Positions 1 through 64,000 of a DNA stretch of 64,000 nt are shown here, one piece after another; the stretch's first letter is position 1, and the number at the start of each line of letters is the position of its first letter. Position numbers and translations under genes: made by a program. A model generated the notes under the pieces. The model searched no databases. It was given only the letters and a program-made list of their open reading frames with translations, and was not told the DNA's origin. Source of the DNA: Chromera velia (taxonomy: Eukaryota; Sar; Chromeraceae); assembly GCA_018398765.1 (NCBI GenBank), contig JAHBMJ010005734.1, forward strand, positions 64,855 through 128,854. The letters run 5' to 3'.

Positions 1-1344
1 ATGGCCTGCGTGTGATGGGGACGCGGCCGTTTCCGATATTCGGGAGGGCCAGTCATCCATCCAACAAGGCTTCCAACTTCTTTCTCTTTCTCGCAGCTCT
101 GTTGGGATCTTTTCTTCTTTCTCGCTTTTGTGTGTGACTGGGCGCCCGTCTCTGCTGTCGCATTCTCTCCTCGCCTCTCGTCGCCTGCCTGCCGCCTCTT
201 TCTGTTTCTGTCGGGAAAGGAAAGAATGGGAAGGGGACGAAAGGACGGGGATGGGGGAGGACAAAGAGAGAGAATGAATGCCCTGGGAGGGAGGGAGGAA
301 CTCATTCCATTCCATCATCACTTGGTGGATTGAGGCTCTCTCTCTCTCTATCGACCTGCCTGCTGGTCTCTGCATGGATTTTTTTCTATCTGCCGTCTGA
401 GAGATCGAGCTGAAAGAGAGGAGTGTCTGTATCTGTGAAAGCGAAGCGCCTTCTCTTTTTGCCTGCACTTGCTTCTCTCGGGCAGACGGTTCTTCACTTC
501 TTCCAGAGAGTGTGAGAGGAGAGGGAGATGATGCGTACTTTCCCTTCCCTTGTTTGTCTGTCTGTCTATCTCTGCTCTGTCTCTTTGTTCCCTTGCGGTC
601 CTATCTGCGGGCCCAGGGAGGAAGAAGGAGTATTGGAGAGGTGTGGTGCCCCCGTTCGAGGGGATTCATCTGGCTGCGTTGTATCCCTCTTGCTTGTGTG
701 CTCTTCTTCATTCCTGCCTCTGAGTGTGTGGGAGGAGAGGAAGAAGTGTGTCAATGGGGAGGGGGGATGAGCGGGCAGTGGGTCTCTCGATTTCTTTTTC
801 TTCTCTTCTCTTCTCTTCTCTTCTCCATGCTACTGCCTTGTGCAGCAAGCTTTTTGAGACGGTCAGAGGGTCCGTCTTTTTTCGTTTTTGTGTGTGTGAG
901 TGGTCCCCTCTCCGCCCTCCTTGCTGTCTGGCAGGACTGGCCGGCCTGTGAGAAGGAGCAAGTGCATGAGAGGGGACCTCGGGTCTTTCTTTGCATGCTC
1001 TCTCTTCTCTTGTCTGATCTCTCTTTTCCGATTCTCTGTGGCATCTGAACGGAGACCGTTGAAGAGAGGGGGAAGAGAAAAGAATGAGATAGATGCAGGG
1101 ACTCCTCCTGATTTTCGAATCAGCAATGCAGATGTACAGGCAGGCAGGCAGGCAGGCAGGCAGGGAACCAAAGAAGAAGAAAGGATATCTGACAGGCATG
1201 CAGATCCTTCTGTGTCCTTCTTTGCGTCTCGTCTTGTTGTGATCTCAGCTAGAGAAACAAAACCGAAGGAAGAGGAAGTGTATGTGTCAGGCTGGCTGGC
1301 TTCCGAGTAAAAAAAATCCGGTAGATCAAAGGAACAAAAGGGGG
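1..1344. other. No gene seen; pyrimidine/purine tracts
   Basis: Only low-complexity open frames rich in Ser, Arg, Leu and Phe are present and no splice-phased exons could be built. It holds short simple repeats, including (TCTTC)n near 795-825 and (GGCA)n near 1139-1163. The plus strand shifts between pyrimidine-rich and purine-rich stretches, as in the rest of the first 23 kb. Confidence 0.6.
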
Positions 1345-4262
1345 GGAGGAGATGAAGAGTTGGGGTGCTTCGTTTGTCCTTTTGAAGAGATGAAAGAATT
1401 AATGATGGATGAATGAACACGGAGACGAGGGGAGAGTGGAAGGAAGTGGGGGTATTGCCGTGAGAGAAGATCTTTCCTTTCCTTTCCCCCCAATTCCTGC
1501 TGTCTTCCTGTCTCTGGATGGCACTGTGAGAAGGAGGAGCAAACGCAAAAAGGTGAAGGAGGGAGGCGCAGATTATGCAGAGACCGTCTCTGATCGTTTG
1601 ACAGAGATGCCGCCGCACTGGTGTGTTTGGAAGAGGCAAAGCAACGGGGCAGGCAGAGAAAGTAACGAGTGAAACCTGGCCCTGATGCGTTGCCTTTCCT
1701 TGCCTTGCCGTGGAGTCGCTTCTGTCTGTGTTTTCCCTCTCTGTTGAACGTTTAGCTCCACACTTACTTACTTGCCGTGATCATGTGTGAGAGCCCGTAA
1801 AGCAGCAATCGGAATTGATTTGCGGGTGATGAGGTCAGGGTCGCGTGTGTGCCTAGCTGTCTGTCAGTCAGTGAGTGAATGCGGCGCCGCGTCCTTGAAA
1901 GCAGCTGCGTGGTCAGCAGAAGGGCATAAGAAAATTGTGAGCACGGACGTCGTCGTGATCTTTAGAAGCACTCGTTCTTATTATTTGAAGGAGAGCAAGC
2001 AAGAGCACCAGTCTTCTCTGATAGATAGAGCAATCGGCGATGCACATTTCTAGACTCGAATTAATTGAGAGAGGAGGCAGAGAGAGACTGAATGCACAGA
2101 GAGAGAGAGAGAGAGAAATCCGGGGGAACAAGAGGGAGGGAAACCCTCTCTGGACAGACCCCCTGTGTGATCTGATCTCCTTGCATGGAAGGCTGTTTCT
2201 GCTTTTTCTTTTTTTTCTTTCATGCGCATCTGTGAGAAAAGTAGAGGAGACAATTCAGAGGGAAGGGTTGTCTCCTCAAGCCCCCCCCGTTCCCATTGCT
2301 GTAAAAGAAGGGGGGGAAGCGTCATCTCGGAAGGAGAAGCGAGAGCGACGACGGACGCACACGTGTGCACAAGAGTTTCTCATTCCTTCTTTTCGCTTTC
2401 TCGGTTTGTTACAATCAATCTCAGCTTAGCCTAGACTTACAGAAACGAAGAAGGACGAGGAAATGCATACGTCGGACTGTCTGTCTGGCCCGCTCGCCCC
2501 GACGTCTTCCTCTCGTGTTTCTCCCGTTCAACTCGCCTGTGTCCACCGCCTCTTCTGTCAGTTGTCTTGAGGTCTCTCTGTGCAGTGATTCTTTTCGATC
2601 GGCTGCCCTGGACCGTTGAGCGATACAAGACAAGAAAACAAAAGAATTGAGGAGTGTGGAAAGAAATGAACGGTAGATTGAAGAACTACAGGGGAGGAGA
2701 CGGGGGATTCGGGCGCTTCGTTCGTCCTTTTGTAGAGATGGAAGAATTAATGATGGATGAATGAACACGGAGACGAGGGGAGAGTGGAAGGAAGTGGGGG
2801 TATTGCCGTGAGAGAAGATCTTTCCTTTCCTTTCCCCCCAATTCCTGCTGTCTTCCTGTCTCTGGATGGCACTGTGAGAAGGAGGAGCAAACGCAAAAAG
2901 GTGAAAGAGGGAGGCGCAGATTATGCAGAGACCGTCTCTGATCGTTTGACAGAGATGCCGCCGCACTGGTGTGTTTGGAAGAGGCAAAGCAACGGGGCAG
3001 GAAGAGAAAGTAACGAGTGAAACCTGGCCCTGATGCGTTGCCTTTCCTTGCCTTGCCGTGGAGTCGCTTCTGTCTGTGTTTTCCCTCTCTGTTGAACGTT
3101 TAGCTCCACACTTACTTACTTGCCGTGATCATGTGTGAGAGCCCGTAAAGCAGCAATCGGAATTGATTTGCGGGTGATGAGGTCAGGGTCGCGTGTGTGC
3201 CTAGCTGTCTGTCAGTCAGTGAGTGAATGCGGCGCCGCGTCCTTGAAAGCAGCTGCGTGGTCAGCAGAAGGGCATAAGAAAATTGTGAGCACGGACATCG
3301 TCGTGATCTTTAGAAGCACTCGTTCTTATTATTTGAAGGAGAGCAAGCAAGAGCACCAGTCTTCTCTGATAGATAGAGCAATCGGCGATGCACATTTCTA
3401 GACTCGAATTAATTGAGAGGGGAGGCAGAGAGAGACTGAATGCACAGGGAGAGAGAGAGAGAGAAATCCGGGGGAACAAGAGGGAGGGAAACCCTCTCTG
3501 GACAGACCCCCTGTGTGATCTGATCTCCTTGCATGGAAGGCTGTTTCTGCTTTTTCTTTTTTTTCTTTCATGCGCATCTGTGAGAAAAGTGGAGGAGACA
3601 AGAAAACGAAAAGCGTTGTTTCCTCAAGCGCCCCCCTCCCATAGGTGTGAGTGAGAGGGGGGAGGCGTCATCTCGGAAGGACAAGCGAGAGCGACGGCAC
3701 ACGCACGTGCATGCACAAGATTTTACCATTCCTTTGTTTAGATTTCTCGTTTCGTTGTCATCCCATCTTAGCCTAGACTCAGAGAAACGAAGGGGGAAAG
3801 GGAAGCGCATGCGTCTGTCTTGTCTGTCTGTCTGGCCCGCTCGCCCCGACGTCTTCCTCTCGTGTTTCTCCCGTTCAACTCGCCTGTTTCTACCGCCTCT
3901 TCTGTCTGTTGTCTTGAGCTCCCTTTGTTCCTGCAGAGTGATTCTTTCTATTCGATCGACTGCCTTGGACCGGTGAGGGATGGAAGACAAGACAAGAACA
4001 GAAAAGAATTGAGGAGTGTGGAAAGAAATGAACGTCAGACAGATCGAGGAACAAAAGGGGGGAAGACGAGGGGTTCGGGTGCTTCGTTCGTCATTTGTCT
4101 TTGAAGAGATGGAAGGATTAATATGGATGAATGGACACGGAGACGAGGGGAGAGTGGAAGGAAGTGGGGGTAATGCCGTCAGAGAAGAGATTTCCTTTTC
4201 TTTCCCCCCGAATTCTACTGTCTGCCTGTCTCTGGATGGCCCTGTGAGAAGGAGGAGCAACC
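1345..4262. repeat. Tandem array of a ~1348-bp unit (2.2 copies)
   Basis: Unit 1 runs about 1345-2692, unit 2 about 2693-4040, and a third partial unit about 4041-4262. Positions 1382-2230 and 2730-3578 differ at only about five sites by eye, so that duplication is recent. The rest of the unit and the third copy are more diverged. Open frames inside are duplicated with the DNA (for example 1409-1672 and 2757-3020) but are low complexity and have no recognisable domain, so they are not called as genes. Confidence 0.9.
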
Positions 4263-7200
4263 AAATACAGTCAGCTGGATTGTTTCCTTTCACGCGGAGG
4301 ATGAACAAGAGGGCACGGAGAAGTGCAGGAGGAGATAGAGGTAGCCAGGGAAGTGGCTGCTCTTTCTGGCTGACTTCACTGGGAAAGAAGTCTTTTTCTT
4401 GTATTTTCTAATATGTGAGACTGGGCGTTTTCGTGCCTTTCGTTTCTTTTTGTTTTTCCTTGTCTTTGTTTTTTGGTCAACTGTTCACCGAAGAGCAAAA
4501 AAGTGAGGAAAGACGAACAGAGAGTGAGAGATAAAATGCGCCCTGAGACTTTGCCTTGTGGCGGAGTCTGTTTTCCTTCTTCGTCTGCCGTCTCCTCAGT
4601 CATCTGCTCGGTTTGAAGGGGATTGTTGTGGAAAGCGTCTCTCTTGAGATGTCTTCTTCTTTATCTCCCTTTTCCATCTGGGCTTCCTTTCATGCTCATG
4701 CGCATGTGTGAGGGGGCATCCCTCTGTCTCCCTGAAAGTCCGGACGCCTGCAAGCAAGCAAGTCTGTCTCTGCATAGACAGTGGACGGTTGGATGGACAG
4801 ACAGACAGACAGACAGACGGGCCCTCAGGTGCTCCTTGTTGCTTCGAATTTTGTTTTGTCCTTCTTTCCTTCTCTCCGGTGAGGGGGTGTTCGGTTCGGT
4901 TGAGGGTTGAGTGGGTTGAGGGAGGGACCGCTTTGTTTGAATGCATCATCTCTCCTTCTTTCCTTTACCATTCCCTTGATTCCTGTCTGAACACCACTGA
5001 GAAACCAAAGAGACAAAATTCGATGCTCAAGGGGCAGCTCCTTTCTTGCTTCCTTCCTTCTTTCCTTCTCCTTCCACCTGAGCAGTGGAGTGGCGCTTAC
5101 GCCCGTTCGTGTGTGCATGTGAGAGAGACGAATTTGCGAGGACAGAAAGGGAAGGGCAATACCCGACCTGCACTGTCCCTTCGCTTGTTCGTCTCTAGAT
5201 CGCTGACTGGATGAAGGTCTCGGTCGGTGGTCGTCTTCTTCTTCTTCTGCTACTGCTGCTGCTTCTCCTGCGGGTGCAACTGCCCCCCCCCATCTAAGGT
5301 CTGTCCGCCCTTTCCCCTTCCGTCCGAACAAGTGAGACGGTTTCCGTCCTGCGCCTTTTCCTTGAGCAGCTAGGTTGTACCTCTTATTGATGGTGCAGAC
5401 GCTACGACCAAACGGTTGGGGTCCCTGGGGGTGTTGTGCTCCAAACGGAACCTCCCTCCAGGTTGCCTGGCTGCGTTCCTCTGACTGAGCAACTGAGTGG
5501 CCGCCTTTTTGGCTCAGGTGTCTGAGACTGACTGGTGCCCGGTTGCGTTTCCGTTCTTTTTCCTTCATTCCTCTCCCCGTGCCTCTTTCTTGCATGCGTG
5601 TGGCCGTCTGTCTCCAACTTCCTTTCCTGCCTCTTCGTGAGCGCTCAGGGAGGGAGGGAGGGAGGCAGGGGGGTGCACTCGTGTAGCGAGGGGCTTTTCC
5701 GTCTCTTTTGATTGCATGTGCGAGTGAGGAGGCCTCCCTTTTCTCCCTCCTGCTCTCGGGGAAGGGAAGAAGTGGGTGGGGCCTCTCTCTCCCTCTCTGA
5801 CGTGAGACTCTGTCGGTTCCTCCTCGTTTCCTCTCCCTTTTGCGGGGACATGAAAGAAGCGCGGAAGGGCAGAGAGAGTCTCTGGGGGGTTGTCATCTAG
5901 TCAATCAATCAGTCAGTCAGTCAGTGAAGCCGACAGACCGCGTCCCCCTCTTCGTTCCAGACAACAAACAAGTGTGATGGCAGCCGAAGCCAGCCGAGGA
6001 GAGAGGGGAGGAATCATTTTTTGCATACTTCTCGATTCCTTCGTCTTTTCTTCGATGGTTCTTCGCCCCTTGAGCCTGTTGAAATAGCGACAAGAGAGAA
6101 TGGGCAGGCTCCACCTGTCTCTTTCCGGCTTGTGTTGCTTGTCAGCAAGCGTTTTTCCGCCCGTGTTATATCGTTGAACACAGTCTTTTCTCTCCTGTTT
6201 TGTTGTCTCGGCTTTCCTTCCTTTCTTTCCTTTTTGGCCTTTGTATACCTTGTGAAGGTCTGGCTGTCTGAGAGGGTGGTAGGAGAATTCAGAGATGAGA
6301 GGGAGAGGAGGGCGCCGTCCAAAATTTCGTCTCTTCTTTGGCCTTCCTGTCCGTCATTTCGTCATTTCATACTCCCCCATCCAGAAGTTCACAAAGACTC
6401 CCTCGCTCTTTCGCCTTCTCTCTCTTCCTGCCCGGACCTCCCGCCACCGTTGATACACGCACGGACAGACAGAAAGTCACAGACAGAGAGGGAGCGGTAC
6501 ACACAGGTCGTGAAAGGAAAAGACCACTCCAACGGCTGTCCATACCGGACGTTGTCAGGATGATGATGTCCCGTATGACAGCGCATAAAACGCCTCGGTA
6601 TTTTATGCTTGTCCTGTTCGCATACCTTTGAGCGACCGGCGATCAATCCCTTTGAGCGGTGCTCACTGGGATTGTCGCTTTCGCGTGACCTGATCTTTTT
6701 TCTTGTTCTTGACATCTTTTCACTTCCACTTCGGTCGTTGTCTGATCTGTTTTCTTTCTTGTCTGTGTGTGTGTGGGAGTGGCCGTGGTGGTGCACCCGG
6801 TTCCGCTGCTGTCCTGTCCGTCAACCGACGGACGGACGGAGGCGCATGGATGGAATGCGGGAAGACAGTACAGCGGCCTCAACCGATCGACCGTCAGATT
6901 GGTGAGATGATGCAGAGAGAGGGACAGCCATGCAGAATTTCTTTTCCCTTTTTTGTCAATGTGAGAGAGACCCTCTTTTCTTCGCTGTCCGGCGACCCCT
7001 TCCCCTCAACTTTCCTTCTCGTCTCTCTGACTTTCCCCTCTGTTCTTCCACCAAACTTAACTGTGTTGTCGGCATGCGTCTCTTCACCCTTTCCCCTGTT
7101 TCTCCTTTCCCCTCCTGGATCCTTTTCCGCATCTTTTCCGATCAGGGGCGCATGCAGGTGGGTGGGTGGGTCTTTGGGGGGGTGCGTGTCTGTCTGGAGT

Positions 7201-9324
7201 GAGGGAGCGGGGCTGTCCGTTTTGACTCCAGGTAAGACGGGGTGGGGTGGGGTGGGGTGATGATCAGACGGACCATGTTCGTCTGTCTGTCTGTCATTCC
7301 TCTGAGTCCTCTCCCTTCTTTCTTTCTGGCTGTCTCAAAGAAGGAAGAACAGGCAGCTCTGAGCCCTCTTTCTTTCGATTAGCCCGCCCCCTTTCTCTCT
7401 CTTTGTATGTGTAAGCGTGTGTGTGTGTGCACTTTCTTCATTTGGTCATGTGAGAGCAGCAGAAAGTGTGCGTGGCGGCTGGCAGGAGACAGGGCGGCCT
7501 CGTTTAGTCTCGTCTCGTCTCTCTGCCTCACTCGCTTGACCTCCCCCTTTCTGGGTGGGGTCAGTGCGAGTGCCTGTATGCTGCGTTGCTGGTGCTGCTG
7601 CGGGTGGGGGGGGTGCTCTCTGGTTCTCCGACAGATCTGTCTGCTCTCCTTAATTTCCCTTTCCTTTCATGTTCCTTCTTTCCTCTTCACTCTCGCGGAG
7701 GGGTTCTGGGAACGGAACGGCAAGGGAGAAGGCTGGGAGTAGTAAGATGAGTCGTTTCCTCTTTCACCCTCATCGGAAAGCAGCAGAAAAAGCAGGCAGG
7801 CACGCAGAGAAGAAGAATGCATCATCGACGTGTGGGAGGGGGCGTGTCGAGTCATCGCCTCCGTAGGAAAAGGCTGAGGCGTGCGTAGATCTTCGTGAGC
7901 TCTGTGCCACTTCAATTTTTTCTTGCTCAAAGACATGAAAAAGAAAAAAAAAAAAAGAAAGAGAGAGTGCGGGTTGTTGTGTTCAGGAAGCAAGGAAGAG
8001 TAGCAATCTGTCTTTGTATACCCACCTATCCGTCTCTGTCTCTGCATGTCATGTGAGAGTGGCCTTCCGTGTCGACAGTTCTCGTTTCTTCGCTTCCGTC
8101 GGTCCTCTGATGGAAGGAAGGAAGGAATGACGTCGCACTCTGGCCTCGGCCCTTTGCGAACAGCATCGCATGCGACTCTTCCCTTCTCTCTCTGGAGTCG
8201 CAGAGGAGCCTTGCGCTTTGGGTAGTCTTCGCTGTCCGTGACTGGTTTCACTGAACTGGGCTCGTCTCTCTCTGTCTTTGACCGGTGCGGCACGTCTGCG
8301 CAGGTGGATGCTTTCAGTAAGGCGTTCTGGGTTCGTCCCGGTAGTCCGACTGTCTGTCTCTGTTTGTGCGTGCCGAGGGGGGAGCTCTGGTTGATTGATT
8401 GGTTGGTTGGTTGATTGACTGAGAGAAAGGAGGAAGAAGGGACTTCTTTCTTCTTTCTTCTCTTCTCCACATTCCTTGTCTTGTGGGAGGGGTGAGAGAC
8501 GATCGTCCGGGTCTTCTGGACGGTTGTCTGCTCGCCCTTTCTTCTTCCCCCTCTTCCGTTTTTCCTGAGAGCCTGCATGTGTTGAGTTTACTCGCAGGCG
8601 TCGTCCCTCTGTCTGTTTCCCTCCACCCCATTCCGTTTCCTTCAATCCTTCCCTCTTTTACCATTCCTCATTTCAGGCATGCAGAGAAAAAGAAAGAGAG
8701 ACGAGGTTCTCTCAGAAGGAGTGGATGAAGGGAAGGAAGGAAGGATCTCTCATCAATCAATCAATTCATTCTCCTACCGAAGGAAGAGGCGTCCACCCGA
8801 CTTCATGAAGACTGCGCTGGGGGAGAGGGGGGAGGAGTTTTTTTTTATGTCTGACTGATTGACTGACTGACTCATTGCACATCTTCGGGGTTTCTTTGCG
8901 ACTGGAGCCTCACAGAATGTCCGAAAGAGAAAGTGCGTTCTTTCTTGTGCGAACAATCAGAGAGAGGCAACTTGAGCATGTCGGTTGGTGTCCGTATGTC
9001 ACAACCGCTCCTCCCTCCATCTTTTCAAGTTGGAGTGATGGGAGATGGGGGGTGCATGCGAATGACTGAGTGCAATTGTCTTTACCTACCTTCGTTCTGC
9101 CGCATCATCGCTCACTGCCTTAGATTAGAAAAAAGGTCGACGGCATTGAGACGGTGTTAGCGGATCTTGCCTTCCTTTTCTCCTCTCCCCTCCTGTTACT
9201 CCAGGAGGTGGGGGTCTCAATCCGCCTTCGTTTCTTGTTTTGATTCTTCGTTCGCAGTCTCTAGGAACATTCAATTCGCTCTCTTGCTTTCTTCCTTTCT
9301 TTCTTTTTTCTTACACGGTTTCTT
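4263..9324. other. No gene seen; repeat-rich low-complexity DNA
   Basis: Alternating CT-rich and GA-rich tracts with many copies of a junction of the form TTTCATGTGTGAGAG. Short simple repeats include (GACA)n near 4798-4818 and GATT/GGTT runs near 8391-8418. A copy of the GAGCATGTCGGTTGG motif occurs near 8976. Open frames up to about 300 codons exist on the minus strand, but their composition mirrors the tract asymmetry and no domain or consistent splicing was found. Confidence 0.55.
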
Positions 9325-9560
9325 TGTGAGAGTGGCGGCTGACGCGAACAGAGCAGTTCCTCTCCTCACTCTCGACTCCCTCTGCCTTGTTTCTCTTAGG
9401 TCTCCTGGGGAGAACAGAGGAGGATGTTGGGGGGGGGAGGGACAGCTTTCATACTGCGTCAGAGCTGCCATAGGGACTTCTGTTGCGTCGACGTGCCGTC
9501 TGTCTGACCGATTGATTGAGGGAAGAGGGGAGGCACGGAGGCTGACTGAGGGTCCCTTCG
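9325..9560 (+). repeat. Dispersed repeat module R1, copy 1
   Basis: Begins near GTGAGAGTGGCGGCTGACG, continues through a CT-rich stretch, and ends near a segment reading CGTGCCGTCTGTCTGACCG then GATTGAGGGAAGAGG. The same order of segments recurs near 11510-11735 and 16395-16630. No coding potential is recognised. Confidence 0.8.
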
Positions 9561-9699
9561 TAGAAAAGAGAAGAGGAAGAGGAGACGGCAGAGGAATTCA
9601 GCAGGAAGAGGAGCTGCGTGAGACGCGAGTGAAGTCGCTGGAGCATTCTTTGCAAAGAAAAATAAGCAGAATCCTGCGATCGTTACATTGCATCTACTC

Positions 9700-9800
9700 G
9701 TCTTTTTTGCTTTCATCGGTGTGAGAGCAGCGGCCCCGTCCGGCGGCTACTGTTGTGGAGGAGGCGTTTGTCCTTTGGTTTCTCCCATCCTTCGCTTCTT
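9700..9800 (+). repeat. Dispersed repeat module R2, copy 1
   Basis: The segment around GGTGTGAGAGCAGCGGCCCC, followed by a GGCGGCTACTG stretch, is repeated near 11880-11990. R2 follows R1 at a similar distance in both places, so R1 and R2 were probably duplicated together. Confidence 0.75.
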
Positions 9801-9961
9801 CCTTTTCCCTTTGTCTCGTTACCCGAAGTGGACTGAAAGCGAGGGAGAGAAAGAGCGACAAAAAGAAACATTGGGGGCGTACCTTCTCTCTCTGCATTCC
9901 CTCTGAGGGAATCACTAGAAGACTACCACCACCACTACCATTACTGCCCCTTCAGTCTTGC

Positions 9962-10216
9962 AGGTTGATCGAAAGAAGAGGAAAAGAACACTCAACCCCC
10001 AGACAAAAGTTGCGTGAAGAACGACTGAATGCGAAAAGATCCCTGGACTTCTACCAGAGCAAGAAGGGACTCATGAGTGGAAGATCACTTTTTCAAAGCG
10101 TTGTGCAGAATGACCAGAAGACCAAAAGCACTATTTACTACCCTTTTCTCAGTCGTGATGCATGGTCCCAAGACCTACTACTCAGAGCTCACAAAAACCT
10201 CAATACGCCACTGTGA
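9962..10216 (+). CDS. Candidate terminal exon of an unidentified gene
   Basis: A frame opens directly after a TCTTGCAG acceptor and runs 84 codons to TGA at 10214-10216. The peptide is mixed and charged rather than low complexity; it has a basic helical start (RQKLREERLNAKR), then a Ser/Gln-rich part, and ends in LNTPL. No family was recognised and no upstream exons could be joined. It lies in repeat-rich DNA, and a hairpin-family motif starts right after the stop. It could be a fragment of a dead gene. Confidence 0.3.
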   Translation, partial: RLIERRGKEHSTPRQKLREERLNAKRSLDFYQSKKGLMSGRSLFQSVVQNDQKTKSTIYYPFLSRDAWSQDLLLRAHKNLNTPL

Positions 10217-10687
10217 GAATGACCGAATGCAAATCTCCGGAGCTGTTGGTGAAAGTCCAAAGAGCAGTACAGGACTCATAGGAAGTGCAGCCGATGGCAG
10301 GCCTCCTGCCTGCAGCGTTTCGTCCCTCCATTCTTCCATCCTGCTTGTAAGAGAGAGAGTTCGCAGAAAAGAAAGGCAAGAGAGAGACTCTCCGTCTTCT
10401 TTCTTATCTTCATTTCCCCTCGTCGGCTGCATTGTCGCACTTGCAGTGTGTGCAGTGAGTCAGTGAGGGGTTACGATGGGCACATCTTCTTCAACTGCTC
10501 ACTCCTTTCCGTTCCTTTCCTCATTCCTCCTTCCCTTCCAAAATTCTGATGTGGTGCCTCTCGACGATGGGGCGTCCTTCCCTCGATGTTGTTTGTTCTC
10601 TTTCTCCTCTCCTCCCCATTTTTCCTTCTGGGACCCGGACGGACAGAAAGGATGGGGCATTGGGGGGAGGGTAGACTGAGACGACTG

Positions 10688-10800
10688 GAGCATGTCGGTT
10701 GGAGGTAATCTGCAGTGAATAAGCTGGGATTGCATGACCCAATGCGAATCACGAATGCCATCTAGAGCTGTCGGTGCTTCAAACCCCCCCGCAGGGTATC
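10688..10800 (+). repeat. Hairpin-family element (GAGCATGTCGGTTGG type)
   Basis: Left motif GAGCATGTCGGTTGG near 10689 and right motif TGACCCAATGCGAATC near 10735, followed by a shared tail (GAATGCCATCTAGAGCTG, then GTATCCCAA). The tail also occurs near 12680-12715, 14715-14770 and 15930-15990. Confidence 0.7.
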
Positions 10801-11509
10801 CCAAATGGGATACTCCGTCATTTTCCCCGTAGGAGACCAGAATTCTGGCGCTATACACCGGCAGCATGAAAGAAGAAGTTGTCGCGGTGTGAGCAGGTGA
10901 CAGAGCAGCAGGGTGGTCGCAGATGAGGGCGGTCGATTTCTCTTCGGCCTGCTCTTAGTGCGTCCTCTGTCCGTGTGTCTATTGCTTGTTTTCATCTTTT
11001 CCTCCGTCTGAGCTCTTTTGAAGAGTGCCTTGAGTGCGAGCAAAGAGGGAAGGGAGATCGGGCAAGAGAGCGGCGTTCCTTTCCACCCATATGCAAGGCG
11101 TCGCGCTTTTCGCTGTGGGCGGTAGTTGGTTGCCCTCCCTTTCCACCTCTTTCCTTTCCCCTCTTCTCTCTTCTTTCCCTTCCCTTTCCGCCCTTTCCCT
11201 TTCCTTCCCTTGCTGTGTTGCTTCTTCCTCGCAGTGTCGGGCAGGGAAAAACAAAGTGAGCATTCGGTCGGTGTCTCTGGGAGTGGTTTCTTCATGACAG
11301 ACAGTCGTCTGGAAAAATGACTTGCTTGCACCAGATCAATACCTGCCTTTCGTGCATGAAGAGGAAGGCCTTGCAAACAACTCGCCGGCCTTCTCTGAAT
11401 TCTGTCATCCGATCGAGTATACATCCATGCAGTTTTTGTAGGTGTGTCTCTGGAGACTCTCTATCCTTGTTTGTTACCTTTGTTCCCATTCTTTTTGTTT
11501 CTGACATGG

Positions 11510-11735
11510 TTTCTGTGTGAGGGTGGCGGCTGACGCAAACGGAGCAGCTCCTGATTCCTCGACTTTCTCTGCCGTGTTTCTCTCCGGGGAAGCAGAGGAG
11601 GATGTCAAGGGGAGGAGGGACAGCTTTTTTGTTGCGTCGGGGGTGCCATGGGGACTTCTGTTGCGTCGACGTGCCGACTCTCTGACCGATTGACTGAGGG
11701 AAGAGGCGAGACATGGAGGCTGATTGAGGGCCCCC
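11510..11735 (+). repeat. Dispersed repeat module R1, copy 2
   Basis: Matches 9325-9560 and 16395-16630 in order and wording: GTGAGGGTGGCGGCTGACG at the left, a CT-rich centre, then CGTGCCGACTCTCTGACCG and GACTGAGGGAAGAGG at the right. R2 copy 2 follows near 11880-11990. Confidence 0.8.
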
Positions 11736-12504
11736 TTGTAGAAAAGAGAAGAGAAGAGAAGCAGAAGGAAAATCGAGCAGAAAGATGGTCTGTCTGGATC
11801 GGGAACAAGTTGCTGGTCTTGCCTCATCATTCTTCCTGAGAGATCTTTGGGTGAATCCAGCAATCGTCCGTCTGATTCACTCTTCTTTCTTTCTTGCTTT
11901 CATGGGTGTGAGAGCAGCGGCCCCTTCCGGTGGCTGCTGCTGCAGAGGTGGCTTTTGTCGTTTGGTTTCTGTTCCTCTCCTTTGTCTTTTCCTCTTTCTG
12001 TAAGGGGAAGAGTTGATCAGTGGGGAGGAAGAGTGGACATGCGGGACAGACAAGCTTTCTTTGCGAACAGAAAACGCACACGCATGCATGCACACACACG
12101 CATGGAGAGGGGAGGAAGGAGTGTAGATGGGTCACCTTCATGCTTCTTGCTCTTTTTCTCTCCTCCATTTTCATGTGTCATGTGAGAGAGGGCAGGGAAG
12201 GGAAGGCAGGGCTGGAATTTTCTTCTGGCCTTTTTTTCGTTCTCTCCTCTTAGCTCAGTTCTGAGGGCTCTCTGTGTGTCACCCCGACAGAGAGAGCGTC
12301 TCTCTCTGCCCACACGTCCGTTCTCCGTTGTCTCTCCACACTTTCGTTCCGTCCCTCCTTCCTGCTCCATAGAATCGTAGATGGTGCTGGGAGTGTGGGA
12401 GGTTTCCTTACGGTCGTTCTCCTTTTGGGAAGTGGAAGGAAGTGCTGACTTGTGCTTTCTGACTCGTAGGCCCGTCAGCTACGTTGCTTCGCGGGAGACG
12501 GCCT

Positions 12505-12600
12505 GAGCATTTCGGTTGGCGTCTGTGAGTCTGTCTGCTTTGCTCTGTTCACACGGAACGAAAATGTCGTCTTGCAGAATGACCGTGTGCGAATCTCTGG
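12505..12600 (+). repeat. Hairpin-family element
   Basis: Left end GAGCATTTCGGTTGGCGTC near 12505; right end GAATGACCGTGTGCGAATCTC near 12575-12598. The ends are imperfect inverted repeats (GCATTTCGGT against ACCGxxTGC). The interior is similar to the copy near 14530 but lacks its duplicated CACGTG palindrome. Confidence 0.75.
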
Positions 12601-13120
12601 AGCATGTTGGTGATGTCCGGGCGCCGTGTCGGTCTTTGACAGCGTCTGATGCCGCATGCGAATTTCGATTCCGTCTGGAGCCGTCGGTGGTTCCACTGCC
12701 TAGTATCCCAAGTGCATGGGGGTACATCCTTCGAAGACCTATGGGGAGATCGACCACCTGGACTTGGCAGTCGTTGGAAAAATCGACAGCGTCAAAAAGA
12801 AGAAGAAAAACAGAGAGTGAAGGTTCTTTCTCCGTTCATCCATTCGCCAATCCATTCTTCCGTGTTGCAGTGAGTTAAAAGAAAACGATTTGCAGGGAGA
12901 CAGACCCTTTCTTCCTTCCGTCCTTCTTATGCCCGAGATTTCCCTCTTTCTCTCCTGAACCTCTCTTTCCCTTTCTGGACGCGGACAGAGGGGATGGGGN
13001 GGGGGGGGGGGGGGGGAAGGATAAGATGGAGTCACTTAATTCGGGCATGTTGATTCGATCCGCCGTGTCCACAGCAGTGCATTAGGGCGCAATGCCAAGC
13101 GGACTTGCTTGCTTGTGGGA

Positions 13121-13165
13121 TGACCGAATGCGATCGCATCTCTGGAGCATGTCGGTTGGTGTCTG
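13121..13165 (+). repeat. Hairpin-family motif pair
   Basis: GATGACCGAATGCGATCGCATCTC followed directly by GGAGCATGTCGGTTGG. ATGCGATCGCAT is itself a 12-bp perfect palindrome. The same arrangement recurs near 13800-13840. Confidence 0.7.
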
Positions 13166-13730
13166 TCCGGGCATGCGTCATCGGTTGATGCTCCCTCCCC
13201 AGCCAGACAGAATGGCCATGTGCGAATGAATCTTTGGATCTGTCTGTCTGTGGCTAATGGTTTCAGTTTCCCCCCCTTCCCTGCCGCCGCATGCAAGCCG
13301 CGTACTAAATGGAAACGGGCCATTTCCGCAGACCTTCACTCCTTCCAGTAGCCGTGCGCATGAGAAAGAGGTTAACTTCCTTCAATCAGCTCGCTGCAAC
13401 GCATCATCATTCATTCCCGTTGTCTTCCTTCCTTCGTCCGTTCGTCCATCCGTTCTTACACGTTGCAGTGATGCAAAAGAAACAGGTTTGCATGGGGACG
13501 TCTTCTTCCTTTCTTCCTGCCGCTCAACTGATCGCCTCTTGGTTCCTTCCTTCCCTTCGTCCCTTCCCGTCCTTCCTATCCCTCCAGCATCAGTCTCTGA
13601 TGCCTGGTGATGGGGGGTGTCCTCGAGATTTCCCTCTTTCTCTTCTCTCCCTCTCTTTCCCTTTCTGGACGCGGACAGAAGGGATGGGGGGATGGGTGGG
13701 GGGTGGGGTGGGGGGATAGATTGAGATCAC

Positions 13731-13845
13731 TGGAGCATGTCGGTCGGTGTCCGCAGCAGTGCCTTAGGGCACATTGCCAAGCGGGCTTGCTTGCTGTGGG
13801 ATGACCGAATGCGATCGCATCTCTGGAGCATGTCGGTTAGGAGAG
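13731..13845 (+). repeat. Hairpin-family element
   Basis: GGAGCATGTCGGTCGG near 13733, right motif ATGACCGAATGCGATCGCAT near 13800, then another left motif. A close copy lies at about 15160-15265. Confidence 0.75.
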
Positions 13846-14528
13846 CGTCGCAAGGTTCGCGCACGAACGTCCTCGACACATGTCAGAGGGTGTTCCACAC
13901 ACATCCTCTCGGACGTTCCACCTTACCCGTTTCGCTCACCTGACTGTCTCTGCGAATGAATCTTTAGATCTGTCTGTCTGTCGGCATGTGGCTAATGGTT
14001 TCAGTTCCCACTCCTTCCCTGCCGCCGCATGCAAGCCGCTTACTAAATGGAAAGAAAGCCATATCCCACAGACAGCTTCTTCACTCCATCCAGTAGCCGT
14101 GCGCATGAGAAAGGGGTCAACTTCCTTCAATCAACTCGCTGCATTGCATCATCAACATTCATTCCCGTTGTCTTCCTTCCTTCGTCCGTTCGTCAATCCG
14201 TTCTTTCATGTTGCAGTGATGCAAAAGAAACAGGTTTGCATGGGGACGTCTTCTTCCTTCCCTCCTGTCGCTGGCTCAACTGATCGATCATGGTTCCTTC
14301 CTTCCCTTCGTCCCTTCCCGTCCTTCCTATCCCTCCAGCAGCAGGCTCTGGGGTTTTACGCTTTCCTTCGTCCTTTCCTTCCTTCCTTCCTTCCTTCCTT
14401 CCTTCGTTCCTGCTCCATAGAATCGTAGATGGTGCTGGAAGTGTGGGAGGCATCCGTACGGTCGTTCGCCTTTTGAGACGCAGAATGAACTGCTGACTTG
14501 TCTTTTCTAACTGCGTTGCTTCTCCGGT

Positions 14529-14650
14529 TGAGCACTTCGGTTGGCGTCTGTGAGTCTGTCTGCTTTGCTCTATCCACGTGGATCAATAGGTGCTCTATCC
14601 ACGTGGATCAATACGTCCTCTTGCAGAATGACCGTGTGCGAATCTCTTGA
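14529..14650 (+). repeat. Hairpin-family element with duplicated CACGTG palindrome
   Basis: Left end GAGCACTTCGGTTGGCGTC, right end GAATGACCGTGTGCGAATCTC. Inside, TATCCACGTGGATCAATA occurs twice, at 14571-14588 and 14596-14613. Each copy contains the 12-bp perfect palindrome ATCCACGTGGAT. Confidence 0.8.
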
Positions 14651-15159
14651 GCATGTTGGTGGTGTTCGGGCCTGTAGGGTGGTGTGGCACCGACAGCGTC
14701 TGAGCATGCCGCATGCGAATTTCGATTCCGTATAGAGCCGTCGGTGGTTCCACTGCCTAGTATCCCAACTGCATGGGGGTACATCGAAGACCTATGGGGA
14801 AATCGACCACCTGGACTTGGTAGTCGTTGGAAAAATCGACAGCGTCAAAAAGAAGAATAATGAAAAACAGAGAGTGAAGGTTTCTTCTCCGTTCGTCCAT
14901 TCGCCAATCCATTCTTCCATGTTGCAGTGAGGTAAAAGAAAACGATTTGCAGGGAGACCCTTTCTTCCGTTCGCTCGACTGACTCTCCCTTTTTTCGTTC
15001 CTTCCGTCCTTCCTGTCCCTCCAGCATCTTTCTCTGATGCCTGGTGATGGGGGGTGTCCTCGAGATTTCCCTCTTTCTCTTCTCTCCCTCTCTTTCCCTT
15101 TCTGGACGCGGACAGAGGGGATGGGGGGAGGGTGGGGACAGGTGCAGTCACTTCATTCA

Positions 15160-15265
15160 CTGGAGCATGTCGGTCGGTGTCCACAGCAGTGCCTTAGGGC
15201 GCATTGCCAAGCGGGCTGGCTTGTGGGATGACCGAATGCGAATCTCTGGAGCATGTCGGTTAGGT
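15160..15265 (+). repeat. Hairpin-family element
   Basis: Close copy of 13731-13845: GGAGCATGTCGGTCGG, then the GCAGTGCCTTAGGGCGCATT interior, then ATGACCGAATGCGAATCTC. Confidence 0.75.
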
Positions 15266-15854
15266 GTGCGTTGAAGGGTTCGCGCACGAACGTTTCTCGG
15301 TCCACCTTACACGTTTCGCTCACCTGACCGTCTGCGAATGAATCTTTGGATGTGTCTGTCTGTCTGTCGGCATGTGGCTAATGGTTTGAGTTTCCACTCC
15401 TTCCCTGCCGCCGCATGCAAGCCGTGTACTAAATGGAAAAAAAGCCATAAAACACAGACAGCTTCTTCACTCCACCCAGTAGCCGTGCGCGTGAGAAAGA
15501 GGTTAACTTCCTTCAATCAGCTCCCTGCAACGCATCATCATTCATTCCCGTTGTCTTCCTTCCTTCGTCCGTTCGTCCATCCGTTCTTACACGTTGCAGT
15601 GATGCAAAAGAAACAGGTTTGCATGGGGACGTCTCCTTCCTTCCTTCCTGTCGCTAGCTCGACTGATCACCTCTTGGTTCCTTCCTTCCCTTCGTCCCTT
15701 CCCGTCCTTCCTATCCCTTCAGCATCAGGCTCTGGTGCCTGTTGATGGGGGGTGTTCCCGAGATTTCTCTCTTTCTCTTCTCCCCATCGCTTCCCTTCTG
15801 GGACCTGGACGGACAGAAGGGGGAGGGGGGGGTGGGGGGATAGATCGAGAACAC

Positions 15855-15990
15855 TGGAGCATGTCGGTTGGTGTCCGAAGCAAGTTGTCGTGCGTATTCC
15901 GGCAACGTGTTCTGTGGGATGACTGAATGCGAATCTCGAATGCCGTCTAGAGCTGTCGGTGGTTGCCGCCTCCTGGAGGGTATCCAATCA
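15855..15990 (+). repeat. Hairpin-family element with tail
   Basis: GGAGCATGTCGGTTGGTGTC near 15857, right motif ATGACTGAATGCGAATCTC near 15918, then the tail GAATGCCGTCTAGAGCTGTC and GTATCC, as at 10688-10800. Confidence 0.7.
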
Positions 15991-16394
15991 CCGCAACGGC
16001 AGCAGCATCTGCCCACCGACCACCGGAAGTCGGTAGTCCTTCGGGACATTTCCGGGCCACCGGCAGCGCAAACAAAAGAAAAAAAGGAAGGCCAAGGTGC
16101 GCGACATAGTGGCCGACTTGTGACGTTAGGGGGAAATTGATCGGTCATCGTTCTGTTTGTTGTCTGTTCGGTTTTCTCCTTTCGCACTTCCTTGCGTCTT
16201 CCCCCCCCCCACTGCAAAAAAGAGAGAGAGAACTGTGGTATTTGATGTTTTTCTCGGTGGGGGTGTTTGTTGGACTTCCTCGCTGTTCTTTTCATCCTTC
16301 GATCGATCGGTCGGGTGGTCATTCATGTCTCTTCTGGCTTTTGTTTCTATTTATGTATGTGACTGGAAATCCTGTGTGGATTTTCTCTTTCTCG

Positions 16395-16630
16395 TTTCTG
16401 TGTGAGAGTGGCGGATGACACAAACGGAGCAGTTCCTCATTCCTCGACTTTCTCTGTCGTGTTTCTCTCTGGCCTTCTGGAGGAAGCAGAGGAGGATGTC
16501 AAGGGGGAGAGGGACAGCTTTTTTGTTGCGTCGGGGGTGCCATGGGGACTTCTGTTGCGTCGACGTGCCGACTGTCTGACCGATTGACTGAGGGAAGAGG
16601 CGAGGCATGGAGGCTGATTGAGGGTCCCTT
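16395..16630 (+). repeat. Dispersed repeat module R1, copy 3
   Basis: Third copy of the module at 9325-9560 and 11510-11735. It starts near GTGTGAGAGTGGCGGATGAC and ends near GACTGAGGGAAGAGG. It is closer to copy 2 than to copy 1. R2 does not follow here. Confidence 0.8.
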
Positions 16631-17269
16631 TGTAGAGAGGAGAGGAGGGAAAGGGAGGGGGAGAAGACGACTCAGGACGGACAGTCAAAAGATTTGGGTG
16701 TGACGGGAGAAAGCAGGGAGTTTGCCAACTGCCTCTTTTCCTTCCTAACCATTCTTCTCTCTAGCTGTCCACATTCTGCTGTCGTTCCATTTTTTCATTG
16801 TGACCTGTGAGAAAGCGACGCAGAACGCCGCGAATGATTAAGCCCGCCAGCGTGCAGCTAAACCGCGGTGTGTGCGCGCGCTTCATTCTTCTCCTTGCTC
16901 CTTTTTCCGAAGTGGAAAGCCTGGAGAAGTGAGAAGGACACCGAGATGCATTCATTCATTCATTCACTCACTCACTGCCATGACTGAAGCGGCAATTGCA
17001 ACTACCTGTTTCTCTCCTTAAGAGATTCACCAACTCCACGCCTTCTTTCAGGAGCAGGGCGGCGGTACTTATGTGCGCTTGCGGAGGGGGCAAAGGCAAC
17101 CCGCAGCGCGATGCGGTGTGCAGGAAGCAAAGGCATTTTGTTCCACTCTCGAGTGCGCCGTCCTGCGTAGATCTTTCCGATAAAAAAACAAAAACATCAA
17201 TCGCCTTCCGTACTTTTTTTTTCTTTTGATCCTTTCTCCTCTTCTGGGTGAGATGTGGTTGTTGTTTGC

Positions 17270-18650
17270 TCAGTATTTTTTTGTGCGTGTGGGAGCAGCA
17301 ATGATACTGCGTAGCCTTGGTGACGCATGCACCCAGTCGGTCTGTCGGTTTCTGTCCCCTCTCAATTCTTTCGATTCTTTCCGTACACAGACGAAGGACA
17401 TGCCACTGACAGATTGGGAGCTGACTCGGTCGCTTGTCGGCTGTGCAGTAGTTGCTGTTGCAGGGAGGGTCTGTGTGATGTCGTCTCTTGCCTTCTCTCC
17501 CTTTTCCTATCTTTTCTCTTTCTGCTGTGTCCTTTGAAAAGGAAAAGGAAGAGGGCCGGGTGGGGGAGTGACTTCGCGTCGGGCTCTTTTGGCATTATCA
17601 TGTGATACAGAGACAGAGAAAGAGAGAGATTAATCAAAAAAAGCAAGCTCAAGAAAACGAAGAAGGTGAAAGGAACTGTCCCACCTGTCGTCCTGCCTTT
17701 GGACGCCTTTGGAAGGAAGCAGGAGACGCCTGGAGCATGTTGGCTGGTTGGTGGTTCGACTTGGACTGCTGTTCGCTGAATGCGATTCCCTACTGGAGCT
17801 TTTGGTAGTGACCGACCGGCCCGAGCTTGGGTTTCTTTTCTTCCTGGTTAGGAAACCGAAGACGGAGAAAGACGGAGAAGTGAGATACTCAGGTCTCTCC
17901 TACCTCGCCAGTCTGTCTCTCCTAATCTTGTGGAGCGACGTCAGCCGCCTGGTCGCACCAAGAGCGTTTTCTTTTCGTCTCGTTCCACTGAAACGCAGAT
18001 CAATCAGATGGACTGGTGCCGTCAGGTCGTTCCTTCTTCCTTCAAGGAGAGGTCGATCGCTGGTCTGCGTCTTCTTCCTTTGCCGTTTGTTAAGTTTTCT
18101 TCTGCCTTGGCTTCTGCTTTCTGTTGTGTTTGTATACGTGTACATGTCAGCATGTGAGAGCAGCAATAACGCCGCGTCGCAGCAGTGACACATGCCCCCA
18201 GTCGGTCTGTGGGTGTCTGTCCCCTCTTAATTGCTTTGGTTCCTTCAATCGACACACAATGAGGGGGGAGAGGCCCTTGACTGATTGGGACCTGACTGAG
18301 TCGCTGCTTGGCTGTGCGGCGGTTGCTGTTGCAGTGAGGGTCTGTACAGTTTCGCGTTTGCTTGCTCTCCTCCTCTTTCTGGGGGGGAAGGGGAAAGTGG
18401 ATGCGCATTGAGCCCTTTGTGCAGTGTCATCCGATAGACAGACAGACAGACAGACAGAAAGACAAACAGACAGACAGAGACACCCAAGAGAGCGAAGCAA
18501 GTCGAAGGAAACGTCCCACTTCTCGTCCCGCTGTTGCAAGCAGGGGACGCCTGGAGCATGTTGGCTGGTCGCGCGGGCCTCCGCTGCCGGCCGAATGCGA
18601 TTCCCTCATTGAGCTTTTGGTAGCGACCGCTTCCTCAGAATTGTCCGTCT
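17270..18650 (+). repeat. Pair of ~0.85-kb related segments
   Basis: About 17280-17830 and 18140-18640 share, in order: GGGAGCAGCAAT/GAGAGCAGCAAT, CCCAGTCGGTCTGT, GTTGCTGTTGCAG.GAGGGTCTGT, and GCCTGGAGCATGTTGGCTGGT followed by GAATGCGATTCCCT. The second copy has a long GACA run (18431-18480). Confidence 0.75.
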
Positions 18651-19395
18651 GGTTTTGTACCAGGCCTGACAAATCTTAGGGTCAGAAGGACAAAAAAGTC
18701 TGCACGTCCTGCTACTTTTCAGTCTCTCTTTCGGACGAGGCGAAACGCCTCAAGCGCGCCAAGAGCGTTTTCTTCGCGTTTCGTCAATTCGCCTGCAGAT
18801 CGATCGGGGGGTTTCGTTGATTGATTGCCCCAGGGCTTCTATCAGCTTCTCGGGGTTGGAGAATGCAGACTGGACTCATGATCCCCTCCGTTTGTTTGGG
18901 GTCTGTGTGTTTTGCTTCTGCTTTGCTGCTTCCTCTGGGTTGTGCAACAGAGAAGGAAGAGATTTATTTCCTCACGAGGCCTTTGGAGAATTGTGAATAA
19001 CTTTGCATCTCCGTTGACCTCAGTTGCTAGTCTCCTCTCCACCCGTCGTCTGCTATTCCCTCCTTTTTCTTCTTCCGCTTTCCTCTCCTTTCATGTTTCA
19101 TGTGAGAGGGTGGGTGAGTGAGAGAAGGTTGGAGTCTCCTCCGACATCCTTTCTGCCTCGTCTGTTCCCTCCACCGGGGAAGAATTGTGTCTCTTTATTC
19201 CCTGGAGAACTCTCGATCGACGTTTCATCCCCTCAACGTTCGTCCATGCCGTGCTTCCTTCGCTCCTCCATTTATTCATTCGTCCAGCCAGCCTGCGGCG
19301 TCTGAAAAAAGGGAGAGGTGTAAGCACTGGTTGTTCTTCCTTTCCTCTTCGAATTTGGGGTGGAGTGGCATCCCATGCATTGGCTTGTCAGTCTG

Positions 19396-19505
19396 AGAGC
19401 ATTTCGGTTGGCGTCTGCAGGGGGCCCCGCAGGAGGCTTCTTTGATACGCTAAAATGTCGGTTGACAACCTGCAGGATGACCGGGTGCAAGTCTCTGGAG
19501 CAGTT
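19396..19505 (+). repeat. Hairpin-family element
   Basis: GAGCATTTCGGTTGGCGTC near 19398, followed at once by TGCAGG; the right side is CCTGCAGGATGACCGGGTGC near 19469. The TGCAGG/CCTGCA arms pair inside the outer inverted ends. Confidence 0.75.
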
Positions 19506-20739
19506 GGAAAAGAATCAATCCCCCCCTGATGCGCTCTCGGCACTAGATCAGTCTCAGGCGACGCACGATAAGCAGGGGAGATCTTCTGAGTAAAAAAACT
19601 CGATCGAAGCCTTTCCTCACCTTCCTTCCGTCCCGTTTTCCTCTTTGGGTTTCGGAAAGGAATCGTGCTGATGGGACGCCCCTTCTCTTTCTCCTCCCCT
19701 GTCTTTACTATCCCTCCTTCCCCTTTTCTTCCTTCCTGCATTCCTGCAAGGACAAAAATATACAAGCATGGTGCGATGCAGCAGGCGTGATGAAAGTGTT
19801 GAGATAGTGGATCTCTTGTCGAGAGGTGAAGAGAAATACTGACTTGCACTGAAGGAAGTCTCTTCTCCCTCCCGTTTCTTCCAGTCTGTTTATCTTCTCT
19901 CCTCTTCTCTTCTTCTTTCATTTCTCATGTGAGGGTGGGTGACTGAGAAAAGTCTCTCTTCATTTCCCTCAGCTTGGCGGGGTCTCCGTTTTTTCATCGC
20001 GTGACTTGTTGTTCCCTTTTCGTTCCCCCTTCCATTCCATTCCCTCCTCTCTCTTTTGGGAGGTGGAGGGAGACTCCTGGAGCATGCCGGTTGATGTCCT
20101 TGGCTTACGCACCGAGAGTACGTCGTGCCTCACGCGGGAATGACCGCTTGCGAATCTCTTCTCCTTTCATGCCGCATGTGAGAGAGGGTGGATGAGTGAG
20201 GGAAAGTTTGTTGGAGTCTCTTCGGATCTTCTTTCTCTCCTTCTCTTTCCTCTGCTGGGTGGGGTGGGGTCTCTTCCTTGCATGCCATCTGGCCCTGGAG
20301 GTTCTTGATTGCTTTTTTTCTTGACTTGTTCCTTGACTTAGTCGGTCTGCATGCAGTGGTTTGGTGTGAAGTGAAATGAAAGGTTCCGAAAACACTTTTT
20401 TTTCTTCTTGACTTCTCTCGAATCATTCGTTAGAAAATAGAAACAGAAAGGTCCTTCACGATTGTCGGGGGTGTGGGTCGGGGTTTTGGGGACTTTGCCG
20501 GACCGGACTGGTGGGATGACGAGAACATTCCTGGAGCTGTTTGGTTGAGAAGATCTGCCACCAGCTTGCACAAGAGAAGGGGGGGTTCCTTCTGTTCTTC
20601 CAATCAAGTTCCCCTCCCGAAAGAAAGAAAGAAGTGCTGCGTGGGGTCTCTGAAAGCAGACTTTCCTGTGGGCACTCTTTTTTCTTTCTGTCTTTTCCCG
20701 ATCAATTTTCCGTCTCCTCACTTTCTGCCAAGAAGAAGC

Positions 20740-21670
20740 CAATTGCGTTTCCCCGATGACTCATGACATTTTGGGTGTCGCGAAACATTCTACCTGAGCA
20801 TTTCGGTTGGTGTCGCCAATGACCGAACTGCCGAAGATCCGGTCTGGAATCTTGAGCAGGGGAGATCTGAGGGGAATGGCCGAATGCGAATCTCTGGGGC
20901 TGTTGGTTGAAGTGGTCGTGAATGCAGGGCAGGATCGATCGAGAGACGGATTTATGCATGCAGTCCGACTTCAAGTTGCTTGCAAGAGGACGTTTGAGGA
21001 TGGTGCGGCCGAGGTCGTCACCCATCTGCAACAGCGTATTTTCTCCTTCCGTTTGCCATGTGAGAGAGTTTGGAAAGGGAAACCGACAAGAGTCTTCCTT
21101 CTGGCCTTTCTCTTCCTCCGTTGAATGGGGCCTCTGAAAGCAAGGAGGGGTTCTTTCTCATTCGCACCTTTTCGTTAATTCGTCCATCTTTCATTCTTTC
21201 CTTCCGTTCCCTTTCCGTTCCTCTCCTTCCTTCGTTTTTGTGAGGGAAAAAATCATCCGAACCATCCGATTGCGTTGCCCGATGACTCATGACATTGTTT
21301 TGGGTGTCGGGAAACGTCCTGTGTGAGCATTTCGGTTGGTGTCGCCAATGACCGAACTGCCGAAGATCCGGCATGGAATCTTGAGCAGGGGAGATCTGAG
21401 GGGAATGACCGAATGCGAATCTCTGGAGCTGTTGGCTGAAATCGTCCTGCGTGCAGCATCAAGAGACGGATTTATGCATGCACTGCCAGTCCGTCTTACT
21501 TGCAAAAAGACCTTTGAGGATGGTGAGTGCGGCGGCCGAGGTCGTCACCCATCCTCCAACAGCGTGTTTTCTCCTTCCGTTTGCCATGTGAGAGAGTTTG
21601 GAAAGGGAAACAGACAAGTGTCTTCCTTCTGGCCCTTTTCTTCCTCCGTTGAATGGGGCCTTTGCAAGCA
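20740..21670 (+). repeat. ~530-bp tandem duplication with hairpin-family elements
   Basis: The segment from GATGACTCATGACATT (near 20753) to the CTTCCTCCGTTGAATGGGG region (near 21126) is repeated from about 21280 to 21657. Both copies contain GAGCATTTCGGTTGGTGTC, GACCGAACTGCCGAAGATCC and CCGAATGCGAATCTCTGG, and both end with CCATGTGAGAGAGTTTGG and GA-rich DNA. Copies differ by scattered substitutions and small indels. Confidence 0.85.
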
Positions 21671-22017
21671 AGGAGAGGTTCTTATTAGCACCCTCTTTTT
21701 TCGCTCCAGTCTTTCTCTAAACTCATATTCTTCCCCCTTAATTCTTTCCTCCCTTTTCGTTTTCTTCCTTCGTTTGTGCGAGAAAAGAAGACATTCGAAC
21801 AAGGCTGCAGGAGTACGGAAGGAAGCTTTGTGTCACTGCGGTTCCTCGATCCCACACAAACAAAAACAACACACTTCGTTGCCGTCTCTCCATTCCTTTC
21901 CCTCCCCTTCCTCCCTTCCCTCCCGCCCAGAAAGAAAAGATTCCGATCGGCTTGTGATGTGGCAGGAGGGCTGAAAGTGTTTCCATGGTGGTTCTGTGCC
22001 GGTCCGGCGAGACGACC

Positions 22018-22111
22018 GAGCATTTCGGTTGGCGTCCGTAACCAACCGGTCCTGGTGGATCGACATTACCAGCAGGACCGGGGTGGTTTGGAATGGCCGA
22101 ATGCGAATCTC
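22018..22111 (+). repeat. Hairpin-family element, strong fold-back copy
   Basis: Outer ends GAGCATTTCGGTTGGCGTC and GGCCGAATGCGAATCTC are imperfect inverted repeats. Inside them a second stem pairs 22040-22054 with 22073-22088 (about 15 bp with a one-base bulge; GGTCCTG against CAGGACC in the core). The loop is about 18 bases. Confidence 0.85.
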
Positions 22112-22671
22112 TGAAGCTGTCTGGTTGAAGTTCGCAAAGCAGTAAAGGACTGAAGAGGTCACGGCCGTTTGGCTCTCATCCCACCAGCAGCGTCTGCTTT
22201 TCTTCCACTCTTCCGCCATCCAAGAGGAGACTCACGAATGAGAAAAGTGCGATCTCACTCTGCCCTTCTGTCCCCTCATTTCCCTCTTTTGAGTGGGGTC
22301 TCTGAAGCAGCTAGAGTGGTATTGTGCACCCCTTTCTTCTCTTTCAATTTGTTTTCTCTTGACTGATCTTCAACTTCCCTTTCATTCTTTCCTTCCCTCA
22401 TTGCCTTACACCAACAGAAAAAACAAAGATAAAAAGAAGCCGATTGCGTTGCCTGATGATCGAGGCGGGAGGGAGTGCTGGAGGTTTCCACGGTCGTTCT
22501 TCCCGGGAGATGGACAGACAGACAGACAGAGGGAAAAAAGAAATACCGACTGACTGATTTGTACTAAAGGAATTGACTGACTTGTACTGAAAAGAAATAC
22601 TGACCTGTACTCAGATGTACTAACTGAGTTGTACTACCGTATGTTGACGATTTGTGTTCGGGAGACGGCCG

Positions 22672-22752
22672 GAGCATTTCGGTTGGCGCCTGCGAGATCA
22701 CTTACTCCTTTCGAGGAGTCAACAGCTGATCTCGCAGAATGACCGTGTGCGT
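22672..22752 (+). repeat. Hairpin-family element, nested perfect stems
   Basis: Outer GAGCATTTCGGTTGGCG and GAATGACCGTGTGCG. A perfect 11-bp stem pairs 22690-22700 (CTGCGAGATCA) with 22727-22737. A smaller stem ACTCC/GGAGT (22704-22708 with 22715-22719) lies within. Confidence 0.85.
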
Positions 22753-23136
22753 TGTCTCTTCACTTCTCTTCACTTCGGTCCTTCATTCTTCTTCGTCGTT
22801 CGTTTCCTTTCTTCGCCCTCGTTCTTTCCGTTTGCGTGCGCAGTCAGCTGTGCTAGGACAGACGTGCAAGAGACAGAACGAGTCTCGAGGAACCCAACGC
22901 TTCGTGCGGGTCGTCGCTTTTTTCCCATCTCTTTGCAGCCGAGTCTTCTTCTCCGTTGCCCCTTCTTTGAGCAGGGCGGCTGCAGGGGGCGGAAAGGCGT
23001 CCTCTATCCGTTGACAGCAGAGGGCGGAAAGGCGTCTTCTATCAGCTTGACCCTCCGGTGGCCTCTTGTCCTCACTTTGATTGGGCCTTTCGTTCCGCCT
23101 TCTTTTCCTTCCCAAATTTTCCCTCCGTGCAGTCAG

Positions 23137-23320
23137 ATCGATCCACTGTTCCCCCAATGCCGCAAAGAATGAAGTCTGGGATAGAGTTAACAGAAAATTC
23201 GCGGCGTCTAACGTGAAAGAGAAGGATGACCGTGCACACGTGGCGTTACTTGCCGCTGCTTTTCTCCTTTGCAAGGCTTGCCGGGATGTTGTCTTCAAAG
23301 TGTCCCCCTTTCCGTATTGA
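23137..23320 (+). CDS. Candidate terminal exon of an unidentified gene
   Basis: Follows a TCCGTGCAG acceptor after a long pyrimidine tract and runs about 61 codons to TGA at 23318-23320. The peptide is charged then hydrophobic (NEVWDRVNRKF, later ALLAAAFLLCKACRD), unlike the low-complexity frames around it. No upstream exon could be joined and no family is recognised. An overlapping minus-strand frame (23246-23488) also looks fairly coding-like, so strand is not certain. Confidence 0.3.
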
Positions 23321-23509
23321 TTGTTCATGTATGTCTGTCGTCATCAACACTTGCAAAGCAGTCGATCGCAAGTAAAGGGGTGTTTCCAATGCTACGTCCA
23401 GTGAAGCAAGTAGAGTGACGGCACCTCTCCTGCGCAGGATTACACAGGATGCTGCGGCATGAAAAAACCTGATACTCACCCACACCAACCGATCCCCTTC
23501 ACCTTTGAC

Positions 23510-24815
23510 ATCTTTTATGCAACGTCACAAAAATGTGTTGGTTATTCTTATTATAGATAGTGCAATGGATGTTGTGCACTGGCAAAATGAATTACCTAAA
23601 TTTATGCGTATATCATACGGTATATGTTTATAATTTATACATGTGTTTCGTTATCTAGATCGTTTTATACATGTCTTAACGTAGATCAAAAAGTAAATAG
23701 AAGTCAATCATAGCGATATAAAATATAAAATCTGATCAAATTCTAATGAGATATCGCCCTGCACTCCAGTTTGCATTTCATACTCCAAAATGAGATAGAA
23801 TGAAAATCATATTTCTATATTATAAGTGAATAGTGATAAGTGTTGGGATAAGTGATTTATTCATATCTTTAAGCCCTGTCACCGTTTTGTCTAGTAGAGC
23901 TAGGTCGCCTCATCAAACGGCAAGGATATTTATATACGAATTATAGCCTAACCTGTATGTTTTCAAGCCTGAGTTAACTTGCTTCTATATTGTTGCCTCC
24001 TCCTCATCATCATCATCATCATACTCCATCGCCATCGGCCTACTGGCATAATAGGCGCCTAGCGTTTGATAAGTCGCAACATGCAAGGCAGATTATTAAA
24101 TGATGGATCATCTAGGACCATCACTTCGCAACATTTAGTAACTATAGCTTAACAACTTTAGTCATAACTATATTTCTATTGTTAGGATAATTTAGTGTTA
24201 ACTAGGGTGTCAAGATTGTAACCTGATTATTATAGTTTTGTTAGCTTTTCATAGCTCTTCATAGCCTCTCATGAAAATATGTTTTACATACAACCGGTTT
24301 ACAGTGGTGTTGCAACGATTCTTAAGTATAGAAAAGGATATAACTTGAAGATATGATAGAATTCATTAATGTTCTGGGTGGCCCCGCGCTCAACTGTTGG
24401 GCCTTAACTTATATTGTCGAGCTGGAAACCGTTCAGACATTTACATACATTTATATGATACAAATGGAGCTAGAAATGTACATGGAGCGTTATAAACCCT
24501 AACCGGGCCTAACACGAATCGGTTATGTGATTCTGAGTTTGACGGGCGGTAACGGGGCGGAATTACCTAATAGAAAACCCACCGTATTAGAAGTGTTCCT
24601 TGAGATAACCATTGGATTATACTTTACACATAGTTTTGCACAGTGATACAAGTTATCATACAATTAAGACGAAGAGTGGGTGGATATGGCTAGGGATATG
24701 GTAACATTGGTAAGATAGACTTCCATAAAGAGTGCAGTACGCTAGGCAGTACGGTCACGCAATGACAAACCCAACTTTTTTTTTTTGTTAGTTATCAAAC
24801 CTGAACAGCAGTCTC
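23510..24815. other. AT-rich island 1
   Basis: A sharp change to AT-rich DNA with short motifs such as TTAACTAG and CATAG. Flanking simple repeats (CAT)n lie near 24003-24022. No ORF of more than 60 codons with ATG is seen. Two internal segments recur in other islands: GATAAGTGATTTATT with CTGTCACCGTTTT (23850-23895, again near 50250-50297), and ATAGGCGCCTAGCGTT with CAACATGCAAGGCAG (24050-24092, again near 36729-36765). Confidence 0.85.
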
Positions 24816-24938
24816 AATCATCTATTGAATTGTGATGTCAGTCTTTGCTCTGTGCCCCTTCCAAAGTTGCACAAACGCAGGCTCCTTCCCTCTACTCTTT
24901 CCGGTGAAGCCATCGATCCAGAATGGAGGAGGATCAAA

Positions 24939-27243
24939 TCAAATCTCGTCTTTCCAGACTTCGAACACCAGAGCCTCAAGCTCTTCGCCTGTACGGAAAT
25001 TAAGAATGTAGACAGGAAGAGAAGACCACACAGAGAGAAATTGCGACAGGGAAAGGATGGAGAAAAAAAAACAGTACAATGAGAAAAGATGTTTGGAATA
25101 AGATCCTCGGCACGCACACACGCATACACACACACACACACACACACACACAGAGAGAGAGGGAGAGAGAGAGAGAGAGAAAGAGAGAAAGAGAGAGAGA
25201 GAGAACCTGGGTTCCCTTCATCGGTATGGCGCCTGTCTTCTGTATCAAAGAAAGAAGAAAACAAAAGATAGAAAAACAGACCTACCTTCTGGTCCCCCAC
25301 AGACCCGGAGGAGCCCCTCGTCCTTCCATCCGGACAGCTCAGAGGATCTGCAGACAGACAATCGGAAAGAAAGAAAAAGAGACAAGGAGACATTATAAAA
25401 AACAAAGAAGTTTCTTTTTACAAACAAGACCCACGAGGATGCACGTGCAAACCATACATACGACAACAAAGCAAAGCCGAAAGGTGTCTGTCATCACTTT
25501 CACCTTTCATCTCTCGAGGAGCGAAGGCCCCTCTCTCTTCCTTTCTGCTCTCAGATTCCATTCAATCTCATGCCTCGCTTCTCTCGTGGAATCGTGTGAT
25601 AAAAGGGCCCAAAAACAGATTTCTCCTCGGACATATGGACCGGCGAGCGCGCACAAACGCTTCTCCCGCTTCGTCCCCTGCACTCACTTCTTCACTTCCG
25701 CCTCTACAGCGGCAGTCACCGACGCGCCCCCCAGAAGCAGCGCCGAGACCTCTACGCCTGAAGTGATCGAAGCAACAAGTGACCAGGAAGAAGATCAGAG
25801 AGAGGGAACAAGATGGTTGGTACACTTCGTTGGTTGTGGGAAGACCGAAGGAGACGATCTCAAACGCACAAAACGAGAGGAGAGGCTGCAGTCTTTTTTC
25901 TGCGTGCGTTTGTGAGGGAAAGAGAAATATAGAGAGGGAGAGAAATCTTGATCTCCCTCAAACGGAAAAAAGGACTTTAAATTCGGACAAGAAAAAGCAC
26001 GTAATCCATGCTGACGAACACGAAAGGCGGGTCTCTATTCCCCTCACGAGATCTCTTCCGCTGTCTATTGTTCTCCATCTCTTCCTGCCTTTCTTCTGTG
26101 CTGACCTCCTTTTTTCTTCTTGGCCTTGCTCTTCATGAGACTCTCGACCGCACCTTCCGAGAGGCCGAAACCCTCGGTCAGCTGCACAGAGACCCACGAA
26201 CAAATGTAGTTCTAGTTACGCATGAGCACATCATTGATATTTTGGCATTCAGAAAAATCTGTTCAGTTGACCCGAGCAGATGCATTGACAAGCGACACAC
26301 AGAATATCGGCAGCCTCTTGGCAATGATACACGATCAGATTGCAAAGCAGCGGGAAATTTTGTTTCTTCACTCCTGTTTCTATTCATGTCTACTTCAAGA
26401 AACGAAAAAAGAAATGCATCAGGCTTTCCAGTAGCACCTTATGTCTCTACCCCTGCTGTCCTGTCACACTGGTCAGCAACTGTCGAAGCAACTTGGACGA
26501 GGAGGAAGAGAACGCGAAGCCATGCAGAGAGGGACCTAGGGAGGGTCGAGGCAAGTGGAAAGGAAGGAAAGAGAGACCAGAGCAACCGACGGAAGGAAGG
26601 AAGGATTGACAGAACAACCGGGAGACAGGACGGACCCTCTTTGTGCCTGCCACGAGAGCGCGACTCTTCAAGACGTGCCACTCGTCCCTATTCTGCAATC
26701 GAAGGGAATGCGAAGAGTTTGAGGAAATAAAGGGAATGTTAGAGGGTGAACAAGACAGACAGCTTGACGGCAAAGGCCCTCGGCCACAACAGAGAAAAAC
26801 GCGAAGCCAAATAACGAAGAAAAGCAAGACCTCTCCCCTTTTTGATCCTGCATTCTTTTCTTCGCAGGCTCTTCTCTTCAGCTGTTTCCCCTTTCTGCTT
26901 TGCCTCATCTCATCTCTGTTCATTCCTCCTTTTACTTGCCACACACACCCGGTCTCCGATCCTCCCACTGACCTTCTGCACTGCCGACAGAAGAGCTCCA
27001 GACCTCACAGTCGCCACTCCGCTCTCTGTTGCCTCCTCCCCACCAGCACAGAACAGGATGACACACTTTCCCTGAAGGAAGTAAGCAAAAAGGAAACAAT
27101 ACAGAATCAATCAGCCTGTTCAACGACTCATTGGTCCGTGAACCTTCAGAGGCCACCCGAAGGAAGTTTTTCGGTAACTTAGTTTCTTTGTGAGAATTTG
27201 TGCGTGCCTGGGTGTGGACGTGGAGGGATGAAAAGAAGCAGAG

Positions 27244-27278
<35 letters not shown>

Positions 27279-27723
27279 CTTGTGCTCCTGCATTTGCTCC
27301 TCGCACACGCAGCACATGAATGCCACACCCGCTCTACCGTTCCCCCCTCCTACCTGAGTGGCCGCAGGAGGAAGATCGAGAGGTCCCAACACAACGGGAA
27401 GAGCCTGGAGGAGAAAGAGGACACAGAGACGAAAGGAAAGGAGATGAGAAGGAGGGACGGAAAACGAACGCCATCCCAAAACATTTCGAAAGCAATAGGG
27501 TGTCCTGAAAGTTCAGCGACAGAAACGACGACGAGAACATACAGAACGTCCTTCATGGAGGAAGATAAGCAGGCAGGGGTCAAGAAAAAGGGAATTGATT
27601 CAGAAAGGGAAATGAGTCTGATTCGAAACAGGGACATGTTTTTTTTCACCAAGTTTCGCTCCCCTTTGCGTCCCTTGGTACGTCTTTGCTTTGTCTGCAT
27701 TCTGTCTGGTTGCCTGCTCTTAT

Positions 27724-27820
<97 letters not shown>

Positions 27821-28252
27821 AGAGCAGACCCAAGTTTGCCCTTTGCCTCCGGCCCTGCCGATTGCCTGTGTACATTTGCCTTGAGCAGTGTCGACAATTT
27901 TGGAGGATTCTGCCTGCAGAGAGAGAGAGAAAGAGAAGGACATGAAATGAAATGAATGGAAGGGTCAGACAACAAGAACACTCCACCCATGAATAACAAT
28001 CGCACTCTGTTTTGCCACGGCCCCTCCACCTTCCAATTCCATCAAATAAGTATCCTTTGCGGCGCTCTGCTCTCTTCTCCTTTCTCTCCTTCTGAGGGTT
28101 CTGATGCGTGCTTTCACAACCCCGTCAACACATGAAACTTTGCGTCTGCTTCCCTTCCTCCCTGCCTGCCAAATTCTTCTCACGGAATAGAGCAGTGGAG
28201 CTCATCCACAAAGAGACACACAGAGAAACCGAAACGTGCACCACACACGCAT

Positions 28253-28287
<35 letters not shown>

Positions 28288-28479
28288 TGGGTGGAAGAGA
28301 AGGTCAACCAAAGAAAAAAGGACAAAGACCACCCATGAATGCACCTGTTTGAGGGGTGTCCAGTGTGTCTCTCCATCTTTCTTGGAGAAGTCGAAGACCT
28401 GCCACCACTTGTTCGAGAAAGGAGAGAGGTTGGCAGCCCTCATGTGTTCTGCAGAATCACACACAGAAAAAAAAACATA

Positions 28480-28540
<61 letters not shown>

Positions 28541-28998
28541 CGCAGAAAGAAACCGAATGACAGAGCGATAATGCACGAAAAAAAAGAACGACAGACACTC
28601 CCACAGACGCACACCCAAACGGACAAACCGACAAACCATCGAGGCCGTCGTATGTGAAATCCAGACACCCGATGCGGAGAGAGGAGCTGCTCTCGATCAC
28701 CGGCTCCTGCATACACCCACACCCACAAAGCCACACAGACAGACAGACAGACGGAGGACGGAAGACGTTCATGGATAGATGGAGGATCGAGGAGAGCCGT
28801 GGAGAAGGAGGGTAGGTAGATCACCACACATACAGAGAGGGAGGACATTCAGGTTCAAGGACGGACAAGAGAGAGAAAGAAGAAAGAAGCGACTCCCAAA
28901 CACGCAAAGTAAGACAAAGGCAGAACCGGATGAAAAAATGAATGATTGCGTGGACGAACGAACGAACGAAGGATGGAGAGGGGAGAAAATAAGTGAAT

Positions 28999-29031
<33 letters not shown>

Positions 29032-29293
29032 ACCCCAAGAAAAGACGAGAAAAGCAGAAAGAAGGAAGAAACAAAAAGGCAAAAGTGATCAAACAAAGAC
29101 AAACACGAAGGAACGAATAGTCTCACCGTCGTCACATGGAGAGCGATGTCGCAGTCCTTCAAATCGCGACACCTGCAAGAAAGCAAGCGAGGAAGCAAAC
29201 CCTGACGTCTGATCGATCCACATCATCTCTTCCCCGGATCCGTCTGCAACCAACAGTTCTCTTTTTTCTTTGAGCTTCTTTCTTCCTTTCCTC

Positions 29294-29339
<46 letters not shown>

Positions 29340-30399
29340 GGTCATGCTGTCGTTTGTTCGTTTGCTTCTTAACGTTCGGCCTGATAATTCACCCCCTCCC
29401 TCCCCATCCTCCCTCCTCTGTCTGACCGGAATTGCTGGCACACGATGTGGCACTGGAGGGATGTGCAGTCTCGAATGAAAATGCTGCACGAAGAGGGAGG
29501 GCAAAACAGACAGGGGCACGTTGACGTGTCGAATGAAAGCTCGTTGGCTTCCGCCTTCCCTCAGGACTCACAAAGCACAAAGCCAACTCAGCCTCATCCA
29601 ATGCAGACAAACTAATTTGATTCGCTCCCTTTCGCATGCACTTTCTGGATCCTTGTGATTTCTTGACCCCCTCGTGCCATTCTCCCGCCTTCCCTAAACG
29701 TTCACCCAAAAGACGCGGTCGATGCAGCACCAGATCACTTCACTGAGCGTGCTGACCCACCTGCCAGCCACAGGCCCCACGAACAGCCTGCAGTCCTTGC
29801 ACTCGTCCACAGTGATGGAGTCTGTCCAGTCGAGAACGAAGATGTCACAGCCCTCGCACTCCTCTATCACAAACTGCTGTCCTGCAATGGACCTGCAGGA
29901 GGGGGAGCGGGGCGCTTGTTGGACATGCGCTCAACAGGAGAGTGGTAGACGGACAAAAATGCGGCGCGGCTCTCTCGTTTTTTCGTCTCGGCGTTGCACA
30001 CTCCCGTGAAGAAAGAGCAGGAACATAAAAGAGAAGAAAATGCTTAGGACTGAGGCAAGTGGGACCACATCAGCGTTTGCCTATCTACACCTTGCAACAC
30101 CCCCCTACTCACCCCTTTTCCTTGACGAGAACCTCGTTGGTCCTCTTGGAGAAGATGAAGTCTTTTGGGTCTCTCCGCTTCTTCTCCCAGCTGTACACCG
30201 GCTTCTTTTCAGCAGGAGGAGCAGGGGCGGCAGCGGCAGCCTCGGATCCGGCCTGTGTTTGGGTGTCTGCAGGAGTCGGCTTGGTCTGGGTAGGGGCTGT
30301 GGTAGACGGAGGAGGGGCCTCTTCAAATGTTGGAGGTGCACCCGCAGGAGGGTCTGCAGAGCGCCCCCCTCCGAAAAGTCGAGAGAGATACTGGCCCAT
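24939..30399 (-). CDS. RP2: RP2/XRP2-like protein (TBCC domain, ARL3 GAP family), 15 exons
   Basis: Exons: 30399-30113, 29892-29761, 29483-29427, 29172-29127, 28706-28637, 28448-28345, 28165-27987 (start less sure), 27913-27830, 27504-27459, 27404-27354, 26692-26636, 26181-26106, 25757-25688, 25347-25286, 24988-24939. Together they give 456 codons with every phase consistent. The protein starts MGQYLS, giving an N-terminal Gly for myristoylation as in RP2, but Gln3 replaces the palmitoylated Cys of human RP2. A Pro/Ala-rich linker leads to YSWEKKRRDPKDF and then the TBCC beta-helix (about 95-215), with GQQFVIEECEGCDIFV, CQQFR, PVIESSSSLRIGC and NKWWQVFDF. Arg159 and Glu179 match the catalytic Arg118 and Glu138 of human RP2, with the same spacing of 20. 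The tail (216-456) is not recognised as the NDK-like domain. The expected role is ARL3-GTP hydrolysis in trafficking of lipidated ciliary cargo. Confidence 0.93.
25122..25204. repeat. Compound (CA)n(GA)n microsatellite
   Basis: CA dinucleotides run directly into GA dinucleotides, inside an intron of the RP2-like gene. On the coding strand this reads (TC)n(TG)n. Confidence 0.95.
27241..27275. repeat. (GA)n microsatellite
   Basis: A run of GA dinucleotides in an RP2-like intron, between exons 10 and 11. Confidence 0.95.
27727..27817. repeat. Compound (CA)n(GA)n microsatellite
   Basis: Same CA-then-GA arrangement as at 25122-25204, in the intron downstream of exon 8. Confidence 0.95.
28257..28286. 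repeat. (GA)n microsatellite
   Basis: GA run in the intron between exons 6 and 7 of the RP2-like gene. Confidence 0.95.
28482..28541. repeat. Compound (CA)n(GA)n microsatellite
   Basis: Third copy of the CA-then-GA arrangement, in the intron between exons 5 and 6. Confidence 0.95.
29002..29031. repeat. (GA)n microsatellite
   Basis: GA run in the intron between exons 4 and 5. Confidence 0.95.
29294..29338. repeat. (CTGT)n microsatellite
   Basis: About eleven CTGT units in the intron between exons 3 and 4. The same tetranucleotide family recurs at 18431-18480 (as GACA), 35367-35412 and elsewhere. Confidence 0.95.
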
Positions 30400-31199
30400 A
30401 GGAACTGCACGGGTCGATCGGTTTCAGATGATGCAGTGGGGTGTTTTGCCTGAGTACAGACGAGCGGAAAGGAAGGAGGGGGACGATCAGATATGCGACG
30501 TCTCAATGCAGAAACTTCTGGCAACACACGAGTCGGCGGGTCTGCACGCCATGCAACAACCGCGCTCAGTGGTCGACGAGAATTTCCTCAGACTGACCTA
30601 GGGAGACTCAGGTGAAATGTGCAAAGTCTTCCAGAAGGCGATCTGCAGCGAGATTGCAGCGAGGAATTGACGAAGTCATTCGTGCAACGTTACAATTGTG
30701 GTGCAATTTGTGCACAGATTCGCACGTGTTGCGCGAGATGTTGCGAGATGAAAAGGTGCATCCGAGCGTTACCTTTTGTCTTGGATTCTGCTGTGCGGGA
30801 CCTTCGCCGAACATAGGTGAGTGCGAACCCCCCGCACATGACGGCTTTTCCGTGCTTAAAATTTCCCACAAGGCACTGATTCTCGAAGTGCCCCCTCAGC
30901 CACGACTTTACGGGACCTTGAATTGCCTGTATACCTCTCAGCCTGTCAAGCTGCTTGACTTTCAATGTCGAAAAGCGTTTTCTGGAAGCTTGACTGGAAA
31001 GCCATCGCTGTTTGTGGTGGCTTCAGGTTGTCTTCTGTTCTAACCGTGTCTGACTTGACAAATCGCGGCAATCTGTTCAGTTCAGTTTGCTGTAGAGGTT
31101 TGCTTACATGCCTGCTTGTTCTCGTTCTTCAGTCTCCTTCATCCTTGTCTGAAAAGCTCTTCAAATCAATTTTCAAGCAGACACAGAAGTGGATTCAAG
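30400..31199. promoter_or_regulatory. Presumed divergent promoter region
   Basis: The 800 bp between the start codons of the minus-strand RP2-like gene (30399) and the plus-strand signal-peptide gene (31200) must hold both 5' leaders and promoters. No TATA box or named motif is claimed. A 143-codon plus-strand frame (30612-31043) lies here but has no domain or splice support. Confidence 0.5.
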
Positions 31200-32082
31200 A
31201 TGCTTCGCCTCTTTGTATTGCTCTTCGTTTTCTGCCCTCTTGCGGTGATTGGGGGATCCCCCTCCTCGCCCTCACCTTCTTCCTCCGAGAGCGTCTCAGT
31301 CGTGGCTACTGAAACCTCCACACAGCAAACACACCAAAGCGGTACGTTCTAGCCCTTTCAGCTCCCCTATTTAGCTCCCTGAATGTAACTCACTTATCCT
31401 TTTGTCGCTCATGAATGCAGATGACTCCGCCTCAAGGTCTCTGAGGGGAAAGGAGAAGCCCCCCCCCTCAGCTCCCACCTCCATGCCCCCTGCTCTGATT
31501 CGGAGAAAACTTTCCCAGATGAGCTCCCTCCGCTCCCTTCTTGTGGTAGGGTCCGGGTCTCTCAGACAGCAGAGATTCAGACAACAGCCCTCCACCTCCT
31601 CCCCTTCCACTTCAAGCACAGCCACAGCAACCGTGTCATCAGCTGCTGTTGCACGGCCCTCTGCCGCAGACTGCTCAGAAGAGTTGAGAGAGACGGGGGA
31701 GGAGGTTGTGGAGGAAATGTGCGCGGGGGCTCAGGGAGCCATTCAGAGAGCGGAAAAGCTCGTTAGACAAGAGTCTGATTCGTTCGTGAGCTCAGTGCGA
31801 AATCAGGTGTGCGCAACAATGTGCAGGGTGGGAAGAGGTATCGAGAGGTCGGCAGAGTGCGTTCGCTCCTGCGTAGCTCAAAGGGTGGCTTCCTTGAGAA
31901 GACGTCTCGCCTCGTTGTTGGGATTTGCAGCCGATGGGTCGCAAGGTGTGGCCAGACGACTGTCCCATTTCGGAAACAGAGGTGCCGAGGCTTTGAGACA
32001 GCGCGTCTCTGTGCCCTTGAGGAAGCTGTCTTCGTCCTTCCTGTCCCCCTCCAAGCCCCGACACGGAAGGAAGGGCCATTAA
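31200..32082 (+). CDS. Signal-peptide protein of unknown function, two exons
   Basis: Exon 1 is 31200-31341 and exon 2 is 31421-32082. The donor GGTACGT and acceptor AATGCAG join in phase to give 267 residues. The N-terminus MLRLFVLLFVFCPLAVIGG is a classical signal peptide followed by a Ser/Pro-rich stretch, so the product should enter the secretory pathway. The middle is Ser/Thr/Ala-rich (STSSTATATVSSAA). The C-terminal half is helical and basic, with several Cys (SAECVRSCVAQRVASLRRRL), and ends in RKGH. No transmembrane helix besides the signal and no known domain were recognised. It is head to head with the RP2-like gene. The start is chosen because the signal peptide begins there. Confidence 0.75.
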
Positions 32083-35000
32083 AGAAAGAAAGAAAGACGC
32101 GTCTGCATGTGTATGTGTGTGTGGTGCAGAATGAAAGTCTGCATGGGCCTTCGGTCACCTGACCTCACTCACACGGACTTGACACGCGAGGGGGGGAGCA
32201 GGCGGGGGGACTCGATCGGGAGGTCTTCCGATACAGTTCTCTGATTGGGTGAACGACTGATATGGATGCAACAGGACTTTGCATGAATGAGTAACAGAGA
32301 GTAAATAAGTGCATGGAAGGTGAAGGGGAAGTGGAAGGAAGGAAGTTCCTGGAAGGAGGGCGTGCGTTGGCGTTGCGTGCCTCCTCCAGAGAGAGTCGCA
32401 GCGCTACTGCAGAGAGTGAGAGAGGAGGGCAACAAGGAAGGACTGTTGTCTCCTCTCCAAAGACATTGACTGACAGACCATTCGAAATGAGGAAATCAAG
32501 GAAAGAAGACGTGAGGGGTGGGAGGGATCAGAGTGAAGAGAGGAACGATGCGCAGATTCAACAAGAAACCGAAAGAAAGAACGAGCTCTCCTGATGGCCG
32601 AAGTCCACTTGTGTGCTCGTTCACATGATAAGCAAAGCAAAGGAAAGGAATGGAGGGAGGAAAAGCCCTTGACGGAGGGAGAGTGAGTATGTCGCTCCTC
32701 TGTTACAGCTACTGTGGTTGATATACGCAGCCTCTCTTTTTTTCTTTCACTTTGCCGCCTTTCTCTCTTTGTTTCCGCTCCTGTATGAAAAGAGAAAACC
32801 GACAAAGGATACTTCTGAAAAGGCAGTCGTCCACTTTCCTTTCGAAAATGTCAAAAACATACGACGAGCACAAGAGAGTGTATGTTTTGTCCTGTTTTGT
32901 TTTTGTCTGTGCATGTGCCTTGCTTCACCTTTGTGTCTTTCTCTTCGCTTACAGGGGTGATTCATGTGATCTCTGCTCTTCTCCCTCCTTCCTTCTTCTT
33001 CCTCTCCCTCTCTCTGTCTTCGTCTTTGCTTTTCTTTCTTTCTTTTTGGCTCTTTCGGGGTGAAGAGCTTTCCTCGCCTTTTTCTTTCTTCCTTTCTTAT
33101 TGAGTGTCTTGCATCTATCTCACCTCTCTGTCGAGTTGTACGCCAATCGAGTACACAAGAAGAGTCGTGTCCCTACCTCTTCCCCCCTCTCTTCGTTCGC
33201 GTGTCTGTGCTGGTGCGTGCGTGTGTGTGTTTAACTCCACTCACACCTCTCCTTTCTTTCACCTTCCCTTCTCGTTGTCCTTCTCGGTAAGCGGAATGAG
33301 GCGCTTGCTTGCCGTTCCGTCGGACTCTGCAAGAGAAAGGGGAGGGGGGCCGGGGGAAGAGACGACGGTCGATATCCGTCATTTCTCTTTCTCTCTGTCT
33401 TCTCTTCTCTTCCTCTCCATCGCTTCCCAAAAGCCCGTGTTCCCCCCCCGCGCATGTACACGCAAACAAACAAAGAGAGAATGGCCGTTCCGGCTTTCCT
33501 TCCAGATGACCGATGAGCCTGTTCATTTATTCAAAATCCATGCATGCATGTATGTAGCGTGCGCGTAGAAGAAGAAAGACAAAAAAGACGTCGACAGAAG
33601 AGGAAGACGTCCGATGGAGGGAGGAAGGAGACAAACGTCGAGGTGAGCTGGAAAAGAAAAGGAGAAGAGAGGAGAGGATTGTGGCAGTTCCTGCTATGCA
33701 ACACAGCAACCTCTTCAAGACATCCTCGCAGTCCTCCTTTTGCTTTCTTCTTTCTGCGTCGCGAGAATTTTGACCGGGTTGAGTCCCCCACATTTTCTTT
33801 TTCGGATTACTTTTCGGTTTGACGCTGCTGCAGCATCCACTTTTTATTTTTGCGTCCCCTTTTGACGTCGAGAAGTCACTCAAGAGACACCTGAGAAAGG
33901 GAGAGGGCCGAAGATGTTTAGAGAGCTTTCTTCTCTTCGGCCAAGCGAGGGAAAACCTACGCACTGAAGGAAGCGAAAATTGCAGACAGACGGAAGGACG
34001 GATTGATTAGTCGGTCCTCTTTGATTTTGGTTTTCTTCCTTTCTTTTCTTTTCTTTTCTGCCGTCGAGAAGCGAGGAGAGGGGACGGAAGCAGCGAATGT
34101 GTAAAGACGTGTGACTTGCTCGCTCCGCAATTAATGGACTCCAGTCAGGAGCAAGCGGAATTTTTTTGGACTGACAGCTGAGGGAATGAAAGGAAAGAGG
34201 GTTGGAAAGAGAAAGAGTTGGGGAGACTTAAAGAGCTGAGAAAAGTCGGGTGGATCAAAGTTAAGGTTTTCAGTTTCACTTTCAGATCTGTTTCGTTGCT
34301 GTTGGGTTTTGTTTCTTCTGTACAAACAAATCAAATCGTCTTACGATGATCGTTGCTTTGCCTGCCCGTTTCATAACGTTTGCCAGTTTTGGCATGGGGT
34401 GTTTGTGTTTAGTTGTGTTTGAAAGAAAACGATCGATCGGTTCGTCTTCTTTCTTTCTTTCTTTCTTTCCCCCTTCTCCCTTTGTATCTTGAAAACTCTT
34501 TCTTTCTTATTCATTTCTGGCTTTCGATTCGATGTGACTCTTTTCTCTTCTTTTTCTAGCTGTTGCATGTGGAGAAAAGTGGGTCTCTTCTTCCTTCGTT
34601 GGAGGAATGAAGGGAAGTAAAATTTTGGTATCTTGGTGGGGGATCGAGAGGGGATTTGAGACAGAATCAAAAACTGAAAATGATGGATGGATCAAGACGT
34701 TTTCTTTCATATGCTTTTTCATTCTCATCTGCTGTCGCTTCATTCAGGTCCATGGCATGGCTTGTTGGCATTGTCATGAGTGAACGGAGAAGTCTTCTTC
34801 GTAGGTATTCTGGGTGAAAAGTTAATCGAGTGTCCTTCCCTCCTTGTTCTGTTCTGTTCCACACACACCTTTTGGTCGGTCAGCCTGCCTGCTCTCGAGC
34901 TTGTCTTTTCGGTCTCCTCTGGGTTTCTGTCACTGTGACGGACGGGAAGGGACTCGCTGGACTTGTGAGAGAGAGGAGGAGGGGCTCTGTCGACTGTCCG

Positions 35001-36255
35001 AAGGAAGAATCGGCAATTACAGAGAAAGTCAAGCTCTTCTTGCTCTAGCTGCCCTTTTCTTTCGCTTCCTGGCTTCACCTTTTAAAGGAGCTCCCAGGAG
35101 CTAGGTCATGAAGAGAAGTTGAGGGAGGAGATGAATGGACGTCTTTGTCAAGAGACCGAATGAGAAGAAATTGATCGCACCAGGAACACATCCTGTCCAG
35201 GAAGGATGAGATTGAAGAAAGACAGACACACACAAAAAACGATGCAGCCTTTGAGTTTCAGAAGAAGAAAACTTGAGACAGGTGCGTGAAAGAAGAAATA
35301 GGAACGCCGGGAGGAATGAAGAAAAGAAGACGACGATTCGTTTCCCTTTTGTTGCTGCTGCCGCTGTTGTTTGTCTGTCTGTCTGTCTGTCGGTGTGTCT
35401 GTCTGTCTGTCTGCATATGGGTCAGCATGCAGTCCTGCCTGTTGAGTGACTGACTGATTGATGTCATTTCTGTACCTGTTCCCGCTGATGCGTCTGTCTA
35501 CTATGTAAGTAAGTACTTGCCTTGAATGTCTTTCTGTCCCCCTCTTTCCTCCACTCACTTGATCTTTCTTCGTTCTTTTCTGTCTTCATGTACTTTGTAC
35601 CTACCAGAAGGTTTTTTCTGAGCTGATCAGCCTTCTCGAAGTTTCAATCTTTGTCCATGAAAATCTTTCCCTCTTTTAATTCTTCATCTTTAACTTCCTG
35701 GCTGTCTTCCTCTCAGCCTGCTGTCTCTTTTTACTTCCTGTTGACTGTTTTAAGGGCAGTGACCGACTTTTCCGTTGGTCAAAAACGTGGCTGCAGAAAG
35801 CGTGCGACCTTTTTAGGCCGCACATCGGTGTTTAAATGCGGAGAGAGGGGTGAGGGGGGTGAGTCTGTTTGTGTATCTATCTGTTCGTCTGTTTCAAGGA
35901 AGGAAAGGAAGAGGAAGGAAAAGACCGCATGCATGCAGGGGTTTGAAGAAGCTCATGCACGTGCGAGCTGTAGTTCTCTCACCCCCCCTCATGATTTGTT
36001 TGGTCCATTTAACTGCGCACGCATTACCTCCAACTTCTTTGGTAACGAGCGTGTCGCGACATGACTTTCATTCAATGTCCCTCTTGTGTCCGTCTGCATG
36101 TTTCAGGGGGTGCCGCGTTTGTTGTCTTTGCGTTTTTCTCTGCCTGCGGGCATGCAGACCAAAACAACATCAAAACAACGCACTTGAGACTGCCGGTTTT
36201 CTTGTAAACCAACGGAGATAGAAGCCGGCCGGGAGGAGACTGCAGAGAGGGAGGA
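32083..36255. other. No supported gene; low-complexity intergenic DNA
   Basis: Short open frames occur on both strands, but none carries a recognisable domain or joins to neighbours with matching phase. Two weak hints were seen. The minus-strand frame ending at 35148 follows a CCTGGACAG acceptor (DVFLVRSISSHSVS then stop). The plus-strand frame 33819-34010 includes a charged stretch. A CTGT run lies at 35367-35412, with GA/CT tracts throughout. Confidence 0.5.
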
Positions 36256-36768
36256 ATGAAAAAGCTGTCTGGAGTTTAGGCTGGATCGAAACCATCTAGG
36301 AAACTATCAAGCAGAATGATCAAAGTGAAAAAAAAAATGTTTAGGCCAAATTCCTTATCTAATTATCACTGTAATAACCATCAATAACCCATGTTGAAAG
36401 CTTAATGAAAGCTTACGAAAAATTATTAGCTAAAACTGTTTAAATACTTCTATTATACTTGTATAACGTCATAAAATAAAGGTTTGAAAAGGTTTTTATA
36501 CTAGTAGTTATGTAAATATATGTAAATACCAGTAAATATAAGTAAATACTAAATAGGTCTATAGAAACATGTAATGATTATATAAAGCTAGTAAAAGCTA
36601 CTTAGAAGCTAAGTTAGAAGGATAGTTAGACTTGGAAGGCTAGTTACAAACTAAGTATATGCTATCATTATCTATTATACATCGATCATCACCATTAGCC
36701 TATGATAGCCTATGAATCTAGCTCTGAATAGGCGTTTAGCGTTCGGCGGCAACACACGAGGCAGTTCA
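36256..36768. other. AT-rich island 2
   Basis: AT-rich, with repeated GTAAATA and GCTAGTTA words and no ORF. The segment 36700-36765 (GCCTATGA, ATAGGCGTTTAGCGTT, GAGGCAGTTCAG) matches 24030-24092 in island 1, so the two islands share ancestry. Confidence 0.8.
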
Positions 36769-37011
36769 GTTCCAACTAGGTGCTGGCTAGAGAAAAAAAA
36801 AAAAAATCTCCCTAGATCGTCTACTTTTTTTTTTTTCTTTTTCAGTCAAGCAACTGTTGTTCAACTGTTGCACAAGTGTTTTTTGTGTGTTGCACAACTG
36901 TTGTTAAGTATTTCTTAAGTGTTGTTCAAGGTTAAAAAGTAAAAAAGAAAAAAGATCTTCCGGGATTGTCTACTTTTTTTTTTCCCCTCTAGCCAGCGCC
37001 CAGGGTTCCGA
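36769..37011. mobile_element. MITE-like element with terminal inverted repeats
   Basis: Left end near 36779 reads GGTGCTGGCTAGAG then a long A run. The right end near 36970-37000 is a T run then CCCCTCTAGCCAGCGCC, its reverse complement with one mismatch and a small insertion. Inside, GATCGTCTAC/GATTGTCTAC followed by T runs occur as direct repeats, plus several TTGTTCAA/GTTGCACAA words. It is about 220 bp and non-coding. Target-site duplication could not be confirmed. Confidence 0.6.
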
Positions 37012-37164
37012 GTCTTTACAACAGCAGTTCCCTTCGATTTATACTTAATTCAACCATGCAGGATGCTTGTTTTCAAACTCTTCTGCTTTTGGTATTAAGC
37101 TTCTGGAGTAGCATGCTTATACGCATGAGTGATGCTGATTCATTGTCTGCCACCCTGCATGGAT

Positions 37165-37290
37165 GCTTGGTGGGGGGCACTTACATGCCGTACTTTCACG
37201 TGCGAGCGCGGCCCGCTGCCGCGACCGATACGTACGTCGACGTTTGAATGTTGCAACATGTTGCAACAGTGCATGCTATATACCTCAGTG
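37165..37290 (+). repeat. Dispersed GC-rich repeat R3, copy 1
   Basis: Contains GGGGGGCACTTACATGCCG, TACTTTCACGTGCGAGCG, CGCTGCCG, ACCGATA, ACGTCGA, GAATGTTG and a CATG-rich end. A second copy is at 44105-44275 with the same order. The 63-codon frame across it is not credible as a gene because the DNA is repetitive. Confidence 0.85.
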
Positions 37291-37556
37291 GCCTCGAATC
37301 AACAGGCATGAAGTGTTTGTGAGCCGTTTGAGATTTACCTGTAAGGTCAAATGCAAGAGAAAAGAATAGGAAAAAGGTCCAGGTGAGTCCCTCTGGTTTC
37401 TTTTCCTCTTCTCTGAAAAAGAAGTGAGTGCGCTCTTTCGACTTGGACTTCAGCTGAAGCCCGCCCCTGTTGCGCAACACTCTCTCTTGGTTGGCAGACC
37501 GCCGACGCTCACGAGCTCTGAACTTTGAGAGCCATAGACATTTTTCTTTTCCACAG

Positions 37557-39203
37557 GAGGTCCTCTCCAATTGTGGACTCTTTTAGCTTTCTTTTGTCTC
37601 TTGCTCCTTGCCCCTCTGGGGGTCAGCGGAGCCGATGACGTAGCCCTCAAAGTGACTACCATTTCCGCTCGGGGCTCTTCTCCCTTCAAGTTCTACCCAG
37701 ACTAAGTTTGTCCCGTCTCGGTCCCCCTCAGAGTCGACGGGCACGGGGAGGTAGAGATGATGATTTACGACAAGGCAGGGAAACTGCAGAAGAAGTACCA
37801 GCTGAAGCTACACGGAGTCCGATACCTCCAGCCTCTCCCCGCGCATGTACAGATACCAGTCAGTCAGTGTTTCTCATTTTTTCGCCATTCCCTTCCTCTT
37901 CCCTCCCTCCTTCCTTCCTGCCGCTCTACAGTGGCCTTCTTTCTTTCTTTCTGTGATCATCTTTTCCGATTTTGTCGATCCTTTCTTAAATTCTGTCTTG
38001 TCAAACGAATTCGAACGCGCAGGAAGTCGGTGGCGCAAAAAACAAGATACGCAGCAGACGCTCTGGTACGCCTTCCAACATCTCCTCGAGGAAGGTCAGC
38101 TCAGCCCCTCCGAGTTCTCTCTCACTTGTTCTCGAAGTATGCATGTATCAACGTTTAGATGTTAAATAGAGCATGCATCGTCTGCACGTTGCCCTCCTGT
38201 GATCTCCCGGCCGTCTTTTCCCTCATGCGCTTTTTCGATTGCCCCTCTTTATCTCCCCCTCTTTGCTTCCTTTTCTTCGTGTTCCTTTTCGTTTCTTTCG
38301 CTCCCTCCGCTTGAACTTCTTTTCCAAATCCCACTTTGGTCTGGCTCGTCACATTACATCCAGCTGTTTATCTCTTAGCAATTATTCCCCTCCCTCCCTC
38401 CCTCCTTCTCCAATTTCCTTGTTTTTTGCCCTTTCAGACTTCCCCTTCCTACCCCATAATCCTAGCTGCATGTGTGTCTTTTCGTGAATCCTCAAGCAAG
38501 CTTTCTTTCCAATGCATGCATGGTCCATCGATCACTGCATTTCCGCCAGTCATTGCATCGCATCCCCCCTGCTGCGCGGCCCTTCCTTCCCTCCGTCCCT
38601 CCCTCTCTCCCTTGTTTTGCGGTCTTGCAGGATGGGGAGCTTTTTTTCACTGGACAAGCGACCCGTTCAGCGTTGTCAAAGCTGCGGCGAGGAACGTTTG
38701 GAGTTGGCTCTCAGAGTTATGGGACGCCCCCCCCCCCCCCNCCCCAGCCGTTTGAGCGAGCATGGGGAAGCAGAGGAAGTTGCTGGTCACGGGGGAAGTG
38801 CGGGGGGGGATCATTCGCCCGAGTCCTCAAAAGAAGCTGCACAGTCCCCGGATGAATCTTCTGTGTTTAGCGGTAAGTCTGATGGTTCGGAGCTGGGTGG
38901 GTGAGCGTCTGTGTCACTAGCTGACTTGGTGGATAGTATCAAGAGTGGACGAGCTGAAAAAAGAAGGGAGTGTATCAGATGTCATTGAGTAGTAGACGAA
39001 GTGGAAACTGTACAATTGCATGAGCACAAGTGGAACGACATTGTGAAACCCGGTGATACAAGCGTGCAGTCTACGAGAAAAACAAAAATCACAGAGAGGC
39101 AAGATCTGAGAGTTCTCCCGGGGAGAAGGAAAAAAAGTCGACTTTTTGAGAACGTTTGCTCTTCTTCACTCGTTTTTGTGTCCTCTGTCTCCAATCCCCG
39201 CAA

Positions 39204-39240
<37 letters not shown>

Positions 39241-40104
39241 GCAGACCCTGCGGAAGCAGATCAGGACAAGGAGGCACCTTCAGCGTTCCAGAAGGCGAAG
39301 GACGAGGCCGAGGTCAAGACCAAAAACGAACAGACGGAGAAGCAGACCGCCTCTCGCAGACTGAAAGTGCAGAACGAAGAGGCGGAGGGGGGGGAGAAAG
39401 AGGAGGAGACGCCTGCAGCAGAATCGTCAGGCAACCTGGTTGGGGAAGCAGCGGAAGTTGAATCAGATGGGGAGTCCGACGTGGGACGTGCGGGGGGGGG
39501 CTCATTTGCCCGGGGAGGAGGGAGGATGTCACTCACGCAAGAGAGGAACAAAACATCGGGGGGGAAGACGGGCACGAAACCGCGTAAAGCGGCAGGACAT
39601 GAAGGAGGACCTCGACACCCCACCCCCCGAACCCTCCTACGCCGACGACAGAGACGGGGACAGGTGCGTCGGAAAAGAAGATGAAAGGATGATTCTCTGC
39701 ATCTCGGGTCACCCCTCTCTCACATCGCCCCCTTTACTGTAGCTGCAAAAGACTGCAGAACCTTCACTGGCCTTTCTCCTTTAGTTGTTCTCTCTTCTTT
39801 TTCTTTCTCCCGTCTCTCCTCGCTTTTCGCTGATTTTCTTTTGGTTCCGAGTTCTTTTAATTCTGTATTGACTCCTATATTGGAATCGTCTCTGCCCCTC
39901 CCGCCCTCTCCCTGCGTAAGAGTTTCCCTCTTCCTCTGTGCGGACGCGTGCATACAGGTACAGAGATCCCGACTACGACTGCCGCCCCCCAGGCCTGCCC
40001 GTGACCGCGATTACGACCGTGACGGTGACCGTCGTGACTACCGATCCACCCATCCATTCATGCACGCACTTCATTTATCCATCCAATTCGATCACCCGAT
40101 CTGA
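37557..40104 (+). CDS. Signal-peptide protein of unknown function, multi-exon, 5' end unresolved
   Basis: Exons by phase: 37557-37689, 37732-37862, 38023-38094, 38631-38872, 39245-39663, and 39958 to about 40104. The first exon encodes a hydrophobic LLAFFCLLLLAPLGVSGA signal segment, but its ATG must lie in an unfound upstream exon. Then come FKVDGHGEVEMMIYDKAGK, KQDTQQTLWYAFQHLLEEG, an aromatic amphipathic part (WGAFFHWTSDPF, NVWSWLSELWD), a poly-Pro tract and an acidic Glu/Lys-rich region. The end is Asp/Arg/Tyr-rich. The frame breaks at a C run holding an N (38741) and probably at later G or C runs, so the exact end is uncertain. No family was recognised; a secreted or ER-lumenal role is inferred only from the signal peptide. 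Confidence 0.6.
39206..39238. repeat. (CT)n tract before a splice acceptor
   Basis: A CT run immediately before the GATGCAG acceptor of the exon at 39245. It acts as an extreme polypyrimidine tract. Confidence 0.85.
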
Positions 40105-40373
40105 TTCACTCATTCATGCAGCGATTCATTCATTGTTGGAAGGAACCATTTAGATGGGTGGAGTTAAAGACAGATGGGTGGATAGGAAGTATCCCCTGCT
40201 GCCGCTCTGTCCATGAAAAAAAAATAAAGAAATGAAAAGACAGAGACCTCGTCGTGCGTCATCAGGTCGTTTCTTTGTGCTCGTTTCGGCTCTTTCTTTC
40301 GCCCACCCGTGTCGCTCTTTCTCTGTGCATTCATCAGCAGTGCGGGGGGGAAGAGCGGCATGCAAACACACAG

Positions 40374-40396
40374 ACACACACACACACACACACACC
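40374..40396. repeat. (CA)n microsatellite
   Basis: Short CA run downstream of the 37.5-40.1-kb gene. Confidence 0.9.
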
Positions 40397-40514
40397 ATTA
40401 CACGCGCTCTCAGTCATACGAACCATTTAGAGACCGGTCGGTGCCAGTGGATCGGTCTGAATTTTTATCATCTGAATACTTTTTGCACTCTCGACGGACT
40501 GGACAAATTCTTGT

Positions 40515-41060
40515 CCAAATGATATAGTGTAAATCCCCATTCATTAATATTGCTAGCTGTATGTACTAATGTGCTGACTGTATCCTCATTCACTTTAATA
40601 TTTTTTAAAAATGAATTAGCATAGGAACTACAGCTTGTGAATTAATTGCTTAGTTTATTGTTTGCCTAGAGGTATATAGCATTAAAAACAAACTTAGGCT
40701 AGAAAAAAAAAGTCAGAATTTTTTCAAACATATGTTTTTTGAGTGTTGGAACAGGTAAACCTAGGTAAACCGGATGTTTTTTTTGTATTAAACTTGTCTA
40801 GCAAGCTAAGTTTTAATGGCTAACTACCAAGTTGTTCATTAAAATAGAACCTGGAATAACCTGGAACACATAAACCTCAATCCTAATCCTAATAAAAAAA
40901 TATGTCTAAAACCAGTTTTTTCCTTTTTCTGAATGTCACCTCTATAGTCTTCGATCGGCTAGTTTTTTAAATTTCAAATTTATGTAGTGACATATTGCAT
41001 TCAGTAAAGAATCTAGTAAAGAATTCAATCTGAGTGGCAGTTGATAATAATTCACCTTTT
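40515..41060. other. AT-rich island 3
   Basis: AT-rich, no ORF. Contains GTAAACCTAGGTAAACC and the telomere-like word CAATCCTAATCCTAATA near 40877-40894, which also appears near 49449-49470. Confidence 0.75.
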
Positions 41061-41700
41061 CAGTGTCTTCACTGGATTTTCTTGTAGCAGAGAGCACTTC
41101 ATTCCATCCCTTCATCCATGCAACCTCCTTATCTCGTCGAGTAAGGGCTGCAAGTCCAACCAGAAAAGCGGTTGCTCAGTCAGAAACCAATTGATGGCCG
41201 GTGTCTGTCAGAGGCCAAAGCCCCGTACGTGTGCACCCCTCGATCATCATGCAAGGTTCTGTAAGCCGTACCCACGTACGTTTAGAGAGCAGGTTCATCC
41301 CTCAGGCCTACTCAGGCCTCATCTTAATTTCACGCTGCAGACAGACAGAAACACGTTAGAGGAGAAGAGAACTTAGAGAAGCAGAACATGCATATCTCTT
41401 GCTCATAATTGCCCTTTCTCGCCTGTTGCCTCGCGGTTTGCCAGCATCCCAAACACCGACTGATACGATCATGCACCCATCCGGACAAGCAGTCAGCCAG
41501 CACAACGAAGAGTCGATCATCAATTAAACCAAAGAATTAAAAAGCAACGATGATTGTCAACCACAGCAACGGCATCAAAGTGTAGCATGGAAATTTGAAG
41601 AATTAATGGGAATTGAAGAGAAGGCCTTGCAAGACAGTGCGAACGTTGCAAACAGAGTACTTAGTTATTGAACTTCCCAGCAAACTTCAAGGGAGGACAA
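41061..41700. other. No supported gene
   Basis: A plus-strand frame of 111 codons ends at 41376 but shows no domain. The remainder has no coding signal. Confidence 0.5.
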
Positions 41701-41752
41701 GGCCTTGATCCAAGTAGGCGACTGCAGACAAACGACAGCATACCCCACACCC

Positions 41753-41971
41753 ATGCTGTCTCGGGCTGCGAAGGAATTTCTGAACAGATTGTGTGACAGG
41801 CAGTCGGATCGGAACCTGGAAGAAGTGTATGCGTACGAAAGAACAACTGAAAGGGCGCTAGCTGACCTTCACCGGCTGCGACGCCCGCATGCCGCCTCCC
41901 CAGCGGCCTCCTGCCCATGCGCGCGGACGATACAGGACAGAAAGGCAACCTTCCGAGACCCGGGTCGATAA
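41753..41971 (+). CDS. Candidate small ORF or exon, unidentified
   Basis: A 72-codon frame begins MLSRAAKEFLNRLCDR, is mixed, charged and helix-like, and ends at TGA. It could be an exon of a larger gene. An overlapping minus-strand frame of 120 codons (41661-42023) is also open. No homologue is recognised and neither strand is favoured strongly. Confidence 0.25.
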   Translation: MLSRAAKEFLNRLCDRQSDRNLEEVYAYERTTERALADLHRLRRPHAASPAASCPCARTIQDRKATFRDPGR

Positions 41972-42116
41972 TATACTCTCCCCTCTCGAGGCCATGCATA
42001 TGCACCTGTGTCGATCCGGCCACGCTGAATCAGATGAGGGCGTCCAACATGCAGACAGGATTGGCAGAGGGGAGAAGGGAGAGAGAATCTCAAATGGGGT
42101 GCAGGGGGGCACATCC

Positions 42117-42186
42117 TGCAGACACACAATGTGTACTACACTTTATGTGTGTGCAGACACACAATGTGTACTACACTTTATGTGTG
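42117..42186. repeat. 35-bp tandem duplication
   Basis: Two exact 35-bp copies (42117-42151 and 42152-42186). Each contains the self-complementary-looking words CACACAATGTG and CACTTTATGTGTG. Confidence 0.95.
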
Positions 42187-42519
42187 TGCGTCTGTCAAGT
42201 TCCAAATTGGAAAAAGAAACTGAACCCTTACAACCAGTGTGCCTCGCCTGAAGTCTCTTCCTTTTCCAAACGCAAGCAAGACAGAAAAAAAGGAGAGAAC
42301 GAAGACGCGAACTGACCAGCGCTCCAGGATATGGTGAAAGCCGAAGCCCTGGGTGGCTTTTGCTGTCGGATGTTGTCCTCCGAGTCCGCTCCACAACGGC
42401 CGTGTTCTGCAATTCACCATAGAAAGCCGCGCAACTCCCCCCGTCTCCCCCTTTTCCCTGTCATCTTCCTTCCTTTCCTCTCACTTTTACTCCTCCTTCA
42501 GAGTCTTCTTCTTTTTCTC

Positions 42520-42522
<3 letters not shown>

Positions 42523-42566
<44 letters not shown>

Positions 42567-42577
42567 AAGAAAGAAAG

Positions 42578-42616
<39 letters not shown>

Positions 42617-42625
42617 AAGAAAGCG
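42523..42625. repeat. (GA)n / (GAAA)n microsatellite
   Basis: GA run, then GAAA units, then GA again. The purine-only stretch continues with interruptions to about 42720. Confidence 0.95.
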
Positions 42626-42794
42626 ACAAAACCACATCAAAACAGAGAGAGAGAAGGGAAAGGAAGAAGAAGGAGAAAGGGAGGAAGGGAGGGAAGGAGG
42701 GGGAGAGGGGAAAGCGGGGGGATACACATTTACTAATACATATTAATACATGAGGGCACGTACTCACACATGCAGACACACATACTCACACATG

Positions 42795-43000
<206 letters not shown>

Positions 43001-43186
43001 GCCTTCTCCGGGTCGTTGATATTTACGGCGCAGGGCTCCCACATCACTATCAGTGTGTGAGCTACACAAACCCACCCCCCAACACCAAACAACCACACCC
43101 ACCCTCCCAAAACACTACTCCCCACATACCCCCACATATACATCAGTCATTCAAAGATTCTCATACATACTTATCAATATACTTTC

Positions 43187-43449
43187 GGCCCACGGCCGGG
43201 TGCTTTCAGTTATATGGTTGGCCCACGGCCACGTGCTTTCAGTTATCTTATTGGCCCACGGCCACGTGCTTTCAGTTATATGATACTGGCCCACGGCCAC
43301 GTGCTTTCAGTTATCTTATTGGCCCACGACCCCGTGCTTTCAGTTATATTATATTGGCCCACGGCCACGTGCTTTCAGTTGTATTATATTGGCCCACGGC
43401 CACGTGCTTTCAGTTATATTATATTGGCCCACGGCCACGTGCTTTCAGG
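43187..43449 (+). repeat. 33-35-bp minisatellite, 8 units
   Basis: Units start at 43187, 43220, 43253, 43288, 43321, 43356, 43391 and 43426. Spacing is 33, 33, 35, 33, 35, 35 and 35 bp. The core is GGCCCACGGCCACGTGCTTTC followed by AGTTAT and a variable AT-rich spacer. Most units carry the palindrome CACGTG. The first and fifth units have substitutions in it. Confidence 0.95.
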
Positions 43450-44104
43450 ATAGTGCAGACCGCATTCATTTGGGTGTGTAATTGATACTGTTGGGTCAAG
43501 TGGCTCTTGCGTTCATGGAGTGTGTACGTCCGTTTCTGTGCGTGTTCGTTTCTTCCTCTCTGGGATGTATTCGGGACGTGTGGTGAAGGTGTTTGTCGTC
43601 TGGTCTGTATGTGCGTCCGTTCAGAAACGAAGGGAGTTACTTGGATGGGATCGCTCTTCATTGCCGTTTTTCATTGGCTTGCCCTTCATGCGCCTCTCGT
43701 GGACTTTGAAGAGGGACTTGGGGGACTCCGCAAGAGAGGATTGTGTTCCTTTCTCCACGTGACTCCTGCGCACCAGACTCTTCTGGCTCAGTAGGACAGC
43801 GGGTGCCGAATGCAGAAGCGCCAGGACGAATGCAACACTCTCAGGGACGATCAACAGCCTGGAACGTCTGGTGTTGTCGTTGCTCTTTGCGCCACCACCC
43901 GGTCTCGCTAGAGAACAGTTGCCGATTTGGTGATTCCTCGCATGAGATGCAGCTTTGTATGTGCACGAGAGACAGCCTGTAGCCTGAGTCGTATTCACAT
44001 GAACATTGAACATTGAATTAACAACAGCAGGAAGTGCACAGTTTATCTGTCTGAAAGTGCGTAGATGTTGGCAGCCCGTTTTTGTGGCCCCGGAATGCCC
44101 TGCG
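43450..44104. other. No supported gene
   Basis: A minus-strand frame of 214 codons (43621-44265) spans here and into repeat R3. Because one third of it is repeat and no domain is visible, it is not called. The 43621-43800 part (for example ESPKSLFKVHERRMKGK on the minus strand) is the only coding-like piece. Confidence 0.4.
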
Positions 44105-44275
44105 CGGAACCGGGGGGCACTTACATGCCGCGTACTTTCAGGTGCATGCGAGCGCGCGGGTGCGACTCCCGTGCGAGCGGACCGCTGCCGACCGACCGAT
44201 ATACGTATACGTCGATCGACTTCAATGAATGTTGTTGCATGCACTATGCATGCACTGTTGCACACATTTGCAGGC
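44105..44275 (+). repeat. Dispersed GC-rich repeat R3, copy 2
   Basis: Same ordered words as 37165-37290, with small insertions. Here GCATGC and TGCATGCA palindromes are more frequent, and ATACGTAT is an added palindrome. Confidence 0.85.
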
Positions 44276-44930
44276 TAGCTCGGAGTTTGCCCACATATGG
44301 AGTTGCAGTGACAGACACACTCTGACACAGTCGATGCGCTATAGTTAAGGTTACTATTTCCATAGCGTTACCAGATACACTTCAATCATCTTCATTGAAT
44401 CAGCCCTTACAGACGGACAAATCCAAATGGCACACAATTTCCTGCCAGATCTTTGACGATCCATATTTGTCACCAGATCTGAACACAATTTTTGAAGATG
44501 GCAGACGAGGCTTCTTCTGACAGTGTGTGCAAAGATGCGTGCAGAAGATTCTGCATGCGAGCAGGCCTTGTATCGTTCGTCCCACAAATCAACTGCATGC
44601 CAGCAAGCAGGTTCAGCGGCTTCTCGGAATGCTCTTCAGATGAAACGAGGCTTGAATTCCTCCGCTTTTTGTTCACCAGCCCCTACGAACAAGAAAGAAC
44701 AAGACGAGCAGAAGCCCAACTGCTCGGGCGCAGCCAAAGCCGCTCCAGAAGTCAGTTTGTATATGTTCAAGGCAAAAGCATACACATGCCCCTACATCGT
44801 GCTCTGTGTGTCCCTCGTGAACTGGTCACTGTCAAACCATCTCGGGCACGCGTTGACCTCCGGCACTGACTACTTCTTCTTTTTCTTCAGCTTCTTCTTC
44901 TTTCCGAGTCTATGCCCAGGCTCTCTTTAA

Positions 44931-45180
44931 ATTTTTAGTCCACACCTTCATCATCTTATCGATCTGCGTCACTTCGATCATCCAGTCCTCCAATTGCTTT
45001 CTTGCAGCCCCGCCCCGTGGTTCGCGCGACGTTCCTGCCGCTTCAGAGAGGTCCGGGACACCTTTAGTTGGACACCACAGCGTCGAGTTGGGTGGCCTCC
45101 GGGGGCAGATGCCGCAGTGGAACCGGGCCTCCTCTGGTGCTTCCGCATTCACGGTCCGTCTACATGTTTCTTTTTTTTGT
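44931..45180 (-). CDS. Candidate 3' exon(s) of an unidentified minus-strand gene
   Basis: An open minus-strand frame encodes a Cys-containing stretch (FHCGICPRRPPNSTLWC), then a charged helix (KQLEDWMIEVTQIDKMMK) ending KRAWA and stop near 44931. In another frame just downstream, LGKKKKLKKKKK and stop could be the true basic tail if a splice or indel shifts frame. A possible upstream exon (GQKSSQKTSREDM, near 45218-45260) follows a CCCGCAG acceptor. No family was recognised. Confidence 0.3.
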
Positions 45181-45508
45181 TTGGAATGTCTGGTTCTATG
45201 CAACCGTGACAAAGACACCATGTCTTCTCTGGATGTCTTCTGGCTGGACTTCTGGCCTGCGGGTGACGATACTGCTATCTTGGCCCCCCCCTGCCTAATA
45301 GATCGTACGTTCTCTATCTGTCTTGATCTGTTTAATCGTCCTCTCACACACCTCTGAAGCCTCCCGTCTTCCCGCTTCTGCCGGTTACTTCATCCCTTCG
45401 CTTTTTCTTGTCGCCATCTCTCTGCCTCCCTTGCCTTCATCTTCGACTGTCCCATCGAAATATGTGACTCGAAGTAGACTACTAGGTAGACTAACTGACA
45501 CAGATGTC

Positions 45509-45583
45509 AACAGTCTGCCGGTTGCTGTGAGCAGACTTGGGGGGGCGGCCAACGCCAAGGGGCCCCGTTCTCTGCACTGCCAG
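45509..45583 (+). CDS. Candidate exon, unidentified plus-strand gene
   Basis: Bounded by a TGACACAG acceptor and the donor CAGGTAAGT, phase 1 in and 0 out. It encodes VNSLPVAVSRLGGAANAKG and a short tail. It may belong to the gene whose later exons are at 46818-47983, but the connecting exons could not be fixed. Confidence 0.35.
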
Positions 45584-45771
45584 GTAAGTCCTAAAGACAG
45601 TGGGGCTATGGGCGACGGGTTGAAATCTTCTCTCCGAAAACGATCTCAGTTCGGTAGCGTGTAGTGAATTCACGTAAAACCACTAGATCCCTCTCGAAAG
45701 CATGAGTTTTCGTGTGGACTTGCAAGTTCATTTTCGCATACGCTTGGAATATGCATGGAAAAACGGACAGA

Positions 45772-45812
45772 AGAGAAGAGAAGAGAAGAGAAGAGAAAAG
45801 AAAAGAAGGGAG
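45772..45812. repeat. (AGAAG)n pentanucleotide repeat
   Basis: About eight AAGAG-type units followed by GAAAA-rich DNA. Confidence 0.9.
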
Positions 45813-46817
45813 GACCCCAAAAAGGAGAAGATCCGATGCCGCTAAAGCTGCGTCCTATCCGAGTAGCAGCGCACATCGAGCAATGGAGCCAGTCGGATAA
45901 TCTTTGGATGCGAGACACTTCGCCTCTCTGCATTTTGCTGTGGTGGTCATAATTCAAATTGGATTGCAGGATTGACAGACTCCGCCACGGGTACGCATTC
46001 TCGGTTTCGACGGGAGAGTTCTCTACTCAACCAGACGGTTCGTGCTACAGTGACTCTCTCTTGCAGCTTCATTCATTCTCACTGCCTCTTGAAAAGTGGC
46101 CCATCTCTTTCATAAGAACGAATCCCTGTTGGTTCCTCTCTGTATTGTTCATTCTCCGATTGTTCAACGACCTTTCGTGCCGGTATCCGTCTAGGCCTCT
46201 GAACCCCATGCGCCTGTTTCTTTTTCTGCCTGCAGGATTTTGGTAATCTGTGCAAATTTCATATTACCTCAGGATGTCGCAAACTGAACTGTACATTTTC
46301 GCACGATCTGACCAGAGTTCCCTGCTTCAAATTTCTCACTCAAGGTCAGACATCTGTGGTTCCGGGAGTCTGCGTGCCTCACCTTTCCTCCCCTTTGTTG
46401 CTGCCCTCGCATCGGATTCCCTCTTTTCCGTGCATTAGTCGGTTGTTTTGCCCTTCAAATCCTTCATGACGCACGCACACTTTTCTTCCCTTCCAATGCA
46501 CCACAAGGTCCAGTCCAGCTGTGCAGCTTTCCTTTTTCCTCAGTCTCGTTTCTCCCAGGCCCACCATTCTTATTCCCCCCTGCCCCCCCCTTCCCATGTA
46601 CCGCTGGATGTTCTTTCTTGATCGATCTGTCAATGTACCTAGCTTCCTCGGCGCCCGACCATCAAACGCATGCAGGGGCCTCACGATCCCTTCTGGAGCT
46701 TTCGTGATCCCTCGTTTTCGTCCCCGCCTTACTTCCTGTGCCTTCCCCCGTCTCCCGTGCGTCTCCATACGTTTCCAGGCTTGCTGTGATTGCGAGCTCC
46801 TCAGATGCACCATGCAG

Positions 46818-47983
46818 GGACGCGTTGCTTCAAGAAACGCATTCTCAGACTGTATCTGTAAACCCCCTACTCTTCATAGTACGCAGCCTGATAGATGTCT
46901 ATTTGACTTTTGTTCGCGTGGAACGCTCTAATCCTCTTCCACCACTATATGCATGGCTTGCGTGCAGGTCCCGGAGGGTGTTGTGATTCATGCAGGTTTT
47001 CCCACTCTGCGCAGGACTTTAGCGACGAGCAATGTGCAGCCGCCAGGAGGCGGATGGCACAAATGACAAACTCCATCGCAGGGGGTAGGCGCTCAGGTGA
47101 GTTCACTCTCCTCGTGACTCTCTTTTTTTAATTATTTACACCTGTGTGGAACTGCTTTTTAGATCGGAAGGTTTGCTATGGATTCTTCCGGCCCGGCCCT
47201 GTCTCCTTCAAGTTGGCTTTCACCTATTCCTCGATGCATCTTTCTCATGCAGTGCATGCATGGACGTCCCTGCAAGCATCATCTGCCTTCCCCTAGATCG
47301 AAGTCTGCGTCTTGGAATTTTTCTTGGATGTTTCAGCGTGCTTCTTGTGAATGAGTCGCCTGCCGCGAGTGTTGAAAAGAGTTTGAGTGACGGTGATGAT
47401 GCACGGTGCGTCTCTGTTTGAAATTCTATGCAGGCCATTCTGCAGCTGCGTTTGCCCGACCCTTCGCCCCGTGGGCCCTGTCTTATACAGTGTCTGTGCA
47501 AGTCTTCTTGTGTGTGCAGTGGAACAATCAAGAGCAACTACAATCAACGGACGGGCAATGATCACGGAGGGGATTGACCTCAGTTTCTCGGGAAGGCTCC
47601 TGGAGGGCCGCCTTTCTTCGGCTGAAAGAGAGACGGTTGATCACGGAAGAGTGTTTCCATATGGGTCTTCTTCTCGGGAAGGGGCTGTGGCTGCTGCTGC
47701 TGTCATGACGGGTGTCCGTGAGACGGTTTCTTCCAACTTCACCTCACTGCACCTCCCAGCTACAGGCCCTCTCTCTCTCGCTCAATCGGGGGCAGGTGCA
47801 CCTGCCCAGCTACAGGATGGAGAGGACGAGCGCTCGAATGCCGTTGAGGGGGGCGTGAGTGCAGTGCAGGAGAGAGGGTCCGGGGTTTTCGAACGACTGA
47901 TGCAGGACGACGCATCTAATCAGGATGTCTGGGTTGGGGTGGTGAGGGACGGGGACGGGGACGACGACAGTCAGATCGCCTGA
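46818..47983 (+). CDS. Unidentified Cys-containing protein, 3' exons
   Basis: Three exons join in phase: 46818-46857, 46968-47096 and 47520-47983, ending in TGA. They encode a Cys-rich junction (DCICPGGCCDSCRFS), a basic helix (AAARRRMAQMTNS), then a long Ser/Gly/Glu-rich acidic tail with VFPYGSSSREG and a final DGDGDDDSQIA. Upstream exons are not resolved. One candidate near 46291-46358 encodes another Cys stretch (CRKLNCTFSHDL) in an open frame. No family is recognised. The clustered Cys pairs could be a metal site or disulfides. Confidence 0.55.
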
Positions 47984-48389
47984 TCAGATCGCCGAGGAAG
48001 TGTTACAGCACTGAGGGGCGGGACAAATTCAACGGTATGAGAGCTTTGATTCTACGTCCTGATTTGAGAGAGTTGTGTTCATTCAGGAGAGCAAATTTTC
48101 AAAGGAACGACGGACCATCAATCACTCGATCAATCTGGCAACTTCTCTTGTTTGGCCCTTCTAGGCATCAGACCCTCAGACTGGCATCTATGAAACGACC
48201 AGTTGACATGCGGCCTCCTATGTGCGGAAGTACGTGCACGGCGCTGCACGCCCAGAGGTCGAGGAGTTTGAAAACAGTCTGAAGGTCTTTTGCAACGCTG
48301 GTGAAAGCGACGTCAGGTTACGAGACCGTACGAGACCGATCGAATGATCGCGATGTCAGTGATATCGTGATGATGAGCGCTCCTCTTGA
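47984..48389. other. Downstream flank, no gene seen
   Basis: Probably 3' UTR and intergenic DNA. An 81-codon frame (48037-48282) is open but has no support. Confidence 0.5.
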
Positions 48390-48820
48390 GAAATTCCTTG
48401 AATAAAGATCATCTCACAAATCAAACTTGCAGTACATCGATCTAATCGTTTACAAGCAATAACAAATAACGAGAGCATTGATTTAATAAGGATATACTAA
48501 GATAATTTAAATACTGCTTTCAAGTTTAAGCTTTTTGCTAGACTCAGTGATGCTAACAGTGATGTTTATACTAGTGTTTATAGTTTTTTTACCGTTAGCT
48601 TTACCTAGAGCTTTACGCTGTAACTTCTACAAAGGCTAGCACAGGCTGCACAGAAGGTAGCAGCACATGAAACATAAATTCTATGATTCATATTTTATTG
48701 TACTTTCAACTAAATTTTAATTCGATCGGTTATTTATAGATTTTTATCCTATCCGGCCTGCTACTGATGAATGACTAGATGAATGATCTAATTTCATGAT
48801 CAATATTATTAGAAAGGGTT
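48390..48820. other. AT-rich island 4
   Basis: AT-rich with CTAG, GCTAAC and TTTAAGCTT words and no ORF, similar in style to the other islands. Confidence 0.7.
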
Positions 48821-49290
48821 TTCCATTCCCCTCTGTACATCTTAGAAAAAGAACGTTCTTGGTTACTCAGAAAAGTGTGAAAGAAAAGAGAAGAGTACTT
48901 CTCTCTTTTTCTCACTTAGTCTCAATTCTTCGTTCTTTTTTCTCACTCTGGTTGAAGTTTCCTTTCTTGTCACTCTCCCCGTCACTTCATCTTTCTGAGT
49001 CAGACAGAACGACAAAAAGCAACCCATAAAAAGAGAGAGGGCTTTACCGTTCCCTTTTGTGCGTCTCAGGAAAAGAAACGTTCTGGGTTATTCTGAAAAG
49101 TATGAAATAAACGTGTTCTCTCTCTCACTTGGTCTTAATCTCTTCTCTCAAAGTCTCAATTCTTTCTCTCCCTTTCTCTCTTGCATTTTAGCACTAAAAG
49201 TCATTTCACTTTTAACAGCATTTTACCCCTGTGCCAGATGGCCTCAGATCGGAAAGAGAAAGATTCAGAAAATCATTCAGATAAAGGAAA
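48818..49290 (+). repeat. Diverged ~220-bp tandem duplication
   Basis: Copy 1 starts near GGTTTTCCATTCCCCTCTGT (48818) and copy 2 near 49039. Both continue with AAAAGAA-CGTTCT-GGTTA-TC, a GAAAAGT-TGAAA segment, a CT-rich tract and CTTAGTCTCAATTCTT or a close match. Confidence 0.8.
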
Positions 49291-49439
49291 AATGATGCTG
49301 CGTGTGCTTTTTCTTCAATTGTAAACCGTTTGCGGCATACGTTAGACCTGTGCAGGCCGGCTAAGGAGGTCTGATGCGTCGAGGCGCTTTCCTTAGAAGC
49401 TGCACGTCGGACATTCGGCATTTGGGCGGGAGACCAATC

Positions 49440-51040
49440 TTCCGGACATAAATCCTAATCCTAATCCCTAAAAACAACGCATGCCGGGGGCGAGTGGGGT
49501 ACTTTTTGCCCCCTCTTCTGCATAGGAGACCGGCGCTTTTCCATAATTAAAAAACTCGTTCTGATAATTGGTAAGGAGTTAGAAGCTGAAACTTTATGTA
49601 AGAAGACGTTGTAACGATAAAAAAAGAACTATGGAACAGATTTTTTATATTATTTCTAGAAGCTTTCATAGTATTTCATCAAGTGATTCATCATTTGATG
49701 GCGCTGCATGAGCGAGGTCTAGAGCGAGGTACAGATGGTTCTTGTGCACATCTCGCCGTACTCTATATTTCTGTCAGCTCGCTTGTCTTGCGCAGGCAGC
49801 TTATGCAGCATGTATCTGGGCATCTAAGCAGGACTTTTTTTTGCGTCTTGCCTTGAATGCCTTCAGATGTACGCACAGCACTGCATGGTTCTATGGGTGT
49901 TGCGGTTCCTCTGATTAGTTACGAAGCTCCGATAAATGGTTTCGATAAGCCAAACACTTGCCCCAACAGCAGACACTCTAGCTGAGTCTGAGTCCGAGAC
50001 GAGTTGACCTATATTAAACACAATGTTCAACTATGTTCAACACATAATCACGTTTGTTATGCACATCAAACTGATAATTTCATTATAGAGTTTATACATA
50101 AATTAGTAGTAACATAATTTAGCATATCTACTTCTAGATTCGCTCACTATTTAACTATTTAAGTTACTATCATGATTACTCTTAATCACTTTCACGTACC
50201 TAGACTTTCACTATGACATTATATCCGCGGATAATTATATAAGATAACTTGAAGTGATTTATTGGTGCCCTAAGACATTGTCACCGTTTTTTCTTTTAGA
50301 AGTCGCCCCCGCAGACGACGGCGGGGTGTACTTCATATCGTTGAGGCTCAGACCACACCTTATGGCCCGGCGCTGAGTCTACTTTCCGTACAAATGCTCT
50401 CCTTTTTGAACTATTTTCAAAAAAAAATGAAAAGTAGGCCCGTTTTCCCCCTTTGATTCTAAATTTTCATAAAAAACGGTTATGCATTTTTTTTAAATAC
50501 ACAATTTAGCCGTCCGCCTCGAGGGCCTGCCTGGTTTTCGAGGCCGCTAGTAATTGTCCCCTGCTTTTATTTTGAGTACGTTTCGATATAATTAATTTTT
50601 TAATGTTTTTGATTTTGCGAACCATCTGGAATATTTTGATGATTTTCATTAAATTTATCCAGAAATTTATTAAAATTCAAACCTAGAATCATTTTTGTAG
50701 AACAAATTCTGTTATCATACTGCCCTATATATCATGTCATCGGGTCACGATGGCTGCCGGGTAACGGCCCGGGTTAAGTCGTCTCATCATATTCAATTCA
50801 TATGCAATAGATTACCAGTGATCGACGTCATCATATGCAATCATGATGTGACTCATGTGAGTCAACGTTCAGAGTCATCATATCTTTCAGATTAATCTGA
50901 CAGTCAGTGACAGACAACTCACAGTCACCTAGACAGCTACTAGGACAGCTACAGACTTTCACCGTGATGTGCATACTACACATAGCTACAGCAGCTCGGC
51001 AACTAGCTCGGCAATCATGATAGACTGAAACTGCCTAAGA
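49440..51040. other. AT-rich island 5
   Basis: Mostly AT-rich, with GC-rich patches near 49480-49530, 50305-50375 and 50505-50560. No ORF above 60 codons. Contains the telomere-like word ATCCTAATCCTAATCCCTAAA (49450-49470). It shares the GTGATTTATT/TGTCACCGTTTT segment with island 1. It ends within a few bases of the pfkB stop codon, so that gene's 3' UTR lies in the island. Confidence 0.75.
50848..50863. repeat. Inverted repeat TGACTCA-TG-TGAGTCA
   Basis: Two 7-bp perfect arms around a 2-bp centre. Each arm matches the bZIP (AP-1/GCN4) core, but it lies beyond the 3' end of the pfkB gene, so a regulatory role is only a possibility. Confidence 0.5.
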
Positions 51041-51045
51041 GAGTG

Positions 51046-52912
51046 TTATTTCTTTTTCGAGGCAAACGGAAGACCAGGTCGTGATCCGACAGCAGTCAAA
51101 CTTCGGGAGGCCACCCAGCTGCCTGAGCACAGAGCCGACGCGACGTCGTCATACCAGGGGACTTCCATCTTCTTCTCTGCTATTGGCTCCCGACTCCCAA
51201 TCGACCCTCCCCCTCGGGCCTGTCTTCGCATTGCTTCTGCGATGAAACCGGCAATGAAAGCGTCCCCTGCCCCAGTGGAGTCCTTCACTCCTTCCCCTTC
51301 ACGGAGCGGCCAGGCGGAACAGTGGAGGAGACGCAAACGAACGCGCTGGCGGGTCACAGGCTCTAAACACGAAAATACAAGGGACGAAACGCGACTCTTG
51401 CCTCCGCCTTCCCCCGAACCATCCGGAGGACGCCACGACCCCTTCACATCTGCGAGTCCAATCCCTTCTTCATCAGGGCCCAAGGGCCCCGGCATCACTC
51501 CCACACTTCCCTTCTCACCGATGGTGCTCACAACCAATTTGCGTTTGGACAAAAAAAAAAGCGAACACATCCCCGCCAAATGGTCCCGAAAGGCGGCCTC
51601 ACTTTCAAAAAGTGCCGCTACTTGATTCCAACACTCTTGGTCTTCGCATTTCAGTTCGGAAACCTCGTCACAGATGTGAGAGGAGACTCCTTCCTCAGCC
51701 TTTGCAAGACCGTTGACGACTTTCGGAAAATTGGCATTCGAAAAAACCAGATCAAGCTCTGGCAACAGACTCCACATCCCCCTCCCCCTGTCCTTCTCAA
51801 ACTCCCCACTGACCATCGGACTCCGAAAAGAAACATGCTGCCCCTCCTCCAAGACACCGTTGGCATGTCCAGACCCCCCCCAGCGTGCCCTGCAGATACG
51901 CACCATCTGAAGGTCGCTGTTGGGAATTCTGCCGTCAACGTGCAGCCAGGAGACCCTTCTTTTGAGGGAGGTCTCGATTGACTCGAGTAACTCGGGCTTC
52001 ATGTCTGAGAGGCACAGCGGCTCTGGCTGGGGTGTGTTGATGCACGTGCGCGTCTGTGTTTCTGCACAGATGACAACGAAGGTGAAGGACGAAGGCATCC
52101 CTTTCACCACCACGACCCCACTCGTGTCGATGCCCTCCTCTTTGAATTCCTCTGTCAGCCTCCAACCGTTGTCGTCATCCCCAACTTTGGTCACGATGGC
52201 AGAGGGCACCTGGAGGCGGGAGAGACCTGTGAGGGTGTTGCCGACGTTGCCTCCTGCAGATCGACAGATCGGGGGGGGAGGGGGGGCTTGGGTGGACGTG
52301 CGAAGGGTGGAAAGAAAGAATGAGGGAAGGAAAAACGGGAGAGACTCCAACCGAGAGGGAATGGCCGGCAGTGGGGGAATGAAGAGCAGGCAGGCAGGCA
52401 GGCTGCATCTATCTTTTTCAGACGGATCGAGAGCGAGGAGGGATGGGGAAAAGGAAGGGTGCTGAAGCATTATGTGAGCAGATAGATATTTGGATGAGAG
52501 TGTTTGGGAGACGGATAAAAGAAGCCGAAGTCAGACCAAGAAGACAAAAGAGACGAGACGGAGGGTGGCGGAAAGGAACTGACGCAGACATATGGGTCCC
52601 TGTTCGAGTTGTAACTCTGGTGAGACTCAGCCAGAGACTGTTAAAAGAGAATACTGTCGGGCGGCCAGGTTACAGATTCACACCTAGTGGGCACGCAGAG
52701 ACGGAGACGGGAGACACGCAAGCCCTGACTGTTTCCGGCGTACCTCCTTGGAAAACGGTTTCTGTCGTTCTGATCTTCTCGTCTGGTTTTGGGAATTTCT
52801 TGACGAGGGCCAGGATGTCCATGCACACAACCCCCACACCCACAACTGCCCCCCCGGATGAATTTCCGGAGACCTCTCCTTGAATGTTCTCAACCTGTCC
52901 TTCATACTTCAT
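51046..52912 (-). CDS. pfkB-family carbohydrate kinase (ribokinase/ketohexokinase-like), two exons
   Basis: Exon 1 is 52912-52744 and exon 2 is 52253-51046. The donor GGAGGTACGC and acceptor ATCTGCAG join in phase, giving 458 residues. The start MKYEGQ is the first ATG of the exon. Family features in order: VVGVGVVCMDIL (strand 1), KPDEKIRT, the substrate-binding GGGNVGNTLTGLSRL near 55-70, FTFVV and TRTCINTPQP in the middle, SNANFPK, VVSTIGEKGSVGV, and the anion-hole/catalytic DSTGAGDAFIAGF around 380-392, where Asp of GAGD is the expected base. The order and wording match plant-type pfkB proteins of unsettled substrate; it should phosphorylate a sugar or similar alcohol with ATP. An insertion of about 30 residues precedes ELDLVFSNANFPK and could be an in-frame retained intron. 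No organelle presequence is obvious. Confidence 0.92.
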
Positions 52913-54050
52913 TGCCCCTAGTGATGAGCTGCGCGTGCAGCCGCCAGGCGCCCTTTTTGATCTATTTACCTGAGTGAGAACGGACTCCACGGAGAAGCAG
53001 TAGACAGTGGGAGACAGGAACAGATCAACGGAGAGCAGGAAGAACCAGAAGAAGAGAGGCATGGAAACCCAGGACTCCGCCAGGAGACGGGAAGTAGACG
53101 GATGAACCGGCACTCCGTATGAATCTCCTTTGACGAAAGATCGCCACTCAAGAGGAGATGTTCTTTACCGAAAACGAATACACTTGTTCGAAATGCTTTT
53201 CCGAGAAGATCCAGACCTCCACTGGTCCTCCAGTGACACTACTGATCGATGAAGAGATCTACACAAGACCGCTCAGTCTGTTTTTTATTGAACTGGATAA
53301 GATCGCGGCATTCAAATGAACTCTGGTGACAATGCCGAACAGCTCAGGCTTCACCAGACAGTGGGATAACTGAAAGAGTATTGCCAGTACATAAGATCGA
53401 GAGAGTCGTTTGCTTGTGAGCCACTACATCTCTGAGTCTCTGACAGACTGCAACTTAATTGGGGCCTCGGGGCTTTTTTCTGCATGGGGGGGNNNNNNGG
53501 GGGGGGGGGGATCCAACGTCCAGTTGTTGGATGCCTTCGGATCGCCAACATGATGCAACCACAATCAATGCCATCGACGATGAGTCAGGCCTCATCGATC
53601 ATTGTTCTGAGTGTTCTGGAAGCTCATTCAGTAAAAGACGCCTGAACTGCACGAGGACCGGGTGCATGTGTGCCAGGAAAAGACCGCTGAAGAGTTTTGT
53701 GGGAAACGATCAGCGATGTGTCAGTCAGTCAGACTGATTCATGCCCCCGTCTCCTCGATCCATTCGGGAGGGATCTCTTCTCTTCGTTGCAACGGACTGC
53801 CTTCCAATGTTGATTTTCGTCCCTTCTTGCCAGGTTCCTTCCCGGCTTCTTTCTCGGGTTCTTGACCGAATGGATCGGTCATCTCCCTGCCTCTTGCCCT
53901 CGAGCCACTCTCCCTGTTGATCAGCTGTCTTCCCTCTCAATCTCCCCTTCTCTTTTGGCCTCTCTCCGCAGTCTCCCTGCCACTTCGTCACCCCCTGCTA
54001 TGCGTTCCCCTCCGCCAATCAACTTTTCCGCATGTGTGTTCTTCTCGCAG
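52913..54050. promoter_or_regulatory. Region between divergent pfkB and CEP162-like genes
   Basis: Must hold the pfkB promoter and the undiscovered 5' exon(s) of the plus-strand gene, since its first recognised exon (54051) begins in phase 1. A G run containing six Ns lies at 53489-53510 (Ns at 53493-53498), so sequence is missing. CT-rich DNA from 53750 onward is intron-like for the plus strand. Confidence 0.5.
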
Positions 54051-57000
54051 ACGGTCGAGGTCAGTTCGCCAGTGGCCTGGGGGGCTTCCTGGACGCGTCG
54101 TCGGACCAGGAGGACGACCACCTCGTGGGAGGATACCCCGTCAGTTCTCTATTTGTCTGCATGAATGAGCGGCCTCCTTTGCTCACTCATGGGATCTTAG
54201 GATGGGTGTTCCTGCGTGTGTCAGTGGAAGTCCAACTGCTCCAGGGCAAGCAGGGAGATGGCCAGAAAGACTCGCCGAGAGACAGGAAGAGGCTGGAAAG
54301 CCGGACAGATTTGTTGCCTGGGTGAAAGGGAGAACCCAACTGTCGTCCCTCTGCATTTCTCTCTGCCCTCTTTTTTCTCTCTCGGTCTTCCATGAATTCG
54401 TTCGACCGGTCCTTCGAACTTTCTCTGGCGGAGTGAGTGCATCTGTCCCTATCCTGCAGCCCTTTTTTCTTTTTCGTCTTCGAGCCAAGTGTGTGTGCTG
54501 TTTCTTTCTCTCTCTTCTGCTTGATGCCTGCAGGCCTACCAGCAGGCACCCGGGAGGCGGAGCGTGACCCCAGGCACGATGCCTGTGGGCGCCTACGACG
54601 ACCCCTACGCGTCTGTAGACCTGAACTTGAACTTCGCTTCTACTCTCGCACAGCAGCAGAAAGAATTGAAGGGAGCAAAGGGAGGGGCAAGAAAGAAGGT
54701 CAGTCAATCGGTTGGGAGGACAATTGGGAGACTCTCAAGGCCCCTGGGTGTTGTCGATGCATGGAAGTGATGGGACGCCCTGCAGTATAGGCACATGTTG
54801 CCTCTCTATGAGTGTTCGCAAAAGACTTTCGTCGAAAGTTTTCGTCTTATTATGACTGGCGGGATCTTTGCAGGGTGCTGCCGACCGAGGGGAAGCTCAC
54901 CGTTCGTCTGGAGGCAGCAGACAGGGACCCAGGTCTTCGCAGCAGTCGAGGAGGGGAAGGGACAAGGACAAGGGAGGGTCTCCTCAGGGTGACAGACGGA
55001 GAGAGAGAGACCTCGGTCCTGCAGATTCGTTCTCGCTCTCTCTGTCTTCGTCCTCCTTCTCCCTCCAGCCTTCCTCCGAGTCGGAGGAGGAAAGGGGAAG
55101 GCAGAAAGGAAGAGGGAGAGGGAGAGACAGGGACAAAGAAAGAGACTCATCAGAAGATTCAGGGTCAAATGGACAGTCCCGGTCGGAATCTCCGGAGTCT
55201 CTGAGGGGAAGGGGAAAAGGTGAGGGAGTGAGTTGGTCGTGCATGTTGATGGTTTATTTGTTTTCGGGGGGGAAGGGGGGGGGCAGGTTCTCTCTTTTCT
55301 TCCTCCGCTGACTCTTCCCTTGCTTGAAGGATTCATTCGCTTATTCATGTATTTCTCCTCGCCCTTTTCCCTTTATCGATTCAGCGATTTGCTCGTCCGT
55401 TCACATTTTCCTTCCCTGCTTCTCGTGCAACCACCAGGCGGCCGAAAGGGACCGAGGTCCACCCCCGAGAGGGAAAGGGACCAGCCAGGGAGCTCGCGGG
55501 GTCCCTCGACGAGAAGGAGAAAGAGCGGAGGAGGGGGACAGAGGAGGAGAGTCTCTGTCAGCGGGACACTCTCAGACCTCGAGAGCCAGAGCCTTCGGGT
55601 CCGTCAGTCAGTCAGTCAGTCAGTCACACCTCACATGTGTCACAAAGGGCAAGATCGGCAGGTGAATGTGTGAGGGAGCAAGGAACTGATTGATGTTCTT
55701 CGATTTGTTTCATTTGGTCCTTTTGCTGCGTGCTTCTTGCCGTTTTTTCCCGCATGCCGTTTTGAGAGGCAATTTCCTTTTTTGGAGGGACTCCTTCTTC
55801 CATTTTCTGTATCTCTCATTCTCTTTTCTGAAGCCTGCTCGCGTGGCTCTTCTTTTTCATTTGTCTGCGCCCCAATCTGCAGGGAGGGCTGACGAGATCT
55901 GGGACGTCTTCGCCTCGGGGGGCTAAAGGGGAACGTGAGAGGGGGACGGTGTCTGATGGTGGGTGGGTCGGGGGGTTGGCTTGCCTTGGGTTTATTACTT
56001 TCTCCCTTTTCTTCTGTCTCCATTGGTGTACCTGCTTGCTTCTGTACATGAGAGCGATGTAATTTCCGTGACTTGCTTTTGGTTTGGCTCTCCCTCTCTG
56101 GGTCTCCCCTCTTTCTGGTACCCTCGTGTTTGACTCACTTATTCTCCCTGTCTCTGAGGGAGCACCCAGAATATGAAAGAATGCCGAAAAAGAAAGTGTA
56201 CAAAGCACACATGGACGTACATGGAGAGAGAGAAGACAGCGGTCACCAATTCGTTCTCTTCGCTTGCTTCTCTCGTTGACGGTCGTGAACGTGAGCTTCA
56301 TTACTCTGCGTCACCAATTCGTTCTCTTCGCTTGCTTCTCTCGTTGACGGTCGTGAACGTGAGCTTCATTACTCTGCCTTGCCATTGTTCTCCTCTCCCT
56401 CATGCGCTTGCCTTTCGCTTACTTTCTCTTCGTCCTCAATCCGCCGCCCCGCCCTCTCCAAATTCCTTCCTTCAGACGAGGCCGAGAAGAGTGCGAGGGC
56501 GTCAGACGCGGGAGGAGACGGAGGAACGTCGAAGGGGGGAGCCTCTGTCTTCGCGCAGTTTGCAAACATCCTCAGGGTCAGCGAGTGCATGGGTGTGTGT
56601 GTGGATTCGCTTTGGGGACATTTTTTGTCGTCCATTCTTCTTGTGAAGCCCCGGCCAATTCATTCTCATCGGTCAATGGAGACGCAAAGTCGAGTCTTGG
56701 TGGAGTTGTCTTCTCTTGCTGGCTCAATCTTGGCTGTTGTTTCTCCTCATTTTGCTTTGCTCTTCTACTGATGGCAAGAAGACACAGGTGGGTCTGCGTG
56801 ACATGAAAGAAGCAAAGAAAGAAGCAATTGTGCTTTTGTCTCTTTGAAGTTCTCCACTCACTTTGTTGCCATGGAGTCGTACTTTCATCGCCGTCCCCTT
56901 CATCGTCTTTCTTTCTCGTCCTCCCTCTCTTTCACTGTTCTCTTCAGTCCTCAGTGCACGAGGCGCGTGAGGAGCGGGAGAAAGAGAAAGAGCGGCAGAA

Positions 57001-60000
57001 GCAGGAGGAGGAAGAACGACGACTGAAGGCAGAAGAAGAGGAGGGAAAGAAGGAACGGGCTCGACAAGCAGAGTTGGAGAGACAGCGAGAGCAGAAGAAA
57101 GAAGAAGAGCGAAGAAAGGAAAGAGAAAGAGAAGAACAAGAAAGAGAAAAGGAAAAAACACGTCTTCAAAAAGAAACTCAACGCACATCAGAAGATGAAG
57201 ATGTTGTACGTCCTTTCGATGCCGGATCCTCTCCTCGTGCCGAAGACAACGAACAGCAAAAGCAAAAACCTCCCGCTGACAGAGCAGAAGAGTCCGAGTT
57301 CTCAGCCGAGAGTGGGGGGGCACAAGTTGCGCCTGCCCTTCTGGGCATTTCCCCTCCTCTTCCCACTGACTCGCCCCGATCAAGAAAAACAGAGTCCCCG
57401 GTCCCACCCCTTCCGCTGCCTCTCCCTTCTGCCCCGTCTCCCTCTCCCTCCGGCGTCTCCTCCAAGCAGAACGTGCCGGCACAAAGAGGAAAAGAGTCTG
57501 AGGGGGAATACGAATCGGATTTCGAGAGCGAGAAGGAATTACCCGACCCGAGGGGGACCGCCACATGTCCCGACCTTCCCCAAACCGCCGCCGCAGTCCT
57601 TTCAGACCAGCAACCCGCCTCATCGATTCCGAGTTCACGACAGGGACACGGCCAGCAGGATTCAACGGGCACACACGGAACGGGAACGGGGCAGATGCCT
57701 TTGCGCAGCTCCTCTCTGGACACTGTACAGCGCATTCAGTATTCATCCGCAGGCACTGTTAAGCAAAGGGGGGCGATGGCCACGACAGCATCTCCCCTCT
57801 GGTCCCAAACTGCATCCCGTACACAGGGGGGTGTATCAGGCGGGGTCTTTGCGGGTCCGCCCTCTGAGGAGGCCACTGCTCTGAGGCAGCAGGTGTTGGG
57901 GGGCACAGCTGCCTCGATCCCTCTCTCCCTGGGAACTCCGCACAGTCCGACTGGGGGCGGGAAGGGAGAGGGGGCAGATGGAAGTGGAGACCTGAGAGAG
58001 GGGGGATCCGGAGAGGTTACGTTCGGTCGTAAATCTGCCTTCCGGGGCCCTGCTGCGGACTTTTGGGGGAGCCTGGGAGAGGAAGAGGGCCAGCCGCAGA
58101 CTGGAGGGCCTCTGGGGTCCTCAAAGGAAGGGGGGGCGCACGCGCATGTGCAGAGGGGCAGAGACGGTCCGGGCGTGCCAGGGGACTCACAAGATGACGA
58201 CGATGACGTGGCGGCACAGGTCGGCAGCCTCTAGATCTCTCTCACTGATTACTCATACAACAAGCCGACCTCGCTACAAGAAGGCGCGGGAAGTTGAGGC
58301 TCACAACAACTCATTTTCTTTGTCTTTTTGACGTTTTCTCTTGGTCCCTAGAATCCGTCATACCTGATTTTTGCTTTGCTGTCGGGTTTCCCCCCCCCAC
58401 ACACACACGCCAAATGAGTGAGTATCCTGATGACTGATTTTTGTGTTTTCCATTTTCCTTTTGTTTCGCCTCGTCATCGCTCCCTCACTGCAGCTGTTCG
58501 AGATTCTCATGTCGGCATCCCGCCGCTCTCCTCCCCCTGCCCGGGCTTCTGCTGATGAACCAGGAGGGAGGGCGGGGGCAGCCTCAAAGGGAAGCGTGCG
58601 GCTTCTCCCACCCGAATCTACCCCTGCTCCCCGCCTGACAACCCAGAGCGGATTCCGGGGTGTCCCTTCCCCTTCCGCCAGGCAGCGTGCTGCTGCAGGT
58701 CTGGGGTCTCCTGGTGCGATGGAAATGCTGACCCGTCTCCAGAAGAAAGTGGAGCTCTTGGAACGTCAGCACGCTGCGAAGGACGAAGCGCTCGAAAGTG
58801 CAGACGAGGAGGTGAGACGGCTCGAGGATCTGTGTCTCCGTCTGAGGGGTGATCTGGATGCAGAGAAGAGGGAGAGCAGAGTTGCGAATAATGGGAGGGC
58901 CGAGGGGGCGGAACGAGAGAGAACGCTCCGGGATGAGGTGCGGCGTCTAAAAGCCGATATTCTGCGGGTCGAAAGAGAGCGCGATGGCCTCTCAGACCGT
59001 CTTGTCGGCATGACTGCTGCCAATGACGGGCTTCGAGATACGTTGAGGGAGACAGAGACGCGTCTGGCTGCGTCAGAGAAGGCGGCACAAGAGGCAGCGC
59101 TCCGTCTTGCTGAAGAGGAGACGCGGAGAGTTAGCGAGGCAAATCGGATTAAAGAAATGGAGACGGCCCACGCAGCGCGTCTTGCAGAGGAGCAGAATGA
59201 TATGGGGAAAGAGAAGGAAAAAGAGAATCAGAGATTCCCCCCCTCCAGTCATCCTGGATGCGTTGCCTGTTCCCCTGAACGCATACGAAAGTCCGAGGAG
59301 GAATTTGAGGGGTACAAAAAGTCTCTGGAAAGGGAGAGAATGAAAGCGCGTGGTCTGTTAGGAAAAGTCCGCACAGGGTCTTCAGGAGGGGTTGAGACCT
59401 CCACTGAGACTCTCAAGATGAAGAAAGGGGGTGTTGCAGATTCTCTGGAGGACCTGCCTGCAGAGAAGAAGAGGGAGATCGAGCGACAGATGCGCTCCCT
59501 TCGATCGGAGATTTCCGCCTTGGAGAGACTCCACGAAGGGTATCGGACGGAGAACGAAAGACTCAGCCAGGTCCGAGGGGCGGCAGCTAGACAGTAAGAA
59601 TGGGGTTACTCAGATGAAGGAACCATTCACCTCCTTTTCCGCGTCTTCTGGTCTCGTGTTGTGTTGTGTTGTGAAGGATGCCTGATGGATAGATCATCTT
59701 TGTTCTCTCTCTTTCATGACTCCCTCCCTCCCTCCCTCTGCCGCGGGTAGGGAGGGAAGGAATGGCCTTCATTCATTCCTTCATTCCTTTCTTGATGAGT
59801 TTTGTGGTTCTGGAGAAGGTGTGTGTGTGGGTTCATATATGTATATATATATATACATATACATGCGTGTGTTCATTGTCTGCTGGCTGAAGACGAATCG
59901 TGGTTTGAGGCTGAGGCTCAGGGCCCACCACGAAGAGCTGGAGGCAGAGCGGAAGAGGCAGGCCGCCCAGCTGAATTCACTCCAAGCGGCTGCAGATGCA

Positions 60001-63000
60001 AACCCGGTCGCGTGGCGGCGCGTCACAGAGACAGAGAAGCGGGTAGCAGAGTTAGAGTCCCTGCTGGTGAAGATGCAGGAGGAGCTGGAGGGAACTAGAA
60101 AAAGAAACGGAATTCTGCAGCAACAGTTGACGGAGAGAAACGAAATGGTGGGGGGGCAGGGGGAGACGATCGCAGCCGTCCCTGCTATTCGCAGCCCCTC
60201 ATCGAGAGAGGTCAGCAGGGACATGCCCAGAGGGTCAGCATGGCCCCCACCCACTGAGGAGAGGCCCGCGGACAGAAGAGTCAAAGAGCTGGAAGAGCAG
60301 CTTTTGAAACAGGTCAGTCAGTCAGCTAGCCTGGGGTGCTGTGAATGAATGATTAGCCGTTCCTCTAGTGGCGGCATTTGACTGCTCAAAGGCTTATTCT
60401 CAGTTGCTGTCTGCATGTCAACAGAACTGAAATAAATAAGATGCAGGAAGGAGGTCGAAGGAATGTCATCATAAGATCCGGCAGGTACTGGGAAGCTTTG
60501 TAGATCCTCAGAAAGAGGGGCAGCTAGGATAGCAGATTGACTCAAGGAAGGAGACAACGAAAGAAGAAAAGAAACGCCTGCCGGGCGAGAGACGAGAAGA
60601 GGGTGAAGAATTTGCTTCCGTCTTCCTTCAACGCAGCACAGAAGCACGCGTCTGCATTCATTGTCTTCTTTTCTCCCTCCCTCCCTACTGCATGCAGCTG
60701 AATGATCACCTGAAGAAGATGAACGCGCTGCACCAAAGGATCAAAACCTACGCAGACCGACACGCATACGTGGAGGCAGAAGCGAGGTCAGGCGTGTGGG
60801 ACTGATTTTTGTACAAAAGGGACGGAGGGGTCTGCCTGCCTGCCTTTCTCGTTGTATCTTTGCCTCCCCCCCCTTTCCCTCCCTTTCTCCCTTCGTCCTT
60901 TCTTATGGCTGTTGGAGTGTGTGTATGTGTGCGTGCAGGCGTATAAAGGAGCAGGAGGCCGAGCTAAGTGGTTTGCGTGCCGAGGTAGAGCGGTTCCGTG
61001 CCTCCTCGTCTTCCTCCACCCACCTGAAGAAGATTGCGGCTCTGGAGAAGCACGTCTCCGTCCTCCAGTCTGCCCTCGAGAAGAAACACCCAGACAGCCT
61101 GGCTGTGCTGATCAAACAATCAAAACCCTCTGTGGAGGAGACGGAGAGGGTGCAGCAATTGCAGGGAAGGGTGAAAGAATTGGAGGAACTCATCGAGGTC
61201 AGCTGGGCGGGTAGACAAAAGGCCTGATCGTTCCGCACCCTGCATCCATCAAAGATCCTTTTTTGCCTTCTGGATGCTTTCCTTTTTTCCTTAACTGCCG
61301 GGCTGCGAGCATTTTGCTTGCTTTCTTGCTGCCTGCATGATTTTTCCCCAGACTTGATTGCTTTTCTGTATCGATTTCTACCACCCCCTTTGTTTCTTTG
61401 TATGAGTGCTTCAGAGTCGGGAGGCAGAGTATGAGTCGAAGGTCTCTGCTCTCCGTGCTCAGTTCGACTCCTTCCGGTACTCCGTCCATCCCTCTGGAGA
61501 CGCCAGCAGGGCAGCAGCCGAACTGTCTGGAGGCGTCAGGGCAAGGGAAAGTCGGGCAGTAGGTGATAAGTCAAGAAGAGGCAGGATGTCGACGGGAGTA
61601 GGCAGGGGGGTGTCTGTGTCGTCTGTCTCTAGGAGGGGGGGTGGGGGGGCTCTGTCGGGTGACGCGAGTGAGAGGGAGCGTTTCCTTTCTTTGAGAGTGT
61701 CGGATCTGGAGAGAGAACTCAGCAGAGTCAAGTCTTACTATGTGAGTAAGATCAAGAAGGGAGAGCCACTCTTGCCGGACTCCCTCTCCGTTGTCGGTCC
61801 AACACAGGCCGCCGGGCACTCCGGAGCCGAGGGGGGAAGAGAGAGAGACAAGATAGCGTCTTTGCAGATGCAGCTGGAGACAGCAACGTCCGAATTGAGG
61901 CGTTTGGAGAAGCTTCTCAGTTGGCAAATGGAGGAGACGGGAGACGGGGGGTTGCCTTCCATCCCAGTGGAGTCCGAGCTAGGAAGAGAGAGCTGCCGTC
62001 TCCTCTGTGGATCCCGGGTCGCTCATATCATTGCGATGGTTGATGGTCTGAGTGCGTGGGTGGTGTCAGAGACAGGGGAAAGAGGGCCAGTTGGGGAAGC
62101 GAGGGGGGTCAGTGAGAGCCGGGCGAGGCTGCTGAGGGATGCGGGAGAGCTGAGATCGATGCTCAGAGCAGCTGCACTCGGACAGACAGAAGAGGGGTGG
62201 CAAAACGCTCGGGCCGTTCCGGGGTCGTCCCTCGTGCCTCAGCCAAGAGGGGTCGTGGGAAGAAAGGGAGTTGAGAGTTTCTCCGATGAGCTGCCTTACA
62301 GTGGGTTTGCAAGGGACGCAGAAAGGTGGGTCGACCTTCAGAGCATTCTCTTTTCCTCTTTAATCCCTTTTGGCTGCTTCATATTTGCACATCTAAGAGG
62401 TGAAGAGACACACACTCGACTATTCTACTGAATTTGGCCTTTGTTTTATCTTTCTGTGCCTTTGCCTGGCTCTGTGCCCGTCTGACTGTTGATCGGTCTC
62501 TTTCTCTGTTGCCCAAGTGGAGCCAAGCATTTTATCTGTGTGGTCAGCCCCTTTCTTGTTCATGCCAATTGATGGCGGTGGCGGGGCAGAGGAATCCATT
62601 TCCATTCAGGATAAGTGAGCGCTTAATTGCCTGCTTTCCTCCTACCTGCAGGCTCTGCGACGCTCTCGACCAACTCCTAGCCTCTGAAAGCGGCCCCTCT
62701 GCCAGTGCTGGCGCTAGCGTGGGGGGTCTCTCTTCCTTCGACGCCCTCGAGGATCTTCAGCAAGTGGGGGGGGCTGCAGCCGCATCTCTCCTCTCCGCGT
62801 GTCTGCAGCTGCACAAGCGTTCCGATTTGGACGCGAGGGGCGTTACCCAAGCAACAGGAGGCCCCAGAATTGCGTGGGCAGAGGAGGGGTCAGGAAGAGG
62901 GAAAGGACACTTGACTGACTGTCTTGCTCCCTCTTCCCTCTTCTGTAGAGTAGTTGTACCTTCCCTCATCTCCCGGCTGCTCTCCCACCGGGATCTCACG

Positions 63001-64000
63001 CAGCATGGGACTTCTGTGGCGTCAGGGGTGATCAGCCAGGCAGAGGCGTGTCGGTGTCTCCTGTCTGCCATTGTTCTAGAAAGCTCGGGAGGGGCAGGAG
63101 GCTTGTCCGCAGGTGCCCCCTCTTTCATCGGAGCCGAGCGGCTGTTTGTCCTCGCAAAGCAAGCGGGGCTTCCTGCCGTCGGGGACGTTTTTTCGGAAGC
63201 CTTCGGTCCTCGGAGAAAGTCCGGGGGAAGGCCAAAAGGGGGTGTCACCCCTGACAGTGTTACAATAAAGTCAGCGTGGCTTCATGTGAACCTGGAGGTC
63301 AATGGGTTGGTAGCAATCCTCGAAGAGAAGGCGCAGGCGGGGGGGGCGTTGCGTGTCGGTCGCAGCCTTCCCGTTCTTCCGCCGCATCCCTTGTGCAGAC
63401 TCGCTCGGGAGGCTATGACAGCCTTCCAACAGATTGTAGCTGCGCTGCAGGGAAAGGGAACGACGTCAGGGGTGATCCTCAGTCTGGTCGACCGATTGAG
63501 GAGTGAAGAGGATGCGGTGAAACTGTCAGGGCCCGCGAGGGGCAAGAGAGGAGAGGAAAGGAGGTCGGAGGCAGCGGGTGACGGGCGACTGGAGAAGGGA
63601 AGGTTCGTCTCAGTCATCCGAGACGTCGCCCCTGACATCTCCCTCCAAAGTGCTCTTGCCCTCGCGTCTCTTTTCACTGTCGAGGAAGGTGGAAGACGGG
63701 ACGTGCACTACCTCCCTTTGTTAAGAGAGATCTTTGCTTGTTGTGGAGACCGGGACCGCAGTACTGGTGTGTCGGTCCGCGCATCTCTAGACAGCGCGTT
63801 ACACGCTGATGGTGCGGGTCTGTTGTCGAACCAAAGTGCCCTGGTGCCTGTTGCGCACACAAACGGCCTTCCGGGGCCTTCTTCTTTCCCCTCAGAGGCG
63901 CATGGCCTCGGTGAATGTCCTGAGGAGATGAGGGGTCTCCTTCTTTTCGCTTACGCCTGTGAGAGAGCGGGGGGGGTTGAAGCGCTCTTCCGTTCCGCCG
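54051..64000 (+). CDS. CEP162: CEP162/QN1-like giant coiled-coil protein, 5' and 3' incomplete
   Basis: Exons: 54051-54139, 54534-54698, 54874-55219, 55438-55598, 55883-55958, 56476-56576, 56948-58219, 58494-59570, 59893-60312, 60698-60786, 60939-61197, 61415-62325, and 62652 to the window end. All join in phase, giving at least 2,105 codons with no stop. Regions in order: acidic start, Arg/Asp/Ser-rich part, Glu/Lys/Arg charged helix (56950-57180), a long disordered Pro/Ser/Gly region with EGEYESDFESEKE, then coiled coils (58730-61200). KTYADRHAYVEAEA followed by EKKHPDSLAVLIKQ matches, as recalled, the signature of CEP162 (KKRHPNSLPALI), which binds microtubules at centriole distal ends and promotes transition-zone assembly. 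The last exon (62652 on) is largely non-coiled and looks like a C-terminal extension. The extreme 5' exon is missing. Alternative: another centriolar coiled-coil family. Confidence 0.65.
56242..56377. repeat. Exact 68-bp tandem duplication in an intron
   Basis: Two identical 68-bp copies (56242-56309 and 56310-56377), starting GTCACCAATTCG and ending CATTACTCTGC, just upstream of the exon at 56476. Confidence 0.95.
59835..59866. repeat. (TA)n repeat in an intron
   Basis: A short TA/CATATA run about 30 bp upstream of the acceptor at 59893. It sits where a polypyrimidine tract would be expected, and the acceptor itself (GGCTGAAG) is weak, so the exact start of this exon is the least certain in the gene. 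Confidence 0.85.

Follow-up and report, generated by a model that had tools for sequence, protein, structure and literature searches.

The 64,000-nt stretch analyzed here (the window) raises the question of what a family of repeated short hairpins within it represents: a structured RNA, a site under pairing selection or a fold-back element, the three readings offered by the first-pass annotation. The lead arose from raw sequence alone, as a left and a right word recurring together. This repeated family is real, because both words occur far above their shuffled expectation and only on the plus strand. A window scan for the left word with up to three mismatches gave 20 matches, 19 of which lie within 8974-22672, compared with 3.1 ± 1.8 matches (maximum 9) in shuffled sequences. 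The right word gave 10 matches between 10220 and 22111 (0.07 in shuffles). When as many as 8 substitutions were allowed in a 24-base word, 14 right-word places emerged between 8 and 24 kb, of which the poorest matches are weak or displaced by an insertion. Some left words lack a clean right word. A second, shorter left-like word (TGGAGCTGTYGG), absent from the earlier description, often directly follows the right word.

For quantitative comparison, 27 of 35 extracted copies were placed in alignment A1, from which model R1 derives; the right-word anchors were picked by eye after the folds had been seen. Eight copies with irregular left or right words (wp13145, wp13826, wp14649, wp12600, wp15249, wp18554, L029m6307 and L032p5454) are outside A1 and R1. 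The 35 extracted copies should not be confused with the 35 matches of R1 at E below 1e-4, which comprise the 27 training rows and 8 matches outside the training set.

R1 identified 16 strong module copies in the window (E below 1e-10), all on the plus strand, and 12 of the 15 spacings between them are 529 to 843 bp. Training rows among them are module 2 (10674..10774, 67.3 bits), module 3 (12491..12619, 98 bits), module 5 (13719..13845, 89.7 bits), module 6 (14516..14668, 79.1 bits), module 7 (15149..15268, 79.4 bits), module 8 (15843..15959, 85.4 bits), module 9 (17719..17815, 59.4 bits), module 11 (19383..19517, 80.3 bits), module 12 (20066..20180, 76.1 bits), module 13 (20782..20916, 89.1 bits), its close paralogue module 14 (21311..21445, 87 bits; 86% identity over 428 aligned positions), module 15 (22005..22133, 76.3 bits) and module 16 (22658..22779, 69.2 bits). 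Outside the training set, R1 recognized module 1 with its diverged right word (8960..9102, 53.2 bits, E 5.9e-12), module 4 (13131..13256, 52.7 bits, E 8.3e-12) and module 10 (18540..18630, 50.3 bits, E 3.5e-11). A plus-strand remnant at 10201..10259 (14 bits, E 0.095) consists of a right word with one mismatch and the following left-like word, without a left word. Second hairpins, read from the sequence on the same strand, lie directly 3' of module 3 (12600..12667, starting with the trailing left-like word of that module; fold z -1.23), module 5 (13826..13964, z -4.36), module 6 (14649..14724, z -3.83) and module 7 (15249..15346, z -2.32).

The modules share one architecture. Their outer stem is constant, 10 bp long and interrupted by a single bulged base at alignment column 21; beyond it come a 4x2 internal loop, an inner helix and the tip. 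The two words, first noticed as imperfect inverted repeats, are the two strands of this outer stem, GCAY-bulge-YCGGTY / RACCGRRTGC. The internal loop GGYG/AT is near-invariant, and the unpaired G28 and T122 are invariant in the 27 rows. The inner helix and tip are free to diverge; stem lengths differ widely among modules, and the core length ranges from 52 to 139 nt across the 35 copies. An 11-bp perfect inner stem noted in module 16 is exact (22690-22700 / 22727-22737), and the duplicated ATCCACGTGGAT was located in the tip of module 6, at 14572-14583 and 14597-14608. In module 15, whose stem extends towards the tip (fold z -5.01), the reported 15-bp stem at 22040-22088 proved to be a 9-bp perfect stem (22046-22054 / 22073-22081) followed by an interrupted continuation. 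The mean fold z was -2.11 for forward cores, compared with -1.05 for their reverse complements and -0.98 for the background, with values below -2 in only 18 of the 35 cores.

Two further helices would extend the module beyond this core. The closing helix P1 (GAGA/TCTC) is weak, with 56.8% paired versus 53.5 ± 2.0. P3 (GCTGTYGG / CCRACAGC-GT) looks promising in individual copies, such as module 8, where a possible P3 (GCTGTCGG / CCGGCAGC) has its downstream closure at about 16060. However, P3 did not pass the clean tests: p was 0.049 with 27 copies, 0.068 with 17 and 0.23 with 13 non-redundant copies, and a plain duplex test gave 14 of 33 versus 9.2 shuffled, 8 reversed and 34% cross-array. P1 as an outer helix and P3 as a second domain are only suggestive in these sequences, and the full extent of the module is uncertain because P3 fails the clean tests.

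Is the pairing itself selected, or merely inherited? The first-pass annotation called for a test of compensatory changes and named, as what would count against it, copies that lack covariation and are related solely by descent within larger duplicated segments. We found instead that pairing is kept through compensatory change. Across the 27 copies, 89.5% of 465 cells were paired versus 80.1 ± 1.1 after shuffling, double-change cells numbered 59 versus 17.3 ± 5.1, and slid structures were just 34-43% paired. The inner helix alone showed 82.1% paired versus 64.9 ± 2.1 in these copies, with 42 double-change cells versus 12.9 ± 3.9. In all 35 extracted copies, 206 of 273 inner-helix cells (75.5%) were paired, compared with 55% (0.548) when 3' strands were swapped, a value reached by none of 3000 swaps. 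After removal of similar rows (21, 19 or 15 left), the inner helix was reached in 0 of 5000 swaps and the outer stem gave p at most 0.006. For the distal helix, the aligned copies thereby demonstrate, at the level of sequence, free letters and selected pairing.

The copies might instead reflect shared descent only, their palindromes being what remains of an ancient inverted repeat in a tandem duplication that is now decaying. Large duplicated blocks are indeed present, with paralogous units about 64-91% identical and an inverted segmental duplication on contig C3806. However, double changes far exceed both shuffles and slides, pairing stays far above swaps in the 15-row set, where all rows are under 58% identical, and elements are conserved where flanks show little or no similarity; this explanation is already close to refuted.

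The flank comparison comes from further arrays in the same genome, on C3806 (minus strand), C405 and C2965, with a single decayed copy on C84; within each array all modules share one orientation. When 10 kb of each contig was compared with the window by blastn (E 1e-5), C405 gave no plus-strand match and C2965 gave one, of 50 bp. The large duplicated blocks do not, on this comparison, account for the C405 and C2965 copies. Pairing of the plus strand is almost certainly under selection, given strong covariation in both helices and the conservation of the element in arrays that otherwise show scant or no detectable resemblance. In our judgement, such strong covariation among the paralogues of one genome is uncommon. 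The 35 copies contain 111 G.T pairs and only 12 A.C mismatches; it is therefore the plus strand that folds, single-stranded and most simply in the form of RNA. Selection on the pairing likely operates at the RNA level. Two of the initial readings, a structured RNA and a site under pairing selection, are supported in this way.

The third reading, a fold-back element, is not supported as a mobile element, nor is a SINE-like one, since dispersed copies in both orientations would be expected and recognized copies occur only in the few same-orientation arrays and on C84. Pattern matches off the array contigs, set against controls, were 28 of 50 versus 12, 15 of 35 versus 12, 10 of 36 versus 13 and 6 of 23 versus 2. 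R1 was applied to 23 of these off-array contigs and recognized a copy on C84 alone. As a candidate second array-specific motif, CATGTGAGAG was also discarded: its extended word occurs at 38 places versus 7 for the reversed pattern, and 33 of the 38 are on contigs without known modules. A viral or bacterial origin was likewise rejected: searches gave 2 stray viral matches of the left word without model support and none of the right word, and the right word had 6 bacterial matches in a 257 Gb collection, approximately chance by our estimate. The host genome contains 58 chlorophyll-binding matches, indicating that the host is photosynthetic. For one LHC protein of the host, the PDB relative is only a distant one.

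How would such modules be expressed? The plus strand of 1..24000, a T-rich, TGTGAG-rich one-strand zone that contains the array, is likely transcribed, as suggested by its AT skew (-0.16 to -0.20) and by TGTGAG, which occurs 38 times on plus versus 2 on minus in this zone and 14 versus 15 times in 24001-64000. Modules lie on the T-rich strand in three of the four arrays, and C2965 is about balanced. We consider the chances about even that each copy is a module of a long noncoding plus-strand transcript and serves as a constant protein-binding platform; placement inside long transcripts as a binding platform, taken as a single step, is favored only moderately. One or a few long noncoding transcripts would then cover the array. 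By analogy with tandem stem-loops of known long noncoding RNAs, the outer stem and internal loop would form the constant platform, presented many times as a multivalent scaffold, and the distal helix would be a spacer or fold-clamp whose letters are irrelevant.

The hairpins could instead be sites of processing, or precursors, within a long transcript, either giving small RNAs or forming intron structures, with nothing but the double-stranded stem being important. This idea is in keeping with the long, strong hairpins of modules 15 and 16, among others, and with the TGTGAG repeated in the T-rich one-strand zone, a word that contains the 5'-splice-like GTGAG. However, double-strandedness alone would not require the outer stem and unpaired loop letters to be near-constant across arrays, the stem lengths spread widely, and no Rfam microRNA family was matched at gathering score. 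We regard processing sites as improbable.

The main rival to a long-transcript platform is a tandem family of separate small noncoding RNA genes, in which every gene would have a variable arm and a constant stem for RNP binding. The module flanks speak on both sides of it. In two of five paralogous pairs, similarity falls abruptly on leaving the module in the upstream direction, from 0.93 within the module to 0.47 upstream in the C405 pair, where the drop is sharpest, and from 0.97 to 0.57 in the window pair at 20.7/21.3 kb. Of 17 copies, 7 have TTTT no more than 25 nt from the putative 3' end, compared with a 15.5% background. Both features fit separate small RNA genes better, and the spacings of 529 to 843 bp agree with them. 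However, the remaining three pairs keep high upstream similarity (0.76-0.85), and 10 of the 17 copies have no nearby TTTT. Among 31 flanks (4 close paralogues removed), no upstream 7-mer recurred at a fixed offset in more than three, except the element's own GGAGACG/GGGAGAC, and there is therefore no sign of a per-module promoter. The B box of type 2 Pol III promoters has the consensus GWTCRANNC, and it is not conserved here either: by eye, 5 of the 35 copies carry GCGT where GCRA is needed. Separate genes find a precedent in the Class I RNAs of Dictyostelium, described in PMC7919456 as likewise clustered, with a covarying stem around a variable part. Overall, we judge separate small RNA genes rather unlikely.

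The modules point to a folded RNA family that matches no Rfam family. Against Rfam 15 at gathering threshold there were no matches in the window and none in 71,382 bases of 10 loci; permissive searches of L032, L036 and window positions 8500-23000 gave sub-threshold hits only, and the strongest of these (E 0.011, 11967-12035) does not fall in a module. A literature word search, limited in extent and with the taxon unproven, returned no title or shown abstract describing such an element. An undescribed class of long noncoding RNA, with many covarying modules per array (16 in the window) by which a photosynthetic eukaryote would assemble RNPs on a multivalent scaffold, is a tentative proposal, possible rather than probable. 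If transcribed, the arrays would provide a repeated RNA platform in a photosynthetic host, perhaps a chromerid alga, and the platform would carry its own test: a single protein is expected to bind the constant loop, and any sequence that preserves pairing should be acceptable in the free arm. Transcription would also mean that new RNA families can be recognized from the paralogue arrays within one genome, without related genomes.

Several known systems resemble the modules in part. roX and the Xist A-repeat are tandem stem-loop modules in long noncoding RNAs, and the window likewise has short structured units along one strand with T-rich spacers between them; in sequence, the comparison covers Rfam only. 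Unlike those tandem stem-loops, the modules diverge strongly. Vault and Y RNAs are small tandem structured Pol III RNAs, and the left and right words faintly resemble the A and B boxes of that type. Yet T runs are found in a minority of modules and there is no Rfam match; a vault-like Pol III origin was set aside, as the B box is not kept in every copy and most copies have no T run nearby.

In integron attC sites, the R box pair has the core AAC/GTT. No such core pair was seen in the modules, where the right strand mostly reads GACCG, GACTG or GGCCG. The anatomy is nevertheless strikingly parallel: attC sites have extra-helical bases, an unpaired central spacer and a variable terminal structure (PMC2727003), and the modules share, in anatomy only, the constant stem, extra-helical base, unpaired spacer, variable tip and repetition along an array. 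With tandem units lying between the sites, a DNA-level folded single strand between repeated cassettes could be imagined. However, the setting is a eukaryote-sized genome (178 Mb) with chlorophyll-binding genes, G.T pairs are frequent, and the intervening units are mutually related, with no gene cassette recognized (Pfam on two of seven long array ORFs). No integrase was found among 20 ORFs of the window and flanks put through Pfam. An attC-like role at DNA level is very improbable.

Another likeness is to the dictyostelid Class I RNAs (PMC7919456). Those RNAs are 42-65 nt long, carry a conserved 11-nt motif, are known to be expressed and have a DUSE promoter about 60 nt upstream, whereas module cores measure 52-139 nt and show no upstream 7-mer shared at a fixed offset. 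The distal part of the modules, unlike that of Class I RNAs, is itself a covarying helix, and the host is photosynthetic. As an analogy of form, the modules have the short covarying stem around a variable remainder that characterizes Class I RNAs, and both occur as many clustered copies per genome in which the stem changes letters while covarying and a constant motif lies beside it.

The left and right words described in the first-pass annotation, which form the two strands of a hairpin's outer stem, were genuine and far above chance in a scan of the window. The left word, with up to three mismatches, had 20 matches, all on the + strand, against 3.1 expected, and 19 of them fell within 8974-22672; the right word had 10 against 0.07. 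The palindromes noted inside the copies were also recovered, but the reported 15-bp stem consists of 9 perfect base pairs followed by interrupted pairing. Folding and alignment revealed a single hairpin with a 10-bp outer stem (GCAY-bulge-YCGGTY / RACCGRRTGC), an internal loop (GGYG on the left side, AT on the right) and an inner helix beginning TC / GA, beyond which lies a tip highly variable in length and sequence. The unpaired G28 and T122 were invariant in the 27 aligned rows. The right word often continues into GAATCTCTGGAGCTGTYGG, a shortened left-word copy, which opens a second hairpin on the + strand at 12600 (fold z -1.23), 13826 (-4.36), 14649 (-3.83) and 15249 (-2.32).

Across the 27 copies, 89.5% of 465 cells in the whole structure were paired, compared with 80.1 ± 1.1 after shuffling, and 59 cells had changed on both sides (17.3 ± 5.1 shuffled); sliding one strand reduced pairing to 34-43%. 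In the inner helix, whose letters are absent from the words that retrieved these copies, 82.1% were paired (64.9 ± 2.1 shuffled), with 42 double-change cells (12.9 ± 3.9). The outer stem, which includes the search words, was 94.8% paired (91.2 ± 0.6). When similar rows were removed as a kinship control, leaving 21, 19 or 15 rows, the inner helix still exceeded all 5000 swaps at each size, and the outer stem gave p ≤ 0.006. As a control for row choice, all 35 extracted copies were realigned under three settings. The outer stem was paired in 325/348 cells and the inner helix in 206/273 (0.755, swap mean 0.548, 0/3000 swaps as high); two settings gave this inner-helix value and the third gave 184/248 (0.742 versus 0.568). 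At the sequence level, this covariation demonstrates that the hairpin pairing is under selection.

The 35 copies contained 111 G.T pairs and 12 A.C mismatches on the + strand under two of the alignment settings, and 103 and 11 under the third. On the reverse complement such pairs would be mismatches. In the 27 rows the outer stem had 46 G.T pairs to 1 A.C mismatch, with a single constant T.G pair supplying 21 of the 46, and the inner helix had 31 to 5. Forward folds had a mean z of -2.11 against shuffles (18/35 below -2), compared with -1.05 for reverse folds (10/35) and -0.98 for nearby background (10/60). The G.T excess and the forward fold stability are consistent with an RNA made from the + strand.

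R1, a covariance model built from the 27 training rows, found 16 strong copies in the window, 18 in other loci (E ≤ 1.2e-5) and one further clear copy on contig C405 (E 2.5e-8), 35 in total, with 8 outside training. Weaker matches were found on C405 (E 2.9e-4, interrupted by the locus end), on contig C84 (E 5.7e-4) and in extracted locus L029 (E 0.005). The assembly (177.8 Mb, 4040 contigs) was surveyed by letter patterns and R1 was applied to extracted loci only; the copy number is therefore a lower bound. The patterns indicated arrays at 34-45 kb (minus) and 73.8-87.6 kb (plus, the window array) on C3806, the contig whose positions 64855-128854 make up the window, at 10.6-22.2 kb on C405 (plus; 16.0-20.7 kb not covered) and at 9.7-12.1 kb on contig C2965 (minus). 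Outside these three contigs and C84, the first pattern search gave 28/50 matches (reversed control 12) and the fourth 6/23 (control 2), both above control; the second gave 15/35 (control 12) and the third 10/36 (control 13). On 23 off-array contigs with a pattern match, R1 found a copy in C84 only. More decayed copies elsewhere in the genome are possible.

The first-pass annotation had named shared descent inside duplicated blocks as the alternative to selected pairing. The two C3806 arrays do share an inverted duplication leading into both (window 4363-8993 with C3806 44.6-48.9 kb, about 90% identical over two main blocks), as well as several diverged units. In plus-strand blastn of 10-kb regions (E 1e-5), however, C405 had no match to the window, C2965 had a single 50-bp match at the right word, and C405 and C2965 shared two matches of 31 and 34 bp. 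Both bear the hairpin, with interiors different yet paired, so the hairpin is conserved where the flanks are not. In five paralogous pairs with the module, identity within the hairpin and in the 150 bp upstream was 0.97/0.57, 0.90/0.85, 0.88/0.76, 0.93/0.47 and 0.70/0.81, i.e., higher inside in four and lower in one.

A possible alternative is that the modules are separate small RNA genes, as suggested by the sharp upstream drop in identity in two of these five pairs and by TTTT after the putative 3' end in 7/17 copies (15.5% background), homologous copies being among the 17. Apart from the element's own sequence, the upstream flanks showed no motif at a constant distance. A candidate closing helix, P1, was not supported by the pairing count. 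P3, a candidate second domain downstream, looked convincing in single copies, e.g., GCTGTCGGTGG / CCACCGGCAGC at about 15.95-16.07 kb, but failed or barely passed both permutation tests (p 0.049, 0.068 and, non-redundant, 0.23) and a plain duplex test (14/33, with 9.2 shuffled and 8 reversed; 34% cross-array).

The 58 chlorophyll-binding matches in the assembly identify the host as a photosynthetic eukaryote. The zone holding the window array (1-24000) is T-rich on the + strand and has TGTGAG 38 times on + and 2 on -, often within CATGTGAGAG; the word is balanced over the rest of the window (14 versus 15). TGTGAG-like words also precede modules in the C3806 minus-strand array and on C2965, and CATGTGAGAGNGGNNG itself occurs 38 times genome-wide (control 7). 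Seven ORFs of at least 180 aa lie within 8.9-22.8 kb; the two searched, 13841-14428 and 21327-21974, had no Pfam match. Three related blocks inside the array (9304-9582, 11509-11753 and 16394-16647; 75-90% identical) contain a GTGAG-GTGGCGG-like word and may be a second module kind. Just upstream of the array lies a direct repeat (1319-4260) whose copies are spaced about 1.35 kb apart and align over 1601 positions with 90.8% identity. About 58 bp at 8225-8283 match, mostly at 76-88% identity, regular tandem arrays on three other contigs (C2219, C3248 and C1091), in which many copies recur about every 108 bp. Between the two divergent C3806 arrays is an eIF5-like ORF (PF01873 and W2; L030:7440-8894 = C3806:52440-53894, minus), with the minus-strand array downstream on the same strand and a gag-like retrotransposon ORF (PF03732, L028:3879-4997) past that array's end. 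Elsewhere, the window contains a 35-bp tandem repeat (GGCCCACGGCCACGTGCTTTCAGTTATATTATATT, 43187-43448, 7.7 copies, including the palindrome CACGTG), a 68-bp unit perfectly duplicated in tandem (56242-56377) and a PfkB-family kinase ORF (51046-52530, - strand, PF00294, E 2.7e-16).

Rfam returned no family at gathering score and only sub-threshold matches in permissive scans. Selected pairing, a constant loop and same-strand repetition are established, and the covariation and + strand G.T excess support the first-pass annotation's reading of a structured RNA or pairing-selected site. On sequence evidence, the modules are probably a structured RNA family that matches no Rfam family and, as far as could be searched, so far comes from one genome. 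The arrays would be transcribed, and the hairpin may serve as a constant protein-binding platform displayed repeatedly along a long noncoding RNA. The integron attC site (PMC2727003) is a DNA-level look-alike. The setting argues against attC identity, as do the core letters. The closest known form is the dictyostelid Class I RNA, with its covarying stem, variable body and clustered genes (PMC7919456); the modules do not qualify as Class I members, as their length differs and no shared upstream motif was found.
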